This document shows, piece after piece, positions 1-64,000 of a stretch of 64,000 nucleotides of DNA. The notes under the pieces were generated by a model that saw only the letters and a program-made list of their open reading frames with translations, did not search any database and was not told the origin of the DNA. Numbering within the stretch: the stretch's first letter is position 1; every line of letters begins with the position of its first letter. The stretch lies in assembly GCA_902774115.1 (NCBI GenBank), contig CACYHH010000002.1, forward strand, positions 248,001-312,000, written 5' to 3'. The translations under genes were made by a program, and so were the position numbers. This DNA comes from an uncultured Spirochaetales bacterium (GTDB lineage: Bacteria > UBP6 > UBA1177).

Positions 1-771
1 ACTTGGTGCAAAACTCCGCCCGATAAAATTCTTATATTGCTTGCTTTGTGTGCCGTATTTTTCTGACAAAAATAATCCGAGTTCTTTATGCCAGTTTTTG
101 AATTCAGGCAATGAATATGTCATCTGTTTATCAATCAACTCATCTATTTCGTCGCGTAATTTCCTTAATTTCTCATATGGTGTCATGTTGTTCTCCTGCG
201 TTGTTCCTATTTCTTCCATTTGTGATAATTTTGTCTGATACTCAGCAAGTTTTGAGGTTATTAACTGATGTAAAATAGCATACTGATTTTCAGCCTTTGT
301 TTTGTCTGAAAGTATTGATAGTTTTTGTAGGTTAATCTTCTGTTCTCTTTGATAAGAATCAATGGAACTTAGTCCCTCTGGAACTTTTAATTCGGCAATT
401 CTCTCATCACATTGCTTAAAAAACTTTTCAAGTTTTTGTGCTGGCCATATTTTTATTGGGTCCATCTGAGTATTGTCGCGGGTTACAGTTCTCATTGTCA
501 AATATTTTTCCATTGCCATTTGTGCAATTTCTTGAGCAACTTCTTTTGTTATTCCGGCTGAACACATCATTTTTTTAGCATTTTGATAATATAACTGATT
601 GACTTCATTATTTGTGTCCAACGGCGTTCCCCAGAAATAAAGCAAACAAAAACCGACAAGGTCTTTACACTCTAATGCTATTGGATACAACTGCGGCAAA
701 ATGACAGATAATTTGTCACTATTCTCAGACAATTGCTTGAAAAGCCCTTCAATTTTATCAATGCTATTCAT
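1..771 (-). CDS. hypothetical protein in the restriction-modification operon, C-terminus beyond the window
   Basis: The reading frame is open from an ATG at 771 to the window edge, giving at least 257 residues with no stop. A strong ribosome binding site (GGAGGAGAAAAG) lies directly before the ATG. The N-terminal part is helical and rich in Leu, Lys and Gln. A middle segment is coiled-coil-like, and the last visible part (from MTPYEKLRKLRDEIDELID) is again helical and charged. I recognise no catalytic motif. It starts 15 nt after hsdS, in the same direction, so it is probably co-transcribed with the restriction-modification genes. The overall look (short helical blocks, aromatic-rich) resembles accessory defence proteins, but that is only an impression. 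hsdR is not in the window and may lie further downstream on the minus strand. Confidence 0.75.
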   Translation of the reverse strand, partial: MNSIDKIEGLFKQLSENSDKLSVILPQLYPIALECKDLVGFCLLYFWGTPLDTNNEVNQLYYQNAKKMMCSAGITKEVAQEIAQMAMEKYLTMRTVTRDNTQMDPIKIWPAQKLEKFFKQCDERIAELKVPEGLSSIDSYQREQKINLQKLSILSDKTKAENQYAILHQLITSKLAEYQTKLSQMEEIGTTQENNMTPYEKLRKLRDEIDELIDKQMTYSLPEFKNWHKELGLFLSEKYGTQSKQYKNFIGRSFAPS

Positions 772-786
772 CTTTTCTCCTCCTTT

Positions 787-1971
787 TTACCCAAAATATT
801 CCTGCATCAAACTATCAAACAAAAGCTGTGTTTTTTCAAGGGATTTCTGTATTGCCAATTTTGATTTGTCGGTCTGAGCAACGAAATCTGAGAACTCTTT
901 TTGCAACGAAACATTAGGCAACATAACAGGTATTTGCTCAACCTTATTCAAAAATAAATGACCGATAGCTGAAGCATGTACATTTGCATTCATAATTTGC
1001 TGAATGCTCTCTTGTCTTAATAGCCATGCAATATAATGGGGATTTATTTTTGTTCTATCCAATTTAAGAAGTGTAATCCCTCTATCCATAGTAAACGGCT
1101 TACTATTTATTGGAACAATCGCAACATTGCCAATAGTTCCTGTAGTAGTAATAAGAACATCATTACCCTCAGGATTACATCGCTTGTAAATACGCTTATG
1201 AATTTCATCAGAGGTATATGTCACTGCGTTCCAATCAATTTCTCCAGAAGATTTTATATGTTTAGCATTAAGAAACGGATGTCCGTGTTCAACTTTTGCA
1301 ACACTTCCATGTTCTCCATCTGTTATCTTTGTGCAGACAGATTTCATATTCTCGTAATCCCACCCTTTCGGATTTTTAACCGGATCCCCAAACATCTCCA
1401 CAAACCTTGCTTTAACGAGCTCATCGAGCGCGGAAAGCTGCGCTTTTCGCTTTTCTATAATGTCTGAAATCTTGTCCAAACGATAACATACGCTGATTTG
1501 TTTTTCATAATTTGCATCAGCGACTTCATATCGCTCAATGTAATCATCAATTTTCAAATTATGAAGACCTGTGGTTTTATTCTCAAAAGCCCTTGTACCA
1601 CCTTTCCTGTAATTTGCGTAAAGGGAATAAAACACATATCTAGGGAACCATTCTTTTTGGTTTTTAATTCTCAGCAAACCAGTGAAATTATTAAACAAAT
1701 ATTTGTTCTCAGGACCGTCATAATAAATAACTCTCCCAACAGGCTGCTTGTCGCTGCCACCTGATTTTTCAATAATAATATCACCAGTACGAAGGAATTT
1801 TTCTTCGATATTTTTTCTAGTAATAGTTCTTGTTACTACATTATCAAAATTCACAATACCTTCATTTGTAAAATTTGTAGTGCGGAGAACTGGAATTCCG
1901 TTGCCGTTTTCATCATCAGTTCCCCATTCCCCAGACAAGGCTTTGCCAGTAATATTAAATAATTTCGTCAT
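787..1971 (-). CDS. hsdS: type I restriction-modification specificity subunit HsdS
   Basis: This is the DNA-sequence recognition subunit of a type I restriction-modification enzyme and would form a complex with HsdM (and HsdR for cleavage). The 394-residue protein has the usual two-half design. The first target recognition domain covers about residues 1-150. A conserved central helix follows (ISDIIEKRKAQLSALDELVK and then FVEMFGDPVKNPKGW, about 170-205). The second recognition domain covers about 205-350, and a C-terminal helix ends in LLFDSLMQEYFG. The start lacks the usual short lead-in, so the first domain begins almost at residue 1. It begins 6 nt after the repeat gene, whose stop lies in GGGTGATGAGAGATG. 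The two recognition domains set the bipartite target, which cannot be read from sequence. Confidence 0.93.
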   Translation of the reverse strand: MTKLFNITGKALSGEWGTDDENGNGIPVLRTTNFTNEGIVNFDNVVTRTITRKNIEEKFLRTGDIIIEKSGGSDKQPVGRVIYYDGPENKYLFNNFTGLLRIKNQKEWFPRYVFYSLYANYRKGGTRAFENKTTGLHNLKIDDYIERYEVADANYEKQISVCYRLDKISDIIEKRKAQLSALDELVKARFVEMFGDPVKNPKGWDYENMKSVCTKITDGEHGSVAKVEHGHPFLNAKHIKSSGEIDWNAVTYTSDEIHKRIYKRCNPEGNDVLITTTGTIGNVAIVPINSKPFTMDRGITLLKLDRTKINPHYIAWLLRQESIQQIMNANVHASAIGHLFLNKVEQIPVMLPNVSLQKEFSDFVAQTDKSKLAIQKSLEKTQLLFDSLMQEYFG

Positions 1972-1977
1972 CTCTCA

Positions 1978-2397
1978 TCACCCCGCAATTTCCTGTGAAC
2001 TTTTCTGGCCGTTTTTCAGGCCACTTTTCAGGCCACTTTTTATTTTCTGGGTAGTTTTTCCGGTTTTCTGTCCACTTTCTTTGTTTACAAGGTCGTTTAC
2101 AAGGTCATTTTCTACGACCTTTTCTGCGACCTTTTTTACGACCCTCTGTACTGTTTTCTCCCTAGTTTTGGGCACTTTTTCTGTCTTTTGGGCACTTTTG
2201 GGGGCACTTTTTTCTGTTTTCTCCACAGTTTTTTCGGACATTTTATCGGACATTTTTCCCGTTTTATCGGACACTTTTTCGGACATTTTATCGGACATTT
2301 TTTCGGACACTTTTTCCGTTTTTTCGGACATTTTTGGTGACATGTCACCAATTAAAGGGCCTTTTAAAAGGACATTTTCATGTTGAAGTGCGCCCAT
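1978..2397 (-). CDS. Lys/Ser-rich tandem-repeat protein between hsdM and hsdS
   Basis: The predicted 139-residue protein starts 2 nt after the hsdM stop and ends 6 nt before the hsdS start. That fit argues for real, coupled translation. Almost all of it is built from four-residue repeats: MSEK, MSDK, VSEK and VSDK near the N-terminus, then KVPK, KVAE, DLVN (twice) and SGLK (twice) toward the C-terminus. It is highly basic and hydrophilic, has no signal peptide or membrane span, and is probably extended or helical. I recall similar four-residue repeats (for example KWSE or NVTE types) in the tails of some bacterial AlbA/AAA-4-type regulators, but I cannot name a family. The N-terminal 18 residues (MGALQHENVLLKGPLIGD) are the only non-repetitive part. 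It may be a free-standing linker or DNA-binding tail, or a remnant of a larger gene. Confidence 0.6.
   Translation of the reverse strand: MGALQHENVLLKGPLIGDMSPKMSEKTEKVSEKMSDKMSEKVSDKTGKMSDKMSEKTVEKTEKSAPKSAQKTEKVPKTREKTVQRVVKKVAEKVVENDLVNDLVNKESGQKTGKTTQKIKSGLKSGLKNGQKSSQEIAG
2230..2331 (-). repeat. 12-bp tandem repeat block (MSDK/MSEK units)
   Basis: Read on the minus strand, the block consists of 12-bp units close to RTGTCCGAWAAA, with two shorter 9-bp units (ACGGAAAAA and ACGGGAAAA) where one triplet is missing. Every step is a multiple of three, so the frame is kept. Unit types change (A or G at position 1, A or T at position 9), which fits slippage plus drift. Other 12-bp duplications lie in the same gene (GACCTTGTAAAC twice, AAAAGTGGCCTG twice). 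Confidence 0.9.
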
Positions 2398-2399
2398 GC

Positions 2400-3890
2400 C
2401 TATTCTCCAATCATCTTCTTCAACTCTGCAAGTTCTGTCTGGATCTCGCTTTCGAGTTCATCGATTTTTGCCATGATTTCGCTGGTGGGCGGGTATTCTA
2501 CCGCCACATATTCCGTTTGTTTGTATTTGTTGATGGAAAGGTCGTAGTCGTTGGCGACGATTTCATCTTTCGGAACGAAGAAGGATTGCGAGGTGCGGCC
2601 TTCATCTGAGAGGGCAAATTTCTCGATTATATCCGGAATATCGTTTTCTTTGACGGGACTGCGTTTGTCATCAAGGCTGTATCCGTCAGCTTTCATGTCG
2701 TAGAACCAGACTTTGTCGGTGCCGCCGTGCCCTGTTTTGGTGAAGATGAGGATCGCAGTCGAAACACCGGCATAAGGTTTGAACACGCCTGAGGGCATCG
2801 AAATCACCGCTTCGAGGCGGTTGTTCTCAATAAGTTCGCTGCGGATGGCTTTGTGCGCAGTCGAAGAACCGAAAAGAACTCCGTCGGGAACGATGCAGGC
2901 GCAGCGTCCGCCGACTTTGAGCATACGCAGGAAAAGTGTTAAAAAGAGAAGTTCCGTCTTTTTGGTTTTGCAGACTTTAAGCAGATCAGTCGAGACGATA
3001 TCCGCGTCCAGACTCCCTTTGAAAGGGGGATTTGCGAGAATAAGGGAATATTTGTCGCGGTCAGGATTCTGGTCGGAAAGACTGTCGCGGTATTCGATGA
3101 AAGGATTGTCAACACCGTGTGTCATCATGTTCATCGCGCCGATACGGAGCATCGTGCGGTCCATATCAAAACCGTGGAACATGCAGTTCATGTAGTGGTC
3201 TTTGTTCTGACGGTTGAAGAAAACCTCCTCTTTGCGCCTCTCCTTGAGATAGTCGCTGACAGCCACAAGAAAGCCCGATGTGCCGCATGCAGGGTCGCAG
3301 ACGATCTCGTCAGCCTTGGGATCCATAAGTTCGACCATCATCCGGATAATGTGGCGCGGAGTGCGGAACTGCCCGTTTACACCGGCAGTCGCGATTTTGG
3401 AAAGAAGATACTCGTAGACATCGCCGCGTGTGTCCGAGGTCTTGAGCTGTGCCATCTGCTCGTAGATACCGTCCATCGCCGTCACGATCTTGTCAAGCAT
3501 GAGAGGAGTCGGCACCTTGAAAATAGCGTCGCCCATATATTTTGAATAGGCACTTTCCTTGTCGCCGTGCAGGTTTTTGATGAACGGGAAAACCCATTCC
3601 TGCACCGTGGAATACATCTTCGCAGCCGGAAAATCGTGGAAAGCGCTCCACTTGAGCATACTTCCGTCAACAGTGCGCTCGCCGACATGCACCTCCTTGG
3701 CAAAAATGCTCTCGTAAGGCAGACCAAGCATCGCAGCCTCTTTCGCACGGAGATTGTCCGTCTCGTCAAGATCGTGGATAAACATCAGATAGGTCATCTG
3801 CTCGATGACATCAAGCGGATTCGTGAGCCCGCCCGTCCAGAAAATTTCCCAAAGAGAGTCGATTTTGTTTTTAAGTTCACCTGTGATCAT
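2400..3890 (-). CDS. hsdM: type I restriction-modification methyltransferase subunit HsdM
   Basis: This is the N6-adenine DNA methyltransferase subunit of the type I system; it transfers a methyl group from S-adenosylmethionine to adenines in the target set by HsdS. The 496-residue length is normal. The helical HsdM N-domain covers about 1-150. SAM-binding motif I is DPACGTSGFL at 199-208, and the catalytic motif IV is NPPF at 287-290. A C-terminal helix suited to HsdS contact ends the protein. Its ribosome binding site (GGAG) is formed by the last codons of the upstream fic gene, only 3 nt away, so the two are probably translationally coupled. The operon order is fic, hsdM, repeat gene, hsdS, unknown gene. 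Confidence 0.95.
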   Translation of the reverse strand: MITGELKNKIDSLWEIFWTGGLTNPLDVIEQMTYLMFIHDLDETDNLRAKEAAMLGLPYESIFAKEVHVGERTVDGSMLKWSAFHDFPAAKMYSTVQEWVFPFIKNLHGDKESAYSKYMGDAIFKVPTPLMLDKIVTAMDGIYEQMAQLKTSDTRGDVYEYLLSKIATAGVNGQFRTPRHIIRMMVELMDPKADEIVCDPACGTSGFLVAVSDYLKERRKEEVFFNRQNKDHYMNCMFHGFDMDRTMLRIGAMNMMTHGVDNPFIEYRDSLSDQNPDRDKYSLILANPPFKGSLDADIVSTDLLKVCKTKKTELLFLTLFLRMLKVGGRCACIVPDGVLFGSSTAHKAIRSELIENNRLEAVISMPSGVFKPYAGVSTAILIFTKTGHGGTDKVWFYDMKADGYSLDDKRSPVKENDIPDIIEKFALSDEGRTSQSFFVPKDEIVANDYDLSINKYKQTEYVAVEYPPTSEIMAKIDELESEIQTELAELKKMIGE

Positions 3891-3893
3891 GTT

Positions 3894-4958
3894 TTACTCC
3901 TTATTTTTGTTTCTATTCCAAACATATTTAGTGTATCTGCCGCCGCCGATTTTTATGACATCCTCAGACTGCATAAGTTCCGTCAAAGCCCGTTCCACCG
4001 TGATCCGGCTGATATCCGGACACTTTTCCATAATCTGCGATTTCGTTATTTCGCCATAGGTGTTTTTAATCAGTTCGGCAATACGTTCAGGTTTTGACAA
4101 GTCGCTTGAAACCAATGTTCTGACTCTCTCGGAAAAATCCCTGTATGCCGCGACTACCACGCCGAGCATATAACGGACAAAGGGAGCATAATCGTTCTCT
4201 TCTTCGTGCCAGCCAAAAGAACTTTCCTGCAGACAGTCGTAATACGACGACTTTGTCCTTTCGATAAGACGCTCGATACTTATATACTTTCCTACGATAT
4301 ATCCCGCACGATACAACATAAGCAGAGTAAGCAGCCGACTCATTCTGCCGTTGCCGTCGTTGAACGGATGGATGCAGAGAAAATCCAGAATAAACATCGG
4401 TATAAGAAGAAGCGGATCTATCGTTCCTGAAGCAAGAGCTTTATCAAATTCATTACAAAGATTCTCTAACGCTGCAGGTGTTTCCCAGGCCGGAACCGGT
4501 TTGAAACGGACAAACTTATTGCCCTGGGCATCCTCTTCCTCGATAAAGTTGTCAACTGATTTGTATCTGCCTCCGGCATCATATCCTTCGAATTTATAAA
4601 GATCCCTGTGAAGCTGAAGGATCATGTTCGGCCTGACAGGAATATAGTCATGGCTTTCGTGGATCGTGTTCAAAACGTCTCTGTATCCGGCAATCTCCCG
4701 CTCGTTTCTTGTTTTAGGCATAGTTTTCTCGTTTACAAGCGCTTTCAGTCTTGCATCCGAAGTGTATATGCCCTCGATCTTGTTGGATGCCTCCGTGCTT
4801 TGAATTTTGGCTATCACAGTAAGTTGCGTCAAAGTATCAGCCTTTGCCTCTATAAACAGAGTCTGTTCGCCTTTATATTCATGAATCTGTGTAAGAAGAG
4901 TCACAATTTCCGGGGTCAGAAGTTTTTCCCATTTTTTAATGTAATCAAATGTTCTCAT
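3894..4958 (-). CDS. Fic family protein (AMPylase-like), first gene of the RM operon
   Basis: Fic proteins usually transfer AMP or another phosphate-containing group to protein hydroxyls. The 354-residue protein has a Fic_N-like N-terminal region, the core motif HPFNDGNGR at 197-205 (catalytic His197, all key residues present) and a C-terminal winged-helix-like segment (about 285-350). The inhibitory motif (S/T)xxxE(G/N) is present as SNKIEG at 58-63, so this is a self-inhibited enzyme of the class with an N-terminal inhibitory helix. It leads the hsdM/hsdS operon and its last codons hold the hsdM ribosome binding site. The winged helix and the palindromes upstream suggest that it may act as its own repressor. 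The target is unknown. Confidence 0.9.
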   Translation of the reverse strand: MRTFDYIKKWEKLLTPEIVTLLTQIHEYKGEQTLFIEAKADTLTQLTVIAKIQSTEASNKIEGIYTSDARLKALVNEKTMPKTRNEREIAGYRDVLNTIHESHDYIPVRPNMILQLHRDLYKFEGYDAGGRYKSVDNFIEEEDAQGNKFVRFKPVPAWETPAALENLCNEFDKALASGTIDPLLLIPMFILDFLCIHPFNDGNGRMSRLLTLLMLYRAGYIVGKYISIERLIERTKSSYYDCLQESSFGWHEEENDYAPFVRYMLGVVVAAYRDFSERVRTLVSSDLSKPERIAELIKNTYGEITKSQIMEKCPDISRITVERALTELMQSEDVIKIGGGRYTKYVWNRNKNKE

Positions 4959-5002
4959 ATCAATTCCCTCATTTCAAGATACTCATTTGTGCTCCAATTT
5001 AC

Positions 5003-5092
5003 TCATTTTGAGCAAAATGATGTAATTGAGAATACTCTCATTGTACTCATTGTCAAGTTTAATTACATCAAATTTGAAAAAATGATGTAATT
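5003..5092. promoter_or_regulatory. palindromic operator region upstream of fic
   Basis: The short region before the fic gene at 4958 is packed with dyads. TCATTTTG-AG-CAAAATGA lies at 5003-5020. AATTACATCA at 5061-5070 pairs with TGATGTAATT at 5083-5092, and TGATGTAATT also occurs at 5018-5027. TACTCAT or TTACTCATT is repeated around 4980, 4999 and 5044. This is the layout of an operator for a dimeric repressor with several sites. The winged helix of the adjacent Fic protein is one candidate binder. Binding is inference. Confidence 0.6.
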
Positions 5093-5113
5093 GAAATGCG
5101 GGAATTGAAAACT

Positions 5114-5587
5114 TCACACGATATCCGCCGGCGTGCAGCGGCTGACACTGATGAGGTCTTTGGGCGAAAGCTCGACCTGAAAGCCGACTTTTCCTGCGCT
5201 GACATAGATTTTTTCGAGATTTTCGGCGGTTATGTGCAGGAATGTCGGGAACTGTTTTTTCATTCCGATCGGCGAACAGCCGCCATGTATATAGCCGGTG
5301 AGCGGAAGGAGCTCCTTCTGTTTTATCATTTCGATCGATTTTTCGCCTGATGCTTTCGCCGCTTTTTTGAGGTCAAGCTCTGCGTGGACGGGGATCACAA
5401 AAACATAGTGCTGGCCGCTTTTTCCCTGGGTGACGAGCGTTTTGAAAACATTGGACGTATCTTCGCCTAAGATCGCGGCGATCTGAACGCCTGTCAAAGT
5501 GGCGTCAGGCTCGTATTCATGCGCGGTGTAGGAGATTTTTTTGCTCTCCAGAACACGCATGACATTGGTTTTTTCGGGCTTTTTCAT
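5114..5587 (-). CDS. ybaK: Cys-tRNA(Pro)/Cys-tRNA deacylase, YbaK/EbsC type
   Basis: This is a trans-editing enzyme that hydrolyses mischarged Cys-tRNA(Pro) in the cytoplasm. The 157 residues match the single-domain YbaK length. Family features visible are the N-terminal TNVMRVLESKKISYTAHEY strand-helix, VFKTLVTQG, the conserved lysine region (about residues 70-90) and the GYIHGGCSPIGMKK loop (98-111) that shapes the substrate pocket. The start is the ATG at 5587, with AGGAG placed about 10 nt upstream. It follows the second fic gene by 15 nt on the same strand, so the two may share a transcript. Confidence 0.93.
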   Translation of the reverse strand: MKKPEKTNVMRVLESKKISYTAHEYEPDATLTGVQIAAILGEDTSNVFKTLVTQGKSGQHYVFVIPVHAELDLKKAAKASGEKSIEMIKQKELLPLTGYIHGGCSPIGMKKQFPTFLHITAENLEKIYVSAGKVGFQVELSPKDLISVSRCTPADIV

Positions 5588-5602
5588 TTGATGACTCCTA
5601 AG

Positions 5603-6730
5603 TTAAATATCTTTCCGCAGGATTTCCAGATAATTTTCGTAGGAATAGATCCTTGATTTACCAGATTTTGCGGTCTGTTTAAGGATTCCTTTTTCGCAGA
5701 AAGCTGAAATATAGTTTGCGACAGTATTGTATGAAAGGTGCATGGCGGCAGCCGTTTTTTTAGTTTCGATAATCGGATTCTGCTCAAGGTAGCGCAGAAA
5801 TTCGATCGATTTTGGTGAAGCAAGGATTTCCTCGTTTTTCTGCCGCAATGCCGTTAAGCGGTCGATGGTTTCAGTCGCGTCTTCTGCTGTTTCAGCGATT
5901 CCGCGGAGAAAGAATTTGATCCACTGCTCGTAATTGCCCGCTTTTCTGACCTCCGCCATTCTGTCGTAGTATTCGATGCGGTTCGATTTCAGAAAATACG
6001 AGAGATAAAGAACCGGAGATGATATTGCCTGATTCTGCATGAGAAAAAGAGTGATAAGAAGCCTTCCGATCCTGCCGTTGCCGTCAAGAAACGGGTGAAT
6101 CGTCTCAAACTGATAGTGCAGAAGCGCCGCTTTGACGAGCAGATCCATCCCGTCGTCGGCGTTCATGAATTTTTCAAAATCAGAGAGACATTCCGTCATG
6201 TCATGCGGATTCGGCGGAATATATCTCGCGTTTTTCAATGTGCTGCCGGCTCCGCCTATCCAGTTCTGCGAAACACGGAATTCTCCCGGAGTTTTGTCGC
6301 ATCCGCGGACACTTTTCATGAGTACTGCGTGAGTTTCACGGATAAGCCTGTTGCAAAGCGGAAGATCGTCAAGTCTTTGAGTCGAAAAATTTATTGCGCG
6401 GACATAGTTCACGACATCCGAAACATCGGCGTTTGCGTTTTCATCCGCTTCGGGATTGAGCACATCGTCAAGCGTGCACTGCGTCCCTTCGATCTGAGAC
6501 GAAAGAAGTGCTTCTTTCCGCACATACATTGAAATAAAAAGGTTTTTGTTTGGAACTCTGCCGGCGACACTGTTCAGAACCGCCAGTTTTTCATGGGCTT
6601 CAGTTAGAAGCTTCAGCATTTCGGCATCGACTTCAATCGCCGGAACCGGCGGCAGCGGATTCGGATAAAACGAAAAATATGCACTTTCGCCGCTGAAATT
6701 CTTAACTGTTTTTCCTGCTCTGTTTTCCAT
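5603..6730 (-). CDS. Fic family protein (second copy)
   Basis: The 375-residue protein has a Fic/DOC N-terminal region, the complete core motif HPFLDGNGR near residue 212 (catalytic His) and a C-terminal helix-turn-helix-like region (about 315-350, around KTAAAMHLSYNTVANYI). An inhibitory motif of the (S/T)xxxE(G/N) type (SSQIEG, about 77-82) lies in the N-terminal part, so activity is probably held off by an intramolecular helix. I chose the ATG at 6730 over the GTG at 6733 because the ribosome binding site AAGGAGGAG would otherwise abut the start. It belongs to a different Fic subgroup from the copy at 3894 (different N-terminus, longer C-terminus). The target protein is unknown. Confidence 0.92.
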   Translation of the reverse strand: MENRAGKTVKNFSGESAYFSFYPNPLPPVPAIEVDAEMLKLLTEAHEKLAVLNSVAGRVPNKNLFISMYVRKEALLSSQIEGTQCTLDDVLNPEADENANADVSDVVNYVRAINFSTQRLDDLPLCNRLIRETHAVLMKSVRGCDKTPGEFRVSQNWIGGAGSTLKNARYIPPNPHDMTECLSDFEKFMNADDGMDLLVKAALLHYQFETIHPFLDGNGRIGRLLITLFLMQNQAISSPVLYLSYFLKSNRIEYYDRMAEVRKAGNYEQWIKFFLRGIAETAEDATETIDRLTALRQKNEEILASPKSIEFLRYLEQNPIIETKKTAAAMHLSYNTVANYISAFCEKGILKQTAKSGKSRIYSYENYLEILRKDI

Positions 6731-6733
6731 CAC

Positions 6734-6973
6734 TCCTCCTTGAGTTTTCCGCTTAATTTTAGCTAAGAAATTTCAAAAATCAACGAATTTTTGAGTTTTA
6801 TCGTCAATTTTTGTGAAGAAATCTCAGAAATTTGCAATTTTTTGAGTTTTCTTAAGATTCTTCGCTCCGCTCAGATGACATTTACACTTCGACAAGCTCA
6901 GTGACCTGCAAGCTGTTAGCCCGATTTCTCCTCGCCACATTGGAGAGTGGAAGTAAAGGGGTGAGGTTTCCCC
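6734..6973. other. AT-rich intergenic region with repeat remnants
   Basis: No gene was found here. The left part (6770-6855) holds several near-copies of AATTTTTGAG or AATTTTTGTG, which could be binding sites for the nearby fic gene. The right part has phrases such as CTTCGCTCCGCTCAGATGACA, CTTCGACAAGCTCAGTGAC and CTCCTCGCCACATTGGAGAG, the last a weak hairpin. These look like degenerate dispersed repeats of the kind often found between genes, but this window holds too few copies to prove it. Confidence 0.4.
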
Positions 6974-7001
6974 TTGACAAAAGCACTTTTTTGCCTACAA
7001 T
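6974..7001 (+). promoter_or_regulatory. sigma-70-type promoter of rpsU
   Basis: A perfect -35 box TTGACA (6974-6979) is followed by a 16-bp spacer and a near-consensus -10 box TACAAT (6996-7001). The rpsU start codon lies 57 nt downstream of the -10 box, and no other gene intervenes. Confidence 0.75.
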
Positions 7002-7057
7002 CCCCGCCGCTTCATGTTGTTATTAACAAATCAGAAGTATGAAAGGTGGTGAAAACC

Positions 7058-7273
7058 ATGCGTAGACAGAAAATCATCGCTCCTTTGGAGGTTTATGTTT
7101 CCGACGATCTCGAGAAGGCGATAAAGATCCTCAAGAAAAAAATGGCTCTCGAAGGTCTTTACAAAGAAATTAAAAAACGCCGTCATTACGAGCCGCCGTC
7201 AGTCCGTAACCGCCTGAAAAAGGAAGAAGCGGAGAGAAGACGCAGAAAAAACATGAAGAAAAAAAGAGGTTAA
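7058..7273 (+). CDS. rpsU: 30S ribosomal protein S21
   Basis: This small basic protein of the 30S subunit takes part in translation initiation. The 71-residue product has the S21 pattern: an N-terminal strand (IIAPLEVYVSDDLEKAIKIL), then KEIKKRRHYEPPSVRNRLKK and an Arg/Lys-rich tail. I chose the ATG at 7058 rather than the upstream GTG codons at 7046 and 7049, because AAGGTGG at 7044-7050 is its ribosome binding site and the result matches the usual length near 70 residues. It is a single-gene unit with its own promoter and terminator. The N-terminus is more divergent than the C-terminus. Confidence 0.93.
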   Translation: MRRQKIIAPLEVYVSDDLEKAIKILKKKMALEGLYKEIKKRRHYEPPSVRNRLKKEEAERRRRKNMKKKRG

Positions 7274-7287
7274 TCTCTTTTTAGTCG

Positions 7288-7311
7288 CCGCCCGAAAGGG
7301 CGGTTTTTTTT
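7288..7311 (+). terminator. rho-independent terminator of rpsU
   Basis: A GC hairpin with stem CCGCCC/GGGCGG and GAAA tetraloop (7288-7303) is followed directly by eight T residues. On the minus strand no T-run follows, so it acts only on the plus-strand transcript. It separates rpsU from the convergent YitT-type gene. Confidence 0.95.
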
Positions 7312-7355
7312 ATCCTGAAAATCTTGAATTTGCTGATAAAACCGAAAATTAGGCG

Positions 7356-8303
7356 CTATTTTTCTTCTGAAAGCGGCAGGAATCCGCGTCCGTATATCTG
7401 GTTCGTGTCGAAAACGGAAAGGAATGCGTCCTTGTCTGTGTCTCTGACAAAATCCTGCAACGCCGAGAGTTCGCGTCTGCTGAGTGCCGTGTAGATGACT
7501 TTCTTGTCGTCGTGGCCGTACATTCCCTGAGCAAAGAAGAATGTTCCGCCCCTTCTCAGTTTGTGGAGAATGAAATCGCTGATTTCCTCGTGTTTCGAGG
7601 ATACTACGAAAACAGCCTTTCTGTTGCTGCCGCCGAGCATTACCGCGTCAAGAACCTTTCCTGTGAGATAAATCGTGATGATGGCGTAAAGGGCGAGCGA
7701 GAAGTCTTTAAACGCGATTACACCTACCGAAACGATTGCCGAATCGATGAAGATAAGAAGCTGACCGACCGAAATCTTGGTGTATTTGTTGATTATCTGC
7801 GCGATGATGTCACTGCCGCCGGTCGATGCTTTCGCCCTGAAAATAAGCGCAAGACCGACACCGATGAGAACGCCTGCAACCAGACTGGCAAGGAACGGAT
7901 CCTGAACCGGAGAGGCAATGAAATTCTCCCCTTCAGCGAGATCTTTCGGGCGGAACCATTTGAAATTTTCTATCATTTTTGACTGAAAATCGATGAAAAA
8001 AGAGGTCGCAATCGTGCCGACGAATGTTTTTACACCGAAACGCGGACCTAAAATGTAGATCCCGAGCGCGAAAAGCGGGATGTTGAATATGAGACCTACC
8101 GTTCCTGTAGGAAATCCGAAAACATGGTGGATGACGATTGCCGTGCCGTAGACTCCGCCGGGAACGATTTTGTGCGGGTCTGCGAAAAACGAGTATCCAG
8201 AAGCCATTATCATCGAACCTAAGATTATAAGAAAGTAGGATTTGAACCATCTTGCCGAATAAAGTTTATCGGTAAAGAAGCGTTCTTTTGACAAAAGAGA
8301 CAT
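7356..8303 (-). CDS. YitT family membrane protein (DUF161 plus DUF2179)
   Basis: The 315-residue inner-membrane protein has about five to six membrane segments in its first 215 residues (SYFLIILGSMIMASGYSFFA, VGLIFNIPLFALGIYIL, FLASLVAGVLIGVGLALIF and others). The family motif region ASTGGSDIIAQIINKYTKIS is present. A soluble C-terminal domain of DUF2179 type follows (about 235-310, RKAVFVVSSKHEEISDFIL onward). The family is probably a transporter, with unknown substrate. I chose the ATG at 8303, which has GGAG at a good distance; the longer frame to 8582 runs through the promoter and into the plsC gene and is not used. Confidence 0.9.
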   Translation of the reverse strand: MSLLSKERFFTDKLYSARWFKSYFLIILGSMIMASGYSFFADPHKIVPGGVYGTAIVIHHVFGFPTGTVGLIFNIPLFALGIYILGPRFGVKTFVGTIATSFFIDFQSKMIENFKWFRPKDLAEGENFIASPVQDPFLASLVAGVLIGVGLALIFRAKASTGGSDIIAQIINKYTKISVGQLLIFIDSAIVSVGVIAFKDFSLALYAIITIYLTGKVLDAVMLGGSNRKAVFVVSSKHEEISDFILHKLRRGGTFFFAQGMYGHDDKKVIYTALSRRELSALQDFVRDTDKDAFLSVFDTNQIYGRGFLPLSEEK

Positions 8304-8345
8304 TATTTTCTCCATAAAAAAACACCAAAAAAACAAAAGCGGCGC

Positions 8346-8373
8346 AATATACGGAAATTTTGGAAAAAAGCAA
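8346..8373 (-). promoter_or_regulatory. sigma-70-type promoter of the YitT-type gene
   Basis: On the minus strand TTGCTT (8373-8368), a 16-bp spacer and TATATT (8351-8346) lie about 40 nt before the start at 8303. The promoter sits in the short gap after plsC. Confidence 0.65.
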
Positions 8374-8389
8374 GATTTTTTTAATTTTT

Positions 8390-9082
8390 TCAGTGATTTT
8401 CCGATTCTACATAGCCGGAAATCAGGACGTTGAGCCTTTCGGCAAGTTCCTGTCTGGTTTCGTTTTCGCCGATCTGCGTAGGTGGAAAGATTTTGATTCT
8501 TACTTCGCCCGAATGGACGTCGATTTCTCCGGTTTTGAGTATTTTGTCGGCTCCGATCAGTGCAACAGGAAGGATTTTGCAACCTTTTTCGGTAAGAATC
8601 AGCGCTCCCGACTTGAATTTGCCGACGTGACCGTCACGGCTTCTCGTTCCTTCCGGAAAAACAAGATACGAGCAGTACTTCATCTTTTTTTCGGCGATTT
8701 CAAGGCTTTTTACCGCGCGCCGTCTGTTTTTGCGGTCGATCGCGATAAAATCGTAAAGCCACATTGCCTGACCTAAAAAGGGAAACATGAAAATCTCTTT
8801 TTTTGCAAGGACCCTTATGTTTATCGGAAGATTTGCTCCGATTATCGGTATGTCGGCGACACTCTGGTGGTTCGAGACAACCAGATAAGTTTCTTCCAGC
8901 GTAATGTTTTCAACTCCTTCGACGCGGCAGCGGACCCCGCATATTTTCAGCATGACGGAGGAACAGTTTCTGAAAACTATGCCGCCTAACTTTCTTCCTG
9001 TGAGTATGTGAATGGGGAAAAGTAGGAACGAAAGAAGGACGTAAAACGCCAAAACCGGAAGTGTGATAAAGAAACGGAACAT
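8390..9082 (-). CDS. plsC: 1-acyl-sn-glycerol-3-phosphate acyltransferase
   Basis: The enzyme adds the second acyl chain to lysophosphatidic acid in phospholipid synthesis at the inner membrane. The 230 residues match the family. An N-terminal hydrophobic anchor (about 4-25) is followed by the catalytic HX4D motif (NHQSVAD, His72 and Asp77) and the glycerol-phosphate-binding motif FPEGTRSRDG (142-151). It is upstream of the YitT-type gene on the same strand but separated from it by a promoter. Confidence 0.92.
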   Translation of the reverse strand: MFRFFITLPVLAFYVLLSFLLFPIHILTGRKLGGIVFRNCSSVMLKICGVRCRVEGVENITLEETYLVVSNHQSVADIPIIGANLPINIRVLAKKEIFMFPFLGQAMWLYDFIAIDRKNRRRAVKSLEIAEKKMKYCSYLVFPEGTRSRDGHVGKFKSGALILTEKGCKILPVALIGADKILKTGEIDVHSGEVRIKIFPPTQIGENETRQELAERLNVLISGYVESENH

Positions 9083-9259
9083 AGTGCCTCGCTCGCAAAA
9101 ACGGATTATTGTAACGAAATTTTTGAAATATGAAAGGGGAAAAAGGCAAAAAAATCCCTTTGTTTTGGCAAATAGCTCTGTTTTGACTTGATTTTTATTG
9201 AATAATGTTTAAGACTACTCAGATTTTTGTTTTTTTACTTTTGTCTTAAGGAGGTTTTG

Positions 9260-10996
9260 ATGCGTAAATTCTTTTTAGCGTTTGCGATTGTCGCGGCGTT
9301 TTTTGCGTTGTCGGCACAGGACAACACCAATGATTTGTACCAGCAGTATTTGAACCAGTATAACAACAACCAGCCTGCTCAGGCGGAACCGGCAAAACCG
9401 GCAGAACCGGCTCCGGCACCTGCTGCGGAACCTGCAAAACCGGCAGAAGCGGCTCCGGCACAGCCTGCAGAAGAAAAGAAGGAAGAAGCAGCTCCGGCGG
9501 AAGAAAAGAAGGAAGAAGCAGCTCCGGCGGAAGAAAAAAAGGAAGAAGCCGCACCGGCCGCTGAAGAAGCAGCTCCGGCAGCGGAAGGTGATGACAAAAT
9601 CGATTCTTTCGAGACGAAACCTTTCTTTTCGGCAGATGCTTTCATGGCTCTTTCGAACTCGATCTATACTTTCGGCGGAAATGTTATGCCGCACAGCAGC
9701 TACAGATTCAGCATTGACAACGCTGTTGTAGACCTCAAAGGCGGAAACCGCATGTTCAACGGCAGAATCCTTTTCGATCTGGCACAAGGTTTCACGACAT
9801 CGAAAGAAGTTGAATTCAATTATGACCACGACTCCGGTGTAAAAACCGACTATGCAAATCCGCTTGAATATGTTGAAACCAGCGATTCGCCGAACGCTCT
9901 TGACGTTTTGAAAGATGTTTCGTTCAGCATGGTCCATCCTTCATACAGAAACGCAGCCGGTACATTCGGTCTCAATGTCGAACTTCAGGCAGGTCTTTTC
10001 GGTATGCCTTTCGGAATCGAAAGCGGATACGACCACGAAATCACGTTTGCTAATTCGGCGATCAAAAGTGATTTCCTCGGCGGCGCATTCAGAGATGTCG
10101 GTGTTTCTCTCGGCCTGGATTTCCTGATCGGCAGCAAAATGAATCTCGACCTCACTCTTTTTGTTTTCAACGGCAAAAACGAAACTATGCTTGACGGCGA
10201 AGACAGATTCAAAGATCCTGCATTCGGTTTTGACATCAGGTACAAATACAACAGCAGATTCTATGCAACGGCTGCATTTTCACTTGTTGTCGGCAGCGCA
10301 TACATGGGTTATGACGAAGAGACCGAAGGCGGTATCTTCCAGACAACGAACGGGACCTATCTTGACGACAAAAATAAAATTGATGAAAACCTTGTTCTTA
10401 AAGACGATGATGCCGGCAGAAACGATTACGCTTCCAACAAAAAGAATGTTATTTTTACGATCGGCACAGACCTCGGTTATCAGATCAACGACGATGTAAC
10501 AGTCGGTTTCAAGGGTGAGTTCGCTTACTCGAGCAGATCGATTTTCAACCCGTATGCAAATATCTACATCGGCGCAGACTACTACGAAAACGCACGTTTC
10601 ATCCGTGACGGAAACGAAGGAATGATCTGGGGCAAGAGCACATACAATCCTTGGGGATTCTTTGCTATGCCTTACGCTCATGTCTACTGGTTCGACATTA
10701 TGGCGAGATTCTCATACTTCAAGCAGCCCTACCTCTACACCTTCATTCAGGATAGTGAAAATACGAATATGGGATTCGATTTCGCGTTCATCTACAATTT
10801 CTGCGATTATGCAGGCGTCGAGTTCGACTACAATTACATCAGAGAAACAAGACATCTGTATGACGAATCGTACAGCAAGACCGATTACTACACCAATACC
10901 TACAATACACACGTTTTCACCATCGCGCTTACCGGCTGGTTCGATTTCCTCTGGGAAGGAAAAGAAGAAGCTGAAGAAACAGCTGCAGCTGAATAA
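9260..10996 (+). CDS. outer-membrane beta-barrel (porin-like) with Ala/Pro/Glu-rich linker
   Basis: The protein is 578 residues from the ATG at 9260, which has a perfect AAGGAGG 5 nt upstream. A signal peptide (MRKFFLAFAIVAAFFALSAQ) is followed by an Asn/Gln-rich stretch. A long Ala-Pro-Glu-Lys segment (about 35-118) contains three EEKKEEAAPA repeats. A domain of about 450 residues with alternating aromatic and polar strands follows, ending in FTIALTGWFDFLWEG and a short acidic tail. This looks like a 14- to 18-strand barrel. The periplasmic linker could reach peptidoglycan or a partner. A similar A/P/E-rich stretch occurs in the protein at 24648. No substrate can be named. Confidence 0.8.
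   Translation: MRKFFLAFAIVAAFFALSAQDNTNDLYQQYLNQYNNNQPAQAEPAKPAEPAPAPAAEPAKPAEAAPAQPAEEKKEEAAPAEEKKEEAAPAEEKKEEAAPAAEEAAPAAEGDDKIDSFETKPFFSADAFMALSNSIYTFGGNVMPHSSYRFSIDNAVVDLKGGNRMFNGRILFDLAQGFTTSKEVEFNYDHDSGVKTDYANPLEYVETSDSPNALDVLKDVSFSMVHPSYRNAAGTFGLNVELQAGLFGMPFGIESGYDHEITFANSAIKSDFLGGAFRDVGVSLGLDFLIGSKMNLDLTLFVFNGKNETMLDGEDRFKDPAFGFDIRYKYNSRFYATAAFSLVVGSAYMGYDEETEGGIFQTTNGTYLDDKNKIDENLVLKDDDAGRNDYASNKKNVIFTIGTDLGYQINDDVTVGFKGEFAYSSRSIFNPYANIYIGADYYENARFIRDGNEGMIWGKSTYNPWGFFAMPYAHVYWFDIMARFSYFKQPYLYTFIQDSENTNMGFDFAFIYNFCDYAGVEFDYNYIRETRHLYDESYSKTDYYTNTYNTHVFTIALTGWFDFLWEGKEEAEETAAAE
9470..9559 (+). repeat. three tandem 30-bp repeats coding EEKKEEAAPA
   Basis: Three in-frame units of 30 bp start at 9470, 9500 and 9530. 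The first two are identical at the DNA level. The third differs in the Lys codons and the last Ala/Pro codons. The length of this linker is likely to vary between strains. Confidence 0.9.
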
Positions 10997-11063
10997 TTCC
11001 AAAATTTAAATCAAAAAAACTCTCTGAGTTCCGCAGTCTTAACTGACCGCTCGGCAGTCCGCA

Positions 11064-11091
11064 TGGATTTTTCCGGAAAACTGAATATAAT
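11064..11091 (+). promoter_or_regulatory. candidate promoter for the metallophosphoesterase gene
   Basis: A perfect TATAAT (11086-11091) lies 26 nt before the start at 11118. The best -35 is weak (TGGATT at 11064-11069, 16-bp spacer). Confidence 0.45.
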
Positions 11092-11117
11092 GCATCGTTT
11101 TGTGTATCGGAGGAACA

Positions 11118-12245
11118 ATGACTTTAGTCCGTATGCTCACTTTCGCGTCAATCGTGCTGATTGTCGCGGTTCTTATGACCAGGTATTTTCTTTTTTCGCT
11201 AATGGAAGCGTTTCCGAGGCTTAAAAAAATTAAGAAACTGCTGAATTTATTGTATATTTCTAATTTTGCAGGTTTCGCGCTGTTTATGGAAAGGACTTTT
11301 TTAAACACTAAGGCGGCTGAAATTTTCTCCCTTACACTCTATTTTTATTTCACTTTCATGTTCGTTTTCGTCGCTTACGGTATTTTTTTCGAGATTTTGA
11401 TTCTTGTCCGCCGTTTTTTTAAAGGAATTTATGAAAAAAAGCTCTCGTCAGGCAGAAGGAAGGTTGTTTTTGCCGCTCTTTTTTTTATTGCGTCCGAGAG
11501 TGTGGCTGCCGGTCATTTCATGGCGCAGAACATTGATGTTAAAAATATTGAAATTAAAAACCCGAAAATCACGGAATATACGCGCGTTGTCCAGATTTCG
11601 GACATCCATTTCAGCCGTGTCATCAACGAGCGTTTTGCCGAAAAAATAGTGCCGATGATAAACGGTTTGAAGCCGGATATGGTTCTTTTTACGGGCGACT
11701 ACATGGACAAAGGGATCGCAAATCCGCTGAAAATCGCGGAAATTATGAATAAAATCGAGGCTCCGATGGGAAAATACGCAATAAGCGGCAACCACGAGTT
11801 CATCACAGGATACTTCGACTGCATTGAATTTATCGAGAAAAACGGCTTCGAATTTATGGACGGAAGAGTCGTCAATGCCGGACGGAACATAGTTGTCGGC
11901 GGCGTCATGGACAGAAGCGCGGAACAGGCTGACGTTTTTTATCACGAGGACGAAAAGGTGCTCAGGCAGTTCAAAAGCGAAAATTTCAATATCTACCTTA
12001 AGCACAGGCCGGAACTTGCGGAAGGCGATGCGGCGCATTTTGACCTTATGCTGTCCGGGCATACGCACGGCGGACAGATTTTTCCGTTCGTGATTCTGGT
12101 GAAAATCGTCAACAGGTATCTGGCGGGAATGTACGAACTTGAAAACGGCGCAAAACTTTACGTCAGCCGCGGAACAGGATCGTGGGGGCCGCCCGTGAGA
12201 TTCGGCGCAACGCCTGAAATCACGCTGATAGAACTCAGACCGTGA
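11118..12245 (+). CDS. membrane-anchored metallophosphoesterase (YkuE/YaeI-like)
   Basis: The 375-residue protein has about four hydrophobic segments in its first 140 residues and then a calcineurin-like phosphoesterase domain. The metal-binding motifs are complete and in order: ISDIHF (about 160-165), TGDYMDKG (192-199), SGNHEF (223-228) and, near the C-terminus, SGHTHGGQ. The domain would face the cell surface side of the inner membrane. Relatives such as YaeI act on lipid-linked pyrophosphates or other phosphoesters, so the substrate is uncertain. The start is the ATG at 11118 with GGAGG 4 nt upstream. The acyl-CoA dehydrogenase gene follows after 7 nt, suggesting a shared transcript. Confidence 0.88.
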   Translation: MTLVRMLTFASIVLIVAVLMTRYFLFSLMEAFPRLKKIKKLLNLLYISNFAGFALFMERTFLNTKAAEIFSLTLYFYFTFMFVFVAYGIFFEILILVRRFFKGIYEKKLSSGRRKVVFAALFFIASESVAAGHFMAQNIDVKNIEIKNPKITEYTRVVQISDIHFSRVINERFAEKIVPMINGLKPDMVLFTGDYMDKGIANPLKIAEIMNKIEAPMGKYAISGNHEFITGYFDCIEFIEKNGFEFMDGRVVNAGRNIVVGGVMDRSAEQADVFYHEDEKVLRQFKSENFNIYLKHRPELAEGDAAHFDLMLSGHTHGGQIFPFVILVKIVNRYLAGMYELENGAKLYVSRGTGSWGPPVRFGATPEITLIELRP

Positions 12246-12252
12246 GGCGGAT

Positions 12253-13797
12253 ATGAATTTTTTCAGCGACAGAATCAAAGGTTCTCTTTCACTTTTTTCC
12301 TCGGATCCGGAAAAATATTCAGCTTTTCTTGATAAAATCGGAAAAGTCTGCGGCGAAAAAATTGCACCAAATGCGGCAAAAGTCGATAGAACGGGGGTGA
12401 AACTCGAAGGAAATTCGGTCGTTCTGCCGCAGGAAACGCTCGAAAACATCGAAAATCTCAAAAATGCAGGATACGTCGGAGCAGTTTTGCCCGAAATTTA
12501 CGGCGGGAAAGCACTTCCGAAACTTTTCGATATTGCGGCGATCGAGATGATTTCACGCGCCGATGCATCGCTTATGACTTTAGTTTCTCTGACTGAAATA
12601 GGGCAGATCATAAATTTGTACGGCACGGAAGAGCAGAAAAAACGCATTCTTCCGGGGATTGCAGGCGGAAAACTGAGCTGTGCGACGGCTCTTTCGGAAG
12701 CCGCAGCCGGAAGCGACCTTCAGGCTGTTTCCACGGTTGCGCGGGAAGAAAACGGCGTGTGGTATCTCACCGGAACGAAACATTTCGTGACGAACGGCGG
12801 TGCTGATATCATGCTTGTTCTTGCCGGAAGCGAAGAAGGAATCTCTGGAGGGCGCGGACTTTCGCTTTTCATCCGCGAAAAAGGAGCCGACGATAACTGT
12901 AAGATCCTGAATGCGGCGGAAAAACACGGGATCTGCGGTTCTCCGACATGCGATATCCGCTTTGAAAAGGCAAAGTGCGAACTTTTGGGAAGAAGAAGGT
13001 TCGGGCTCGTGAAATATACGCTTGAACTTCTGCTCTCTGCAAGAATTTCCGTTGCGGCACAGGCTCTTGGAATTGCCGAAGCCGCTTTGCGCGAGGCTGA
13101 AAAATATGCCGGAAACAGAGTACAGTTCGGAAAAAAGATTTCTGAACTGCCGCAAGTCGCTCGGATGCTTGAAGAGATGAATGAACGTGTCGGTTCTGCG
13201 CGTCTGCTGCTTTACTTCACAGCGGCAAAATATGATGAGATGCAGGAAATACTTGCTTTGCCGCAAACTCCGGAAACAGCCGGAAAAGCCCGCGAAATCC
13301 GCACGGTTGTCGAATTTTTAGTTCCGCTCGTAAAATTTTTTGCGGCTGTTACTGCCGAAAAAGTTACCCGCGATGCTCTCCAGATTCACGGCGGAACCGG
13401 CTATATCCGCGGAGTTGCAGTCGAAAGACTCGTCAGGGATGCGCGCGTAACCTCTATTTATGAAGGAACTGCTCAGATCCAGATTTCAGCAGTTGTCCGG
13501 AAAACTGCTGACGGCGCGCTTGAAAAATTTGCTGAACTGGCGGCATCCGGCAGAGAAAAATCTGAAAATGCCGAAAAAATCATGCGGCGCGTAAAACGGC
13601 TGACTTCGCTTGCCGCTTCTTTCACTGAAAACGGAAAAATTGAATTTTGTGAAAAAGAACTTGCTTTTTCGTCAGTTTTTCTTTCAGTCGCCGCGATTGC
13701 CGAAGCATACAAATCTGAAAATTTTTCCCGGGAAAATTTTTTGCCGCGTCTGCTGGCGGGAGCCGATTTTTTTATCTCCGTCATCGAAGCTGTATAG
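12253..13797 (+). CDS. acyl-CoA dehydrogenase with C-terminal extension
   Basis: This FAD enzyme oxidises an acyl-CoA to the 2-enoyl-CoA. Its 514 residues exceed the 380-residue core. Visible motifs are the FAD/substrate signature LSEAAAGSDLQAV (about 142-154), GTKHFVTNGG, the second signature region GYIRGVAVERLVRDARV and YEGTAQIQ, whose Glu sits where the usual catalytic base lies. The last 100 residues form a helical extension as in the longer family members. The start at 12253 follows the phosphoesterase stop by 7 nt. The chain-length preference cannot be read. No electron-transfer flavoprotein gene is near. Confidence 0.9.
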   Translation: MNFFSDRIKGSLSLFSSDPEKYSAFLDKIGKVCGEKIAPNAAKVDRTGVKLEGNSVVLPQETLENIENLKNAGYVGAVLPEIYGGKALPKLFDIAAIEMISRADASLMTLVSLTEIGQIINLYGTEEQKKRILPGIAGGKLSCATALSEAAAGSDLQAVSTVAREENGVWYLTGTKHFVTNGGADIMLVLAGSEEGISGGRGLSLFIREKGADDNCKILNAAEKHGICGSPTCDIRFEKAKCELLGRRRFGLVKYTLELLLSARISVAAQALGIAEAALREAEKYAGNRVQFGKKISELPQVARMLEEMNERVGSARLLLYFTAAKYDEMQEILALPQTPETAGKAREIRTVVEFLVPLVKFFAAVTAEKVTRDALQIHGGTGYIRGVAVERLVRDARVTSIYEGTAQIQISAVVRKTADGALEKFAELAASGREKSENAEKIMRRVKRLTSLAASFTENGKIEFCEKELAFSSVFLSVAAIAEAYKSENFSRENFLPRLLAGADFFISVIEAV

Positions 13798-13907
13798 CGT
13801 TCTTTGAATCAAAAAAGCTGTATAAAAATTCACCCCAAGAATAAAACGATGAAAAAAGTTCAATGTTATCAATAAGATAATAAAGTTGTTGGAGGGGCTA
13901 AAAATTC

Positions 13908-13935
13908 TTGACATTATTTTCAAATCCGCTAAGTT
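13908..13935 (+). promoter_or_regulatory. candidate promoter of the first TPR/TonB-like module
   Basis: A consensus -35 TTGACA (13908-13913) is followed at 16 bp by TAAGTT (13930-13935), a weak -10. It lies about 50 nt before the start at 13984 in the gap before a long same-strand gene series. Confidence 0.5.
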
Positions 13936-13983
13936 GCTTTCCGACTTTTTGGTGGTTTAACAATTCTATTTAGGTAAGGAGTC

Positions 13984-14844
13984 ATGAAACACAGTAAATT
14001 AGTCGCTTTAACACTTGCTTTTTTCGCATTTGTTTCTTTCCAGGTTTTTGCAGATGATCTTTTCGATTTGGACGGCGGAGCTTCCGGTCCTGAAGATCCT
14101 GCTGCTGCAGAAGCACCGGCTGAAGAAGGAGAGGCAGCTGCCGAAGCTCCTCAGAACGCTGATGCTCCGAAGACCGCACAGCTTGATGTAAACGCATCGG
14201 CTGCCGATTCTGAGTCGGAAAAGGAACTCAGAGACCTTAATGTCGAGAAGAAAAAACAGATTAAGGTCGTTCAGAAGAAAGAATTTACGAAGGACAAACG
14301 CTTCGAGCTCGGAATCGACATCGGTTTTGCATGCGGCGACTGGGAAGATCTTCTTGCAGTCGGCATCAGAGCGGCTTATCACTTCAACGAATACATCGCT
14401 TTGCAGGCTCGTTTCCTCTATGGCGCAGTTTCATGGGAAAACGAAACCCTCAAACAGGCGAAAGAAGCTGATGCTTATGTTGCGAAGAGCAACCTCATGC
14501 TCACAGCCGGTGCAAGTGCCGTTTTCACTCCTTTCTACGGCAAACTCAGCGTTTTCGGCGACATAATCCCCAAGTATGACCTCAACGCTTCTGTCGGTGT
14601 TTACTACTACAGAACAGTTGCTGAAGGCGAAGGTGTAAAGAAAATGAACAACAACAACGTAGCGTTCCAGGTCGGTTTCGCTCCGAGAATTTTCTTGGGT
14701 AAAAATGCAAGTCTCAGCTTGAATTTCGACTGGTTCATCATGAAGGATAAACGCCCGAAACAGGAAGGCGGAAGCTCGGCTTATCTCAAGTCAGACTTTT
14801 TGTTCACGATCAATGCAAGCATGTTCCTTCCCTTTGCTAAGTAG
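13984..14844 (+). CDS. small outer-membrane beta-barrel with acidic linker
   Basis: The 286-residue protein begins with a clear signal peptide (to about residue 24, FVSFQVFAD). An Ala/Glu/Pro-rich acidic linker follows (about 25-85), then a basic stretch (VEKKKQIKVVQKKEFTK). The remaining 185 or so residues form alternating beta strands (FELGIDIGFACGDWEDLL through LFTINASMFLPFAK) typical of an 8- to 10-strand OmpA/OmpW-like barrel with a terminal aromatic strand. It is the first gene of the module, with a good AAGGAG site. In myxobacterial Glt/Nfs clusters small barrels are encoded beside the TPR proteins, so it may be the module's outer-membrane part. That role is inference. Confidence 0.78.
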   Translation: MKHSKLVALTLAFFAFVSFQVFADDLFDLDGGASGPEDPAAAEAPAEEGEAAAEAPQNADAPKTAQLDVNASAADSESEKELRDLNVEKKKQIKVVQKKEFTKDKRFELGIDIGFACGDWEDLLAVGIRAAYHFNEYIALQARFLYGAVSWENETLKQAKEADAYVAKSNLMLTAGASAVFTPFYGKLSVFGDIIPKYDLNASVGVYYYRTVAEGEGVKKMNNNNVAFQVGFAPRIFLGKNASLSLNFDWFIMKDKRPKQEGGSSAYLKSDFLFTINASMFLPFAK

Positions 14845-14856
14845 TGGGGTGGCACT

Positions 14857-16482
14857 ATGAAAAAAATACTGACTCTTGTTCTTATCTCCTTCGCGGTGAT
14901 GCTGGTTACGTCCTGCGCGACGCAGCTTACCGTCCGCGAAAAGGAAATGAAAAAATACGAGAAGATCGATGCATCTCTCGTTGAAGGTATGCCTGAAGCA
15001 ATCACGAAAGTCGTAAAAGCATACAACAGCGAAGATTACTTCACCTCCGCTGTCGGTTTCTATGCGATTATGAAAAACCAGGAATGGGACAGACTGCATG
15101 ATACCGCAAGATACTACTATGCAGAGTCTCTTTTCAGAATGGGACTTTATCAGGCTTCCGAATACCAGCTCGCAGAAATCCTTTTCGAAGGTTCCGAATC
15201 ACACTACTTTGTATCGAGCCTTCTTAAACTTCTTGCCGTTACCTACAAAACGGAAGATGAAAAGGTTCTTTTCGCAGTTCTTTCGAACGTTGACTACGAA
15301 GCTCTCCCGAAGAAGTTCGCCAACGAGTTGACATACTACCTTGGCAAAATCAACTTCTACAACGGTCAGGACGAGCAGGCTCTTAAGATGTTTTCTCAGG
15401 TAAAGGACTACAGCTCCTTCTATCCGAAAGCAAAATACTTCCTCGGTGTCATTCAGGTCCGTCAGCAGATGTTTGCGGACGCAATGAAGAGCTTCACCGA
15501 GATCAAAGAGATGCCGGACGACAAATACATCGGCACCGACATCAAAAAGCTGAAAGGTATGGCTGAACTTGCACTCGGCGAACTTTACTACGCTGCAGCT
15601 TGGCAGTCACAGAACAAGCTCGCAATGTTCAACGTTGCGCTTAACTACTTCTCGAATGTCGGAAGAGACAACGCTCAGTGGTTTGAATCACTTTTCGCAA
15701 GAACATGGGCTTCACTCATGATCGGAAGATTCGATTCGACACTCGGTACGGTTGTAACGCTCAGGTCTCCGTTCTTCACCGATATTTATTTCCCGGAAGT
15801 AAACATTGTTGAGGCGGTTACTTACTACAACCTCTGCCAGTATGACGAAGTAAACAACGTAATTGACTACTTCTTCGGTGTTTACCCTGATTATCAGAAG
15901 AAAATGGCGTCATGGCTTGAAAATGTTTCCACGAAGACTGGTCTCGATATTTATAAGGAACTCCTTGTAATGTACAAAAAGGCTCAGGCAGGCGAGAATA
16001 CTGAACTTCCTGAAGCTGTTTTGAAAACTATTCTTACCGAATCTCTGTTCGTAAGAAAATACAACCATATCAAGGAGATTGAAAGAGAACTTGAGATCAT
16101 TGAGCAATCTCCTGAATCTTTCAAAAACAGCGTCATTGCTCAGGATGTCTCCAAGAAAATGATGTATCAGCTGACTACTCTTAGAAATGAAGCTGGTGTA
16201 TGGCTTGTTCAGAGAGTTCAGAATCTCAATAACGAACTCGGCCAGCTCATCGCAGATATGAGAGCAATACGATTCGAGATGACGGATAGTATGAAGTCCT
16301 CTCTCGAAAAAGAAGAACTTTACGGCAAAGAGGTAAAGGAAGAAGAGGAAACGGTTCAGAAGAAGACGGAAATGAATCCTTCGGTTCCGCAGAATTCCTA
16401 CTACTATCCGTTTGACGGCGAATATTGGGAAGACGAGCTCGGCTACTACTTCTTCAATGTCGACAATTTGTGCAAAGAGTAA
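14857..16482 (+). CDS. TPR lipoprotein, module A (paralogue of the protein at 25556)
   Basis: The 541-residue protein has a lipobox ending MLVTSC, so Cys20 would be acylated and the protein anchored in the outer (or inner) membrane, facing the periplasm. Repeated helix pairs of tetratricopeptide type fill about residues 55-360. A charged coiled-coil segment (about 395-490) and a short Tyr-rich acidic tail follow. The stretch YPKAKYFLGVIQVRQQMFADAM matches YPQARYFLGVMALRDKKLEDSR of the protein at 25556, so the two are paralogues. It resembles in design the TPR lipoprotein of Myxococcus Glt/Nfs systems (GltE/NfsE), but I cannot assign orthology. Confidence 0.8.
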   Translation: MKKILTLVLISFAVMLVTSCATQLTVREKEMKKYEKIDASLVEGMPEAITKVVKAYNSEDYFTSAVGFYAIMKNQEWDRLHDTARYYYAESLFRMGLYQASEYQLAEILFEGSESHYFVSSLLKLLAVTYKTEDEKVLFAVLSNVDYEALPKKFANELTYYLGKINFYNGQDEQALKMFSQVKDYSSFYPKAKYFLGVIQVRQQMFADAMKSFTEIKEMPDDKYIGTDIKKLKGMAELALGELYYAAAWQSQNKLAMFNVALNYFSNVGRDNAQWFESLFARTWASLMIGRFDSTLGTVVTLRSPFFTDIYFPEVNIVEAVTYYNLCQYDEVNNVIDYFFGVYPDYQKKMASWLENVSTKTGLDIYKELLVMYKKAQAGENTELPEAVLKTILTESLFVRKYNHIKEIERELEIIEQSPESFKNSVIAQDVSKKMMYQLTTLRNEAGVWLVQRVQNLNNELGQLIADMRAIRFEMTDSMKSSLEKEELYGKEVKEEEETVQKKTEMNPSVPQNSYYYPFDGEYWEDELGYYFFNVDNLCKE

Positions 16483-16514
16483 TTTGTTTGTCAATTAGTT
16501 AGAGGTTTCTGAAG

Positions 16515-19500
16515 ATGTTAAATAACAAAACATTGAGAGTTTTTTTAGCGGTTTTGTTAGTTCTTTCTTTCTCTCTGACGCTTTCCGCTCAGAGAAAGAA
16601 AAGAGATGATGAAACGGCGGCATCCAACGGTCCCGCAAAGGCTAGAATCGAAACGAACGATGTCAAAACCGACAGCAGATCGATGGAAAAAAGAGACGAG
16701 GCTATCAAACAGCTTAACGATCTTATAAAGGATTATCCGGAAGGTCCGAGAAAAGCTGAGGTTTACAGACGTCTTGCCGAACTTTACTGGGAGAAGGCAA
16801 GAGGCATCAAAGCCGTCATCATGGACGAGTACAACAAAAAAATCGATAAGTACTACGAAATGAACGACCCGAACGCTCCGATGCCCGAGCTTAATCTTGA
16901 GGCTTCGCTTGACTGGAACAAAAAAGCTATCGAAGTCTGTGACTACATTATAAAGAAGTATCCGACATTCCAGAATCTGGATGAGGTTTACTTCTTCATG
17001 GCTTCCAACCTTATGGAAACCGGTCAGGCTCTTGCTGCTGTCCGCTATTACACACTCGTTGTCGAGAAATTCCAGAACTCGAAGTTCGCTTCCGACGCAT
17101 ACTTCGAAATGGGCGAATATTTCTTCAACAATAACAACGTTTTCAAGGCTATTCCGAACTACAAAGCCATCATTGACAAGTATCCGGACAACAAATTCTA
17201 CGGATTTGCTCTTTATAAGTATGCTTGGTGTATGTATAACGTCGGTGAATATGAACAGTCGGTAAAACTTTTCCAGCAGGTTGTCGAAGTTGCTGAGAAA
17301 ATCAACGACCAGTCACTGAAGGAAGATGCTCTTAACGATATGGTTGCTCCGTATGCCGAGGCTGGCTCTGTTGACGAAGCTGAAAAATACTTCAAAAATA
17401 TCGTCAAAGAACAGAAATACTTCATCGCCGTTCTTAAAAGACTTGCTCAGATCTACTTCGATCAGGACAGATCTGAAGAAGCTATCAAAATCTACAGAAA
17501 GCTGCAGCAGGAAGCTCCGGAAAGACCGGAAGGCCCGACTTGGCAGAAACAGATTGTTGAGTGCTACAAAAAACTCAACAACAAAGATGCTGTAAGAAAG
17601 GAGATCATAGTTCTTGTTGCCAACTACGCAGACAAAAACGCACGCTGGGTAAAGGCGAACGAAAAAGACGAAGCTACACTCGAAAGTGCACAGCAGACGG
17701 CTGAAGCGGCTCTCAGAATTTTGACGGTTGACTACCACAACGAAGCAAGAAAGACCAAATCGGCGGAAACATGGAAGATCGTCGGCGAACTTTATCCGAC
17801 ATACCTTAAATATTTCCCGAAATCGGAAGCTTCGTACGATATGCGTTTCAATTACGCTGAGTACCTTTACGACCACAAAAAATACACTGAAGCCGGTGAT
17901 GAATATCAGAAAGTTGCCGACATGAACCCGAAAGGTCACCACTTCGAAGATGCTTCTTTCGGTGCGGTAAGCTGCTTCGGTGCTCTTCTTGAGGAAGAAC
18001 AGGAAAAGGCAAAGAAAGAGGCTCAGAATAGAATTGCAAAAGCAAAACAGGAAAAGTCCGGTGAAATCAGTGCTGATCTCGTAAAGGCTGCTGACGACAA
18101 GGATGCGGACAAAAAAGATAAAGTCGCTGATGAAAACAAGGCGAAACCGATTCCCGAACTTCATCAGAAATTCATAACGGCTTGCGATACCTATATCAAA
18201 AACATCCCGAGATCGAAATATCTTGTTGATATTATCTACAAACAGGCTATTACTTACTACGTTTTCAACCATTTCGACAAAGCGGTTCCCGTTTTCGAAA
18301 TGATCGTTCAGAAGTATCCGAGACACGAACTTGCAGAGTTCTCGGCTGACCTTATCATGGACTCTCTCAACATGGCGAGAGACTGGGAGGCAATTAATAA
18401 TAAGTCGAGAGAATTCCTTAAGAATTCAGCTCTTCTTTCGGGAAGAAACAGACTTAAAACCGACCTTGAGAAGTTCAAGGAAATGGCGACGTTCTACTCG
18501 GCTGATATTCCGCACAAAAACGGAAAAAGCCTTGAGTCCGCTGACAGATACATGGCGTTCGTAAACGAATTTCAGAAATCGAAGTTCAACGATGTTGCTA
18601 TGTACAACGCAATCGTTTACTACCAGAAAGGCGGCGACCTTTACAAGTCGATCCGTGTTCAGGAACAGTTCCTTAGAGAGTCCGACGATGTTTACAAAAA
18701 ATCTCCGCACAGAGACAAAATCATGTTCGGACTTGCAAAGAACTACGAAGCAATTGCTTACTACGATAAGGCTGCTCAGCTCTACATTGATTTTGTTGAA
18801 AAATCTCCGCAGAGCAAAGATGCAGGAGATGCAGTTTACAACGCAGCTGTTCTTTATGAGAGCTTGGGTGAAACCGAAAAAGCTATTGACAACTACAGAC
18901 TTTTCGTTGACAAATATGCAAAAGACGACAAAGAAAAGGCTGAAATCGCTCTTCAGTACGGTTACATCTGGATGAGAAAGGGCAAAACTTTCTACGACAG
19001 AGCTGAAAAAGGTTTCGACAGATTTGTCGCTGACCATACCGATATCAAAGGTCTCAAGGATTACTATTATATTGACGATGCCGGTAAGAAAAAACCTGTA
19101 AGCGAAGTCAATAAAGTAAGCGTTGAAAAGGGCGAGCCCAATACTCTTCTTGCTCTTTACGGCGCGAAAATGAAGATGTATAAAGAGCAGAACAACACGA
19201 AAGAGTACTACAAAAGTGTTGATAAGATTCTCCAGATCTCAAGAGGCGCTGAATTTAAGGAAAAATCTGAACTCAACGAGATTTCGAGAGACATCATTGC
19301 AGAGGCACTTCTTGAAGAACTTCTTCCGGAATTCAATGAATATATGTCTATCAAATTCGACAATATTCCGTTTGCGAAGAAGCATAAAGGTTACGAACTT
19401 CTTCAGCTCGGTTTCGACGTTGAAGACGGTAAAATCATTCACCACGGTGATGCAAATCCCGATGAGCTTTATCCGGATGAAAAGGCTAATTTGAAGGCTG

Positions 19501-20147
19501 CTGCGAAGGTAAAGGACGAGTTCAACAAAATTTCTCAGGAGAGAATGACCAAGAAGATCGAGCTTACTGTTTCTCTTTCGCAGAAATACGAGCAGATCAT
19601 TTCGATTACGACTTCTCCGAGATTCACTCCGGCGGTTCTTTACTACATCGGCAAGATCTACAAAGACCTGACCGACCAGATGTTCAATGCTCCGATCGCT
19701 CCGTGGCTCAGCGAAGCTCAGATTTCCGAGTATAAGAACTACCTTGATGAAAAGGCATTCGGTGCTCAGAAAAACGCTGTTACATACTTCGAAACCGCAA
19801 TGAAGAAAGGTTACGAGAGCTCGGTTTACAACGAGTGGGTCGCAAAGGCTAAATACGAGCTTCGTTTCTTCCAGGAAGTTACCGGCGGGAAATATTATGA
19901 TGAAAACGAGATCGTTCCGGCTTCAGACATGATTGAAACCTCGTCTTTGATCGGAAAGATCGATACTGATTACAAATTCCCGAAGCTTTCCGATGAAGAA
20001 CGAGCTAAACTTAGAAAGACTGCTGGTCAGCCTAAGGCAGCGCCGGCAGCTGCGGAAGCTCCGGCAGAGGCAGCTCCGAAGGCGGAGGAGACGGCTGAAC
20101 AGCCTGCGGCTGAAAATGTTGAAAACAAAGAGAAACAGGGAGAATAA
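16515..20147 (+). CDS. giant periplasmic TPR protein, module A (paralogue of the protein at 27844)
   Basis: The 1210-residue secreted protein has a signal peptide (MLNNKTLRVFLAVLLVLSFSLTLSAQ) and more than a dozen TPR-like helix pairs with the pattern YP/FP...AxY.xxAExY, spread over most of the chain. A Lys/Glu/Ala coiled segment lies near 490-540, and an Ala/Pro/Glu-rich tail ends the protein. The sequence around YRRLAELYWEKARG (about 75-90) matches YRLAELYYERSM of the protein at 27844. Both end with an AVTYF/Y...YNEW or FNKW helix pair, so they are paralogues of similar length and gene position. It would be a long solenoid scaffold in the periplasm. It starts 32 nt after the lipoprotein gene and ends 2 nt before the next gene. 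Confidence 0.82.
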   Translation: MLNNKTLRVFLAVLLVLSFSLTLSAQRKKRDDETAASNGPAKARIETNDVKTDSRSMEKRDEAIKQLNDLIKDYPEGPRKAEVYRRLAELYWEKARGIKAVIMDEYNKKIDKYYEMNDPNAPMPELNLEASLDWNKKAIEVCDYIIKKYPTFQNLDEVYFFMASNLMETGQALAAVRYYTLVVEKFQNSKFASDAYFEMGEYFFNNNNVFKAIPNYKAIIDKYPDNKFYGFALYKYAWCMYNVGEYEQSVKLFQQVVEVAEKINDQSLKEDALNDMVAPYAEAGSVDEAEKYFKNIVKEQKYFIAVLKRLAQIYFDQDRSEEAIKIYRKLQQEAPERPEGPTWQKQIVECYKKLNNKDAVRKEIIVLVANYADKNARWVKANEKDEATLESAQQTAEAALRILTVDYHNEARKTKSAETWKIVGELYPTYLKYFPKSEASYDMRFNYAEYLYDHKKYTEAGDEYQKVADMNPKGHHFEDASFGAVSCFGALLEEEQEKAKKEAQNRIAKAKQEKSGEISADLVKAADDKDADKKDKVADENKAKPIPELHQKFITACDTYIKNIPRSKYLVDIIYKQAITYYVFNHFDKAVPVFEMIVQKYPRHELAEFSADLIMDSLNMARDWEAINNKSREFLKNSALLSGRNRLKTDLEKFKEMATFYSADIPHKNGKSLESADRYMAFVNEFQKSKFNDVAMYNAIVYYQKGGDLYKSIRVQEQFLRESDDVYKKSPHRDKIMFGLAKNYEAIAYYDKAAQLYIDFVEKSPQSKDAGDAVYNAAVLYESLGETEKAIDNYRLFVDKYAKDDKEKAEIALQYGYIWMRKGKTFYDRAEKGFDRFVADHTDIKGLKDYYYIDDAGKKKPVSEVNKVSVEKGEPNTLLALYGAKMKMYKEQNNTKEYYKSVDKILQISRGAEFKEKSELNEISRDIIAEALLEELLPEFNEYMSIKFDNIPFAKKHKGYELLQLGFDVEDGKIIHHGDANPDELYPDEKANLKAAAKVKDEFNKISQERMTKKIELTVSLSQKYEQIISITTSPRFTPAVLYYIGKIYKDLTDQMFNAPIAPWLSEAQISEYKNYLDEKAFGAQKNAVTYFETAMKKGYESSVYNEWVAKAKYELRFFQEVTGGKYYDENEIVPASDMIETSSLIGKIDTDYKFPKLSDEERAKLRKTAGQPKAAPAAAEAPAEAAPKAEETAEQPAAENVENKEKQGE

Positions 20148-20149
20148 TC

Positions 20150-21316
20150 ATGAAAAAAATAGTATTATCTTTCTTGTTGGTGTTTTCCTTGATTTTGGCT
20201 TCCTGCGGAACGGCTCCGGAGAAAGCTCAGGAAGATAAACCTGCACAGGCTAAGCAGTCAGAAGCGCCTGTTGCCAAAACAAAACCGAAAGAACCTGAAG
20301 ATTGGGCGAAATATTACACTGAAGAGGGTATAAAAGCTCTCGAGGTAAAAGACGGCAAAGTCAACTTTGATGCGGCAATCAAAAATTTCGAGCTCGCGAT
20401 CGAAGCTTTCCCGACCGCTCCTATTCTTCATTACAATCTTGGTCTGGCTTATCAGCGCAAGGGCGATGACCAGAATGCTGTAAAAAATTATAACAAAGCT
20501 CTTGAACTTGATCCGAAATATTCTCTGCCGGTCATAAACAAGGCGGCTATTTATGCCAACAAACTTGAGTACAACCGCGCAATAGAAGTTTGTGAAAAGT
20601 TCCTTGAAAAAGAGAATGACAAGGACAAAGGTGTTCTTTCGGCAGTCGCAGGTTTCTACCTTTTGAAAGGTGACTACATCAATGCGATTCAGTCCGTTAG
20701 AAAGATTCTCATTCAGGATCAGGCTGATGTCGATGCGCTCAAAAACCTCGGTATGATCTACTTCAAGAAGAACGATGCGGGACTTGCTTCGATGGTAACG
20801 ACCAACTCCTACAATCTGAAGTCGGACGATGCCGGTATCGCCAACAACCGCGGTGTTCTTTATTCGGCACAGAACGATGACTCACTTGCTATGCTTTACT
20901 TCACACGTGCCATCGCAAACGATCCGAAGAATAAAAGTGCTAACTTCAATGTCGGTTCGATCGCTATGAAATATGGTGATGCTGAGACTGCTTACGAAAG
21001 ATTTTCTGTCGTTCTTTCTCAGGATCCCGATAATTTGAATGCAAGAATCGGTCTTGCAATGGCTTTGAGAGGTCTCGGAAGATTCGAAGATGCCGAAAAA
21101 GAGTATCTTGCAGTTCTTCAGAAAGATCCGAATAACGCGGTTGCAACTTTCAACCTTGCTGTTCTTTACAACGATCACATGAACAAACAGGTCGAAGCAA
21201 AGAGAAATTTCAGAAAGTATATTTCCATTACCGGCGGAAGTTTACCGGCTGACCACATTGTCAACCAGTATCTTAGCGATAAAGTAAACATCAGACCGGT
21301 TGAGAAAACCGAGTAG
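20150..21316 (+). CDS. TPR lipoprotein, module A (positional counterpart of the protein at 31166)
   Basis: The 388-residue protein has a lipobox LILASC (Cys19) followed by a short Pro/Lys/Ala linker. At least seven canonical TPRs then cover about residues 45-375, for example ILHYNLGLAYQRKGDDQNAV and VATFNLAVLYNDHMNKQVEA. It starts 2 nt after the giant TPR gene, so translation is coupled. The counterpart in the second module (31166) is longer and has extra Ser/Glu and Ala/Glu linkers. It is likely a periplasmic assembly or adaptor lipoprotein. A promoter for the genes that follow begins just after it. Confidence 0.82.
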   Translation: MKKIVLSFLLVFSLILASCGTAPEKAQEDKPAQAKQSEAPVAKTKPKEPEDWAKYYTEEGIKALEVKDGKVNFDAAIKNFELAIEAFPTAPILHYNLGLAYQRKGDDQNAVKNYNKALELDPKYSLPVINKAAIYANKLEYNRAIEVCEKFLEKENDKDKGVLSAVAGFYLLKGDYINAIQSVRKILIQDQADVDALKNLGMIYFKKNDAGLASMVTTNSYNLKSDDAGIANNRGVLYSAQNDDSLAMLYFTRAIANDPKNKSANFNVGSIAMKYGDAETAYERFSVVLSQDPDNLNARIGLAMALRGLGRFEDAEKEYLAVLQKDPNNAVATFNLAVLYNDHMNKQVEAKRNFRKYISITGGSLPADHIVNQYLSDKVNIRPVEKTE

Positions 21317-21324
21317 GAGAAAAT

Positions 21325-21352
21325 TTGATATTTCGAGCTTAATGGCTACACT
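21325..21352 (+). promoter_or_regulatory. internal promoter before the small secreted protein gene
   Basis: TTGATA (21325-21330), a 16-bp spacer and TACACT (21347-21352) fit a sigma-70 promoter. It would let the last three genes of module A be expressed separately from the TPR genes. Confidence 0.55.
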
Positions 21353-21384
21353 AAGGCGTTGATTTTAATACGGAGGTCGTTGCT

Positions 21385-21645
21385 ATGAAAAAGTTGGTCG
21401 CTGTTTTGTTTTTGTTGCTTTCTTTTTCGTTTCTGGCTGCACAGGAAACCGATGAAGAAGGTCGACTTATCAAATACCGTGAAAAAACTGTCATCGATTT
21501 CGAAGATGTCATGTTGGAAGGTCAGATCAAGAAACCTTCGGGTTCATTCCTTATGGATAGATCCAAAACCAAATTCAACTCTTTGATCAACCTTAAACAG
21601 GATTTCAACAAGGAGTTGGTAAGGTCTGTTGACCTGCTTAATTAG
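21385..21645 (+). CDS. small secreted protein with EGxIxKP motif, module A
   Basis: The 86-residue protein has a signal peptide (MKKLVAVLFLLLSFSFLAAQ) and a 65-residue mature part. The core VMLEGQIKKPSGSFLMDRS followed by LINLKQDFNKELVRSVDLL has a clear counterpart at 33025 (IQIEGTIQKPEVMTFLSRA, then LDLNVSFLEEVEKAV). In both modules the gene sits between the TPR lipoprotein gene and the genes for the TonB-like and motor proteins. I recall small exported proteins with a similar KP..FxLxR pattern beside ExbB/ExbD genes in myxobacteria, but no named family. It may bind the periplasmic face of the motor or the TonB-like protein. Confidence 0.78.
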   Translation: MKKLVAVLFLLLSFSFLAAQETDEEGRLIKYREKTVIDFEDVMLEGQIKKPSGSFLMDRSKTKFNSLINLKQDFNKELVRSVDLLN

Positions 21646-21688
21646 AGTGTTGTTATGTTGATGTTAACCATTATATGAGGCCGAGACT

Positions 21689-23098
21689 ATGCCTGAGAAA
21701 TCAAAAATGAGAAAAAGATTGCTTTACGATTTGTCTCCCATTCCGGGTGTGCCGGTAAATGACGGAGCCAAAGGAAAATTAGAGCCGGAAATCAGAGTCG
21801 TTTACGACAACAAAGTCCTGCTCGATTTGCAGAAAGTCGACAAAAAATTCACATTGGGAACTGAAAACGGTGCTGATTGTATTGTGGATGAAGCGTTTTT
21901 GTCCGACAATATGTTCGATTTCGCTTCTGTTTCCGGTCAGAATTTTTCCGTAAGTCTCAAGAACGGATTTAAAGGAACTCTTTACAAGGGAACAGAAAAG
22001 ACCGATTTGGAAAAGTACATCGCTGAAGGTCATACGAGTGTTGATATCGATGATACGACGCTTCTCGTTGCGGATTTCGGCAAGATTTCGGTCTGCGCTC
22101 TGAAATCTCCTGCGGAAAAGTACAAAGGCGGTGCGTTGCAGTTCGATTTTGCATTTGCAATAATCCTGCTCCTCATCTTCATTATCGGTGGTTTTGTTTT
22201 CAATATGATTGTTGAGACTCCGCCTATCGAAGTCGATATTTTCGAGCTTGACAACAGATTCGCAAAACTGATCGTTGAGACGAAAGAAGAAGAAATAAAG
22301 GTCGAAGAGATCGAAGAAGAAAAGAAAGTCAAACTCGAAAAGCCGAAAGAAGGTCTTGTCGAAGCTACTTCGCAAAGAAAGTCTCTCGGTGAAGAAGGTA
22401 GAGTCGGTGACAAGAAGAGCCGTGTTGCAAACGCACAGGGTTCCGCAAGAAGAGGTCTCGATGCAAAGGTTGCTCAGAGCTCCGGTATTATGGGTGCTCT
22501 TTCATCAGGTGCTGCAAGCTTCGACCGGGTATTCGGCGGCGGCGGTCTTGGTGCCGGCATGGAAAAGACACTCGGTTCCGTAACAGGTCTCGCAGGTGTT
22601 GACCAGTTCGGTTCGGGCGGTCTCGGAACAAGAGGTTTCGGTACAGGCGGCGGCGGTAACGCTCTCGGAATCGGCGGTCTCGGAACAAGAGGACGTGGCG
22701 GCGGCGGTGCCGGCGGAAAATATGGTATGGCAGCTGGTCAGATCGGAAGAAAAGGCCGTTCGGATATTTCCGCAGGCGGCGGTCAGGCAGTTATCATGGG
22801 TGCTCTTGACAGATCTGTCATTGATGCATACATCAGAAGAAACCTTGCGAAGATCAGATGGTGCTACGAGAAGGAACTTAACAAGGATCCGAAACTTTTC
22901 GGAAGAATCGTTATCAACTTCATCATTTCTGCAACAGGTGCTGTAAGCAGTTCCAAAGTGCAGAGAACCACGATGGGTAACGCAACGGTTGAAAGTTGTG
23001 TCGCAGATCAGATCAAAAAGATTCGTTTCCCTGCTCCTAAAGGCGGCGGTATCGTTATCGTAAATTACCCGTTCGTATTTAAGAATTCAGAAAGCTAA
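21689..23098 (+). CDS. FHA-like/TM/Gly-rich/AgmX-PglI C-terminal protein, module A (GltG/NfsG-like design)
   Basis: The 469-residue protein appears to span the envelope. A beta-rich cytoplasmic domain (about 34-140) has an FHA-like fold pattern. One membrane span follows (about 153-173, AFAIILLLIFIIGGFVFNMIV), then the LDNRFAKLI motif. A charged helix and a Gly-rich flexible stretch (about 255-345) lead to an AgmX/PglI-type, TonB-related C-terminal domain (about 365-469) with the paired Cys motifs WCYEKEL and ESCVADQ and the ending RFPAPKGG..VNYPFVF. In Myxococcus, GltG and NfsG have this plan and link the Agl motor to periplasmic parts. It shares plan and motifs with the protein at 35161. 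Its partner motor is probably the ExbB/ExbD set at 33277. Confidence 0.82.
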   Translation: MPEKSKMRKRLLYDLSPIPGVPVNDGAKGKLEPEIRVVYDNKVLLDLQKVDKKFTLGTENGADCIVDEAFLSDNMFDFASVSGQNFSVSLKNGFKGTLYKGTEKTDLEKYIAEGHTSVDIDDTTLLVADFGKISVCALKSPAEKYKGGALQFDFAFAIILLLIFIIGGFVFNMIVETPPIEVDIFELDNRFAKLIVETKEEEIKVEEIEEEKKVKLEKPKEGLVEATSQRKSLGEEGRVGDKKSRVANAQGSARRGLDAKVAQSSGIMGALSSGAASFDRVFGGGGLGAGMEKTLGSVTGLAGVDQFGSGGLGTRGFGTGGGGNALGIGGLGTRGRGGGGAGGKYGMAAGQIGRKGRSDISAGGGQAVIMGALDRSVIDAYIRRNLAKIRWCYEKELNKDPKLFGRIVINFIISATGAVSSSKVQRTTMGNATVESCVADQIKKIRFPAPKGGGIVIVNYPFVFKNSES

Positions 23099-23109
23099 GG
23101 GGGAAAAAC

Positions 23110-23763
23110 ATGAAAAAGTTGTTTGTGTTGCTTATGGCACTTTTGGTCAGTTTTTCGCTTTTGGCTGAGGCTGAAGAAGCTACGGGCGATGTTTCCGGCA
23201 ACGATCTGAATCCGATCCTCAGAGGTCTTCATCTTCAGTTCTCCGGCGGTCTCGTAGGTTATGTCGGCAAAGCTGGCGGAGACAATGCCGGAAGTCCGAT
23301 CGGTTCGACATTGAGGCTCAATTTCGGTTATGACATTCCTGTTCAGGATAAAGTAAATATCGGAATCGCGCTTTCCCTCGGTATGCTCCAGTTCAATGCA
23401 AAAGAAAACGATGCCGATCTTGAGCAGAATCACAAGGATTCACCCTGGGTTGAAGACTACAGCCCTCTCACAGTCGGTCTTGATTTCGATGTCACGTGGA
23501 TGATTGATCCGAGATGGGAATTCGGTGTCCTCGTAAACTTTGACTACTACGCTTTGGCAAAAACTTATAAATCCGGTAAAGATGCGCTGGATAAAGATGC
23601 TACCAACAACGGCAATATTGCTGTCGGCGGCGGTTTGATTTTCGAGCGTTACACTTTTGCCCGCCATTTCTCGGTAGGCGCTTCCGTTGAGTTCAACTAT
23701 GTTGTTGATTTCGACGGTATGAATATCATTTTCACTCCTTTCATGAAGTACACGTTCTTCTAA
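23110..23763 (+). CDS. outer-membrane beta-barrel protein, module A
   Basis: The 217-residue protein has a signal peptide (MKKLFVLLMALLVSFSLLAE), then alternating strands from about residue 40 (LHLQFSGGLVGYVG) to a terminal aromatic strand (MNIIFTPFMKYTFF). This is the layout of an 8-strand barrel. It starts 12 nt after the TonB-like gene and has a GGGGG-type binding site. It is likely the second outer-membrane part of the module. The function is unknown. Confidence 0.75.
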   Translation: MKKLFVLLMALLVSFSLLAEAEEATGDVSGNDLNPILRGLHLQFSGGLVGYVGKAGGDNAGSPIGSTLRLNFGYDIPVQDKVNIGIALSLGMLQFNAKENDADLEQNHKDSPWVEDYSPLTVGLDFDVTWMIDPRWEFGVLVNFDYYALAKTYKSGKDALDKDATNNGNIAVGGGLIFERYTFARHFSVGASVEFNYVVDFDGMNIIFTPFMKYTFF

Positions 23764-23768
23764 GTGCT

Positions 23769-24569
23769 GTGTTTTCCTTCAACAAAAATCCTGTAGGTAT
23801 CTTTGACAGCGGTGTCGGCGGTCTTACTGTTTTTGATCAGGTAAAGAAAGTTCTGCCCGGCGAAAGTGTTTTTTATCTCGGCGATACGGCGCGAGTTCCC
23901 TACGGAAGCAAGTCTGTCGATGTCGTAAAGCACTATTCGCTGACCAATGTCAATCTGCTGATGGCTCTCGGCGTCAAGGCGGTTGTAGTTGCCTGCAATA
24001 CTGCATCTGCAGCGGCACTTTCTTTTCTGCAGGAGCGTTTTCCGAATTTCAACATAATAGGCGTTATCGAACCGGTTGTCGAATATCTGCTGACCCGGCC
24101 TGAACTTAAGCGGATAGGTATAATCGGAACGAATACGACTATTTTGTCGGGGGCTTATCAGAAGGCTCTGATCCGCGGCAACAAGGATCTGGATATTTCG
24201 GCCAAGGCGTGTCCTCTGTTCGTTCATCTGGTGGAAGAAGGGCTTTTTAAGGGAGAGATCACAGAAATGGCAATTGATATGTATCTCTCTGAAATGAAGA
24301 AGAATCCGCCTGACGCACTTGTTCTCGGATGTACACATTATCCGATGCTTAGAAGTGTTATTTCCGATTATTTCGGCGGAAAAGTTGAAATTCTTGACAC
24401 AGCTTTTTATACGGCAAAAAAACTTGCCGGAATTTTGTCTGAAAATGATATGGTTAATTGCGTAAGTAATGAAAATGACAGGTTTTTTGTCACTGACGAT
24501 CCGAATTCTTTCAAAGCTACGGCAGAGCTTTTTCTCGGATATAAAGTCGGCAATGTTTTCCATATTTAA
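23769..24569 (+). CDS. murI: glutamate racemase
   Basis: The enzyme makes D-glutamate for peptidoglycan. The 266-residue length is normal. Catalytic features are all present: FDSGVGG (Asp13), the first catalytic Cys in VVACNTASA (Cys76) and the second in LGCTHYP (Cys188). The start is a GTG at 23769, only 5 nt after the barrel gene stop, without a clear ribosome binding site, so translation may depend on coupling. It is the only obvious housekeeping gene between the two envelope modules. Confidence 0.95.
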   Translation: MFSFNKNPVGIFDSGVGGLTVFDQVKKVLPGESVFYLGDTARVPYGSKSVDVVKHYSLTNVNLLMALGVKAVVVACNTASAAALSFLQERFPNFNIIGVIEPVVEYLLTRPELKRIGIIGTNTTILSGAYQKALIRGNKDLDISAKACPLFVHLVEEGLFKGEITEMAIDMYLSEMKKNPPDALVLGCTHYPMLRSVISDYFGGKVEILDTAFYTAKKLAGILSENDMVNCVSNENDRFFVTDDPNSFKATAELFLGYKVGNVFHI

Positions 24570-24588
24570 TTTTATTTTTGTATAAAGT

Positions 24589-24616
24589 TTGCCTTTTTTT
24601 AATTATTGCCTATTAT
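24589..24616 (+). promoter_or_regulatory. promoter of the second TPR/TonB-like module
   Basis: TTGCCT (24589-24594), a 16-bp spacer and TATTAT (24611-24616) lie about 30 nt before the ATG at 24648, in the only gap after murI. Confidence 0.6.
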
Positions 24617-24647
24617 TGGCGACTGGATTTTTTTTGCGGAGTTTGAA

Positions 24648-25553
24648 ATGAAAGTTTTTTTAATGATCGTATCTTTTTTGGTTTTTTCTTTTTTAGGAGC
24701 TGAGGAGACGCAGACTCCGGCTCAGGATCAAAACAATAACTCAGAAGCTGCTGCTGAAGCTCCGGCTGAAGCACCTGCGGAAGAGGCTCAGGCAGCTGCA
24801 CCTGCTGCTGAACAGGCACAAGAGGCAGCGCCCGCTGAAGCTGCACCTGCTGCTGAACAGGCTCAAGAGGCAGCGCCCGCTGAAGCTGCACCTGCTGCGG
24901 AACAGGCTCAGGAAACTGCTCCTGCTGAAGCTGTCGGACAGCCTGCTGCTGAAGAGCAGAAAGCAGAAGAACCTGCGAAGGAACCGGAGAAAGCGCCGGC
25001 TGCCAATGCTGAAGACGAGCAGGGTTATAACCTTAAACTCAGGGCTCTTGAGGAAAAAATAGACACTTTGAAGGATAAGATATTCAAATCAAAACAGAGA
25101 CTTGCTATCTTGCAGGAAACCGTTCTCGGCGGAACTGTCGGCGGTTCGACCGTAACGATAGTCCACAACAACGAAGTCGGTGATCTTTTCAAACTTGTTT
25201 CGGCTGTCTACTATTTTGATGACAAACCGGTCTTCAAAAAGGTTGACCTTCCGGAAGAGCTTGAGGAGAAGGAGATTCAGGCTTACGACGCCGCTGTCGT
25301 TCCCGGACCGCACCGTGTTTCGGTTTATCTTGTTTACATAGGTAAGGGCTACGGTGTATTCTCTTATCTGAAAGAGTACTCCATCAAAGTTACTGCCGAT
25401 CAGTCTTTTACGCTTGAAGAGGGCGATATTGTGGAAATCGAAGTTGCCGCTTTTGACAAAGGCGGTATGTACAGCTTCGAAAACAGGATCGGTGTCGAGT
25501 TGAAAGTCAACAAAAACACGTTTGAAAACAGGGATTCAGCTCAAGAGGAGTAG
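24648..25553 (+). CDS. secreted Ala/Pro/Glu-repeat protein with coiled coil and conserved beta domain
   Basis: The 301-residue protein starts at the ATG at 24648 (the frame to 24606 would read through the promoter). After a signal peptide (MKVFLMIVSFLVFSFLGAE) comes a long Ala/Pro/Glu/Gln-rich linker (about 22-120) with three 15-residue repeats. A short coiled coil follows (LRALEEKIDTLKDKIF), then a beta-rich domain (about 160-290) with VPGPHRVSVYLVYIGKGYGVFSYL. I recall proteins with this last domain in Myxococcus-type genomes that are often mislabelled dihydrolipoamide acetyltransferase because of the Ala/Pro linker; there is no lipoyl or catalytic domain here. It leads the second module and is 2 nt from the next gene. 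Confidence 0.75.
   Translation: MKVFLMIVSFLVFSFLGAEETQTPAQDQNNNSEAAAEAPAEAPAEEAQAAAPAAEQAQEAAPAEAAPAAEQAQEAAPAEAAPAAEQAQETAPAEAVGQPAAEEQKAEEPAKEPEKAPAANAEDEQGYNLKLRALEEKIDTLKDKIFKSKQRLAILQETVLGGTVGGSTVTIVHNNEVGDLFKLVSAVYYFDDKPVFKKVDLPEELEEKEIQAYDAAVVPGPHRVSVYLVYIGKGYGVFSYLKEYSIKVTADQSFTLEEGDIVEIEVAAFDKGGMYSFENRIGVELKVNKNTFENRDSAQEE
24795..24929 (+). repeat. three tandem 45-bp repeats coding an Ala/Pro/Gln/Glu linker
   Basis: Units of 45 bp start at 24795, 24840 and 24885. The first two differ at one base. The third has drifted in its second half. Each codes for AAPAAEQAQEAAPAE or a close variant. The linker length could change by unequal recombination. Confidence 0.9.
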
Positions 25554-25555
25554 TT

Positions 25556-27847
25556 ATGATCAGAGAGCTTAAAGTTCTTTTTCTGTTGTTGCTCTGTTTT
25601 CCGGCGGTCGCAGCGGCGGATTCTCAGGAAGTTCCTGCCGTTGCCGGCAGCGGTCTTGACCAGGCGCGCTCGTCTCTGAGAGAGATCAATGCCGAATTCG
25701 AGAACAACTTAAAAAGATATCTTTCTCTTAATATTTCCGACGCCGACTACAAGCTGTCGCCTTCCGAAAAGATGAAAAAGGGTGATTTTTTCTTCGGAAA
25801 AGGCGATTACTCAACGTCTGCCGGTATTTTTTATTCGGTAACGGTGTCGGTTTCCGACAGTGACGCTGTAAAGTACGAGGCTCTCTACAAGCTCGGCGAA
25901 TCGCTGTTCATGCAGAAAAATTACGTTTCCGCGACCCGTTATTACGAGATGCTTCTTACCTCTCACGGCAACGCAGGTTTGAAAGCGAAGGCTCTTAAAA
26001 GGCTTATATTCATGAGCTATTCTCTGGGTGAATACGCGGCGGCTGAAAAGTACTACGACCAGTTCGTACAAGGCGGCAACGATATTTACGCCGATCAGGA
26101 ACTTCTTTACTATTTTGCAAAATCGCTTTTCTTCGCGGGAAAAACCGATGAAGCGGTTAAACTTTTTTCTTCGGTAAACAAGGAATCGGCATATTATCCG
26201 CAGGCACGCTATTTTCTCGGCGTCATGGCGCTGCGCGATAAAAAACTCGAAGACTCGCGTGTTTTCTACGAAGAGATACTCTCTCTTCCGGAAGATGGCG
26301 GGTACCACAATTTCAAAAATATCCGCGAGCTTGCAGGACTTGCAGTTGCAAGAATAGCTTTCGATCTCGACGATCAGGAAACGGCTTCGACGTACTACCT
26401 GCCGACAGCATTCGATTCGCGTTCTTTCCCGCAGGCTTACTATGAGCTGAGCTGGACTTTCATTAAGCGCGATCAGTTCGAAAATGCGGTCGACACACTG
26501 CGTCTCGTTAAAAATGTCGCTCCGAATTCCAGAGTCGCGACTCAGGCGGAAATTCTTGAAGGAACCCTTCTTGTCAAAATGGGACGTTTCGGCGAGGCTC
26601 TCGTGCTTTTCAATTCGATAGTTTCGAAATACAGCAAATATCAGGACGAGCTTTTCTCGATCGACGGAAAGGCTTTCCTTGCAAGCGGAAGAGCCGGAAA
26701 GGTTTCCGATTTCCTTCTTCCTTACTCTCCGGCAGTACGTTCGGTACTTGAAGACAGTAAGAAATTTTCGGAAACTGTCGCTCTGAACGACACGATCATC
26801 GGGCTGGAAGAAGAGCTCAAGCGTATCGAAGATCTGGAAAAGAAGATCGTGACGATGGCGGGCAACAAAAATTCCGCAGCTATTTTCCCGCCTCTTAAAG
26901 AGGCTGTCAGGGGCGTTATGACGCTCAGAAACAAAGTCGCGGTTGTAAAAAATTCGCTCGTTATGGCGAGAAACGGTTTCGCCGGTACGGGTCTTTCTGA
27001 AGAACAGCGCGGCGAATTCGAAAAACTTGATTCTGAAAAACGCAGACTTCTTGAAATAGACAACACTGCTTCGGTCGCTCACGAAAGGATCAGGGAACGC
27101 GCCGAGGAATACGGTGACAAGGTCGTTAAACTCGACGAAAGGATGCACCTTGTTTCGATGCAGCTTAATTCCCTTGCCGAAAATCTCGATCTTCTGATCG
27201 CTTCGTATTCGGAAGAAAAGAGTGACGGAAAAGAAAAGGAAAACGACAAAGAGATCCTCGACAGGATCGGTCAGGAACGCGAAAGATTCAACGCTCTTTC
27301 GGCTGAAAGCGATGCCTGCCAGGCTGAGATAGACGATGAGAAAAACGGTCTCGTTCTCGGCGGAACGCTTGTCGAAGCGGAAAACGAGATAAGGGATTCT
27401 TTCAACGGAATCGTAGCACGTCAGCAGGGCATCATCGGAACTTCCTCCGACAGAAGAGAGGCTCCTGAAGTTGCAGATCTTATCGAAGAAGCCGACAGGA
27501 TCGATGCAAAACTCGCCGATTTCTACGACAGGCTGAACGACTCGATGAAAGGGATCGTTTCGGATCTCAAGGTTTCATACGAGCAGGAAAAAAGCAATGT
27601 CGAATCTTACAAGAGCGAGCTTCTGAGGGCAAAGCGCGAGGTCGAGGAAATGGCGGTTCTCGCGATTTATTCGAATATGAATACCGCACGCAATATTTTT
27701 GCAGACCTTGTACTTCAGGGCGATCTCGGACTGATAGATGTCGCGTGGGAGAAGAAGGAGGAATCCACTTCCGAAATCATGCGTCTCAAAACCAAGAAAG
27801 CTACCGAAATACAGCAACTCCAATTTAATTTAGACGGTGAACAATGA
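25556..27847 (+). CDS. secreted TPR/coiled-coil protein, module B (paralogue of the protein at 14857)
   Basis: The 763-residue protein begins with a signal peptide (about 1-21, LFLLLLCFPAVAAAD) without a lipobox, unlike its paralogue at 14857. TPR-like helix pairs fill about 55-375. A long charged coiled-coil region follows (about 400-763, with several EEELKRIEDLEKKI-type segments). The YPQARYFLGV segment ties it to 14857. It starts 2 nt after the upstream gene and its stop overlaps the next start (ATGA), so translation is coupled. It is likely a rod-like periplasmic element. Confidence 0.8.
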   Translation: MIRELKVLFLLLLCFPAVAAADSQEVPAVAGSGLDQARSSLREINAEFENNLKRYLSLNISDADYKLSPSEKMKKGDFFFGKGDYSTSAGIFYSVTVSVSDSDAVKYEALYKLGESLFMQKNYVSATRYYEMLLTSHGNAGLKAKALKRLIFMSYSLGEYAAAEKYYDQFVQGGNDIYADQELLYYFAKSLFFAGKTDEAVKLFSSVNKESAYYPQARYFLGVMALRDKKLEDSRVFYEEILSLPEDGGYHNFKNIRELAGLAVARIAFDLDDQETASTYYLPTAFDSRSFPQAYYELSWTFIKRDQFENAVDTLRLVKNVAPNSRVATQAEILEGTLLVKMGRFGEALVLFNSIVSKYSKYQDELFSIDGKAFLASGRAGKVSDFLLPYSPAVRSVLEDSKKFSETVALNDTIIGLEEELKRIEDLEKKIVTMAGNKNSAAIFPPLKEAVRGVMTLRNKVAVVKNSLVMARNGFAGTGLSEEQRGEFEKLDSEKRRLLEIDNTASVAHERIRERAEEYGDKVVKLDERMHLVSMQLNSLAENLDLLIASYSEEKSDGKEKENDKEILDRIGQERERFNALSAESDACQAEIDDEKNGLVLGGTLVEAENEIRDSFNGIVARQQGIIGTSSDRREAPEVADLIEEADRIDAKLADFYDRLNDSMKGIVSDLKVSYEQEKSNVESYKSELLRAKREVEEMAVLAIYSNMNTARNIFADLVLQGDLGLIDVAWEKKEESTSEIMRLKTKKATEIQQLQFNLDGEQ

Positions 27848-30800
27848 GATATTTTCTGATTTTTCTATTTGCGTTGTTTGCGGCTGCGCCTGTTGTTGCG
27901 GACGAAAAGCCGGCTGAAACGCAGAACGCCGAAGCGGAAAAGTCTGCTTCTTCTCCGGATGACGTGATCGTTGATGACGAGCTTTTCAACAGCGAGGCTT
28001 TTGCAAGGGAAGTCGTCCGTTTTGAAGGGCGCGTAAGGGAATACCAGAAGGAATTCCGGCAGCTCGTTCTCAGGGAAGTTGCGGAAAAAAGAAAATTCGT
28101 CGAATCGAAATATTCCGAAGCTATATCCGAGCAGGAACTTAAAGAGGTTCAGGCGAGAAAGGATGCAATAATCCTTTTCGAGCAGTTCATCAGAAAGTAT
28201 CCCGACAATCCGAAGTACACTCCGAATGCGATGTACAGGCTTGCCGAACTTTACTACGAACGTTCGATGATTGTCTACAACGAGAGAACCGAAGGATACG
28301 AGGCTGAACTCGAAAAATTCGATAACCACGAAATTTCGGTAGAGCCGGAACTTCCTGAAATCGATTTTTCCGATTCGATAAGGCTTTACATCGAAATGAT
28401 ACGCCGTTTTCCCGATTTCGAATACATCGGTTCGGTTTACTATCTGCTCGGTTACTGCTACTCCGAGTCCGGTCAGGGCGACAAGGCCGTTCAGGTCTGG
28501 CTCACCCTGCTTGAAAAAGGACTCGCAGGCGAAAATTACGTCGAACTCAGGCTCCGTCTGGGCGACTACTACTTTGCTGAGAACGACCTCAAGAAAGCCG
28601 AGGAACAGTATCTGGAAGGTAAAAAATTCCCCGAAAGCAACTTCTATGACCAGATTCTCTACAAACTGGCGTGGACATACTACAGACAGTTCCGTCTCGA
28701 AGACGCTGTCAAGGCATTTACGCAGCTTCTTTTCTATTCCGACGAGATGAAAGCTCAGGGCGTCGACAAAGGTCAGAACCTCAGAAAAGAGGCGATCCAG
28801 TACATCGCCATCAGTTTTGCCGACGACGAGTGGGGCAGCGCGGATAAAGCGATCGCCTACTTCTCGGGAATCAAGGCTGAATCGTTCGAAATCGACGTTT
28901 TCGAACAGCTCGGCGGTTACTTTGACGAAAACAACAAATACGCGGAAGCCGAGAAGGTTTACCGCTATATAATCGGACGCTATCCTTACTATGAAAGGGC
29001 GCCGATCCTGCATAATTCCCTTATCCAGCTCTGCAACAAGGCGCGTGAATTCGACAAGGCGGCTGCGGAGACTGAGATTTTTGCGGAAAAGTACAATTCT
29101 TCGAGCGAATGGGCACGTGTCAACCGCGGAAATCCCGCTGCGGTACGTGCGGCTGCGGAACTTGCGAAGGTCGCACTTCTCGATACGGCTGTTTTCCACC
29201 ACAAACAGGCTCAGGCGCTGAAGGAAAACGGCGATGCTGACGGAGCGGCGGCGGAATACCGCAAGGCTGCAGATTTCTATGCCGCATACCTCAGGGATTT
29301 TCCGTATACTTCCGAAACTTACGACATAACCTACAGTCTTGCCGATACTCTCTTCTATTCAGGAGACATCAAGGCAGCTGTAGTTGTCTACGAACGCGTC
29401 AGGGATGACAAAAATCAGGACAAATACAGAGACGACGCGGCGTTCCAGGTTTTTTACTGCTACAACAGCATCTGGGAAGGTTCCGACGAAAAGAACATCC
29501 CGGCTTCCGAAAAAACGGGCAAACCGCTCAGCGACCTTGAACAGAAGCTCGTTTTTTCGAGTGACATGTACCTGAAACTTGCGAAAGAGGTCGAGGATAA
29601 GCCGGTTGTTGCATACAACGTCGCGAGAATCTATTACGACCACGATCTCTACAGCGATGCCGAGCCGCGCTATCTCCGCATAATCAGCGAATTCCCGGAG
29701 ACTGAGCCTGCTGTCATGGCGTCGAAAGATATAATCGCTTACTACACCGCTAAAAAAGACTGGGTAAGCGTTGCAAAATGGTCGAAAGTTTTTGCCGAAA
29801 GGTTTGCTACAAAAGCAAAAGCCGACAAAAAGGCAAAGGAAGAGTTCTCGACATACCGTGCAAGCGCTCTTTTCAAACACGCACAGCAGCTTGAGGAAGA
29901 GGGCAAACACGCAGAGGCTGCCGAGGAATATCTGAGAATGGTCGAGGAGAATCCGGGCAACAAAGACGCCGACAAAGCGATTTACAACGCTGCCGTCAAC
30001 TATTCGAGGGCGACGATGTTCGAGTCGGCTCTGCATCTGCACGAAAGGATCTACACCGAATATCCTCATTCCGAACTTGCACCGCAGTCGCTTTATTTGG
30101 TTGCGTACAACGCTGAAATGAGCTACGACCATGAAAAGGCGGTCAAGGCTTACAAACAGCTCTACGACAAATATCCGAGATACAAGGAAAAATCGAACGC
30201 TGTCTTCAACGCTGCTTTCCTTCTTGAAAAACTTCAGAAGTATAAAGAGGCCGCTACTTACTACAGACTTTACTACACTGAAGAAAAGTCCAAACCGGAA
30301 GGAAAAGAGGCTCTTTACGACGTCGGCAGAATGTATCAGAAGGCTGAAGACTGGAAGGGAGCAATCAAAAATTACGAAAGTTTCATTTCCACATTCGAGA
30401 ACGATCTTTCGGTAATCCACCTTGTCGCAAGGGCGCGTTACCAGATCGCGAAGATCTACGAAGAGAAGCTCAACAACCAGAAAATGGCGAAGGCTTCATA
30501 CGAAAAGATTCTTTCCTATATCGCCGCGAAGAAGGTTACGACCGACGAGTCGATGCTCTATGCGGCTGAGGCGAAGTTCAAACTTCTCGAAGACGAGTTC
30601 AACACTTATCTGAAGCTCAAAATCATCGGAAAGAACGACAAGCAGCTCGAGGAAAATCTCAAGAAAAAAGTCGCTGCGATGAAGGAGCTCGAAGGAAAAT
30701 ACAACGAAGTTCTGAAATTCCAGGTTTACGAGTGGATGATGGCCGGAATGTACAGGATCGGCTTCCTCTACCAGAGTTTCTCCGATGCCCTGTTCGATGC

Positions 30801-31182
30801 GGAGCCTCCGGCTGGACTTACCGAGGAAGAAGAGGAAATCTACACCGATATGCTCAAGCAGCAGGCTGAACCCATCGAGGAACAGGCGGTAACCTATTAT
30901 TCCAAGGCTTTGGAAAAGGCTCGTGAGCTCAAAGTTTTCAACAAGTGGACACAGCTCATAACCGAAAAACTCGCGGTTATGCGCCCGGCTGAATACAAAG
31001 TCGGCAAAACTCCGATATTCGCCGAGGAAAATGCGGTTGATTCCGGTTTTGCCCCCGTCGTTTCGCTTGATAAGGCGGAAAAGAAAGTTTACAAAAAGGC
31101 TGGTCTCGGAGCTGCCGCTGAAGGAAATTCCGAGCAGAAGAATGAAACGTCTGAAGAGGTGAAAGATGAAAAAGCTGAATAA
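27844..31182 (+). CDS. giant periplasmic TPR protein, module B (paralogue of the protein at 16515)
   Basis: The 1112-residue secreted protein has a signal peptide (MRYFLIFLFALFAAAPVVAD), then TPR-type helix pairs through most of its length (for example YRLAELYYERSMIVYNE, YYLLGYCYSESGQGDKAV, YNAAVNYSRATMFESAL). The end is a charged tail rich in Glu and Lys. Like its paralogue it carries the YRLAELY motif near the N-terminus and the AVTYYSKALEKA...FNKW pair near the C-terminus. Both ends overlap neighbours: ATGA with the upstream gene and 17 nt with the downstream one. It would form a long scaffold in the periplasm. Confidence 0.82.
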   Translation: MRYFLIFLFALFAAAPVVADEKPAETQNAEAEKSASSPDDVIVDDELFNSEAFAREVVRFEGRVREYQKEFRQLVLREVAEKRKFVESKYSEAISEQELKEVQARKDAIILFEQFIRKYPDNPKYTPNAMYRLAELYYERSMIVYNERTEGYEAELEKFDNHEISVEPELPEIDFSDSIRLYIEMIRRFPDFEYIGSVYYLLGYCYSESGQGDKAVQVWLTLLEKGLAGENYVELRLRLGDYYFAENDLKKAEEQYLEGKKFPESNFYDQILYKLAWTYYRQFRLEDAVKAFTQLLFYSDEMKAQGVDKGQNLRKEAIQYIAISFADDEWGSADKAIAYFSGIKAESFEIDVFEQLGGYFDENNKYAEAEKVYRYIIGRYPYYERAPILHNSLIQLCNKAREFDKAAAETEIFAEKYNSSSEWARVNRGNPAAVRAAAELAKVALLDTAVFHHKQAQALKENGDADGAAAEYRKAADFYAAYLRDFPYTSETYDITYSLADTLFYSGDIKAAVVVYERVRDDKNQDKYRDDAAFQVFYCYNSIWEGSDEKNIPASEKTGKPLSDLEQKLVFSSDMYLKLAKEVEDKPVVAYNVARIYYDHDLYSDAEPRYLRIISEFPETEPAVMASKDIIAYYTAKKDWVSVAKWSKVFAERFATKAKADKKAKEEFSTYRASALFKHAQQLEEEGKHAEAAEEYLRMVEENPGNKDADKAIYNAAVNYSRATMFESALHLHERIYTEYPHSELAPQSLYLVAYNAEMSYDHEKAVKAYKQLYDKYPRYKEKSNAVFNAAFLLEKLQKYKEAATYYRLYYTEEKSKPEGKEALYDVGRMYQKAEDWKGAIKNYESFISTFENDLSVIHLVARARYQIAKIYEEKLNNQKMAKASYEKILSYIAAKKVTTDESMLYAAEAKFKLLEDEFNTYLKLKIIGKNDKQLEENLKKKVAAMKELEGKYNEVLKFQVYEWMMAGMYRIGFLYQSFSDALFDAEPPAGLTEEEEEIYTDMLKQQAEPIEEQAVTYYSKALEKARELKVFNKWTQLITEKLAVMRPAEYKVGKTPIFAEENAVDSGFAPVVSLDKAEKKVYKKAGLGAAAEGNSEQKNETSEEVKDEKAE

Positions 31183-32890
31183 AATATTTATATTGCTGGC
31201 ACTTCTCTCTTTCATTTCGTGCGGAACGGCGTCGGTGGCTTCTTCCTCTGATTCAGAAAAACCGGAAGGAAGTTCCGAGGAAGTCAGCGGACAAACGGAA
31301 TCGGAAAACGCTGACGGTTCCGAAAAACAGCCTGAATCTGCATCTGACTCTGACAGTGTTGCGAAAAGTTGGGAAACAACCGAAGCTGCTGCTGCGGAAG
31401 AGGAAAAAAATCCGAACTATGACGGCGGCAAATATGTCGGACCTGCTGCTGCCGACTTCGAGGAAGGTCTCCGCGCTTACTCCGACGGCGGCTGCGAAAA
31501 GGCTGTCAAATTCTGGCAGGCTGCTTTCAGCAAAGATCAGAGAAACGCGCAGATTGCCTTCAATACGGCTGTCTGCTTCGAGCGTATGAAAAACAGGGAA
31601 GATGCTGCATCGTGGTATGAAAAGGCGTATCTTGCCGACAATTCATTCACGAAACCGCTCTACAATTTAGCTCTGCTCTATATGCCGGTCCAGATCAAGG
31701 AAAAAGAAGGCTATCTCACGCAGCTTGCCGAAAAGAATGCTGACGTTGTCGAAAAGTACAACTTCATCGCGTGGCTCAATCTCCAGCTGGGACGCAATAA
31801 CGAAGCTGAAAAATACGCGAAGATGGTTCTTAAGGAAGACGAACAGAATTCCGAGGCGGTAATTTCGCTTGCAACTTCGTACTTCAGCAAAAAGATGTAC
31901 GAACTTGCCGAATCGGCTCTCGAAACGGCTGAAAAGTGGGATCCCGAAAACTTCAGACTTCAGAGGCTTTACGGCTTCCTGCTTTACAGAACCGGCGATT
32001 CGAAAGGTGCAACGACTCATCTTATGAAATCGGTAAAAACGAACCCGGATCAGCCGGAAGTCAGAAACATTCTTGCTATCCTTGCGATGAAAATCGAGGA
32101 TTATTCCACTGCGAAAGAGCAGCTTGAAGCGGCTTTGAAGATCAAAGACGATTTCTGGACGGCAAAGCTGAATCTCGCACTGGCTTACAAAGGTCTTGAG
32201 GATTACAAAAATGCCGCGGTTCTGCTTGACGAACTCGAGGCAAGAACTGATCTGTCTCAGTCTCTCCGCAACAGTGTGATATTCAACAAGGCACTGCTTT
32301 ACCTTGATGCCGATGTCAACGGCGACAAGAATCCGGCACGTTTCGATACGGCGGTGAAATATTTCAATGACTATCTCAAACTTATTGCTAAGAGCAAAAA
32401 TTTCAAGGAACAGAAAGCTCTTGTTGACGGCTACATAAAAGAGGCGAACACGGAAAAGAAGAAACTTGAATTCGCGCTTGCGGCAAAGGCAAAGGCTGAG
32501 AAGAGAAAACAGGCTCAGGAAGAAGAGGCAAGACTTTTCAAGGAGCACAAGGAAGCGGCTTTCAAACAGGCGGAAGAAGCCAACACGGCAGAGGCCTGGA
32601 GCAAGTATCTTGAAGAGTATCCGGTTGTAGACGAGAACGATACGCTCAGTCTTTCGGCAAAGGCGAAACTTGAAGAATTGACTCCGAAAGCACCTGAACA
32701 GGCTGAAAATCAGGGAACTGCGGCACCGGCAGAGGCGGCTCCTGAACAGATAGCCGAAGAATCGAATGCTGAAACTCCTGCGGAAACAGCGCCGGAACAG
32801 AAAACAGAAACTGATACAGGAACAGTTCCAAAGCAGGAAAACGGTGAAACGAATACCGGAACGGAAGAAAATAATGAGGCAAAACAATAA
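31166..32890 (+). CDS. TPR lipoprotein, module B
   Basis: The 574-residue protein has a lipobox LLSFISC (Cys19) and an acidic Ser/Glu-rich linker to about residue 95. TPRs cover about 95-420 (PLYNLALLYMPVQIKEKEG, WTAKLNLALAYKGLEDYKNA). A charged helix follows, then a short domain AFKQAEEANTAEAWSKYLEEYP (about 470-492) and an Ala/Pro/Glu/Thr tail. It overlaps the giant TPR gene by 17 nt. It occupies the same place as the lipoprotein at 20150 in module A, directly before the small EGxIxKP protein. Confidence 0.82.
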   Translation: MKKLNKIFILLALLSFISCGTASVASSSDSEKPEGSSEEVSGQTESENADGSEKQPESASDSDSVAKSWETTEAAAAEEEKNPNYDGGKYVGPAAADFEEGLRAYSDGGCEKAVKFWQAAFSKDQRNAQIAFNTAVCFERMKNREDAASWYEKAYLADNSFTKPLYNLALLYMPVQIKEKEGYLTQLAEKNADVVEKYNFIAWLNLQLGRNNEAEKYAKMVLKEDEQNSEAVISLATSYFSKKMYELAESALETAEKWDPENFRLQRLYGFLLYRTGDSKGATTHLMKSVKTNPDQPEVRNILAILAMKIEDYSTAKEQLEAALKIKDDFWTAKLNLALAYKGLEDYKNAAVLLDELEARTDLSQSLRNSVIFNKALLYLDADVNGDKNPARFDTAVKYFNDYLKLIAKSKNFKEQKALVDGYIKEANTEKKKLEFALAAKAKAEKRKQAQEEEARLFKEHKEAAFKQAEEANTAEAWSKYLEEYPVVDENDTLSLSAKAKLEELTPKAPEQAENQGTAAPAEAAPEQIAEESNAETPAETAPEQKTETDTGTVPKQENGETNTGTEENNEAKQ

Positions 32891-32959
32891 AAATGATATT
32901 TAAAAATGATAGTATAATCAAATTGTTGCGTGTTTTTTGCAACGCTTTTGCCAAAAAAT

Positions 32960-32988
32960 TTGCTTTAAAAAATTTGTTCGTATATATT
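32960..32988 (+). promoter_or_regulatory. internal promoter before the small protein and motor genes
   Basis: TTGCTT (32960-32965), a 17-bp spacer and TATATT (32983-32988) lie in the 134-nt gap after the TPR lipoprotein gene, which also holds a TATAAT at about 32924 and a short hairpin (GTTGC/GCAAC). Expression of the motor genes may thus be set independently. Confidence 0.55.
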
Positions 32989-33024
32989 CCCGCCAACTTT
33001 GTTCTTATAAAGGGTAATTTTGTG

Positions 33025-33243
33025 ATGCTTTTTATTTGTGCGCTTATTGCTTCGCTGCTTTTTTCGTTCAATGTCGAAGCAAAGACAATTGTTATAGAAG
33101 AGATTCAGATCGAAGGAACCATACAGAAACCCGAAGTCATGACGTTTTTGTCAAGGGCTAAATTCTCTTACCGTTCGCTGGATCTGAACGTTAGTTTTTT
33201 GGAAGAGGTGGAGAAAGCCGTCTGTGTAGACGATGCTTTCTAG
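33025..33243 (+). CDS. small secreted protein with EGxIxKP motif, module B
   Basis: The 72-residue product has a signal peptide (MLFICALIASLLFSFNVEA) and a mature part with IQIEGTIQKPEVMTFLSRA followed by LDLNVSFLEEVEKAV, matching the protein at 21385 in order and spacing. I chose the ATG at 33025 because upstream codons lie in the promoter region; a GTG at 33022 is possible. The gene directly precedes exbB, by 33 nt, while in module A it directly precedes the TonB-like gene. This conserved place suggests a role at the motor/TonB-like interface. Confidence 0.75.
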   Translation: MLFICALIASLLFSFNVEAKTIVIEEIQIEGTIQKPEVMTFLSRAKFSYRSLDLNVSFLEEVEKAVCVDDAF

Positions 33244-33276
33244 TATATTATTTTTATTTTTTTAGGAGGATCTACT

Positions 33277-33918
33277 ATGATTACTTGGTTTGCTGAGTTT
33301 TATCGTTCAGGCGGAACGTTCATGCACTTCATCGCTGTTTGCGGTCTTTACGTTCTCGGTGTTGCAATTTACAAATGCATTTTCCTTCTTGTAAAATTCA
33401 ACACAAACGGCGCAAATTTGATGAAACAGATTCAGAAACTTGTTATGGCAAACAATGTTGACAAAGCTATCAAACTTTGCGACGCAGCAGGCGATGCAGC
33501 ACTTGCAAAAGTTATGAAAGCTGGTCTTTCCAGAGCTAACAGAGGCGAGCTTGAAATCCAGAACGCAATGGAAGAAGCTACTCTTGAAGTAACCCCGAAA
33601 ATTTCGAAACTCCTTCCCAGCATGTTCGCTATTTCGAGTACCGCTACAATGTTCGGACTTCTTGGAACGATTTTCGGTCTTATCGATGCATTCGACGCAG
33701 TTGCTCACGCTGCTCCTGAGCAGAAATCGGCAATGCTTGCAAGCGGTATCGCTATCGCTATGAACACCACCGGTTGGGGTCTTATGATCGCTATTCCTGG
33801 AACGATTATCCACCTTGTTCTTAACGGTCTTGCAGGAAAAATACTCAATGACCTTGATCTTTACTCTGTAAAACTTTCCAACCTGCTTGTTAACAGAGAA
33901 AAAGGAACGGCTGAGTAG
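33277..33918 (+). CDS. MotA/TolQ/ExbB family proton-channel motor subunit
   Basis: The 213-residue inner-membrane protein has three membrane spans (about 14-38, 111-139 and 157-185). The conserved TolQ/ExbB core appears as ATMFGLLGTIFGLIDAF in the second span and the Thr pair in IAMNTTGWGLMIAIPG in the third, where the proton path of the family lies. An AGGAGG site precedes the ATG. It would form the pentameric stator-like channel around a pair of the ExbD proteins encoded next. In Myxococcus the equivalent AglR works with AglQ and AglS. Here one ExbB serves two ExbD-type genes. Confidence 0.93.
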   Translation: MITWFAEFYRSGGTFMHFIAVCGLYVLGVAIYKCIFLLVKFNTNGANLMKQIQKLVMANNVDKAIKLCDAAGDAALAKVMKAGLSRANRGELEIQNAMEEATLEVTPKISKLLPSMFAISSTATMFGLLGTIFGLIDAFDAVAHAAPEQKSAMLASGIAIAMNTTGWGLMIAIPGTIIHLVLNGLAGKILNDLDLYSVKLSNLLVNREKGTAE

Positions 33919-33947
33919 TAAACAGACACGATTTGGAGGAATAAAAG

Positions 33948-34496
33948 ATGGGTAAGAGACGTTCAGAAGGATCCACTCAGGATCTCGATATGACGGCTGC
34001 AATGAACCTCATTCTTATTCTTATACCGTTGTTGTTGACCTCAATGGAGTCTGTAAAAATAGCCGTTGTCAACGTTGCTACACCGCAGATCGGTCCTTCT
34101 TCCGAGGCAAATCCGCCGGCAGACAGACCGGACGATAAACCTCTTAAACTGACAGTTGCTCTCACTGACAGAGGCATTACTGTTTTTGTAAGAGATCAGG
34201 TTATTGAAAACAAAGACGATCCGTTGGGTCCGACGATTCTTAAAATTGACGGACAAGAAGAAGATGCGGAAGGCAGAATGGTCGATGCAAAAGTTTATGA
34301 TATTGATAAACTTGTTGAGATCATTTCGGATTTGAAAGATGCAAATCCGGCTGAAGAAAATATTATTATTACGGCTGAGCCGAACACTAAGTACAAATAC
34401 ATTATGAAAATAATGGACGCTACCCGCGAGAAAAAGGACGGCGAAAAGAAGAAAACTCTTTTCCCGAACGTCGTACTTAGCGCAGGCATAGCATAA
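33948..34496 (+). CDS. ExbD/TolR family protein with Asn in place of the usual membrane Asp
   Basis: The 182-residue protein has a short cytoplasmic N-terminus, one membrane span (about 17-38) and a periplasmic domain. The family motif around the proton-carrying Asp (PLIDVMLVL in ExbD) reads TAAMNLILILIPLLL here, so the Asp position is Asn20. In the next gene the Asp is kept. The periplasmic part (LKLTVALTDRGITVFVRD) has the ExbD/TolR fold pattern. The nearby Asp residues (12 and 14) lie before the membrane and are not equivalents. It is probably a structural partner rather than the proton carrier. Confidence 0.88.
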   Translation: MGKRRSEGSTQDLDMTAAMNLILILIPLLLTSMESVKIAVVNVATPQIGPSSEANPPADRPDDKPLKLTVALTDRGITVFVRDQVIENKDDPLGPTILKIDGQEEDAEGRMVDAKVYDIDKLVEIISDLKDANPAEENIIITAEPNTKYKYIMKIMDATREKKDGEKKKTLFPNVVLSAGIA

Positions 34497-34506
34497 GGAG
34501 GGTATT

Positions 34507-35082
34507 ATGGCAGAAGAAAACAAAACTTACGAATACCTCCCGGAAAATTATGAAGAAGAAATCCTGATGAGCAGGAGAAAATCTAAAACAGGAAGAGAAA
34601 GCGCAGGCGGACAGAAATTAAACATCAACTCCTTGATGGATATTCTTACGATCATGCTCGTTTTCCTGCTTAAGAGCTATGCAACAGATCCTATCAACAT
34701 TACTCCTGGACCGGATTTGGATATTCCGAAGTCAACTTCACTCTTGCAGCCTGCTGCAACTGTTACAATTACGGTTGCTAAGTCTTCAATAGTTGTTGAC
34801 AACGAACCGGTTTCGGTTGTAAAAGACGGTAAAGTTGAAGCTTCACAGAAACGCGGCGGCGAAGACGCTTATTTCATTATTCCTTTGAATAAGGCGTTGG
34901 TCGAAGCTGTCGAAAAGAAAAGACGTCTTGAAGCTATCAACCCGACTGTTAAGTTTGATGGCGTTGCTACAATCGTTATGGATAAGGAAACTCCGTATCG
35001 TTTGTTGACAGAGGTTATGTACACGGCTGGTCAGGCGGAATTCTCGAACTTTAAGTTCGCTACGATTTCTGCTGCCGGTTAG
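34507..35082 (+). CDS. ExbD/TolR family protein with the canonical Asp
   Basis: The 191-residue protein has a longer charged cytoplasmic N-terminus (about 1-38), one membrane span containing NSLMDILTIMLVFLLKSY, in which Asp45 is the proton-binding residue of the family, and a periplasmic domain (about 60-191). It begins 10 nt after the first exbD. In Myxococcus the matching Asp of AglQ is needed for motor function. Together with the Asn-containing partner it could form a heterodimer with a single proton carrier. Confidence 0.92.
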   Translation: MAEENKTYEYLPENYEEEILMSRRKSKTGRESAGGQKLNINSLMDILTIMLVFLLKSYATDPINITPGPDLDIPKSTSLLQPAATVTITVAKSSIVVDNEPVSVVKDGKVEASQKRGGEDAYFIIPLNKALVEAVEKKRRLEAINPTVKFDGVATIVMDKETPYRLLTEVMYTAGQAEFSNFKFATISAAG

Positions 35083-35092
35083 TATGTTTTAT

Positions 35093-35128
35093 GTGGCCGG
35101 CATTAAGTTGCCGGTCACACAGTTTTTT
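35093..35128 (+). terminator. terminator or attenuator after the motor genes
   Basis: The stem GTGGCCGGCA/TGCCGGTCAC (35093-35118, one G-T pair, 6-nt loop) is followed after 4 nt by six T residues. It lies between exbD and the TonB-like gene and could reduce read-through, giving more motor than TonB-like protein. Confidence 0.7.
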
Positions 35129-35160
35129 GAAAGATTATTATTGCATTTTACGAGGTTGTT

Positions 35161-36555
35161 ATGCCCCAGGGGATATCAGAGAAGGTCTTGAGGGTCGGCG
35201 TTATTCAGAACGGCAGGATCCTTGACGAGCAGGTATTCAGAAAAGCAGAAACGGTTTTTATAGGTGACTCGGAAAAAGCGCATTTTGTTGTGCCTTCGTC
35301 TTTTTTGTCCGGCAAGTTCCCGATGTTTTGTTTCAGATCAGGTCGCTACGAGCTTATTCTTACACAGAAAATGACTGGTAAGATCTTCTTGAAAGGTGAG
35401 CCTAAAGAAATAGAAGATCTAATTAAGAGCGGTACGCTGAAAAGACGCGGTGATGATTATGTTCTTCCCATTTCCGAAGATTATCGTGGTAAAATTCTTA
35501 TCGGGAATGCAATAGTACTGTTTCAATTCGTAGTTCCTTCACCGAAACCTCCGAAATTGAGACTTCCGAAGTCAATCAGAGGGTCATGGACGCAGCATGT
35601 CGACTGGCCTTTTGTTTCGATAGAGTTGGTCATCATGGTTTTCGGTTATTTCTTTTTCGCGATTTATCTTATGAATGTTCCGAAGCCGGAACCTACTGAA
35701 CTTGTTGATGTTCCCAACCGTTTTGCAAAACTTATTGCTCCTGAACTCGAAACAAAGGATGAAGTTATAGAGGAAAAGGAAATAGAAGATAAGACTCCGA
35801 AAGAAGAAAAGGAAGTCGACCCGAATGCTACGGCGACTGCTGCAAAAGCCAAGAAGGCAGCTGAACCGCAGGAAGCAGCTCCTAAAAAAGTGGAAAAGCC
35901 GAGAGACGCTTCAACCATTCAGCGTGAAGAATCTGTCCGTGTGGCTGAAATGCAGAAGAAAGTTGCCGGCAAAGGTCTTTTGAAGATGATCGGTTCTGTC
36001 GGAGAGGGTGGTACCGGCGGTTTCATCACAGATGTTCTTGGTGACGGCGGTAAAGACAGAGATATAGACTCGGCTCTTTCAGGCGTAAAACAGATCGGTG
36101 TTGCTACAAGTTCTTCACAGCGCAGCAGAAAAGGCGATGCAGGTGCTGTCGAAACGGCAAAGATAGACGATCTTAAAGTCGAGAAATCTGAAGGCGCTGT
36201 TGCAGTCAAAGGCAGAGCTGAAAAAGCTGTCGTCGGAAAGGCTTCAGTCGGAAAAACAGAAGTCGACGGTGCGGTTGATTCTGCAAGCGTAGCTAAAACG
36301 ATCAGAGGCAGCAGTGCGGCAGTAAAGCGCTGCTATGACAAGGCTCTGCTTGCTAATCCGACGTTGAAAGGTAAAGTATCCGTTACTATTTTGATAAATG
36401 AAAAAGGACGTGTCGAAAGTATTGATATAGCGGAAGATACACTCAAAGATGCTGAAACTATAAAGTGCATCAAGGGTGTTATCAGCAGACTGCGTTTCCC
36501 GAAACCGGAAGGTGGTCCTGCAAGTGTTACTTTCCCGTTCATGTTTAGTAATTAA
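35161..36555 (+). CDS. FHA-like/TM/AgmX-PglI C-terminal protein, module B
   Basis: The 464-residue protein has a beta-rich cytoplasmic head (about 8-125, VGVIQNGRILDEQVFRKAE onward) and one membrane span (about 150-171). The motif VPNRFAKLIAPE (about 184-195) matches LDNRFAKLIVE of the protein at 21689. A long charged Ala/Lys/Glu linker (about 200-260) leads to a C-terminal AgmX/PglI domain (about 370-464) with RCYDKAL, IKCIKG and RFPKPEGG..TFPFMF. It has no Gly-rich tract, unlike its paralogue. It likely couples the ExbB/ExbD motor to periplasmic TPR or barrel parts, as TonB and GltG do. Confidence 0.82.
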   Translation: MPQGISEKVLRVGVIQNGRILDEQVFRKAETVFIGDSEKAHFVVPSSFLSGKFPMFCFRSGRYELILTQKMTGKIFLKGEPKEIEDLIKSGTLKRRGDDYVLPISEDYRGKILIGNAIVLFQFVVPSPKPPKLRLPKSIRGSWTQHVDWPFVSIELVIMVFGYFFFAIYLMNVPKPEPTELVDVPNRFAKLIAPELETKDEVIEEKEIEDKTPKEEKEVDPNATATAAKAKKAAEPQEAAPKKVEKPRDASTIQREESVRVAEMQKKVAGKGLLKMIGSVGEGGTGGFITDVLGDGGKDRDIDSALSGVKQIGVATSSSQRSRKGDAGAVETAKIDDLKVEKSEGAVAVKGRAEKAVVGKASVGKTEVDGAVDSASVAKTIRGSSAAVKRCYDKALLANPTLKGKVSVTILINEKGRVESIDIAEDTLKDAETIKCIKGVISRLRFPKPEGGPASVTFPFMFSN

Positions 36556-36576
36556 ATATTGGTATAGAGGTGTAAA

Positions 36577-37221
36577 ATGTCTTTTTCAAAGATTTTTTTA
36601 TTGTTCGTCTCTTTGCTTTTGGCTTCTGCACTTTATGCAGATATTAAAGATGACGCTCAGGCAAAGGCAAGCAAGATTGCCGATGTAGAGGCTGAATTGA
36701 ACAAGGCCAATGCAGATGCTTCTGCGGCAAAGGATCAGAAATGGAAATCATGTGTCAGCGGACATCTTGGTTCGGTAAAGAACTTGGTTTCCAGTGCGTC
36801 AGGCGTAGTTTCCAAGATTGTTGCTTTGGTTGCTGCCGGTAAACTTGCTGAAGCTCAGGGACAGCTTGTAATTTTGAATGGAATGGCTGAATCGGCAGAA
36901 AAATCGTTGGCTGCTGCACAATCCTGCGAGCGTTCAAATCAAACTCAGACTAAGACGGAACAGCAGACTGTTGCCAGAGTCACTGTTTCCAGTGCTTTAA
37001 ATCTTAGTATGGGTAACGATATGCCGACTGAAATAAACCGTGGTTCAATGGAAGGTTCCGATTCCGCAGATGCGGCGGGTATTGATGCGAGCGGTGTCAT
37101 TCAGACTGCAAATGATGCTTCTGCCGCTAATGAGATCACTGCTACTGCTACCGAAACTCCTGAAGACGCTTCTCAGGTAGAGCAAGTTCCTGATCAGGAA
37201 GATCAGAGTCCTACAATGTAA
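36577..37221 (+). CDS. secreted helical protein of unknown function
   Basis: The 214-residue protein has a signal peptide (MSFSKIFLLFVSLLLASALYAD). A helical coiled-coil-like domain (about 23-130) has two Cys residues, in KSCVSGHL and AAQSCERSN, that could form a disulfide. A disordered Ala/Thr/Glu/Asp-rich tail ends it. I do not recognise a named family. I recall similar small secreted helical proteins with one KxxCVxxK helix next to exporter genes in myxobacteria. It sits between the TonB-like gene and the barrel/exporter genes. Confidence 0.7.
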   Translation: MSFSKIFLLFVSLLLASALYADIKDDAQAKASKIADVEAELNKANADASAAKDQKWKSCVSGHLGSVKNLVSSASGVVSKIVALVAAGKLAEAQGQLVILNGMAESAEKSLAAAQSCERSNQTQTKTEQQTVARVTVSSALNLSMGNDMPTEINRGSMEGSDSADAAGIDASGVIQTANDASAANEITATATETPEDASQVEQVPDQEDQSPTM

Positions 37222-37246
37222 TCAGATGGTATTTGGGTAACGTAAG

Positions 37247-38668
37247 ATGACAACTAACAGAAATTTTTTCATGGCAGTTTGTTTTGTACTGCTTGTTATG
37301 GCTTTTCCTGTGTATGCATTTGCGGAAGATGCTCCGGAAAAAGGTTTTAAAATAACAAAAGATACAGTTTTGAATGTAGGTATCGCTATCAATCCGGAGT
37401 TTGAGTCGAACATCACTAAAGCTTCGGAAGATACAGTAACTACCGATACGAGAGTTGATGACGGGGCAGAGAAGAAGGCGGAGATCATTTCGGATATGAT
37501 TCTCCACTACAGTCCGTCTCTCCGTATCAAACTTGATGACGATAAGAAGACTCTCGGCTTTTCACTTCTTTTCGACTACAACCACTATCTCGGTCTTGAA
37601 GACAAGAAAACATCGAAAAAGCTCTCCGAACTTGACATCAGATCGGATCTTTTGGGTGAATTCAACAAAGACGGTCTTGTAATTTTCGATTTCAAAAACT
37701 CTCTTTCAAGATCTTCGACTCCCGACGGACAGGAACTTTCCGGAAAGAACAGAAACCTTATGGATTCTTTTGCAGTAGGCGTTGCGTTCAAGAGTGTTGA
37801 AGACGTCCTTTACGGAAAGATCAAACTCGGTTTCGACATCAACTACCTTGAACAGTCGAAAAATAATGCAGCTTATAAAGATTACAACTACATTTCCCCG
37901 TTCCTTGATCTTTTCGGAAGATGGAAATTCCTCCCGAAAACGATGGCTTTCGCTTCTTTTTCGGTAAGATATCAGGATTACTACGAGTCAAAAATCCGTG
38001 ATGATTCCAGAGCTGTTCCGATAAATATTTTCCTTGGTGTAATGAGCCAGTTCACTCCTTATATCTCAGGAAAACTTGCAGCCGGTTATTCTGCAAATGT
38101 CAGCAGCAGCGTTCAGCATGACTACAATATGAATGCTGAGTTGATTTTCAAATATCAGGATACCGGTCTTGCTCTCGGATACCTCAAAACGATGCGTCCT
38201 TCTGCTTATTTCCAGTATAATTCGACGCATAAAGTTTACTTGAACTTCAAACAGAAATTCGCACAAAAATTCCTTGCTTCGATGAATTTCAGCTATTCTT
38301 ACCTTATGTACGGCAAGAATATAGAGTTTAAGAGCAGGGATGAATACACCCAGGCTAATGACGGTTCCTATCAGAAAGTTGATACATATGATGACGGTTC
38401 GACCGTCACATACTCGGTTCTTATGCCGAAAGGAAAACGCAGAGATCATCTTATAAACTTCGGTCCGTCGCTTTCCTACGCTATTTTCCCGTGGTTCGGT
38501 CTCAAACTCGGTTATGATCTTGAATACAAAGATACCGATTACGTCAGAACTTCGACTACGAATTTCAACCACGCAACAAACGCTGAACAGAATTATACAA
38601 GAATGACTGCAACCCATTACGACTACATCGACCACAGGGTAATGCTTTCAATCGTTCTTGATTACTAA
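37247..38668 (+). CDS. outer-membrane beta-barrel upstream of the short OPX gene (WzpX-like role proposed)
   Basis: The 473-residue protein has a signal peptide (to about residue 26, FPVYAFAED), then a barrel of many amphipathic strands to a terminal IDHRVMLSIVLDY strand. Typical motifs are LRIKLDDDKKTLGFSLLFDYN and LDLFGRWKFLPKTMAFASFSVRYQDYYES. It lies 5 nt before a polysaccharide exporter lipoprotein that lacks its own membrane-crossing part. In Myxococcus, WzpX, WzpS and WzpB are barrels proposed to complete such short OPX proteins. The barrel is sequence-supported; the role is inference from context. Confidence 0.8.
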   Translation: MTTNRNFFMAVCFVLLVMAFPVYAFAEDAPEKGFKITKDTVLNVGIAINPEFESNITKASEDTVTTDTRVDDGAEKKAEIISDMILHYSPSLRIKLDDDKKTLGFSLLFDYNHYLGLEDKKTSKKLSELDIRSDLLGEFNKDGLVIFDFKNSLSRSSTPDGQELSGKNRNLMDSFAVGVAFKSVEDVLYGKIKLGFDINYLEQSKNNAAYKDYNYISPFLDLFGRWKFLPKTMAFASFSVRYQDYYESKIRDDSRAVPINIFLGVMSQFTPYISGKLAAGYSANVSSSVQHDYNMNAELIFKYQDTGLALGYLKTMRPSAYFQYNSTHKVYLNFKQKFAQKFLASMNFSYSYLMYGKNIEFKSRDEYTQANDGSYQKVDTYDDGSTVTYSVLMPKGKRRDHLINFGPSLSYAIFPWFGLKLGYDLEYKDTDYVRTSTTNFNHATNAEQNYTRMTATHYDYIDHRVMLSIVLDY

Positions 38669-38673
38669 TTTTT

Positions 38674-39309
38674 ATGAATAAAATCCTCCACTTTTTCTTA
38701 TTTTTTTTTAGTCTCTCGCTTTTTGTATCCTGCACGATAAGAGTCGGTGAAAACAACGCCGACAGACAGACGACTTCTCAGACTTCGTCAGAAGCTGTGG
38801 AAGAAGAGGAGGATCATCTTTCTTTCATCGGTGCAGGTGACAAAATCAACATTCAGGTTTACAACGAAAAGGAGCTGTCCGGCGTTTATCAGGTAAGTCC
38901 GGAAGGCTATATTACTTTCCCTTTTATCGGCGAAATCAAGGTCGACGGGCTCAATATTTTCACACTTGCGATGAAGATTTCCTCAAAGCTGAAGGAAGGT
39001 TATCTGAAAGAGCCGAATGTTACAGTTTTGGTTGAAGAGTTCGTAAGCAAGCGTATTTTTGTTTTGGGGCAGGTCAAAAAGGCCGGCAGTTTTCCGATCA
39101 GAAGGCGCATGAGCGTCATCGAAGCGATAAGCCTTGCCGGAGGATTCACCAATCTGGCCGATCTTTCGAATGTTGTTGTGACCAGAAAGGGTGATGACGG
39201 CAGGGAAAAACGCTTTGTCGTTGATATAAAATCGATAGTGAACGGCGCAAAGGAGAATTTTTACCTTGATGCCGGAGATATAGTTTTTGTCGGAGAGAGA
39301 TTCTTCTGA
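38674..39309 (+). CDS. polysaccharide export lipoprotein (short Wza/OPX type)
   Basis: The 211-residue protein has a lipobox LSLFVSC (Cys20). A Poly_export domain (about 49-125, FIGAGDKINIQVYNEKELSG onward) is followed by one SLBB-like domain (about 128-180, KRIFVLGQVKKAGSFPIRRR). It ends right after, so the second SLBB repeats and the C-terminal outer-membrane helix of E. coli Wza (about 380 residues) are absent. It is a short, periplasmic OPX that needs a separate barrel; the gene 5 nt upstream codes for one. Its stop overlaps the next start (TGATGA). Confidence 0.93.
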   Translation: MNKILHFFLFFFSLSLFVSCTIRVGENNADRQTTSQTSSEAVEEEEDHLSFIGAGDKINIQVYNEKELSGVYQVSPEGYITFPFIGEIKVDGLNIFTLAMKISSKLKEGYLKEPNVTVLVEEFVSKRIFVLGQVKKAGSFPIRRRMSVIEAISLAGGFTNLADLSNVVVTRKGDDGREKRFVVDIKSIVNGAKENFYLDAGDIVFVGERFF

Positions 39310-41498
39310 TGAATGAACAGGAACGCGAAATAGATTTAATGGAAATCCTTGCCTTGCTTAAAAGGCATATTTATTTGTTTATCGCGATAATCCTGATCGT
39401 GATGACTTTTACTGTTGCACAGATCTACCGCATGGTGAAAATCTACGAGTCGACCGCGACGATCGAAATTGAACCCAAAGCGGCAAACGTTCTCGGCGGG
39501 AACATGGAAGTCATCCAGAGCGGAACTCAGGGAAATGTTTTTGCGAACAAAGACTACTATGCGACTCAGTATGAGATAATCAAGAGCCGTGCTGTCGCTC
39601 AGAAAGTGCTTGAAATGGTTCCTGGTGAAAATGTTCTCGAGTATCTCGGTTTCGACCTCGAAAAAATCGAGCCTGATAAAATCAAGGATATTGATCCGAT
39701 AGCCGTTCTTCTGACCAAAATCAACGTTATGCCGCAGAAAAACAGCAATATCGTCCGTATCTCGGTCGAAGACAAAGACCCGGAAAAGGCGGCTTTCTTA
39801 GCAAACGCGGTAGCTTCATCTTACATAGAATTCAACCTTGAAAAGAAGTATTTTGAAACGAAGGACGCTGCCCGCTGGCTTATGGATCAGAGCGTGAGCC
39901 TTAAGCAGAACCTTGAAAATTCGGAAATGATGCTTTTTGAGTTCAAGCAGAGCAACAATGTCCTTGCCACGACTTTCGAGGCTAAGCAGGAACTTCTTTC
40001 AAACCGCATAATCAAGCTGACAAACACTCTGACCGATCAGGAAATAAAGCGCAACGCTCTCACGGCCAAGATCGAGGAGTACGCTCACCTCAACATCGAC
40101 AATCCTGAAGACGGTTTTTTTAAGGAAATCAGCAAGGAAAACCCGATTATCGGCAATTTGAAGCTTAAGTATCTTGACGTAGTGTCGAAAATAAACGAAT
40201 CGGAACAGGTTTACGGCGAGAAACATCCGAAAGTTGTTACTCTGCTCGCCGACAAGGAAAATATCGAAAAGACTTTCAAAAGCGAGATTGAAGGTGTTGT
40301 TAGCAGTTACAATCTCGAACTGAAAATGCTCGACAACGAGATGAAAAAGAACCGCAAAATGCTTTCGGAATCGCAGACAGAGGCGATAAATCTGAACAAG
40401 CTCGACATCAACTACAGCAAGCTGCGCCGTGAAGTCGAGACCAATAAGAAGCTTTACGACATAGTTCTTGAAAGGTCGAAAGAGGCTGATCTCAGCGCGC
40501 TCCTCAAGAACAACAACATCCGCATGATCGACCGTGCGCTTGTTTCGAAGATTCCTGTGAAGCCGAGAAAGCAGATAATCCTGCTTGCAGGCTTTGCAAT
40601 CGCGCTTGTTTTAGCGTCTCTCGCGGTTTTTCTCGTCGAATTTTTCGATACCAAGTTCAAGAGCTTCAAAGAACTTGAAACTATTTCAGGAAAGTCGCTT
40701 CTCGGTATTATTCCTAAGTTCCAGCAGATCGAAACCTCTCAGTTCAAAGAGATCGCTTTTGAGGATAAAAGCGGTAAAAACCTTGCAGTAGAAGCTTTCA
40801 GATCTCTCAGAACCAATATCAAGCTGAGCAACCCTGATTCAAAGCTCAAAGTCATGCTCGTTACAAGTTCCGTTCCGCACGAAGGTAAAACGATCGTCTC
40901 TTCGAACCTTGCAGCGAGTTATTCGGTCGCCGGCAAAAAGGTGCTTCTGATCGATGCCGACATGAGAAAACCGAGAGTCCATAAAGTTTTCGGACTCAAG
41001 AACGAAAAAGGTCTTTCGACTTTGATCGTCGGTGAACATTCGATGGACGATGTCATCAACAAGAACGTTTACGACGGGCTTGACGTCGTTACTGCAGGCA
41101 TCATTCCGCCGAACCCGGCAGAACTTCTTGAGAGTGCCCGTTTCGCAGATATCCTGAAAGATTTTTCGGAAATTTACGATGTCGTTATCATCGATACTCC
41201 GCCGCTCAGTCCGGTAAGCGATGCCGCGACGATCGCACCTATGACCGACGGACTCATCCTTGCAGTCAACATCAGCGAGACTCCGCGCGATGTCTTCAAG
41301 TCTGTCATCGCGAATATTTCGAAGCCCGGCATCATTCGTCTCGGCGTTGTCGTCAACAACATCGATTTCAAGCAGGAAAAGAAATTCAAGTCTTATTACG
41401 GCTATTCATATTACCATTCGTCATACTACAAATCGAACTATTATTACTACACGTCCGATGAAGATGGAAAAACTAAAAAGAAGAAAAAACATTCTTAG
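39309..41498 (+). CDS. polysaccharide co-polymerase with tyrosine autokinase domain (Wzc-like)
   Basis: The 729-residue inner-membrane protein regulates chain length and export of a surface polysaccharide. An N-terminal Wzz domain lies between two spans (about 21-40 and 422-444) with a long periplasmic coiled coil. The cytoplasmic BY-kinase has Walker A SSVPHEGKT (about 520-528), Walker A' LLIDADMRKPR (546-556) and Walker B VVIIDTPPL (625-633). The tail is rich in Tyr (about 696-714, many YY pairs), the autophosphorylation cluster of the family. It partners the OPX protein encoded just before. No glycosyltransferase, flippase or polymerase gene lies in the window, so the sugar chain must be made from elsewhere. 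Confidence 0.95.
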   Translation: MNEQEREIDLMEILALLKRHIYLFIAIILIVMTFTVAQIYRMVKIYESTATIEIEPKAANVLGGNMEVIQSGTQGNVFANKDYYATQYEIIKSRAVAQKVLEMVPGENVLEYLGFDLEKIEPDKIKDIDPIAVLLTKINVMPQKNSNIVRISVEDKDPEKAAFLANAVASSYIEFNLEKKYFETKDAARWLMDQSVSLKQNLENSEMMLFEFKQSNNVLATTFEAKQELLSNRIIKLTNTLTDQEIKRNALTAKIEEYAHLNIDNPEDGFFKEISKENPIIGNLKLKYLDVVSKINESEQVYGEKHPKVVTLLADKENIEKTFKSEIEGVVSSYNLELKMLDNEMKKNRKMLSESQTEAINLNKLDINYSKLRREVETNKKLYDIVLERSKEADLSALLKNNNIRMIDRALVSKIPVKPRKQIILLAGFAIALVLASLAVFLVEFFDTKFKSFKELETISGKSLLGIIPKFQQIETSQFKEIAFEDKSGKNLAVEAFRSLRTNIKLSNPDSKLKVMLVTSSVPHEGKTIVSSNLAASYSVAGKKVLLIDADMRKPRVHKVFGLKNEKGLSTLIVGEHSMDDVINKNVYDGLDVVTAGIIPPNPAELLESARFADILKDFSEIYDVVIIDTPPLSPVSDAATIAPMTDGLILAVNISETPRDVFKSVIANISKPGIIRLGVVVNNIDFKQEKKFKSYYGYSYYHSSYYKSNYYYYTSDEDGKTKKKKKHS

Positions 41499-42210
41499 CC
41501 TGTTTTTCGTGCTCGGCGCGGCTGTTTTGTCTCTTTTGTCGGCAGGCTGCGAATCTCCGAGAGTGATAAACCATCCCGTTTCGAGAGGCGATACATATTA
41601 CTATTACGTCACTTTTTACGGTGATGAATACAACGGAAAACAGATGGCTAACGGCGAGACTTTTTCAAATGACGCCATGACCTGTGCGGCAAAAGGATTT
41701 CCGTTCGGAACGGTGCTTGAAGTCCAGTCGCTTGATACCGGAAAAAAGGTCGAAGTCACAGTTGCCGACAGACCGGGAAAAGAGGTCGTAGACCTTACAA
41801 GAAAGGCTTTTGATATGATAGACAACGCGTCAAAAGGAAAAATCAGGGCAAAAATCAAAGTCGTAGGTCTGGCTGAAAGCGCCCCGAAAGCTGCTCCTGC
41901 TGCTGCGGCTGAACCGGAAAAGAGCACCGAAGAAGAAAAAACGGAATCTGCAAAAGAAGAAAAAAAACCCGAAGCAGAAGCTCCGAAAGAGACTAAAAAA
42001 GAGGTTTTTTATGCAATTATGCTCGCGGCATTCGGCAATATAGATGCGGCAAAGGCTTATCAGAGCGGAATAAAGGAAGATACCTACATCTTTGCACAGG
42101 ACGGTAAATTCGAGGTCAGATACGGCAGATACGCTTCAAAAGAGGAAGCACAGGCTGATATAAATAATTTTTCATGGAAAGATGCTGAAATAGTTACAAT
42201 TGAAGAATAG
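41458..42210 (+). CDS. RlpA-like lipoprotein with C-terminal SPOR domain
   Basis: The 250-residue protein has a lipobox LLSAGC (Cys31), an RlpA-type double-psi barrel (about 45-125) and a C-terminal SPOR domain (about 175-250) that would bind denuded peptidoglycan. RlpA proteins are septal lytic transglycosylases. The Glu in ANGETF and the Asp in VADRPG are kept, but the usual His in the TAAH segment is Lys (CAAKGFPFGT), so activity is uncertain. The gene overlaps the kinase gene by 41 nt, or by 35 nt with the ATG at 41464. No clear ribosome binding site was seen, so coupling is likely. Confidence 0.82.
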   Translation: MKMEKLKRRKNILSLFFVLGAAVLSLLSAGCESPRVINHPVSRGDTYYYYVTFYGDEYNGKQMANGETFSNDAMTCAAKGFPFGTVLEVQSLDTGKKVEVTVADRPGKEVVDLTRKAFDMIDNASKGKIRAKIKVVGLAESAPKAAPAAAAEPEKSTEEEKTESAKEEKKPEAEAPKETKKEVFYAIMLAAFGNIDAAKAYQSGIKEDTYIFAQDGKFEVRYGRYASKEEAQADINNFSWKDAEIVTIEE

Positions 42211-42219
42211 GAGGAAATT

Positions 42220-42714
42220 ATGACGAAATTCAGAATTTTTGCAGTATTGTTCGTTTTGTTGATGATCACCCCTGTTTACGCGCAGAAAATCGCGTTCGTT
42301 GATGTCAAAAAGGTTTGGTCAGAGTCAAAAGAAGTCGAAAAAGAGAGAAAGAAAGTCGAGGCTCTTCTGAAGAAAAGCCAGGACGAACTCAAGGCTAAAG
42401 AAGCGGAAGTCATAAAAATTCAGGAAAAGATCAAAAGAGAAGCGAAAATGGCTACCGAAGAAGCGCAGGCTATGATGCTTGAAGAGTATCAGAAGAAAGC
42501 TCTCGAACTTCAGAAGATGGCTTCGCAGAAAGAAAAGGAACTCGCAGAGAAAGATGCCGCAGCCCAGGAGGAATTCCTCGGCAAAGTTCGGAAAATCGTT
42601 ATGAAAATAGCTCTCACAAAAGGATACGACATGGTCATTCCGGCAGAGCAGACGCTTTACTACAACGACAAATTCGACATCACAAAAGACGTTATTGCCG
42701 AAATCAACAAATAA
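42220..42714 (+). CDS. OmpH/Skp family periplasmic chaperone
   Basis: The 164-residue protein has a signal peptide (to about residue 21, ITPVYAQ), the opening strand KIAFVDVKKVWSES, a long coiled coil (about 35-120) and a C-terminal strand-helix (GYDMVIPAEQTLYYN). This is the tentacle-like Skp fold. Skp holds unfolded outer-membrane proteins in the periplasm, fitting its place at the end of a barrel-rich gene series. It begins 9 nt after the RlpA-like gene with GGAGG. An in-frame TAA ends it before an AT-rich promoter region. Confidence 0.88.
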   Translation: MTKFRIFAVLFVLLMITPVYAQKIAFVDVKKVWSESKEVEKERKKVEALLKKSQDELKAKEAEVIKIQEKIKREAKMATEEAQAMMLEEYQKKALELQKMASQKEKELAEKDAAAQEEFLGKVRKIVMKIALTKGYDMVIPAEQTLYYNDKFDITKDVIAEINK

Positions 42715-42736
42715 CCAAGTTTTTTCTTTTTCGCTC

Positions 42737-42764
42737 TCGCAATTTAAAAAAAAATCGATATAAT
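42737..42764 (+). promoter_or_regulatory. candidate promoter of the Ser/Thr kinase gene
   Basis: A perfect TATAAT lies at 42759-42764. The -35 is poor (TCGCAA at 42737-42742, 16-bp spacer). The leader of about 100 nt to the start at 42867 contains an octamer-repeat element. Confidence 0.4.
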
Positions 42765-42800
42765 ATTTCGGTTTTGCCGTTATTTTCAGCGCGCCGGATC

Positions 42801-42828
42801 GTAGTAACGACGTGACGACATAACGTCG
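42801..42828. repeat. octamer element (copy 1) in the leader of the kinase gene
   Basis: On the minus strand the units read GTTATGTC, GTCACGTC and GTTACTAC, variants of GTNACGTC. GCGCGC lies at both sides (42790-42795 and 42834-42839), so the RNA could fold with the repeats in the loop. Confidence 0.6.
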
Positions 42829-42866
42829 AAAATGCGCGCACTACCGCATCGAAAGGAGGTTTCCGT

Positions 42867-44264
42867 ATGCTTGAGAGATTCGACAATTATCAGTTGCTGT
42901 CAAAGATCGCTACGGGCGGAATGGCTGAGATTTTTCTTGCCAAGCACGTGAATTCTCCTGTCAATTCGATGCCGATTGCAATCAAAAAGGTGCTGAAACA
43001 GTACGGAAACAATCCGATGCTTGTCAAGATGTTTCTTGCCGAGGCAAGGATAATCTGCAATATAAGCCACGAAAATATCGTTAAAATCTACGATTTCGGA
43101 AAGTTCGACGATCAGTATTTCATCGCGATGGAATACGTTTTCGGGCAGAATTTAGGCGCGATAATCGAAAAACTCAAAGAAAGGGATCTGATTATGCCGC
43201 TAAATCTCACGATCGAGATAATTTCGGCTGTTCTTTGCGGTCTTGACCACGCCCACAACGCTCAGGACAGAAACGGCAACTTCCTGAACATCGTTCACCT
43301 CGACATGAATCCGAACAACATTCTGATTTCCTACGAAGGAAAGATAAAAGTCGTCGATTTCGGCATCGCAAACGCGAATTACACCAAAAAATTCAAGGAT
43401 TCCGCTGGAATACAGGGAACTTATGCATACCTTTCACCGGAACAGTGCAGCGGCAAGGCGGTCGACAGGCGCAGCGACATATTTTCAGTCGGTATAATCC
43501 TTTACGAAATGCTGACGGGGCATACGCTCTATAAGCAGCTGGACAACGATATGGCGATCATGAATTCGATCTTGAACGACGAAATCGAGCCGATAAACGA
43601 GCTTATGCCCGAAATCGATCCGAAACTTGCCAAAATCGTTATGAAGGCACTCGAAAAGAACCCGAACAGACGTTATGCTTCGGCGATGGATATGCGTGAA
43701 GACCTTCAGCTGGTCTATAATTCGCTTGAATTCGATCCGAACAGCGAAATGCTCCCCGCATTCGTGAAAAAACTTTTCCCGGCTCACTTCATCAAGATGA
43801 CGAAGATCATAGAACAGGCGCAAACCGAGTATCTTATGGATGAATTGTTCAACAATATCGGTGAGCTGGAAGATCTTGACCTCGAAGAGAAAAAGAAAAC
43901 CGAAGAGGCTGCGCGCCAGAAGGAAGAGGCTGAAAAAAAGCGCGTAAAAAAGAAAGCTTTCTTTTCAAGATTAGGTCTTGTTTCCGGGATAGTTGCAGGG
44001 CTTGCGGTCATTGCGCTGATTCTTAAATTCCTGTTTGTCGATCCCGATGTCAAAGTCGATATGATAACGGTTTTCTCGAATCCAGGCGGTGCGCAGATTT
44101 TCGTTGACGGCGAGGATACAGGCAAGGTGACACCGGCATCGCTTCAGCTTGAACACGGCAAAAAATACATAATCGATTTCATAAAGGACAATATGATAGG
44201 TACTCTTGAATTTACGCCGAGTTCAGAAAACCGTCAGATAAATATGCAGCTTAAGCCAAGGTAA
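42867..44264 (+). CDS. transmembrane Ser/Thr protein kinase with PEGA domain
   Basis: The 465-residue protein has an N-terminal Hanks-type kinase domain (about 7-285). It has the Gly-rich loop IATGGMAEIF, Lys40 (IAIKKV), Glu59, the catalytic loop HLDMNPNN (Asp146; Leu in place of the usual Arg of HRD) and DFG (164-166). A basic coiled linker (about 335-365) is followed by one membrane span (about 370-391) and a periplasmic PEGA domain (about 398-465, VFSNPGGAQIFVDGEDTGK). The catalytic loop resembles the HRDxSPxN form of myxobacterial kinases. It has a strong AAAGGAGG site. The PEGA domain may sense the cell surface. Confidence 0.93.
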   Translation: MLERFDNYQLLSKIATGGMAEIFLAKHVNSPVNSMPIAIKKVLKQYGNNPMLVKMFLAEARIICNISHENIVKIYDFGKFDDQYFIAMEYVFGQNLGAIIEKLKERDLIMPLNLTIEIISAVLCGLDHAHNAQDRNGNFLNIVHLDMNPNNILISYEGKIKVVDFGIANANYTKKFKDSAGIQGTYAYLSPEQCSGKAVDRRSDIFSVGIILYEMLTGHTLYKQLDNDMAIMNSILNDEIEPINELMPEIDPKLAKIVMKALEKNPNRRYASAMDMREDLQLVYNSLEFDPNSEMLPAFVKKLFPAHFIKMTKIIEQAQTEYLMDELFNNIGELEDLDLEEKKKTEEAARQKEEAEKKRVKKKAFFSRLGLVSGIVAGLAVIALILKFLFVDPDVKVDMITVFSNPGGAQIFVDGEDTGKVTPASLQLEHGKKYIIDFIKDNMIGTLEFTPSSENRQINMQLKPR

Positions 44265-44266
44265 AA

Positions 44267-44986
44267 ATGTCTTCAGCAACAGTTAAAATTTCTCTGAAAA
44301 ACGGCGAAACTGCTTTTTCAGAGCTGAATGCCGTCGATTTTATGGGGCTTTACCTCGATTTTTATGTCCAGAATCCGATAGAGGCTGTGCCGAAAGAGTG
44401 TTTTCCGAATCTTAGAAAACTGATTTCGTTCGCGGTCTCTTACCTTCCTTTTATGCCGCACGGGTGGAGTTTTGCGTGGAATGTCTCGATGCCTTTGCAG
44501 AAACGCAGGCTCTTCTGCTGCGTAGATTCCGAAAACGGCACTTTTGTCGCGAAAACACATTCGTGGGAGCCTTCGCCTTACGAGAAAAATCCGCGCATGT
44601 CGGTGCAGATGGTTTCGGACATTTCCGGAATGGAGAGCGTCACGATGGTCGACTGCGCTGAAAATATTCCGTCTGACAGGATTTTGGACGAGCTTTTCAA
44701 AAGATTTTTTGCCGACCAGTCGCAGGAATACCTTGAATGTTACGAGGACGGCGAGATTTTCGGGATAAAAAACAATTCCGAGTCGCTGGCTTTTGTTGAA
44801 GAGGCTTCGGAAGAAAACGTGAGCCTCACTTTCAGATGCGGCTGCACGAAAGAAAAAATAGCCGGAATTTTTAAACGTATGCCGAAGAAGGACATCGATT
44901 TCCTTTTCGAGAACGAGCCTGTTCTCAATGTCGAATGTCCTCGCTGCGGCTTTAAATACGGGATAAAAAAGCATGACATCAAATAA
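44267..44986 (+). CDS. Hsp33-like protein with redox zinc centre and unusual N-domain
   Basis: The 239-residue protein ends in a motif of Hsp33 (HslO): FRCGCTKEKIAGIF (Cys191 and Cys193) and ECPRCGFKYGI (Cys224 and Cys227), the four-Cys zinc site that senses oxidation and switches on chaperone activity. The linker MPKKDIDFLFENE matches the Hsp33 pattern as well. The N-terminal part (1-180) is shorter than the usual 225 residues or so and has no Hsp33 start motif I can recognise. It starts 2 nt after the kinase gene and overlaps the NAD kinase gene by 14 nt. It is a divergent Hsp33 or a different domain joined to the same switch. Confidence 0.7.
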   Translation: MSSATVKISLKNGETAFSELNAVDFMGLYLDFYVQNPIEAVPKECFPNLRKLISFAVSYLPFMPHGWSFAWNVSMPLQKRRLFCCVDSENGTFVAKTHSWEPSPYEKNPRMSVQMVSDISGMESVTMVDCAENIPSDRILDELFKRFFADQSQEYLECYEDGEIFGIKNNSESLAFVEEASEENVSLTFRCGCTKEKIAGIFKRMPKKDIDFLFENEPVLNVECPRCGFKYGIKKHDIK

Positions 44987-45806
44987 AATTTCAAAAGTTT
45001 TCCTTTTTTTCAGAAATGATGGCAGAAAAATTGCCGAACAGCAGGAAACCCGTGCTTTTATCACCGGAAAGAGCAGGGAACTCGGCGTTGAAGTTGTAGA
45101 AAATATCGATGAGATCGACGGTTCCGATCTTATTGTCACGGTCGGAGGCGACGGAACTTTCCTCGCAGGCGCATCTATGGCTTTCGAGCGCAATATCCCG
45201 ATTGCCGGAATCAATGTCGGGCAGCTCGGATTTCTTGCCGAGATAAACCCTGGCGAAGAAAAGATGATAACGAATCTCCTCAAAGGCGATTTCGATGTCA
45301 AGCACCGCATGATGATGGATGTCAGGCTCCTCAGGAACGGTGCGGAAACGGCGGCTTTTACCGCTCTCAACGAGGTGACGATAATCCGTGACATAAACGC
45401 TTCTCCGATGCTCTGTTTCGGAATCGAATACAACGGCGAGGAGATGCCGCAGTACAAGTGCGACGGTCTTATCGCGGCGACTCCGACCGGTTCAACCGCA
45501 TACAACCTTTCCTGCAACGGCCCGATAATCTATCCCGCTGACGAGTCTTTTGTCATCAACGCGGTCGCTCCGCACGCTCTCACACACAGACCGATAGTGC
45601 TTCCCGCATCAGGTTCTATCAAAGTCACTTTGAAAGAGTGTGTTCTCGGATTCCTTACCTGCGACGGCAAAAATTCGGTCCAGGTGTGCGAAAACGATGT
45701 CGTCCTTATCCGCAGGAACGGGCGTGACTTGAGCGTAGTCTCGAACCCCGAAAGAAGTTTCTTCGACATACTTTCAGAAAGGCTCCATCTGGGCAAGAGG
45801 TTGTAA
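44973..45806 (+). CDS. nadK: NAD kinase
   Basis: The enzyme phosphorylates NAD to NADP in the cytoplasm. The 277 residues are typical. The catalytic GGDGT motif lies in LIVTVGGDGTFLAG (about 54-58). NVGQLGFLAEI and ATPTGSTAYNLSCNGPII (about 170-187), which binds NAD, are also present. It overlaps the Hsp33-like gene by 14 nt and the Smr gene by 1 nt (TAATG), so this is a tight operon with the kinase gene upstream. Confidence 0.95.
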   Translation: MTSNKISKVFLFFRNDGRKIAEQQETRAFITGKSRELGVEVVENIDEIDGSDLIVTVGGDGTFLAGASMAFERNIPIAGINVGQLGFLAEINPGEEKMITNLLKGDFDVKHRMMMDVRLLRNGAETAAFTALNEVTIIRDINASPMLCFGIEYNGEEMPQYKCDGLIAATPTGSTAYNLSCNGPIIYPADESFVINAVAPHALTHRPIVLPASGSIKVTLKECVLGFLTCDGKNSVQVCENDVVLIRRNGRDLSVVSNPERSFFDILSERLHLGKRL

Positions 45807-46276
45807 TGAGCAAAAAATTTCAGAACAATAGTTCAATGAATTTTGCCGAACTTTTTTCGGGCAAAACCGGGAAAAAAGAGGGGGAAAAAGAGAGTTTCGC
45901 AGACCTTCTCGAGGAATATTCCGACATTGATTTCGAGATCCACAAACGCGAGAAGGAATCGGGTGCCGAAGAACAGAAAGAGTTCTTCAGACCGCGCAGC
46001 GAAAACGTTCTTCCAGAATTCGAGATCGATCTTCACGGACTCAATCAGGACGAGGCCGAAAAAGTTGTCGAAACAAATGTCAGAGCCATGAAAAGCGGCA
46101 GGATCTACAAAATAAGGATCGTTACCGGCAAAGGGCTCCATTCCAAAACTTCGCCCGTTCTCAGAAACGCGATCGACATTCTTTTGAGACAGCTCAAAAG
46201 GGAAGGGTACTGCTCGAAAATCGAGTGGGACAAAAAAAGCGTCGAAGAGTCGGGTCAGGTCGATGTTACTGCTTAA
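45806..46276 (+). CDS. Smr domain protein
   Basis: The 156-residue protein has a charged N-terminal part (about 1-70, probably disordered) and a complete Smr domain (about 72-156) with IDLHGLNQDEAEKVV and the TGKGLHSK motif, both of which carry the catalytic residues of Smr endonucleases (as in MutS2). The role may be in nucleic-acid processing or RNA quality control; the substrate is unknown. It overlaps nadK by 1 nt. An inverted repeat and a degenerate octamer array follow. Confidence 0.9.
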   Translation: MSKKFQNNSSMNFAELFSGKTGKKEGEKESFADLLEEYSDIDFEIHKREKESGAEEQKEFFRPRSENVLPEFEIDLHGLNQDEAEKVVETNVRAMKSGRIYKIRIVTGKGLHSKTSPVLRNAIDILLRQLKREGYCSKIEWDKKSVEESGQVDVTA

Positions 46277-46341
46277 TTGCGCCGCTTATTTATTGTCGTA
46301 ATATCGTGATCTCGTGATAACGTTATCCCGATGCGGCGCAA
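46277..46341. repeat. inverted repeat enclosing degenerate octamers (copy 2)
   Basis: Perfect 9-bp arms TTGCGCCGC (46277-46285) and GCGGCGCAA (46333-46341) enclose units GTAATATC, GTGATCTC, GTGATAAC and GTTATCCC (about 46299-46329). The structure lies between the convergent smr and sirtuin genes and starts at the smr stop codon. It may serve as a bidirectional end of transcription, although no T-run follows. Confidence 0.65.
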
Positions 46342-46351
46342 GATTTCTAAA

Positions 46352-47092
46352 TTATGAAATTTCCGAAAAAACCTTTCCGATAGGTTCGTTTATTTCTAAA
46401 TCGTTGACTGGATCAAGTTTGTATATCAGATGTTCCTTGTTGATGATGACAAGGTGTTTGCCGCGGAAATAGCCGACATAAGACGCCGCCGGATAGACTG
46501 AAAGCGAAGTTCCGCCGATAATGAGCATGTCAGCCGATGAAATCGCCGCGATCGCCTTTGTGACGGCCTCGGCAGGAAGCTGTTCCTCATAAAGAGTGAC
46601 ATCGCAGCGGACGATTCCTCCGCATTCGCAGCGCGGGATCTGTTCCTTCGATTCAAAAATATAGTCGGCGGGATACTTTTTTCCGCATTTCGAGCAGTAG
46701 TTGCGCGTTGTCGTGCCGTGGATCTCGTAGACGTTTGTGCTTCCCGCTTTCTGGTGAAGTCCGTCGATATTCTGCGTGACGACAGCTTTGAGTTTGCCGC
46801 GCTTTTCAAGTTCGGCAAGAAAGTAGTGTGCCGCATTCGGTTTGACGTTTCTTGCGTCCATTTTCTGCCTGTAGAACTCGAAAAATACGTCAGGGTGCTC
46901 AACTAAGCAGCTGTGGCTCAAAAGATATTCAGGGCGGTATTTCTCGAACTGGACATCGTGCTGGTTGTATAAGCCGTCCTTGCTTCTGAAATCGGGAACG
47001 CCGCTTTCTGTCGAGACGCCGGCGCCTCCGAAAAATACGATGTTGTCTGATTCTTCGATGAAGTCTCTTAATTTTTTGATTTTTTCGTCCAT
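46352..47092 (-). CDS. cobB: NAD-dependent protein deacylase (sirtuin, CobB-like)
   Basis: The 246-residue enzyme removes acyl groups from lysines with NAD. Visible are GAGVSTESGVPDFRS (about 23-37), TQNIDGLHQKAGS (106-118), the catalytic His in EIHGT (His125), the zinc Cys pairs CSKC (133-136) and CEC (155-157) and GGTSLSVYPA for NAD binding. The Ala-Tyr-x2-Arg motif of desuccinylases is not seen where expected, so deacetylation is the likelier activity. It has its own minus-strand promoter within the octamer element. Confidence 0.93.
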   Translation of the reverse strand: MDEKIKKLRDFIEESDNIVFFGGAGVSTESGVPDFRSKDGLYNQHDVQFEKYRPEYLLSHSCLVEHPDVFFEFYRQKMDARNVKPNAAHYFLAELEKRGKLKAVVTQNIDGLHQKAGSTNVYEIHGTTTRNYCSKCGKKYPADYIFESKEQIPRCECGGIVRCDVTLYEEQLPAEAVTKAIAAISSADMLIIGGTSLSVYPAASYVGYFRGKHLVIINKEHLIYKLDPVNDLEINEPIGKVFSEIS

Positions 47093-47124
47093 TTTATCCC
47101 TCCGCTCGCAGTCAAAAATCCAGT

Positions 47125-47193
47125 GATGTTACACGGGAACCTCAAGAATTTCAAATTATCGTCACGCCGTTACGTCGTTACGTCGTCACGTTG
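47125..47193. repeat. 69-bp element with octamer array (copy 3)
   Basis: The segment matches 59598-59666 at about 57 of 69 positions without gaps (aligned by hand). It begins with GATGTTACACGG and ends with four octamers: GTCACGCC, GTTACGTC, GTTACGTC, GTCACGTT (47161-47192). It lies between the divergent sirtuin and regulator genes. Confidence 0.85.
47126..47154 (-). promoter_or_regulatory. promoter of the sirtuin gene within the shared element
   Basis: On the minus strand TTGAAA (47154-47149), a 17-bp spacer and TAACAT (47131-47126) lie about 35 nt before the sirtuin start. The same boxes with the same spacing occur at 59599-59627. The octamers lie directly upstream of the -35 box, where an activator or repressor could bind. 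Confidence 0.6.
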
Positions 47194-47194
47194 G

Positions 47195-47234
47195 TTTTGC
47201 CAAAATTGACAAAATTTTGGCAAAACACTATTTT
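47195..47234 (+). promoter_or_regulatory. promoter with overlapping 13-bp palindrome before the REC-GGDEF-EAL gene
   Basis: TTGACA (47206-47211), a 17-bp spacer and TATTTT (47229-47234) form a good promoter. A perfect dyad lies over the -35 box and spacer: TTTTGCCAAAATT (47195-47207) and AATTTTGGCAAAA (47213-47225) with a 5-nt gap. This is a convincing operator site for a dimeric repressor. Confidence 0.75.
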
Positions 47235-47267
47235 CCCATTGTTTTTTTGCTTTTCCTCGGAGGGAAA

Positions 47268-48977
47268 ATGAACGAACAGCAGAATATAAAAGAAGGAATA
47301 CACAAGCTGAAGCGGACGGTTCTCGTTGTTGACGACGAGCTCATAAACCGCGAGCTTCTAGGGATGATACTTCAGCAGAAATACGATGTTATTTATGCTG
47401 AAAACGGCAGAAAGGCGATTGATATCGTCAGGAGAATTCCGGGAAGGATCTCGCTGGTCCTGCTTGATCTTCTGATGCCGGAAGTCAACGGATACGAAGT
47501 TCTCAAAGCAATGCAAGCCGATCCGAAGCTGAGAAAAATTCCGATCATCGTTCTTACATCGGAAAAAGACGCCGAAGTCGAGAGCCTTCAGCTCGGTGCT
47601 GCCGATTTCATCCCGAAACCTTACAATATGCCGGAAGTCATCATGGCGCGTGTCCAGCGTTCCATCGAGCTTGCCGAGGACAGCGACATAATTCTGGCTA
47701 CTGAAACAGACCGCCTGACAGGGCTTTACAACAAGGATTTCTTTTTTCAGTACTGCTCCAAGAACGATGTTTACATGCCGGGAAGAGCGATGGATGCGAT
47801 TGCAGTCAACGTTTCGCGTTTTCATCTTGTCAACGAGCTTAAAGGAAGGAGTTTCGGAGACAAACTTCTGTGCGCTCTCGCCGATGAGATAAAGTATTTC
47901 GCTTTTCAGAGCGAAGGTCTTGCCGGACGGGGAGGATCCGATCTTTTCTTTGTTTATCTGCCGCACTGTGATTCCCACGAGGATTTCCTTGAAAGCATAA
48001 GCGACGCTGCGGCTGAGATTGCAGGCGAAGGGAAAATCAACCTCAGGATGGGCGTTTATCAGAATGTCGATTTTTCGGTCAGCATGGAAGAGCGTTTCGA
48101 CAAGGCGAACATCGCGTGCAACCTGCTTCGTAAAAGTGCTTCGGAACACTATGCGATTTATGACTCAAACCTGCATGAGAAGGAGCTTTTCGCGGAGAAA
48201 CTCATTCACGAGGTCGAGGCGGCGCTTGCCGAAAAACAGTTCAAAGTCGTCTATCAGCCGAAATTCAACATAAAAGGTGACGAACCGCGTCTTTGCAGTG
48301 CCGAAGCCCTCGTCAGATGGAACCATCCCGAACTCGGCATGATAAGCCCCGGTCTGTTTATCCCGCTTTTCGAGGAAAACGGTCTTATCAACAGGCTTGA
48401 CAACTATATATGGCGCGAAGTCGCACGTCAGATAAAGTCATGGAAAGTCGCATTCGGCGTGACGGTTCCTGTTTCGGTCAATGTTTCGCGTATTGATCTG
48501 CTTGCTCCTGATTATGAGCAGAATATGGTTGATCTGGTGCGTGACAACTCGCTTCAGACAGGCGATATGCTGCTTGAAATAACTGAATCCGCATATACCG
48601 AGAGTTCTGACCGCATAATCGAAATTGCCAATTCGCTTAGATCGCGCGGCTTCAAACTCGAAATGGACGACTTCGGTTCGGGATATTCCTCGCTCAACAT
48701 GCTTGCCGCCCTGCCGATTGACGCGCTGAAACTCGATATGAAATTTGTCCGCCGCATCTGCGAAAACGCAAAGGATCTGCGTATGGTCCAGCTTATGATC
48801 GAGATCGCGTCGTTCCTGAATGTTCCCGTTATCGCGGAAGGAGTCGAAACAGAGGAACAGTACAGGCTTTTGAAGGAAAACGGCTGCGACATAATCCAGG
48901 GCTACTATTTCTCGAAGCCGCTTCCGGTTGATCAATTTTCCGAAATGATAGAAAAAGAGGGGAGAAAGAGATGCTGA
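47268..48977 (+). CDS. response regulator with REC, degenerate GGDEF and EAL domains
   Basis: The 569-residue cytoplasmic protein controls cyclic-di-GMP. The REC domain (about 15-135) has the phosphoacceptor Asp67 in LVLLDLLMPEV. The GGDEF domain (about 160-305) reads GRGGSDLFF where GGDEF should be, so it is probably not a cyclase. The EAL domain (about 320-560) has the signature SAEALVRW, the DDFGSGYSS metal motif and the KLDMKFV lysine, so phosphodiesterase activity is likely. The start is the ATG at 47268 with GGAGGG upstream. It overlaps the Hpt gene by 7 nt. Confidence 0.93.
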   Translation: MNEQQNIKEGIHKLKRTVLVVDDELINRELLGMILQQKYDVIYAENGRKAIDIVRRIPGRISLVLLDLLMPEVNGYEVLKAMQADPKLRKIPIIVLTSEKDAEVESLQLGAADFIPKPYNMPEVIMARVQRSIELAEDSDIILATETDRLTGLYNKDFFFQYCSKNDVYMPGRAMDAIAVNVSRFHLVNELKGRSFGDKLLCALADEIKYFAFQSEGLAGRGGSDLFFVYLPHCDSHEDFLESISDAAAEIAGEGKINLRMGVYQNVDFSVSMEERFDKANIACNLLRKSASEHYAIYDSNLHEKELFAEKLIHEVEAALAEKQFKVVYQPKFNIKGDEPRLCSAEALVRWNHPELGMISPGLFIPLFEENGLINRLDNYIWREVARQIKSWKVAFGVTVPVSVNVSRIDLLAPDYEQNMVDLVRDNSLQTGDMLLEITESAYTESSDRIIEIANSLRSRGFKLEMDDFGSGYSSLNMLAALPIDALKLDMKFVRRICENAKDLRMVQLMIEIASFLNVPVIAEGVETEEQYRLLKENGCDIIQGYYFSKPLPVDQFSEMIEKEGRKRC

Positions 48978-49312
48978 CAATCGAAAAACTTAAAGATTTC
49001 GGCGCAAATGTCGAAGAAGGCGTTGCGCGCTGCATGGGACTTAACGATTTTTACCTTAAACTCGTGAATATGGCTGTTCCCGACGAACAGCTGAACGCGC
49101 TTGAAGCGGCGCTTGTGAAAAAAGATCTTGACACCGCGTTTGAAGTGGCACACGCACTCAAAGGAATGTACGGAAACATCTCGCTTACCCCGATCTACAA
49201 ACCGCTCAGCGAAATGACGGAACTTCTCCGCAGCCGCACCGATACGGACTATTCAGCACTTCTTGAAGAAGCAAAAAAACAGAAAAAGAAATTGGAAGAA
49301 CTGGCGTTGTGA
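48971..49312 (+). CDS. stand-alone Hpt phosphotransfer protein
   Basis: The 113-residue protein is a single Hpt domain: four helices with the phosphoacceptor His61 in VAHALKGMYGNI. It relays phosphate between hybrid kinases and a response regulator. It overlaps the REC-GGDEF-EAL gene by 7 nt, so that regulator is a likely partner, while the hybrid kinases at 49334, 52172 and 56469 could be donors. Its last codon and stop lie at the edge of an octamer element. Confidence 0.88.
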   Translation: MLTIEKLKDFGANVEEGVARCMGLNDFYLKLVNMAVPDEQLNALEAALVKKDLDTAFEVAHALKGMYGNISLTPIYKPLSEMTELLRSRTDTDYSALLEEAKKQKKKLEELAL

Positions 49313-49373
49313 CGTCGTAACGTCGTTTCATTGTCACGCATCGTGACGCCGTTCCGTCGTAACGCCGTCACGT
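49309..49373. repeat. octamer element (copy 4) overlapping the ends of two convergent genes
   Basis: Units include GTGACGTC, GTAACGTC, GTCACGCA, GTTCCGTC, GTAACGCC and GTCACGTT. GTGACGCC and its near-complement GGCGTCAC allow a long imperfect hairpin (about 49342-49371). It supplies the stop codon of the Hpt gene and, on the other strand, the last 13 codons and stop of the permease-kinase gene. Confidence 0.75.
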
Positions 49374-52150
49374 TTTAAAAGAATTTCAGCCAGAACCTTT
49401 TTCATCAGTTCAACATCGACCGGTTTTGCAATGTGTGCCTGCATTCCGGCATCGTGTGCGGCTTTGACGTCTTCGGCGAATGCGTTTGCCGTCATTGCGA
49501 CGATCGGGATTTCGGCGAGAGCCTTGTTTTCAAGGGCACGGATCGCTTTTGTCGCTTCGTATCCGTCCATGACGGGCATCTGGATATCCATGAGAATGAT
49601 GTCGTAGTATCCTGCTTCTGAAGCCGAAACCATATCGAGTGCGATCTTTCCGTTTACTGCTGTTTCGACGATGAAACCGTTCTGCAGAAGGATCATTTTC
49701 GCGATCTCCATGTTTATCGCGTTGTCTTCGACTAGAAGGACCCGTTTGCCGGTAAAATCGACAGGTTTGTCAGATGTTCCGGCTTTTGAAAATTCGCTTT
49801 TTCTGATCTCGTCTTCGTTTGCGAGCTTGAATTTGAGCCTGATTATCATTTCGGTGCCGCTGCCGGGAGATGTGAGGACTTCTATCGTTCCGCCCATGAG
49901 ATCGACGATGCTTTTGGTTATTGCGAGACCTAAACCTGTCCCTTCGATGCCGCTCTGGGTCGAAGTCCGCTCGCGTTCAAAGGCTGTGAATATCTTTTCG
50001 ACGAACTCTTTCGACATGCCGATCCCGGTGTCGCCGATGCGCATTTCGTAGGAGCCGTAACCCTCTTTTTCGCTCACTGTTTCATAGAGGACTGCTGTGA
50101 CTCTGCCGCCTGACGGAGTGAATTTCAGCGAGTTGCTTACGACGTTGAGAAGTATGCGGAGAACGTTCTTTCTGTCACACCAGACATAGCTGTCGCGGAC
50201 CTGCGATGTGTGGACCGAAAAATCGATCCCTTTTTCCTTCATCTGCTCTCCGAAGAGCGAACGGATCTCGTCGAAAATCATGCACAGGTCTACCGGCACG
50301 AATTCAAGTTCGATCTTTCTGTTTTCGATGCGGCTCATCTCGAGAATGTCGTTGATCAGGGTAAGGAGATGGTGGCTCGACGAGCCTATTTTCGAAAGAT
50401 AACCGTGCAGAACTTCGGGATCATTCTCGGTCATGGCGAGGTTTGTATAGCCGATTATCGCATTCATCGGAGTGCGGATGTCGTGCGACATGTTGAAGAG
50501 AAAGCGGCTTTTCGCCAGGCTGCTTTCGACTGCGCGTATTTTTTCGCGCTCGACCGCCTCATGTTTTTTTCTGACGAGATTCTGGATATACATCATTATT
50601 GCAAGGCCTGTGAAAATTATGAGGATGAGGACAATGCCGCTTGTTGTGACCGCGTTCTGCACAGTTTCTCCGTTTCCGTCCGCAATATGTTTTGCCGCCC
50701 ACATCAGCGAGGAGTAGATGAGAAGCGAGAAAAGGACGATGCCCGAAACAGACATTCCGCTGAACTCTGCCAGAGTGCTCTCCTTCAAAGTCCGCCAGTA
50801 GAAAATGAAACCGAGGAGGCACCAGAGCGCAAGCAGCAGGAATGCCTCGCTTCCCATCGCTTCGAGAGCCGACAGGCGGGGAACTATCTGAACGATCACC
50901 AGAACAACGGAAACTGCCGCTCCTGCAAAGCCTGAAAATACGACCCTTTTTCTGTTTTCGGCTTTAGCAAGCTTGTATGCCGCAGCGGAAGTGTAGCCGA
51001 AACCGACTACTGCGCCGAAAGAGGTGAGATCGACGAACCAGTTGAGGGTGTTGCGCCCCAGAAGCGAAAGGGATATCGATATCACCATGATGAAAAGGAT
51101 CGTGAAAGTCGTTCCTGAGAATTTTTTTGAAAGAATGTGGTCTTCAGCCATTGTCGAAAGTATGCGCAGAGCCGCTCTGTAAGCGCCGATAATGCCAGTG
51201 AAAATCGCGGCGAGAGCGGTTATCGTGATAATGACAAGTCCCGCTTTGCCCATGTACGCCGCAGCCGCATTGAAAGTAGGGACAGCCGAAAGTCCGCTCA
51301 GGTTGCCGAGATTTGAAATGTAGTCTCTCCACGAAGTGTAGCCGTCGGGGACGAAAGAGACTCCGACAACAGCCATTGCCGTATAGATAAAGCCTGCGAC
51401 GATTATCGCAAAGAAAAGTATCTTTTTAGTGTCTTTAAGCGGAAACTTGAAGTGCGCTGTGTCGAAAGCTGTGGCATCAAAGCCGACAAAAGCCCACGGA
51501 GCGAGGATCACGATCGTGAAAATTCCGTATAATCCGCTGATGTCACCTGTTCCGAAGGAGGTGAGAGCACTCCATTCGAAAGCGTGAGGAATGCACACCG
51601 CGCTGATCACAAGCGCTCCGGCAAACATGACGACCGCTAAAACAGTGAAAAGTTTCTGTATAAATTTTTTTGCTTTGACAAGAAGGAATCCGATCCCCGC
51701 GAAAGCAAGGACGGAAGCGGCTACTTCGGCTATGTAAATGTCGTGTCCCGCGACAGAGTAGCTCCACGAATTTTTCACGAGGGGTGCCATCGTTATTCTC
51801 GCTACGACAAAAAGCGCTGTCCCGTTGAGAAAGACGATCGTCATGTAGGAAAGGCACAGGAACCACGATGAAATGAAGGCGTGGTCGCGTCCGAAAGCCT
51901 CTTTCGTGAAGGTGTAGACGCCGCCGGTTTTCGGGCTGCGTTCCATGAGATAGGCGAAGTTTGCGCCGATGACAAGCATAATGAGCGTGCCTGCGACCAT
52001 TGCGATGATCGTGCCCAAAGGCCCTGCGACCGGCAGAAAGAACGTTCCCGGCATGACGAAGGCGCCCCAGCCGACCATTATTCCCAGCGCCATCGACCAG
52101 ACATCGAGCCGCGAAAGGTATTTATCTAAAATTTTTCCTTTGTGTGTCAT
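49334..52150 (-). CDS. amino-acid-permease/hybrid-histidine-kinase fusion
   Basis: The 938-residue protein joins two systems. Residues 1-525 are an APC-type permease of about 12-14 spans: VWSMALGIMVGWGAFVMPGT in the first span has the substrate-loop glycines, and PKTGGVYTFTKEAFGR follows. From about 525 come a short coil, HisKA with the phosphoacceptor His556 (FNMSHDIRTPMNAIIGY), an HATPase (GDTGIGMS and EGTGLGLAI) and one REC domain (about 802-925, Asp855 in ILMDIQMPVMDG). Transport or binding of a substrate may set kinase activity, as proposed for the CbrA type, which uses a different permease family. The last 13 residues come from an octamer element. A separate Hpt gene adjoins it. Confidence 0.92.
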   Translation of the reverse strand: MTHKGKILDKYLSRLDVWSMALGIMVGWGAFVMPGTFFLPVAGPLGTIIAMVAGTLIMLVIGANFAYLMERSPKTGGVYTFTKEAFGRDHAFISSWFLCLSYMTIVFLNGTALFVVARITMAPLVKNSWSYSVAGHDIYIAEVAASVLAFAGIGFLLVKAKKFIQKLFTVLAVVMFAGALVISAVCIPHAFEWSALTSFGTGDISGLYGIFTIVILAPWAFVGFDATAFDTAHFKFPLKDTKKILFFAIIVAGFIYTAMAVVGVSFVPDGYTSWRDYISNLGNLSGLSAVPTFNAAAAYMGKAGLVIITITALAAIFTGIIGAYRAALRILSTMAEDHILSKKFSGTTFTILFIMVISISLSLLGRNTLNWFVDLTSFGAVVGFGYTSAAAYKLAKAENRKRVVFSGFAGAAVSVVLVIVQIVPRLSALEAMGSEAFLLLALWCLLGFIFYWRTLKESTLAEFSGMSVSGIVLFSLLIYSSLMWAAKHIADGNGETVQNAVTTSGIVLILIIFTGLAIMMYIQNLVRKKHEAVEREKIRAVESSLAKSRFLFNMSHDIRTPMNAIIGYTNLAMTENDPEVLHGYLSKIGSSSHHLLTLINDILEMSRIENRKIELEFVPVDLCMIFDEIRSLFGEQMKEKGIDFSVHTSQVRDSYVWCDRKNVLRILLNVVSNSLKFTPSGGRVTAVLYETVSEKEGYGSYEMRIGDTGIGMSKEFVEKIFTAFERERTSTQSGIEGTGLGLAITKSIVDLMGGTIEVLTSPGSGTEMIIRLKFKLANEDEIRKSEFSKAGTSDKPVDFTGKRVLLVEDNAINMEIAKMILLQNGFIVETAVNGKIALDMVSASEAGYYDIILMDIQMPVMDGYEATKAIRALENKALAEIPIVAMTANAFAEDVKAAHDAGMQAHIAKPVDVELMKKVLAEILLKRDGVTTERRHDA

Positions 52151-52171
52151 AACTAACTCCGCAGCCTGGAT

Positions 52172-54703
52172 TTACGACTGTTCCGATTCCCAGATAAGTT
52201 CTTCAAGTGTTCTGTAAAGGTGTTCAGGTTCAACAGGTTTTGAGAGGTGCGCGTTCATCCCGACCTGAAGGCTGCGCTGCACGTCTTCGTCGAATGCGTT
52301 TGCAGTCATGGCGATTATCGGGATCGTTTTTGCATCCTTGCGGTCGAGAGCACGGATCTTTGCTGTTGCTTCGAGACCGTCCATCTCAGGCATCCTGACA
52401 TCCATAAGTATCGCGTCATAGTGCTTCGGAGCGCTGTTTGCGAACATTTCGAGCACGATCCTGCCGTTTTCTGCGTGGTCGATCTCGGCACCCTTTATTT
52501 TGAGGATCTGTTTCATTATCTCTGCATTGATCTGAATGTCTTCGGCCAGAAGGATCTTTTTGCCGTTGAGGTCGGCACGCCTTCTTTCGCGGAAAAGACT
52601 CATGTTGTTCTTTCTCGCGATGCGTTCGAACTCGTCGATGACATTCGATGCGAAAAGCGGCTTCGCAAGGAAGCTGTCAACGCCGATGTGCAGTGCTTCA
52701 TCCATGATTTCGTCCCAGTTGAAGGAGGTCAGGATTATGATTGTGGTCTCCTTGCTGTAGCGTTTTCTGATCTCTTTTGAAACTTCAAGACCGTCCATTT
52801 CGGGCATTTTCCAGTCAAGAAGGACAAGGTTGTAGGGTTCATGCTTCGTGTGCTGCAGCTCGAGCATTTTAAGTGCTTCGGCACCGCTTGAAGCGCAGTC
52901 GGCGCTGATCCCGACTTCGTCAAGGACCATTCTCGCGTGTTCCGCTGCGATCTCTTCGTCGTCAACGATAAGCACGCGCATATCCTTAGGTTTGATGTAG
53001 CTTGTTGCCGGCCCCTGATGCTCGCAGTTCTTCAGCGTGACAACGACCGTGAATTCAGTCCCGACACCTTTTTCCGATTCGACCGAAATCGTACCGTTCA
53101 TAAGCTCAACGATGTTTTTTGTTATTGCCATGCCGAGACCGGTGCTGCCGTATTTGTTGTTGCGGCTGCTGTCCTCCTGCGTGAAAGAGTCAAAAATTTT
53201 GGGAATGAACGACTTTTCCATGCCGATACCGGTATCTTTTATCACGAATTTGATCGTTGACTGGTCGCCGTAGGTCGCTTTCCGTTCGACCTCCATAACG
53301 ATGTTGCCCCCTTTTTCCGTGAACTTTATCGCGTTGCTCAGAATGTTGATGAGCACCTGTTTCAGCTTCATGTCGTCGCCGATGTAGTAGTCGCTGACTC
53401 CGCCGGTCATGCGGCATTCGTATTTGAGCCCTTTTTCGCCGCACTGTGACATCACCATCGTGTTGATCTGCTCTAACATCGAGCGGAACGAAAATTCCTC
53501 TTTGCGCAGAACGATCCTTCCCGATTCGATGCGCGACATATCGAGAATGTCGTTGATGAGACCGAGCAGGTGACGTGCGCTTTCGCCGATCTTTTCAAGG
53601 TATTCTCGTGTTTCCGGCAGGAGCTTGTCATTTCTCAGAGCAAGGCTGTCGAGCCCGATTATCGCATTCATCGGAGTCCTTATCTCGTGGCTCATGTTGG
53701 AAAGGAACGCCGTTTTCGCCTTGTTTGCCTCTTTTGCGGCTGCAAGAGCCTCGGCAAGAGCCTGGTTCTTTGCCATCGAATCGCGCATCTCTTCGTCTAT
53801 GACCGTAAGGCCGAGACCTATCGCATGGACTCTGTGGTCGTCGCGGTCTTCGGCGTGTCTGACACCGGCAGCGCGGATCATCTCGTAGTATTCCCACCCT
53901 TCGCGCTGTGCAAGATAGCGGTATGAAATGATTTCGTGTTCCGCAAGCCCGGTTCTTATGTTTTCCGGTTCGATGAAATGCAGGAAACCTTCGCGGTACG
54001 GTTCCGCCACGACATTTTCAGCATAGTGTGTGAAAGCCTCTTTGTAGGAGAAGTGGACTCCTTCCTTATGCTGCTTTTTGTCGTTCGGATCGGCGCGGTA
54101 GCAGACTGCATCGTCGGTATCGAGATTGACATGGTAGACGCTGCGGTAGTCTGAAGCCATGGCGGTTATCATTTTGTCGTACTGCTCTCTCGTCCGCTGT
54201 GCTTCGAGAAGTTTGTCCTGCAGAACAGTCTGTTTTTCAATCTCCTGCTGTTTAGCCGCAGTCAGAGCCTGTTTGAGAGTCAGTTCCTTCTGTGCGCGCT
54301 TCTCTGTGATGTCGGAAATGAAGACGTAGTAAACTCCGCCGTAGGCCTTGGTTTCGGTATAGTGGCCGTAGTCATCGACCCAGCGGATGCTCCCGTCCTT
54401 CCTTACGATGCGGTATTCCACATAGTCGAGATTTTCACTGCTCTCTTCTATCTGAACATCTATCGACTTTATGATTTCAATATAATCTTCAGGATAAACC
54501 ATCCCCTTGAAAGTCCAGCCGGTGAGGGCTTTGAACTCCTCAAGGTCTTTGCAGCCGAAAATATTCAGCGTCGCCTGGTTTGCGTAAAGAAGTTCTTCGT
54601 TTCCGCCCGCCTTGTAGATGAAAAATCCTCCCGGCATGTGGCGGCCGATCTTTTCCGCAAGTTGAATAGTCTGGTCGTTGAGTTCTAAGTTTTGTTCCGA
54701 CAT
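52172..54703 (-). CDS. soluble hybrid histidine kinase (PAS, PAS-like, HisKA, HATPase, two REC)
   Basis: The 843-residue protein has no membrane span. A PAS domain covers about 18-137 (KDGSIRWVDDYGHYT). A coiled coil and a second PAS-like region (about 184-305) with YRSVYHVNLD and AGVRHAEDRDDHRVHAIGLG follow. HisKA has His339 (LSNMSHEIRTP). The HATPase and two REC domains follow, the latter with the Asp in LVLLDWKMPEMDG and ILMDVRMPEMDG. The start is the ATG at 54703, with TTGGAGGAAG upstream; the TTG at 54715 is less likely. The second half closely matches the kinase at 56469. It lies 21 nt upstream of the permease-kinase gene, so they may be co-transcribed. Confidence 0.93.
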   Translation of the reverse strand: MSEQNLELNDQTIQLAEKIGRHMPGGFFIYKAGGNEELLYANQATLNIFGCKDLEEFKALTGWTFKGMVYPEDYIEIIKSIDVQIEESSENLDYVEYRIVRKDGSIRWVDDYGHYTETKAYGGVYYVFISDITEKRAQKELTLKQALTAAKQQEIEKQTVLQDKLLEAQRTREQYDKMITAMASDYRSVYHVNLDTDDAVCYRADPNDKKQHKEGVHFSYKEAFTHYAENVVAEPYREGFLHFIEPENIRTGLAEHEIISYRYLAQREGWEYYEMIRAAGVRHAEDRDDHRVHAIGLGLTVIDEEMRDSMAKNQALAEALAAAKEANKAKTAFLSNMSHEIRTPMNAIIGLDSLALRNDKLLPETREYLEKIGESARHLLGLINDILDMSRIESGRIVLRKEEFSFRSMLEQINTMVMSQCGEKGLKYECRMTGGVSDYYIGDDMKLKQVLINILSNAIKFTEKGGNIVMEVERKATYGDQSTIKFVIKDTGIGMEKSFIPKIFDSFTQEDSSRNNKYGSTGLGMAITKNIVELMNGTISVESEKGVGTEFTVVVTLKNCEHQGPATSYIKPKDMRVLIVDDEEIAAEHARMVLDEVGISADCASSGAEALKMLELQHTKHEPYNLVLLDWKMPEMDGLEVSKEIRKRYSKETTIIILTSFNWDEIMDEALHIGVDSFLAKPLFASNVIDEFERIARKNNMSLFRERRRADLNGKKILLAEDIQINAEIMKQILKIKGAEIDHAENGRIVLEMFANSAPKHYDAILMDVRMPEMDGLEATAKIRALDRKDAKTIPIIAMTANAFDEDVQRSLQVGMNAHLSKPVEPEHLYRTLEELIWESEQS

Positions 54704-54729
54704 GGCTTCCTCCAAATTTTTTCTTAAAA

Positions 54730-56328
54730 CTATTTCTCAAATTTCTCGATCACGCACTCGTGTATTTTGCTTTCTTTATCGTAGTTAATTCCGACTAAAA
54801 GCAGATTGTCGAGATAATTTTCAAATCCTGCTGGATAATTTCTTTCTTTGATTTGTTTAATTGCGGTGTCTGCATCTTTGTTGTATTTCAGTTCAACTAC
54901 CATTGCAGGATCCTTTTTATCAAGCGGAATAAAGCCGATATCTGCAAAACCGTTGCCTGTAGGAAGTTCTTTAACAATCGTGTACTTTGAACGAGCCGTG
55001 TAATATGCAAGTATTATTGCAGTTTTAAGAGATGATTCATTGTTGTAGTCAAGCGGATCTGCGACTGTCTGATGGGCTTTATCAAGTGCGGCGGCAACTC
55101 TTTCAGCATCACCTTTGACAGTCCAGTTAAGCAATTTTTCAGAATCTTCGATCATTTCAGCAATCTTGCTAAAATTGCCAGCCTTTTTCAAAGCTTGTTC
55201 CCATTCCTGACGGATCTCTTTATTCGGGATTCTGCAAAGCCTTTTATCTTCGTCGAAATTCAAATATCCGAGATGTATAAGATATGCGAAAATATCATCT
55301 TTTGTTGAAAAATCTTTCAGGGAGTTCAAGAAACCTTCAGGATTGACCGGGATTTCCTTTCCGGCCATCATATCCATAACACCGCTTTTCACACCATCGA
55401 AATTGAGATTTATATACTCTGAAACGACTTCGTAAGATCCTGAAATGTTCCAATAATTTTTGAATTTGCGGCGGGTCATCGCTTCAACGACAGAATTGGG
55501 ATTATAAATATCAAGACTGCCGATTTTATATCCGTCATACCAGTTTTCACACTCGGAAAAATCCATGTTGTATTTGTCGCAGAGAGACTTGACTTCATCT
55601 TTTGTAAAACCGAAATATTCTTCAAAACCAAACGGGTCAAGCATCGTTGACTCTTTGAAATTATTGAGTTTTGACTGAATTTTGTCGCGTATGATCGGTA
55701 GAATTCCAGTAATGTAGGCAAGAGCGACAGTCGGAGAAAGTTCGTTGCTTTTAAACAATGAATTCAGAAAAGAACGGTATTCCTCCAGGAGTTCCTTATT
55801 TTCGGATTCTCTGACAAGCGTGTCGTATTCATCAATAATTATTACGAATGGTATCTTGATTTTATCATATACCCGCTGAATCATCTTCACTGCATGGTCG
55901 GTGTCAGAAAATTCTATATCCGGAAATTCTTTCTGAAAATCTTCCAGAAGTTCTTTTTCCAAATATTCAACGATTTCGTTTTTATTCTTCAAACGGTTGT
56001 AAATCGAACCTAAATCCACGGATAATACATTGAATTTATTAAGATTAACCTTGAAATCAAAGTCCTTTTCAGCTTCGTTTTGTGCTTGAGCAATCTTTAA
56101 ATCTTTGAAAAGTTTGTAAGAATCACATCCTTTTGAGAAATATGCCGCCATCAAATCCCGAACGATAGATTTTCCGAAACGACGTGGACGGGATATACAA
56201 ATAAACTTTGAAGATCTTGTATTCAATACAGAGCACAACTTTTTCAGAATAAGTGATTTATCAACAAAAATTTCTTCGGCAAGAGCAGCCTTAAAATTTT
56301 CATTTCCCGGATTGACATAAGTTCCCAT
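54730..56328 (-). CDS. AAA-ATPase-like protein with C-terminal PD-(D/E)XK nuclease domain
   Basis: The 532-residue protein belongs to the widespread AAA-ATPase-like/DUF1703 type. The N-terminal part has FVDKSLILKKL and the P-loop-like SRPRRFGKSIVRDLM (about 46-60). The Walker B-like region is PFVIIIDEYD (about 158-167). The C-terminal domain has GNGFADIGFIP and AMVVELKYNKD, the Asp and Glu-x-Lys of a PD-(D/E)XK nuclease. The function is not settled, and multiple copies are frequent in gut bacteria. It stands between two paralogous kinases, on the same strand, with its own promoter, so it may have been inserted there. Confidence 0.9.
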   Translation of the reverse strand: MGTYVNPGNENFKAALAEEIFVDKSLILKKLCSVLNTRSSKFICISRPRRFGKSIVRDLMAAYFSKGCDSYKLFKDLKIAQAQNEAEKDFDFKVNLNKFNVLSVDLGSIYNRLKNKNEIVEYLEKELLEDFQKEFPDIEFSDTDHAVKMIQRVYDKIKIPFVIIIDEYDTLVRESENKELLEEYRSFLNSLFKSNELSPTVALAYITGILPIIRDKIQSKLNNFKESTMLDPFGFEEYFGFTKDEVKSLCDKYNMDFSECENWYDGYKIGSLDIYNPNSVVEAMTRRKFKNYWNISGSYEVVSEYINLNFDGVKSGVMDMMAGKEIPVNPEGFLNSLKDFSTKDDIFAYLIHLGYLNFDEDKRLCRIPNKEIRQEWEQALKKAGNFSKIAEMIEDSEKLLNWTVKGDAERVAAALDKAHQTVADPLDYNNESSLKTAIILAYYTARSKYTIVKELPTGNGFADIGFIPLDKKDPAMVVELKYNKDADTAIKQIKERNYPAGFENYLDNLLLVGINYDKESKIHECVIEKFEK

Positions 56329-56424
56329 GAAAACCTCCGAATTTCGGTAGAGACGTCATACTATGGCATCTTGGGGCATTTGCACCCGTAGAGACATGAC
56401 CTGACACATTTCAAAAACCAAAGA

Positions 56425-56452
56425 ATTATAGCAGAAAAACACTTGAAAACAA
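56425..56452 (-). promoter_or_regulatory. promoter of the AAA-ATPase/nuclease gene
   Basis: On the minus strand TTGTTT (56452-56447), a 16-bp spacer and a perfect TATAAT (56430-56425) lie about 100 nt before the start. The leader holds a direct repeat of GTAGAGAC (about 56349 and 56389 on the plus strand). Confidence 0.6.
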
Positions 56453-56468
56453 GGCATATTTTCTTCAT

Positions 56469-59400
56469 TTACGACCGGCCGTTATCCTCGTTTTTTCCGA
56501 TGAGCTCTTCAAGTGTCTGATAGAGCTGCTCTGGCTTTACAGGCTTGCTGAGATGCGCGTTGAGTCCCGCCTGAAGGCTGCGCTGCACGTCTTCGTCAAA
56601 GGCGTTTGCAGTGAGGGCGATTATCGGGATCTTTTTCGCATCGGCGCGTTTCATTGCGCGGATCGCTCTTGTAGCTTCAAGTCCGTCCATTTCGGGCATA
56701 CGCATATCCATGAGGATAGCGCTGTAAGTGCCTTCCGGTTTTGAAGAGAACATTTCGACTGCGATTTTTCCGTTTTCAGCGACATCGCAATCTATTCCGC
56801 GCATCTGCAGGATCATTTTCAGGATCTCGGCGTTGATCTGGACATCTTCCGCTACAAGAACTCTTTTCCCTGAAAGTTCGGCTTTGTATCCGACATTCTC
56901 TTTTATGGTGTTTTTGCGTCTTAATGCATCCTGGAACTCGTCGAGAAGGTTCGATGCGAAGAGTGGTTTCGCGATGAAACTGTCGACTCCTGCCTGGACC
57001 GCTTCGTCAAGGATGTCATCCCATTTGTATGCCGTGAGGATGATGATAGCCGACTCGTTCCCGACGATCTTGCGTATTTCACGCGTCGTTTCGACTCCGT
57101 CCATTTCGGGCATCTGCCAATCGACAAGGATCAGGTTGTAAGGATCGTGGCGGGCGTGGCGCAGTTTGACCATTTCGATAGCCTCTTTGCCCGACTGAAC
57201 GGTTTCTGAAGCGATCCCCGATTTTTCAAGGACAAGTCTCGCATGTTCGCATGCTACCGGGTCGTCGTCGATGATGAGAACGCTCATTTCGTTCGGTTTT
57301 ATTTCCAAATCATCATTCCTGTTTTTGCCGGCCGAGTCGAGAAGGGTGACAGAAACTGTGAAAGTCGTTCCTTTTCCTTTCTCGCTTTCGACGCTTATGT
57401 TGCCGTTCATCATTTCGACGATGTTCTTCGTGATCGCAAGTCCCAGTCCCGAAGAGCCGTATTTGTTGGACGCTGACAAGTCTTCCTGTGCGAAAGTGTC
57501 GAAAATATGCGGCAGGAATTCTTTGCTCATGCCGATTCCTGTATCTCTGATGACAAAGCGGAGAGTCGATTTGCCGTCGAACTGAGCCGTCCTTTCGATA
57601 TCCAGGTTGATGCTGCCTCCGGCAGGAGTGAACTTCACCGCGTTGCCGAGGATGTTGATGAGCACCTGGCGCAGCTTCATGTTGTCGCCGATGTAGAAAT
57701 CATCGACGTGCCCGTTTATGTGGCAGTGGTAGTCGAGCCCTTTCCCTGAGCACTGGCTGCTGAACATCGTGTTGATGTATTCGACCAGTTTCGAGAACTG
57801 GAATTCCTCGTTTTTGAGTATCAGGCGCCCCGATTCTATGCGGGACATATCGAGAATGTCGTTTATCAGGCTCAGCAGATGTTCCGCCGAATCTCCGATC
57901 TTGGTGAGATATTCGCGTGTCTTCGGGGATATGTCAGGGTCGTTGAGTGCGATGTTGTCAAGGCCGATTATCGCGTTCATCGGAGTCCTGATCTCGTGGC
58001 TCATATTCGAAAGGAACGCAGTTTTTGCCTTGTTTGCCTCTTTTGCAGCCTCAAGAGCGTTGCTCAAAGCCTCGTTGTTCGCGATCGTCTGGCGCGTCTC
58101 GGCATCGACGTTGGTGAAGCAGGCTCCTACTGCGTGGACTAAGTGGTCATCCCTGTCCTCGGGGTGGCGGACTCCGGCGAAGCGGACCATCTCGTACGAT
58201 TCCTTTCCGTGACGGAAGACCATGTACCGGTATGAGATGACTCTGTTTTCCCTGAGCCCTTCCCTGATGTTGTCAGGCTGGATGAAGTTCAGAAATTCTT
58301 CACGGTATTTCTCGGTGACATAGTGTTCCGCATATTTCGTGACCGATTCCAGGTATTTGAACTTTTCGCCGACTTTGAATCCGTTTTCTATATCGGAGTG
58401 AGCCTGGTAGCAGACACCTTCGTTTTTGTCGAGCTCAAGATAGTAGACGCTCCAGTAATCCGAACACAATGCGGTTATGAGCCTTGTCTGCTGCGTTCTC
58501 TGTCTTTCTTCTTCAAGCAGTTTTTCCTGAAGTTCGAGCCTGTGTTCAAGTTCGTGCTGTTCGATATCGGCCGCCTTTTTTTCGACCAGAAGTTTCGTGT
58601 TCTTTTTCTGCTGGAAAATTATGAATGCGAAAATGATCATCAGGAGGAACGTGGCTGAGAGCGACTGCATAAGATTCCTCGTGATGATTGCGTCCGAGAT
58701 AGAGCTTATGTTGTCGGCGATGACGTTTTCACGGATGAGGTAGGTGAGGAACCAGTCTGTCCCCGCAACCGGAACGTAGCTCAAAGTTTCCCTGATCCCG
58801 TTGTAAGTAAATGAGGCGATGCCTTTTTGGGCATTGTTGAAATGGCTTTCGATATCTTCATAAGAGTATCCCTCTTCGAAGTCAGCGTGCTGAAGGGCTT
58901 CAAGCAGGTTGTCTTCCACCGCGAGACCTCCGAGGACCGTGTTGGAAAGAGCGATGCCGTCTTTCGTGTAGATATTGCTGAAAGTCGCTGCGTCCTTGTT
59001 CGAGTGCATTGAAACGCCCTGAAGCATTTCCTCCATTTCGATCTCCATGAAGCACGCCGAGAGCTTTTCGTTCCCGACAGAAAGTCCTTCGACAGGGATC
59101 GCGATGATGACTTTCTTGTCCGCGCTTTTCAGATTGAATATCGATATTTCGGGCTTGGAGATCGTTTTGTAGTCGAAATGGTAGTCGCCGATATTGTCCT
59201 GTTTTCCGTTGGCGGTGTGGATTATGCCGTTGGAATCGACAAAAGCGAACTTCACGAGTTTGTAGAGCTTCTTCATCCTCGCCTGGAACGTCTGAAGATG
59301 CTCTTCGTCGCTCAGGTCTTCATCCGTCATAAGGCTGACGGCGGTCTTCAGGTTGCTTATTTTCCCCAGCAGGTTTGCGGCAACGACCTGCTCGCGCCTG

Positions 59401-59561
59401 CCGGCAAGCTCGTCGAGGTAGAGAAGGCTGACCGATCTGACGGCTTTCTCCGTGTCGAGTCTTGCCTTCTGACCTTCCCAGAACGTTCCTGCGATCATCA
59501 AGACCGCAACGACAATAATGCCGAAGATGCTTAATCTCAGGATATTGCTTTCTTTGAACAT
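56469..59561 (-). CDS. membrane-bound hybrid histidine kinase (Cache-type sensor, PAS-like, HisKA, HATPase, two REC)
   Basis: The 1030-residue protein has a first span at about 10-27, a large periplasmic sensor (about 30-290) with Cache-like features (FAFVDSNGIIHTANG and GTDWFLTYLI) and a second span (about 298-316). A coiled coil and a PAS-like region (about 365-490, YWSVYYLELD, AGVRHPEDRDDHLVHAVG) follow, then HisKA with His522 (LSNMSHEIRTP), an HATPase and two REC domains (VDWQMPEMDG and ILMDMRMPEMDG). From the PAS-like region on, it is a paralogue of the soluble kinase at 52172. It has no fused Hpt; the one at 48971 may serve it. Its promoter lies in the shared octamer element. Confidence 0.94.
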   Translation of the reverse strand: MFKESNILRLSIFGIIVVAVLMIAGTFWEGQKARLDTEKAVRSVSLLYLDELAGRREQVVAANLLGKISNLKTAVSLMTDEDLSDEEHLQTFQARMKKLYKLVKFAFVDSNGIIHTANGKQDNIGDYHFDYKTISKPEISIFNLKSADKKVIIAIPVEGLSVGNEKLSACFMEIEMEEMLQGVSMHSNKDAATFSNIYTKDGIALSNTVLGGLAVEDNLLEALQHADFEEGYSYEDIESHFNNAQKGIASFTYNGIRETLSYVPVAGTDWFLTYLIRENVIADNISSISDAIITRNLMQSLSATFLLMIIFAFIIFQQKKNTKLLVEKKAADIEQHELEHRLELQEKLLEEERQRTQQTRLITALCSDYWSVYYLELDKNEGVCYQAHSDIENGFKVGEKFKYLESVTKYAEHYVTEKYREEFLNFIQPDNIREGLRENRVISYRYMVFRHGKESYEMVRFAGVRHPEDRDDHLVHAVGACFTNVDAETRQTIANNEALSNALEAAKEANKAKTAFLSNMSHEIRTPMNAIIGLDNIALNDPDISPKTREYLTKIGDSAEHLLSLINDILDMSRIESGRLILKNEEFQFSKLVEYINTMFSSQCSGKGLDYHCHINGHVDDFYIGDNMKLRQVLINILGNAVKFTPAGGSINLDIERTAQFDGKSTLRFVIRDTGIGMSKEFLPHIFDTFAQEDLSASNKYGSSGLGLAITKNIVEMMNGNISVESEKGKGTTFTVSVTLLDSAGKNRNDDLEIKPNEMSVLIIDDDPVACEHARLVLEKSGIASETVQSGKEAIEMVKLRHARHDPYNLILVDWQMPEMDGVETTREIRKIVGNESAIIILTAYKWDDILDEAVQAGVDSFIAKPLFASNLLDEFQDALRRKNTIKENVGYKAELSGKRVLVAEDVQINAEILKMILQMRGIDCDVAENGKIAVEMFSSKPEGTYSAILMDMRMPEMDGLEATRAIRAMKRADAKKIPIIALTANAFDEDVQRSLQAGLNAHLSKPVKPEQLYQTLEELIGKNEDNGRS

Positions 59562-59597
59562 GATTCATCTCCAAAGTGAAAAAATCAAAAAACGCGC

Positions 59598-59666
59598 GAT
59601 GTTACACGGAATTTCGAAGAAATTCAATTTATCGTGACGTCGTCACGTCGTTACGTCGTCACGCTG
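59598..59666. repeat. 69-bp element with octamer array (copy 5)
   Basis: This copy aligns without gaps to 47125-47193. It begins GATGTTACACGG and ends with GTGACGTC, GTCACGTC, GTTACGTC and GTCACGCT (59634-59665). It lies between the divergent kinase and MFS genes, the same layout as copy 3. Confidence 0.85.
59599..59627 (-). promoter_or_regulatory. promoter of the membrane-bound kinase gene within the shared element
   Basis: On the minus strand TTGAAT (59627-59622), a 17-bp spacer and TAACAT (59604-59599) lie 38 nt before the start. Boxes and spacing are the same as at 47126-47154. Confidence 0.6.
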
Positions 59667-59700
59667 CTTTCCATCACGTTGTTTTTGTTTTTTATGGCGG

Positions 59701-59728
59701 TTGACAAACCACCGCGAAAAACTATTCT
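59701..59728 (+). promoter_or_regulatory. promoter of the MFS transporter gene
   Basis: TTGACA (59701-59706), a 16-bp spacer and TATTCT (59723-59728) lie 24 nt before the start at 59752. GGCGGTT and AACCACC around the -35 box form an imperfect dyad. Confidence 0.65.
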
Positions 59729-59751
59729 TCAGCAATTTTTGGGGGGCGGTC

Positions 59752-60954
59752 ATGGGCGGTTTCAAAGAAGTTTTCAGGCAGGATTCAAAATATAAGGCTT
59801 TTTTCATCTCGATGGTGACGTTCGCGCTCGCTTTCGGCCTGTATAAAGGGGTGCTTGACAACTATCTGGCACAGGTCGTCGGAATGAGCGAGTTCGACAA
59901 GGGTGTTTCTGAATTTTTCCGCGAACTTCCTGGATTTCTGCTCATTTTCTTTCTTGCCGTCGTCTACACTTTTTCGGCTGAAAAAATATATAAATTCGGC
60001 GCGGTCATAATGGTCTGCGGCATGGCTATGCAGTCAGTCGTGCCTCCGGTGCGCTTTCTCGTAATACTGGCGATGTTCATCTATTCTTTAGGCGAGCACG
60101 TCCAGCTCGGGATGCGCAATACGCTTACCCTTGAATATGCAAAAGAGGGGCGCGGCGGGATCGCTCTCGGAATGCAGAACGCGGTGCATCAGATGGGAAT
60201 GCTCGCGGGGTATGTCATAATTTTTGCTGTGTGTCTTTTTGCCGGCAAAACCACGGCTCTTTTCAAGCCGGTCTTCATCGTGAGCAGCCTTATCCTTCTT
60301 CTTGGTTTCATGTTTTCTCTGCGGATGACCGGAAGCAGCGAGACCGACAAGGCGAAACGGCGTTTTTACTTCCGCCGCAAATTCTCGAAATACTACATGA
60401 TCGAAGTTTTCTACGGCGCGAGAAAACAGATATTCTTCACTTTCGGCCCTTACGTCCTCGTTCTTTTCTATGGCGCCGACGCGATGATAATAAGCCTTCT
60501 TTTTGCGATTTCAGCAGTCTGCTGTTTTGCAGCTTCTCCGCTCGTCGGCCGCATAATAGACCGCTTCGGTTACAAGATCGTGATGATTACGGACACTTTG
60601 ATCCTTGTCTTAGTCTGCTTTTTCTACGGCTTCGCCCACCACATTTTTCCGCGGGATGTCGCTTTTGTCGTCTGCTGCGTGAACTACATCCTCGATTCAG
60701 TCATTTCGCTTGCTTCGATGGCTTCGAACGTCTATGTCAAGGACCTATCCGATTCGCCTGAAGAGACCCGCGCAACGATTTCGACCGGTGTTTCGGTAAA
60801 CCACCTGATAAGCATACTCATCGCCCTTTTCGGCGGCTGGATCTGGCACACGCTCGGAATAGAGACCCTTTTCATCCTTTCGGCGATATTGGGACTTGTC
60901 AATAGCGCGTATGCGGCGACTATAAAAACTAAAAAAGAAGTTGAAAAAGCATAG
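59752..60954 (+). CDS. MFS transporter
   Basis: The 400-residue inner-membrane protein has about 12 spans (for example AFFISMVTFALAFGLYKGVL, FLLIFFLAVVYTFSA, GLVNSAYAATIK near the end) and a central basic loop (about 200-225, SSETDKAKRRFYFRRKF) as in the major facilitator family. The substrate cannot be inferred. I chose the ATG at 59752 (GGGGGG site) because the upstream frame begins inside the promoter. It lies 8 nt before the free-methionine-sulfoxide reductase gene, so the two are probably co-transcribed. Confidence 0.88.
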   Translation: MGGFKEVFRQDSKYKAFFISMVTFALAFGLYKGVLDNYLAQVVGMSEFDKGVSEFFRELPGFLLIFFLAVVYTFSAEKIYKFGAVIMVCGMAMQSVVPPVRFLVILAMFIYSLGEHVQLGMRNTLTLEYAKEGRGGIALGMQNAVHQMGMLAGYVIIFAVCLFAGKTTALFKPVFIVSSLILLLGFMFSLRMTGSSETDKAKRRFYFRRKFSKYYMIEVFYGARKQIFFTFGPYVLVLFYGADAMIISLLFAISAVCCFAASPLVGRIIDRFGYKIVMITDTLILVLVCFFYGFAHHIFPRDVAFVVCCVNYILDSVISLASMASNVYVKDLSDSPEETRATISTGVSVNHLISILIALFGGWIWHTLGIETLFILSAILGLVNSAYAATIKTKKEVEKA

Positions 60955-60962
60955 GAGGCATA

Positions 60963-61421
60963 ATGACCAATTACGATCTTCTTCTGAAACAGGCCGGAGA
61001 ACTGCTTGAGAGCGAGCCGTGGGCGGTTTCGGCACTAAGCAACCTTTCGTCACTCATCATGGTTTCGCTTGATAACCTGAACTGGGCAGGATTTTACATC
61101 ATGCGCAACGGTGTCCTCACAGTCGGACCTTTCCAGGGAAAGCCTGCATGCATCCACATCCCGCTTGGAAAAGGTGTCTGCGGAGCGTGCGCTTCGAAAA
61201 ATGAGACTATGCTTGTTCCCGATGTCCACGAATTTCCTGGGCATATCGCATGCGACAGCGCCTCGAATTCAGAAATCGTCGTTCCGATCCATTCAGAGGG
61301 AAAACTCGTCGCCGTTCTCGATATCGATAGCCCCTTGAAAAACCGCTTTTCCGAAGACGACAAAGCAGGACTTGAGCAGCTTGTGAAACTTATAGAAGAG
61401 AAGGGCAGGTGGGGGATGTGA
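60963..61421 (+). CDS. msrC: free methionine-(R)-sulfoxide reductase (GAF domain)
   Basis: The enzyme reduces free methionine-R-sulfoxide with thioredoxin in the cytoplasm. The 152-residue GAF-fold protein has the family's three catalytic Cys at the usual spacing: PAC (Cys63), GVC (Cys73) and HIAC (Cys97), with DVHEFPGHIACDSASNSEIV intact. It follows the MFS gene by 8 nt with an AGGAGG site. Its stop lies 10 nt before a repeat-bracketed element, which appears to have been inserted just downstream. Confidence 0.94.
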   Translation: MTNYDLLLKQAGELLESEPWAVSALSNLSSLIMVSLDNLNWAGFYIMRNGVLTVGPFQGKPACIHIPLGKGVCGACASKNETMLVPDVHEFPGHIACDSASNSEIVVPIHSEGKLVAVLDIDSPLKNRFSEDDKAGLEQLVKLIEEKGRWGM

Positions 61422-61431
61422 AGACCCCTTT

Positions 61432-61947
61432 GACCCCTCTGTCTGCGACATCTCCCCTACTTCAGGGGAGACTGTTTCAGGGGAGCCTTGATTTTATGAT
61501 GTTGTCAATTTTATTGCAGACTGACGGAAAATTGTTGTCGATTTCCGTGTTAGGGAAACGAATAACCATCAGACCTAAGGCATTTAAAATATTGGTTCTT
61601 TCAGAATCGTGAGCCAATCCGTCTTCTGTATAGTGCTGACTGCCGTCAAGTTCTATGACCAATCTTGCTTTTGCACAGTAAAAATCAACAATGAAATTAT
61701 TCATGATTTTTTGCCTGTATATTTTAACAGGATAATGACGTAAAAAGCCGAACCACAAATGTTTTTCTTGAGGAGTCATCTCTTTGCGCAGCATCCGAGC
61801 TGCTTCAACCAGAAGAGGTTTCTTTCTCATAATTTGAAAATATAAATAATCGACAAAACAAATGATAATAATAAATTAGAAAAATATTGTCAACGTATTC
61901 CAGGCTCCCCTGAAGTAGGGGAGCTGCCGCAATGCGGCTGAGGGGTC
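61432..61947. mobile_element. putative small mobile unit: DUF559 gene between inverted repeats
   Basis: The left end has GACCCCT (61432-61438) and the hairpin CTCCCCTACTTCAGGGGAG (61452-61470), then a second CAGGGGAGCCT. The right end has the inverted form: AGGCTCCCC, CTCCCCTGAAGTAGGGGAG (61905-61923) and AGGGGTC (61941-61947), with a GCCGC/GCGGC hairpin. The bracketed 430 bp hold only the DUF559 gene and AT-rich DNA. No transposase is encoded. The unit lies between msrC and the Omp85-like gene. Confidence 0.6.
61477..61830 (-). CDS. DUF559 endonuclease-like protein
   Basis: The 117-residue protein is a single DUF559 domain, related to very-short-patch-repair (Vsr) and PD-(D/E)XK nucleases. 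The catalytic-type residues lie in FIVDFYCAKARLVIELDGSQH (Asp, Glu and Asp in the usual order), after EKHLWFGFLRH. The function of the family is unknown. It runs opposite to its neighbours, its end lies inside the left repeat, and its DNA is more AT-rich than its neighbours', which fits acquisition as part of a small unit. Confidence 0.88.
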   Translation of the reverse strand: MRKKPLLVEAARMLRKEMTPQEKHLWFGFLRHYPVKIYRQKIMNNFIVDFYCAKARLVIELDGSQHYTEDGLAHDSERTNILNALGLMVIRFPNTEIDNNFPSVCNKIDNIIKSRLP

Positions 61948-62032
61948 ATAGGTCTCACTAAAATTGCTTGATTTTATTAAATCTTTGTGCATGATTGCGC
62001 GGTTTCGATGTGGTTCGGAAAGGAGTCGGATA

Positions 62033-63313
62033 GTGGCAAAGCCGTATTTTTCATTTTATCTGGTTTTGTTTTTTCTGATTATTACGTTTCTTCCGTGTTT
62101 CAGCGTTTTTGCTGAAGAAAATCAAGATGTTAAGAATGGAGCGCTTGTGTCGGCGCTGAAGTTCGAAGGTCTGGGAAGGACAAAGGAATCCTATATGCTC
62201 TCGGTACTCGGGAAGTATGTCGGGATCCCTGAAAGCCGCATCGATCTGCATGAAGTCAAGGTCACTCTTGAGGAGCTGGAGCTCTTTTCCGAAACCGAGG
62301 TCTCGCTTAAGAAAGATGAAAACGGCGCATCTGTGCTTTTCATAAAAGTTAAGGAAAAATGGTCGTTCATTCCGGTCCCTTTTTTCATGTATTCAAGCTC
62401 GACGGGCTTTATGGGCGGGGCTTTCGTGATGGATACGAATGCGTTCGGGATCAGGGACAACTATGTCTTGGGCGGAGTTTTTTCGAAAAATATACAGCTC
62501 GCGCTTATGGCCTACAGCAGACCTTCACGCGATATAAAACACCCCGGTTTTACGGTCGGAGCCTCTTTCACCCGGCGTGACAACGAGGAAAAGAATCTTT
62601 CGGGCGACAAAATATTTGAATACAACGCAATGACCGGTTCGGTTTATGCCGCAGTTAGCGATAAAATCACGGCTCATTCGAAGATAAACGCCGGTCTGCG
62701 TTACAATTATACAAATGCAGGGGTTAAGAAAAAGTACTCGGAATATAAAGAAAAAATCAAATCTTTTCACGCAATTACGCCAGGATTGGGCTGGGATATA
62801 AGTTTTTCCTCGCTCAACGAATGGTTCATGTCGGTGAAGTCGTTCAGCATAGACGGCGGTGTGACTGTTCTGACCTCGGGAAGCTGTGCGGAATCCATTG
62901 GTTTGCAGCTTTCCATACAGCATCCGCTGCCGGTTACGCGCCTCAGAGTGCTTACCCAGTATGCACTTTTCTGGTCGAACAACCTTCCGGTCACGCTGAG
63001 ACCTTCGCAGATGGTTGTCGGAACTACGATCATGCCCGACAAATTCCACGGCACCAAGATGGGAGGAGCCGATTTAGGTCTAGAAGTAGGTATTCTGAAC
63101 ACGAAATTCGTGATGTTTTCGGCTTACGGGCTTCTGGAACAGTTCGCCGGAGAGGATTTCGACGGAAGTTTCGTAATGAATTTCGGCTATTCTACCGGAT
63201 TGAAAATGTATCTGAAAAAACTGGCGGTTCCTGCGATAGCGGTAGGTGTTTCGCACAATCTGATGCAGAACGAGATCAAGTTTTCCGCAACAATAGGGAT
63301 GGGAGGATTTTAG
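62033..63313 (+). CDS. Omp85/BamA-like outer-membrane protein with a single POTRA-like domain
   Basis: The 426-residue protein starts at the GTG at 62033, which has AGGAG at 7 nt and gives a proper signal peptide (MAKPYFSFYLVLFFLIITF onward to FSVFAEE). The longer frame to 61964 adds a non-signal-like tail. Residues 35-110 look like one POTRA domain (ALKFEGLGRTKESYMLSVLG ending in SVLFIKVKEKW). The rest is a beta-barrel ending in EIKFSATIGMGGF. It is much shorter than BamA (about 800) and closer in size to small surface-antigen (D15) family members. The partner or substrate is unknown. Confidence 0.8.
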   Translation: MAKPYFSFYLVLFFLIITFLPCFSVFAEENQDVKNGALVSALKFEGLGRTKESYMLSVLGKYVGIPESRIDLHEVKVTLEELELFSETEVSLKKDENGASVLFIKVKEKWSFIPVPFFMYSSSTGFMGGAFVMDTNAFGIRDNYVLGGVFSKNIQLALMAYSRPSRDIKHPGFTVGASFTRRDNEEKNLSGDKIFEYNAMTGSVYAAVSDKITAHSKINAGLRYNYTNAGVKKKYSEYKEKIKSFHAITPGLGWDISFSSLNEWFMSVKSFSIDGGVTVLTSGSCAESIGLQLSIQHPLPVTRLRVLTQYALFWSNNLPVTLRPSQMVVGTTIMPDKFHGTKMGGADLGLEVGILNTKFVMFSAYGLLEQFAGEDFDGSFVMNFGYSTGLKMYLKKLAVPAIAVGVSHNLMQNEIKFSATIGMGGF

Positions 63314-63331
63314 TAGTTATTTCAATCCCTC

Positions 63332-63386
63332 TTGACAAAAGTATCATTGTGATGATATAAAAAACTGTATCGCTGTGATGATACAA
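63332..63386 (+). promoter_or_regulatory. promoter with two 20-bp operator-like repeats before the DUF3990 gene
   Basis: TTGACA (63332-63337), a 17-bp spacer and ATATAA (63355-63360) form the promoter. Two direct repeats of the form GTATCNNTGTGATGATANAA lie at 63341-63360 and 63367-63386, the first over the spacer and -10 box. Each has dyad symmetry (TATCAT/ATGATA and TGTATC/GATACA). This looks like an autoregulated toxin-antitoxin type promoter. Confidence 0.7.
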
Positions 63387-63402
63387 ATTTGGAGTTTGCA
63401 GT

Positions 63403-64000
63403 ATGCTTTTATATCACGGTTCAACCAAAATCATTGAAAAGCCAAGCCTTTCGGCAGGAAAAAAATACAACGATTACGGACAGGGATTCTACTGCACAAA
63501 GGAAATCGAAGTCGCGAAAGAGTGGGCGTGCAGAGAAAACAGCAACGGTTTTGTCAACAAATACAGGCTGAAAAAAAGCGGCCTTAAAGTGCTTGATTTG
63601 CAGGATGAACGCTACTCGGTTCTGAACTGGATAGCCGTTCTGCTGTGCAACAGGACTTTTTCGCTGGAAAACGAGATCGCAACTGCGGCGAAAGAGTATA
63701 TCGTGAACAACTTTGCAGTTGATACGGCTCCTTTCGATGTTGTTGCCGGCTACCGAGCTGACGATTCCTATTTTTCTTTTGCCAGAGATTTCATCAACAA
63801 TACTCTGCCGCTTGCAAGTCTTAAAAAGGCTATGCACCTGGGAAAACTCGGCATTCAGTATGTTCTCGTTTCGGAAAAGGCGTTCGCTCAGCTGACTTTT
63901 GCCGGAGCGGAAGCGGTAAGCCGGGAGACATATTTTCCGAAATACACGGCGCGTGACGCCAATGCGAGAACGGCCTATAAAGAGGAAATCCGCCGCGCCG
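63403..64000 (+). CDS. DUF3990 family protein, C-terminus beyond the window
   Basis: The frame is open for 199 codons to the window end. The start MLLYHGSTKIIEKPSLSAG and the following NDYGQGFYCTKEIEVAKEWA are the DUF3990 signature. The family resembles the ADP-ribosyltransferase fold and is usually paired with a small DUF3791 partner. No such gene lies upstream here; it may be downstream, outside the window. The strong promoter with paired operator-like repeats supports a toxin-antitoxin-like module. The function is inference. Confidence 0.85.
   Translation, partial: MLLYHGSTKIIEKPSLSAGKKYNDYGQGFYCTKEIEVAKEWACRENSNGFVNKYRLKKSGLKVLDLQDERYSVLNWIAVLLCNRTFSLENEIATAAKEYIVNNFAVDTAPFDVVAGYRADDSYFSFARDFINNTLPLASLKKAMHLGKLGIQYVLVSEKAFAQLTFAGAEAVSRETYFPKYTARDANARTAYKEEIRRA

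Follow-up and report, generated by a model that had tools for sequence, protein, structure and literature searches.

A short OPX protein, a beta-barrel and a Wzc-type kinase encoded beside an AglR/ExbD/ExbD-GltG motor: a candidate motor-coupled polysaccharide exporter

How does a polymer made by the Wzx/Wzy pathway pass the outer membrane when its OPX protein has no pore of its own, is this step energised, and how is the periplasmic gap of roughly 100 Å bridged (PMC9603273)? The locus described here bears on all of these points. Composite translocons, in which an OPX protein is partnered in the outer membrane by an 18-stranded barrel, have already been published (Schwabe 2022, PMC9601211; Saidi 2022, PMC9603273), and what is new in the present case is the motor neighbourhood. 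The window, by which we mean the whole 64-kb stretch of DNA that was analysed, carries genes for a barrel, a short OPX protein that is a putative lipoprotein, and a tyrosine autokinase immediately downstream of a set of motor genes (Table 1). On balance we favour the view that these three proteins form a WzaB/WzpB-type composite exporter that works with a dedicated AglR/ExbD/ExbD-GltG motor.

Table 1. Features of the motor and exporter locus, with positions in the window (L numbers denote loci in other genomes; L012 is from a congener)
Feature	Position	Strand	Basis and remarks
TPR protein, 763 aa, upstream end of the conserved motor block	25556..27847	+	Pfam TPR; in L012, L052, L056; weakly in myxobacterial L178
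GltD-like TPR protein, 1112 aa	27844..31182	+	own profile
GltE-like TPR protein, 574 aa	31166..32890	+	NF033758 E 1e-16, below cut-off; syntenic
Small secreted protein, IQKPE(A/V)M motif, 116 aa	32893..33243	+	same place in L050-L056, L168 and myxobacterial L178
AglR-like MotA/TolQ/ExbB channel subunit	33277..33918	+	PF01618 E 1.5e-21; three hydrophobic segments
ExbD/TolR-like subunit 1 (ExbD1), Asn replacing the proton-binding Asp	33948..34496	+	PF02472 E 7e-9; alignment
ExbD/TolR-like subunit 2 (ExbD2), Asp kept	34507..35082	+	PF02472 E 1.4e-10; alignment
Terminator-like hairpin, 11 bp then T run	35092..35119	+	between motor genes and GltG2
GltG-like TonB-tailed transducer (GltG2), 464 aa	35161..36555	+	NF033760 E 5.5e-45; exporter-linked lineage
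Periplasmic helical protein, conserved Cys C59 and C117, 214 aa	36577..37221	+	between GltG and barrel in most loci
Outer-membrane beta-barrel (Wzp-like), 473 aa, with signal peptide	37247..38668	+	profile homology; AF2 low confidence
Short D1D2-type OPX protein (WzaB-like), putative lipoprotein, 211 aa	38674..39309	+	domains, FVSC20, PDB 9n9a, OPX tree
Wzc-type PCP-2a tyrosine autokinase, 729 aa	39309..41498	+	domains, TIGR01007, motifs
RlpA-like DPBB and SPOR lipoprotein	41464..42210	+	domains; start overlaps wzc by 35 nt; syntenic

The sequence-only reading had described a 473-residue barrel encoded 5 nt upstream of the OPX gene and a Wzc-like kinase gene overlapping it downstream, and the open reading frames bear out these coordinates and lengths. 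The overlap with the kinase gene is 1 nt, and both spacings are identical in 9 congeneric genomes. The conserved barrel gene is thus found within five genes of the OPX gene, as is, when a PCP is counted as a biosynthesis gene, the overlapping wzc; no other sugar gene occurs in the window. The OPX protein contains a Poly_export domain (PF02563, residues 52–120, E 1.9e-21) followed by one SLBB domain at 126–206, after which 5 residues remain. Its best match of solved structure is a 186-residue polysaccharide export protein (PDB 9n9a, E 1.6e-37), and since the alignment extends to the C-terminal residue of each chain, the OPX lacks the outer-membrane helix of Wza, as had been proposed. With its 211 residues, its PES (Poly_export) motif and a D1D2 organisation that ends without a C-terminal outer-membrane helix, the protein has the features of the OPX proteins of composite translocons, which measure up to 280 aa. 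Its sole hydrophobic segment is N-terminal, and the signal segment ends in a lipobox-like FVSC20 sequence that is conserved in the genus and in L012, with an unusual F at position -3. The kinase combines Wzz, GNVR and AAA_31 domains, scores above the cut-off of TIGR01007 and contains two transmembrane segments, DADMR and IDTPP motifs and 11 Tyr among its last 40 residues.

The barrel of the window has no direct match in Pfam, and PDB sequence searches with barrel profiles gave no match. An AF2 model made from 10 close homologues is of low confidence (pLDDT 43.7) and its strand number is unreliable. When 14 barrels from the phylum are combined into a profile, hhalign matches it to the barrels of the equivalent loci outside the phylum with a probability of 100% (E 1.3e-40), and PF10082 (beta-barrel porin 2) is matched by 6 of 9 such outside barrels as well as by one member of the in-phylum set. 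The predicted barrel identity is therefore confirmed by profile homology to BBP2-type porins. The protein is present in 21 of the 28 genomes of the phylum, including 16 of the 18 of good quality. A barrel beside a short OPX is the arrangement of a composite translocon (PMC9601211, PMC9603273), in agreement with the earlier suggestion that the locus follows the split-pore proposal for the Wza and Wzp proteins of Myxococcus, where its specific counterpart is WzaB/WzpB.

Upstream of the trio, one TolQ-like protein, two TolR-like subunits and a GltG-type transducer are encoded, the same complement as in AglRQS/Glt-type motors. The Asp expected in both TolR-like subunits of that type is found only in ExbD2. 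In an alignment, Asn occupies this position of ExbD1 in every AglR/ExbD/GltG/OPX locus tested and Ser in the unlinked G270 sequence; the combination of Asn and Asp may mean that there is one proton site per axle. GltG2 reaches 154 bits with the gliding GltG equivalog NF033760, under the cut-off of 650 bits, and its AgmX/PglI tail scores above the cut-off of NF033768. The stem of the hairpin that precedes it persists, strong and with altered sequence, in most relatives. The Cys-containing protein has no family match and is modelled by AF2 as three helices, with residues from about 20 to 120 near pLDDT 90. A further Glt-type set is located at 13984–23763 and comprises an OMP_myx_plus-like barrel (below cut-off), GltC, a second GltG (GltG1) and a CglE above cut-off. 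The two other full-length MotA_ExbB proteins of the genome are encoded outside the motor locus, one of them accompanied by ExbD and Pal-like genes in what resembles a Tol-Pal set, going by gene identities read from the sequence.

The absence of sugar-synthesis genes from the locus, noted earlier, holds for the whole window, outside which lie all the matches of the genome to GT1, GT2, Wzx and Wzy_C; a profile search for the PF02397 phosphoglycosyl transferase found none in the genome. A Wzx/Wzy cluster on contig C1 (10.4–19 kb) contains a kinase-less PCP and no OPX, and a second Wzx cluster on contig C4 contains neither. Most genomes of the order possess a second OPX of about 340–390 aa, which in this genome has a Poly_export domain, two SLBB matches and about 34 more residues. 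The sequence-only reading had raised the case of a full-length Wza next to the biosynthesis genes, and this applies in part: the full-length OPX exists, standing alone in this genome (C3:108032), and its homologue in family f3 lies next to a PCP, in clusters most of which also contain Wzy, glycosyltransferase and Wzx-like genes. The long OPX probably serves the C1 cluster, because the C1 PCP is homologous to the PCP of the f3 clusters. The presence of a full-length OPX shows that there are two export systems; it does not mark the short pair as spurious. Hence the motor-linked exporter is an additional one, and the idea that it is the sole exporter of the genome was rejected. The C4 cluster is a candidate source of its polymer.

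The linkage of the exporter to the motor locus rather than to a biosynthesis locus is real, and it is conserved. In data from metagenome-assembled genomes, the gene succession TPR-TPR-TPR-AglR-ExbD-ExbD-GltG-coiled-coil-barrel-OPX-Wzc is found across the taxonomic order and, in large part, in another class of the phylum. From the TPR genes to wzc it is retained in the genus and also, on all contigs of sufficient length, in families f1, f2 and f3. Locus L012 lacks the two larger downstream TPR genes and the adjacent GltG2 and keeps the remainder. Genome G003, from a family outside the order and with about 30% protein identity, still has AglR, ExbD, ExbD, GltG, barrel, OPX and Wzc, without the Cys-containing protein. 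In G002 the barrel-OPX-Wzc unit occurs without the motor, and in G001 the contig stops at that unit. The exporter is therefore a self-standing module, located behind the motor in nearly all cases.

The same association recurs outside the phylum. Among 38 genomes from other phyla, chosen by their GltG matches alone, 7 have an OPX gene on the same strand within 5 kb downstream of GltG, where a rough Poisson model gives a chance expectation of 0.64 GltG-OPX pairs in any orientation (P about 5e-6). The loci that were fetched preserve the succession of ExbD, GltG, the Cys-containing protein, barrel and OPX and mostly include AglR and Wzc as well, with members missing in some; G205 has the exporter unit without AglR, ExbD or GltG. 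In two of the outside genomes (G062 and G341) the cluster continues into Wzy_C, glycosyltransferase or epimerase genes, an arrangement that speaks for a genuine role in polysaccharide export. In a GltG tree a branch with 100/98 support separates all 12 exporter-linked GltG sequences, joined by a single unlinked one (that of G270), from the Glt and Nfs-like sequences and the remaining unlinked ones. The motor-linked OPX proteins form two groups rather than one clade, with at least 4 changes in the OPX tree, and thus the OPX phylogeny alone is no proof of a single origin of the linkage. The recurrence of the pairing in many unrelated bacteria suggests that the motor aids the export or the movement of the polymer.

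In a myxobacterial genome (G055), a GltG (1033 bits) and an EpsY both score above their cut-offs. Of its three OPX loci, only the third, whose OPX is neither EpsY nor ExoA-like, scores well with both the barrel and the OPX profiles, and this OPX is situated in the same block (L178), from which AglR, ExbD and Wzc are absent. The OPX of the window groups with it in the tree (91/91), apart from EpsY and the ExoA-like OPX, and the GltD-like profile gives 793 bits to L178 as against 310 and 313 bits to the Glt and Nfs-like loci of the same genome. A classification of the cluster as Nfs-like was rejected, GltG2 and the GltD-like protein fitting the third, G4-like locus far better. The third locus appears to be the orphan wzaB/wzpB exporter beside the Glt-like G4 cluster, since it fits the published positions of MXAN_1915 (WzaB) and MXAN_1916 (WzpB) (PMC9603273) and of MXAN_1922, the gltD homologue of G4 (PMC3169522), an assignment made by gene position. 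The profile scores and the tree thus support the WzaB/WzpB (BPS) pair, and not EpsY or ExoA, as the specific counterpart. WzaB is essential for BPS secretion (PMC7310880, PMC9603273), is not in a synthesis cluster (PMC7484181) and has been described as orphan-like, its biosynthesis genes lying 1.016 Mb away (PMC7310880). A literature search, which had most subscription journals outside its reach, turned up no publication in which MXAN_1915 and MXAN_1922 are both named, nor any that links OPX proteins to ExbBD or TolQR motors.

The sequences establish the anatomy of the locus, its homologies, its conserved gene order and the joint inheritance of GltG2 and exporter. From gene order and phylogeny we infer a coupling of motor and exporter in which polymer would be exported, barrel and OPX would be in contact and the motor would act on the exporter. 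Wzc, cycled by phosphorylation, would take over the polymer from a Wzx/Wzy pathway encoded elsewhere, and the OPX ring would carry it across the periplasm to the barrel, the putative outer-membrane pore. The proton-driven motor is predicted to contact the outer-membrane complex through the TonB-tailed GltG2 together with the TPR and Cys-containing periplasmic proteins, and would gate the translocon or pull the polymer through. This direct action is preferred on two grounds: GltG2 has been inherited together with the exporter, and its gene is found downstream of the hairpin, on the same side as the exporter genes. The main alternative to it is lateral transport, whereby the motor would carry the exit site and the nascent polymer along the cell surface, as Agl-Nfs does with the spore-coat polymer.

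Several points count against a coupling. They are the exporters without a motor in G002 and G205, the myxobacterial locus without AglR, ExbD and Wzc, the hairpin before GltG2, the low confidence of the barrel model and, in M. xanthus, the finding that BtkA, the kinase of the Exo exporter, does not colocalise with moving NfsD (PMC3858216). An ordinary composite exporter, next to the motor through shared regulation or ancestry while the motor serves gliding or Tol-like upkeep, would agree with the motor-free units and with the separation of the motor genes from GltG2 by the hairpin, and the same motor could drive the GltC, GltG1 and CglE of the window. We nevertheless regard it as somewhat unlikely, for the GltG2 lineage on the exporter side of that hairpin has been inherited with the exporter across distant phyla, the order is retained at about 30% protein identity and the recurrence far exceeds chance.

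It is likewise unlikely, in our estimation, that the motor moves exporter and slime laterally for traction, with export itself not motor-driven. To our knowledge gliding is not known for these rumen bacteria, and GltG2 belongs to a non-Glt lineage. Moreover, M. xanthus carrying a polar mutation in MXAN_1922 showed no defect in motility (PMC3169522), against which it may be set that Agl-Glt and Agl-Nfs alike deal with surface polysaccharides (PMC3858216) and that the window encodes a GltC homologue besides its CglE. Far less credible is a barrel that is a part of a Glt-type motor, like GltA, GltB or GltH, with OPX and kinase co-opted as an anchor and no polymer exported. The closeness of GltG and barrel does resemble that of gltG and gltH, near neighbours in M. 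xanthus (PMC3169522), but the barrel is BBP2-type without a match to a gliding family, some loci run on into Wzy and glycosyltransferase genes, and in the motor-free loci of G002 and G205 the barrel is still accompanied by OPX and Wzc, on which account its assignment as a Glt-type barrel was rejected.

The motor-coupled exporter that we favour may belong to a widespread class of machine in which a TolQR-like proton motor directly powers the passage of polysaccharide across the outer membrane, a TonB-like transducer acting on the OPX/barrel translocon, a generalisation that is possible but that we consider less likely than not. If true, such a class would account for wzaB/wzpB being orphans and would provide the Glt-like G4 cluster with a function. 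The conserved unit joins composite exporters with Glt-like core complexes and G4, and both become testable in M. xanthus.

Among known systems, EpsX/EpsY, ExoA/ExoB and VpsN/VpsM likewise consist of an OPX of less than 280 aa without an outer-membrane helix, a barrel and a nearby PCP (PMC9601211). We found no published case in which a composite OPX/barrel pair is described with an ion-driven motor. The WzaB/WzpB pair is closer, having a short D1D2 OPX of the same clade that adjoins an outer-membrane barrel, away from biosynthesis genes and, it would appear, likewise beside a GltG/GltD-like cluster. It differs in that the cluster of the window holds the AglR/ExbD/ExbD motor and a fused-kinase Wzc, both of which are elsewhere in the myxobacterial genome. 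The G4 cluster and the Glt-like ‘core complex’ of Luciano 2011 (PMC3169522) share the motor and the set of GltD, GltE and GltG-like proteins, and the exporter part is not mentioned in that text. The AglRQS-Glt and AglRQS-Nfs machineries of M. xanthus also have one TolQ-like and two TolR-like subunits, a GltG transducer and large TPR proteins, whereas in the window GltG2 is of a separate lineage, the exporter genes are built in and ExbD1 carries Asn, in contrast to the Asp that AglQ and AglS are both stated to have (PMC9389320). AglRQS-Nfs moves the Exo polymer over the spore (PMC3858216), and the locus of the window looks like a version of AglRQS-Nfs in which the exporter and motor genes have been joined.

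The axle of the motor would be asymmetric, since alignment shows that Asn replaces the proton-binding Asp of the first ExbD-like subunit in all of the AglR/ExbD/GltG/OPX loci tested, whereas the second subunit retains the Asp in the same loci. In G270, a genome whose GltG has no exporter beside it, this position of subunit 1 is held by Ser.

Within the window, a single AglR-type motor has to be set against two transducer sets. The second set gave matches to GltC (E 9e-77) and GltG1 (E 5.5e-83), together with a CglE that scores above its cut-off, and the racemase gene of this Glt-type block is also present in the corresponding locus of a congener. For the transducer next to the exporter, GltG2, one may speculate that its FHA-like start reads the marks of the PEGA-domain kinase. 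At the hairpin, a stem is retained in most relatives despite altered sequence.

Features discussed (window positions unless prefixed with L, for stretches of other contigs of the genome)
Feature	Position	Remarks
Second Glt-type set	13984-23763	OMP_myx_plus-like barrel, GltC, GltG1, CglE
Asp/Glu racemase, MurI-like	23769-24569	within Glt-type block
Small secreted protein	32893-33243	IQKPE(A/V)M motif; 5' of aglR
ExbD-like subunit 1	33948-34496	Asn at proton-binding Asp position
Terminator-like hairpin, strong	35092-35119	between motor genes and GltG2
Periplasmic helical protein	36577-37221	two invariant cysteines; between GltG and barrel
PEGA-domain serine/threonine kinase	42867-44264	shortly downstream of main cluster
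Full-length OPX	L002:1330-2364	on C3
GT2-rich cluster	L188	on C6; Wzt-like ABC ATPase at its end

Elsewhere in the genome, the full-length OPX gene stands alone on its contig but adjoins PCP and Wzx/Wzy genes in a family of the same order, so that the OPX gene and the biosynthesis cluster to which it belongs have probably become separated. The GT2-rich cluster, judged from sequence alone, is probably an ABC-dependent O-antigen locus.

Two further proteins accompany the main cluster. A family search with the two-cysteine helical protein gave no match, and its gene occupies the GltG-barrel interval from rumen MAGs to a myxobacterium. The small secreted protein, which carries no annotation, likewise occurs in the myxobacterial locus and in other loci outside the phylum.
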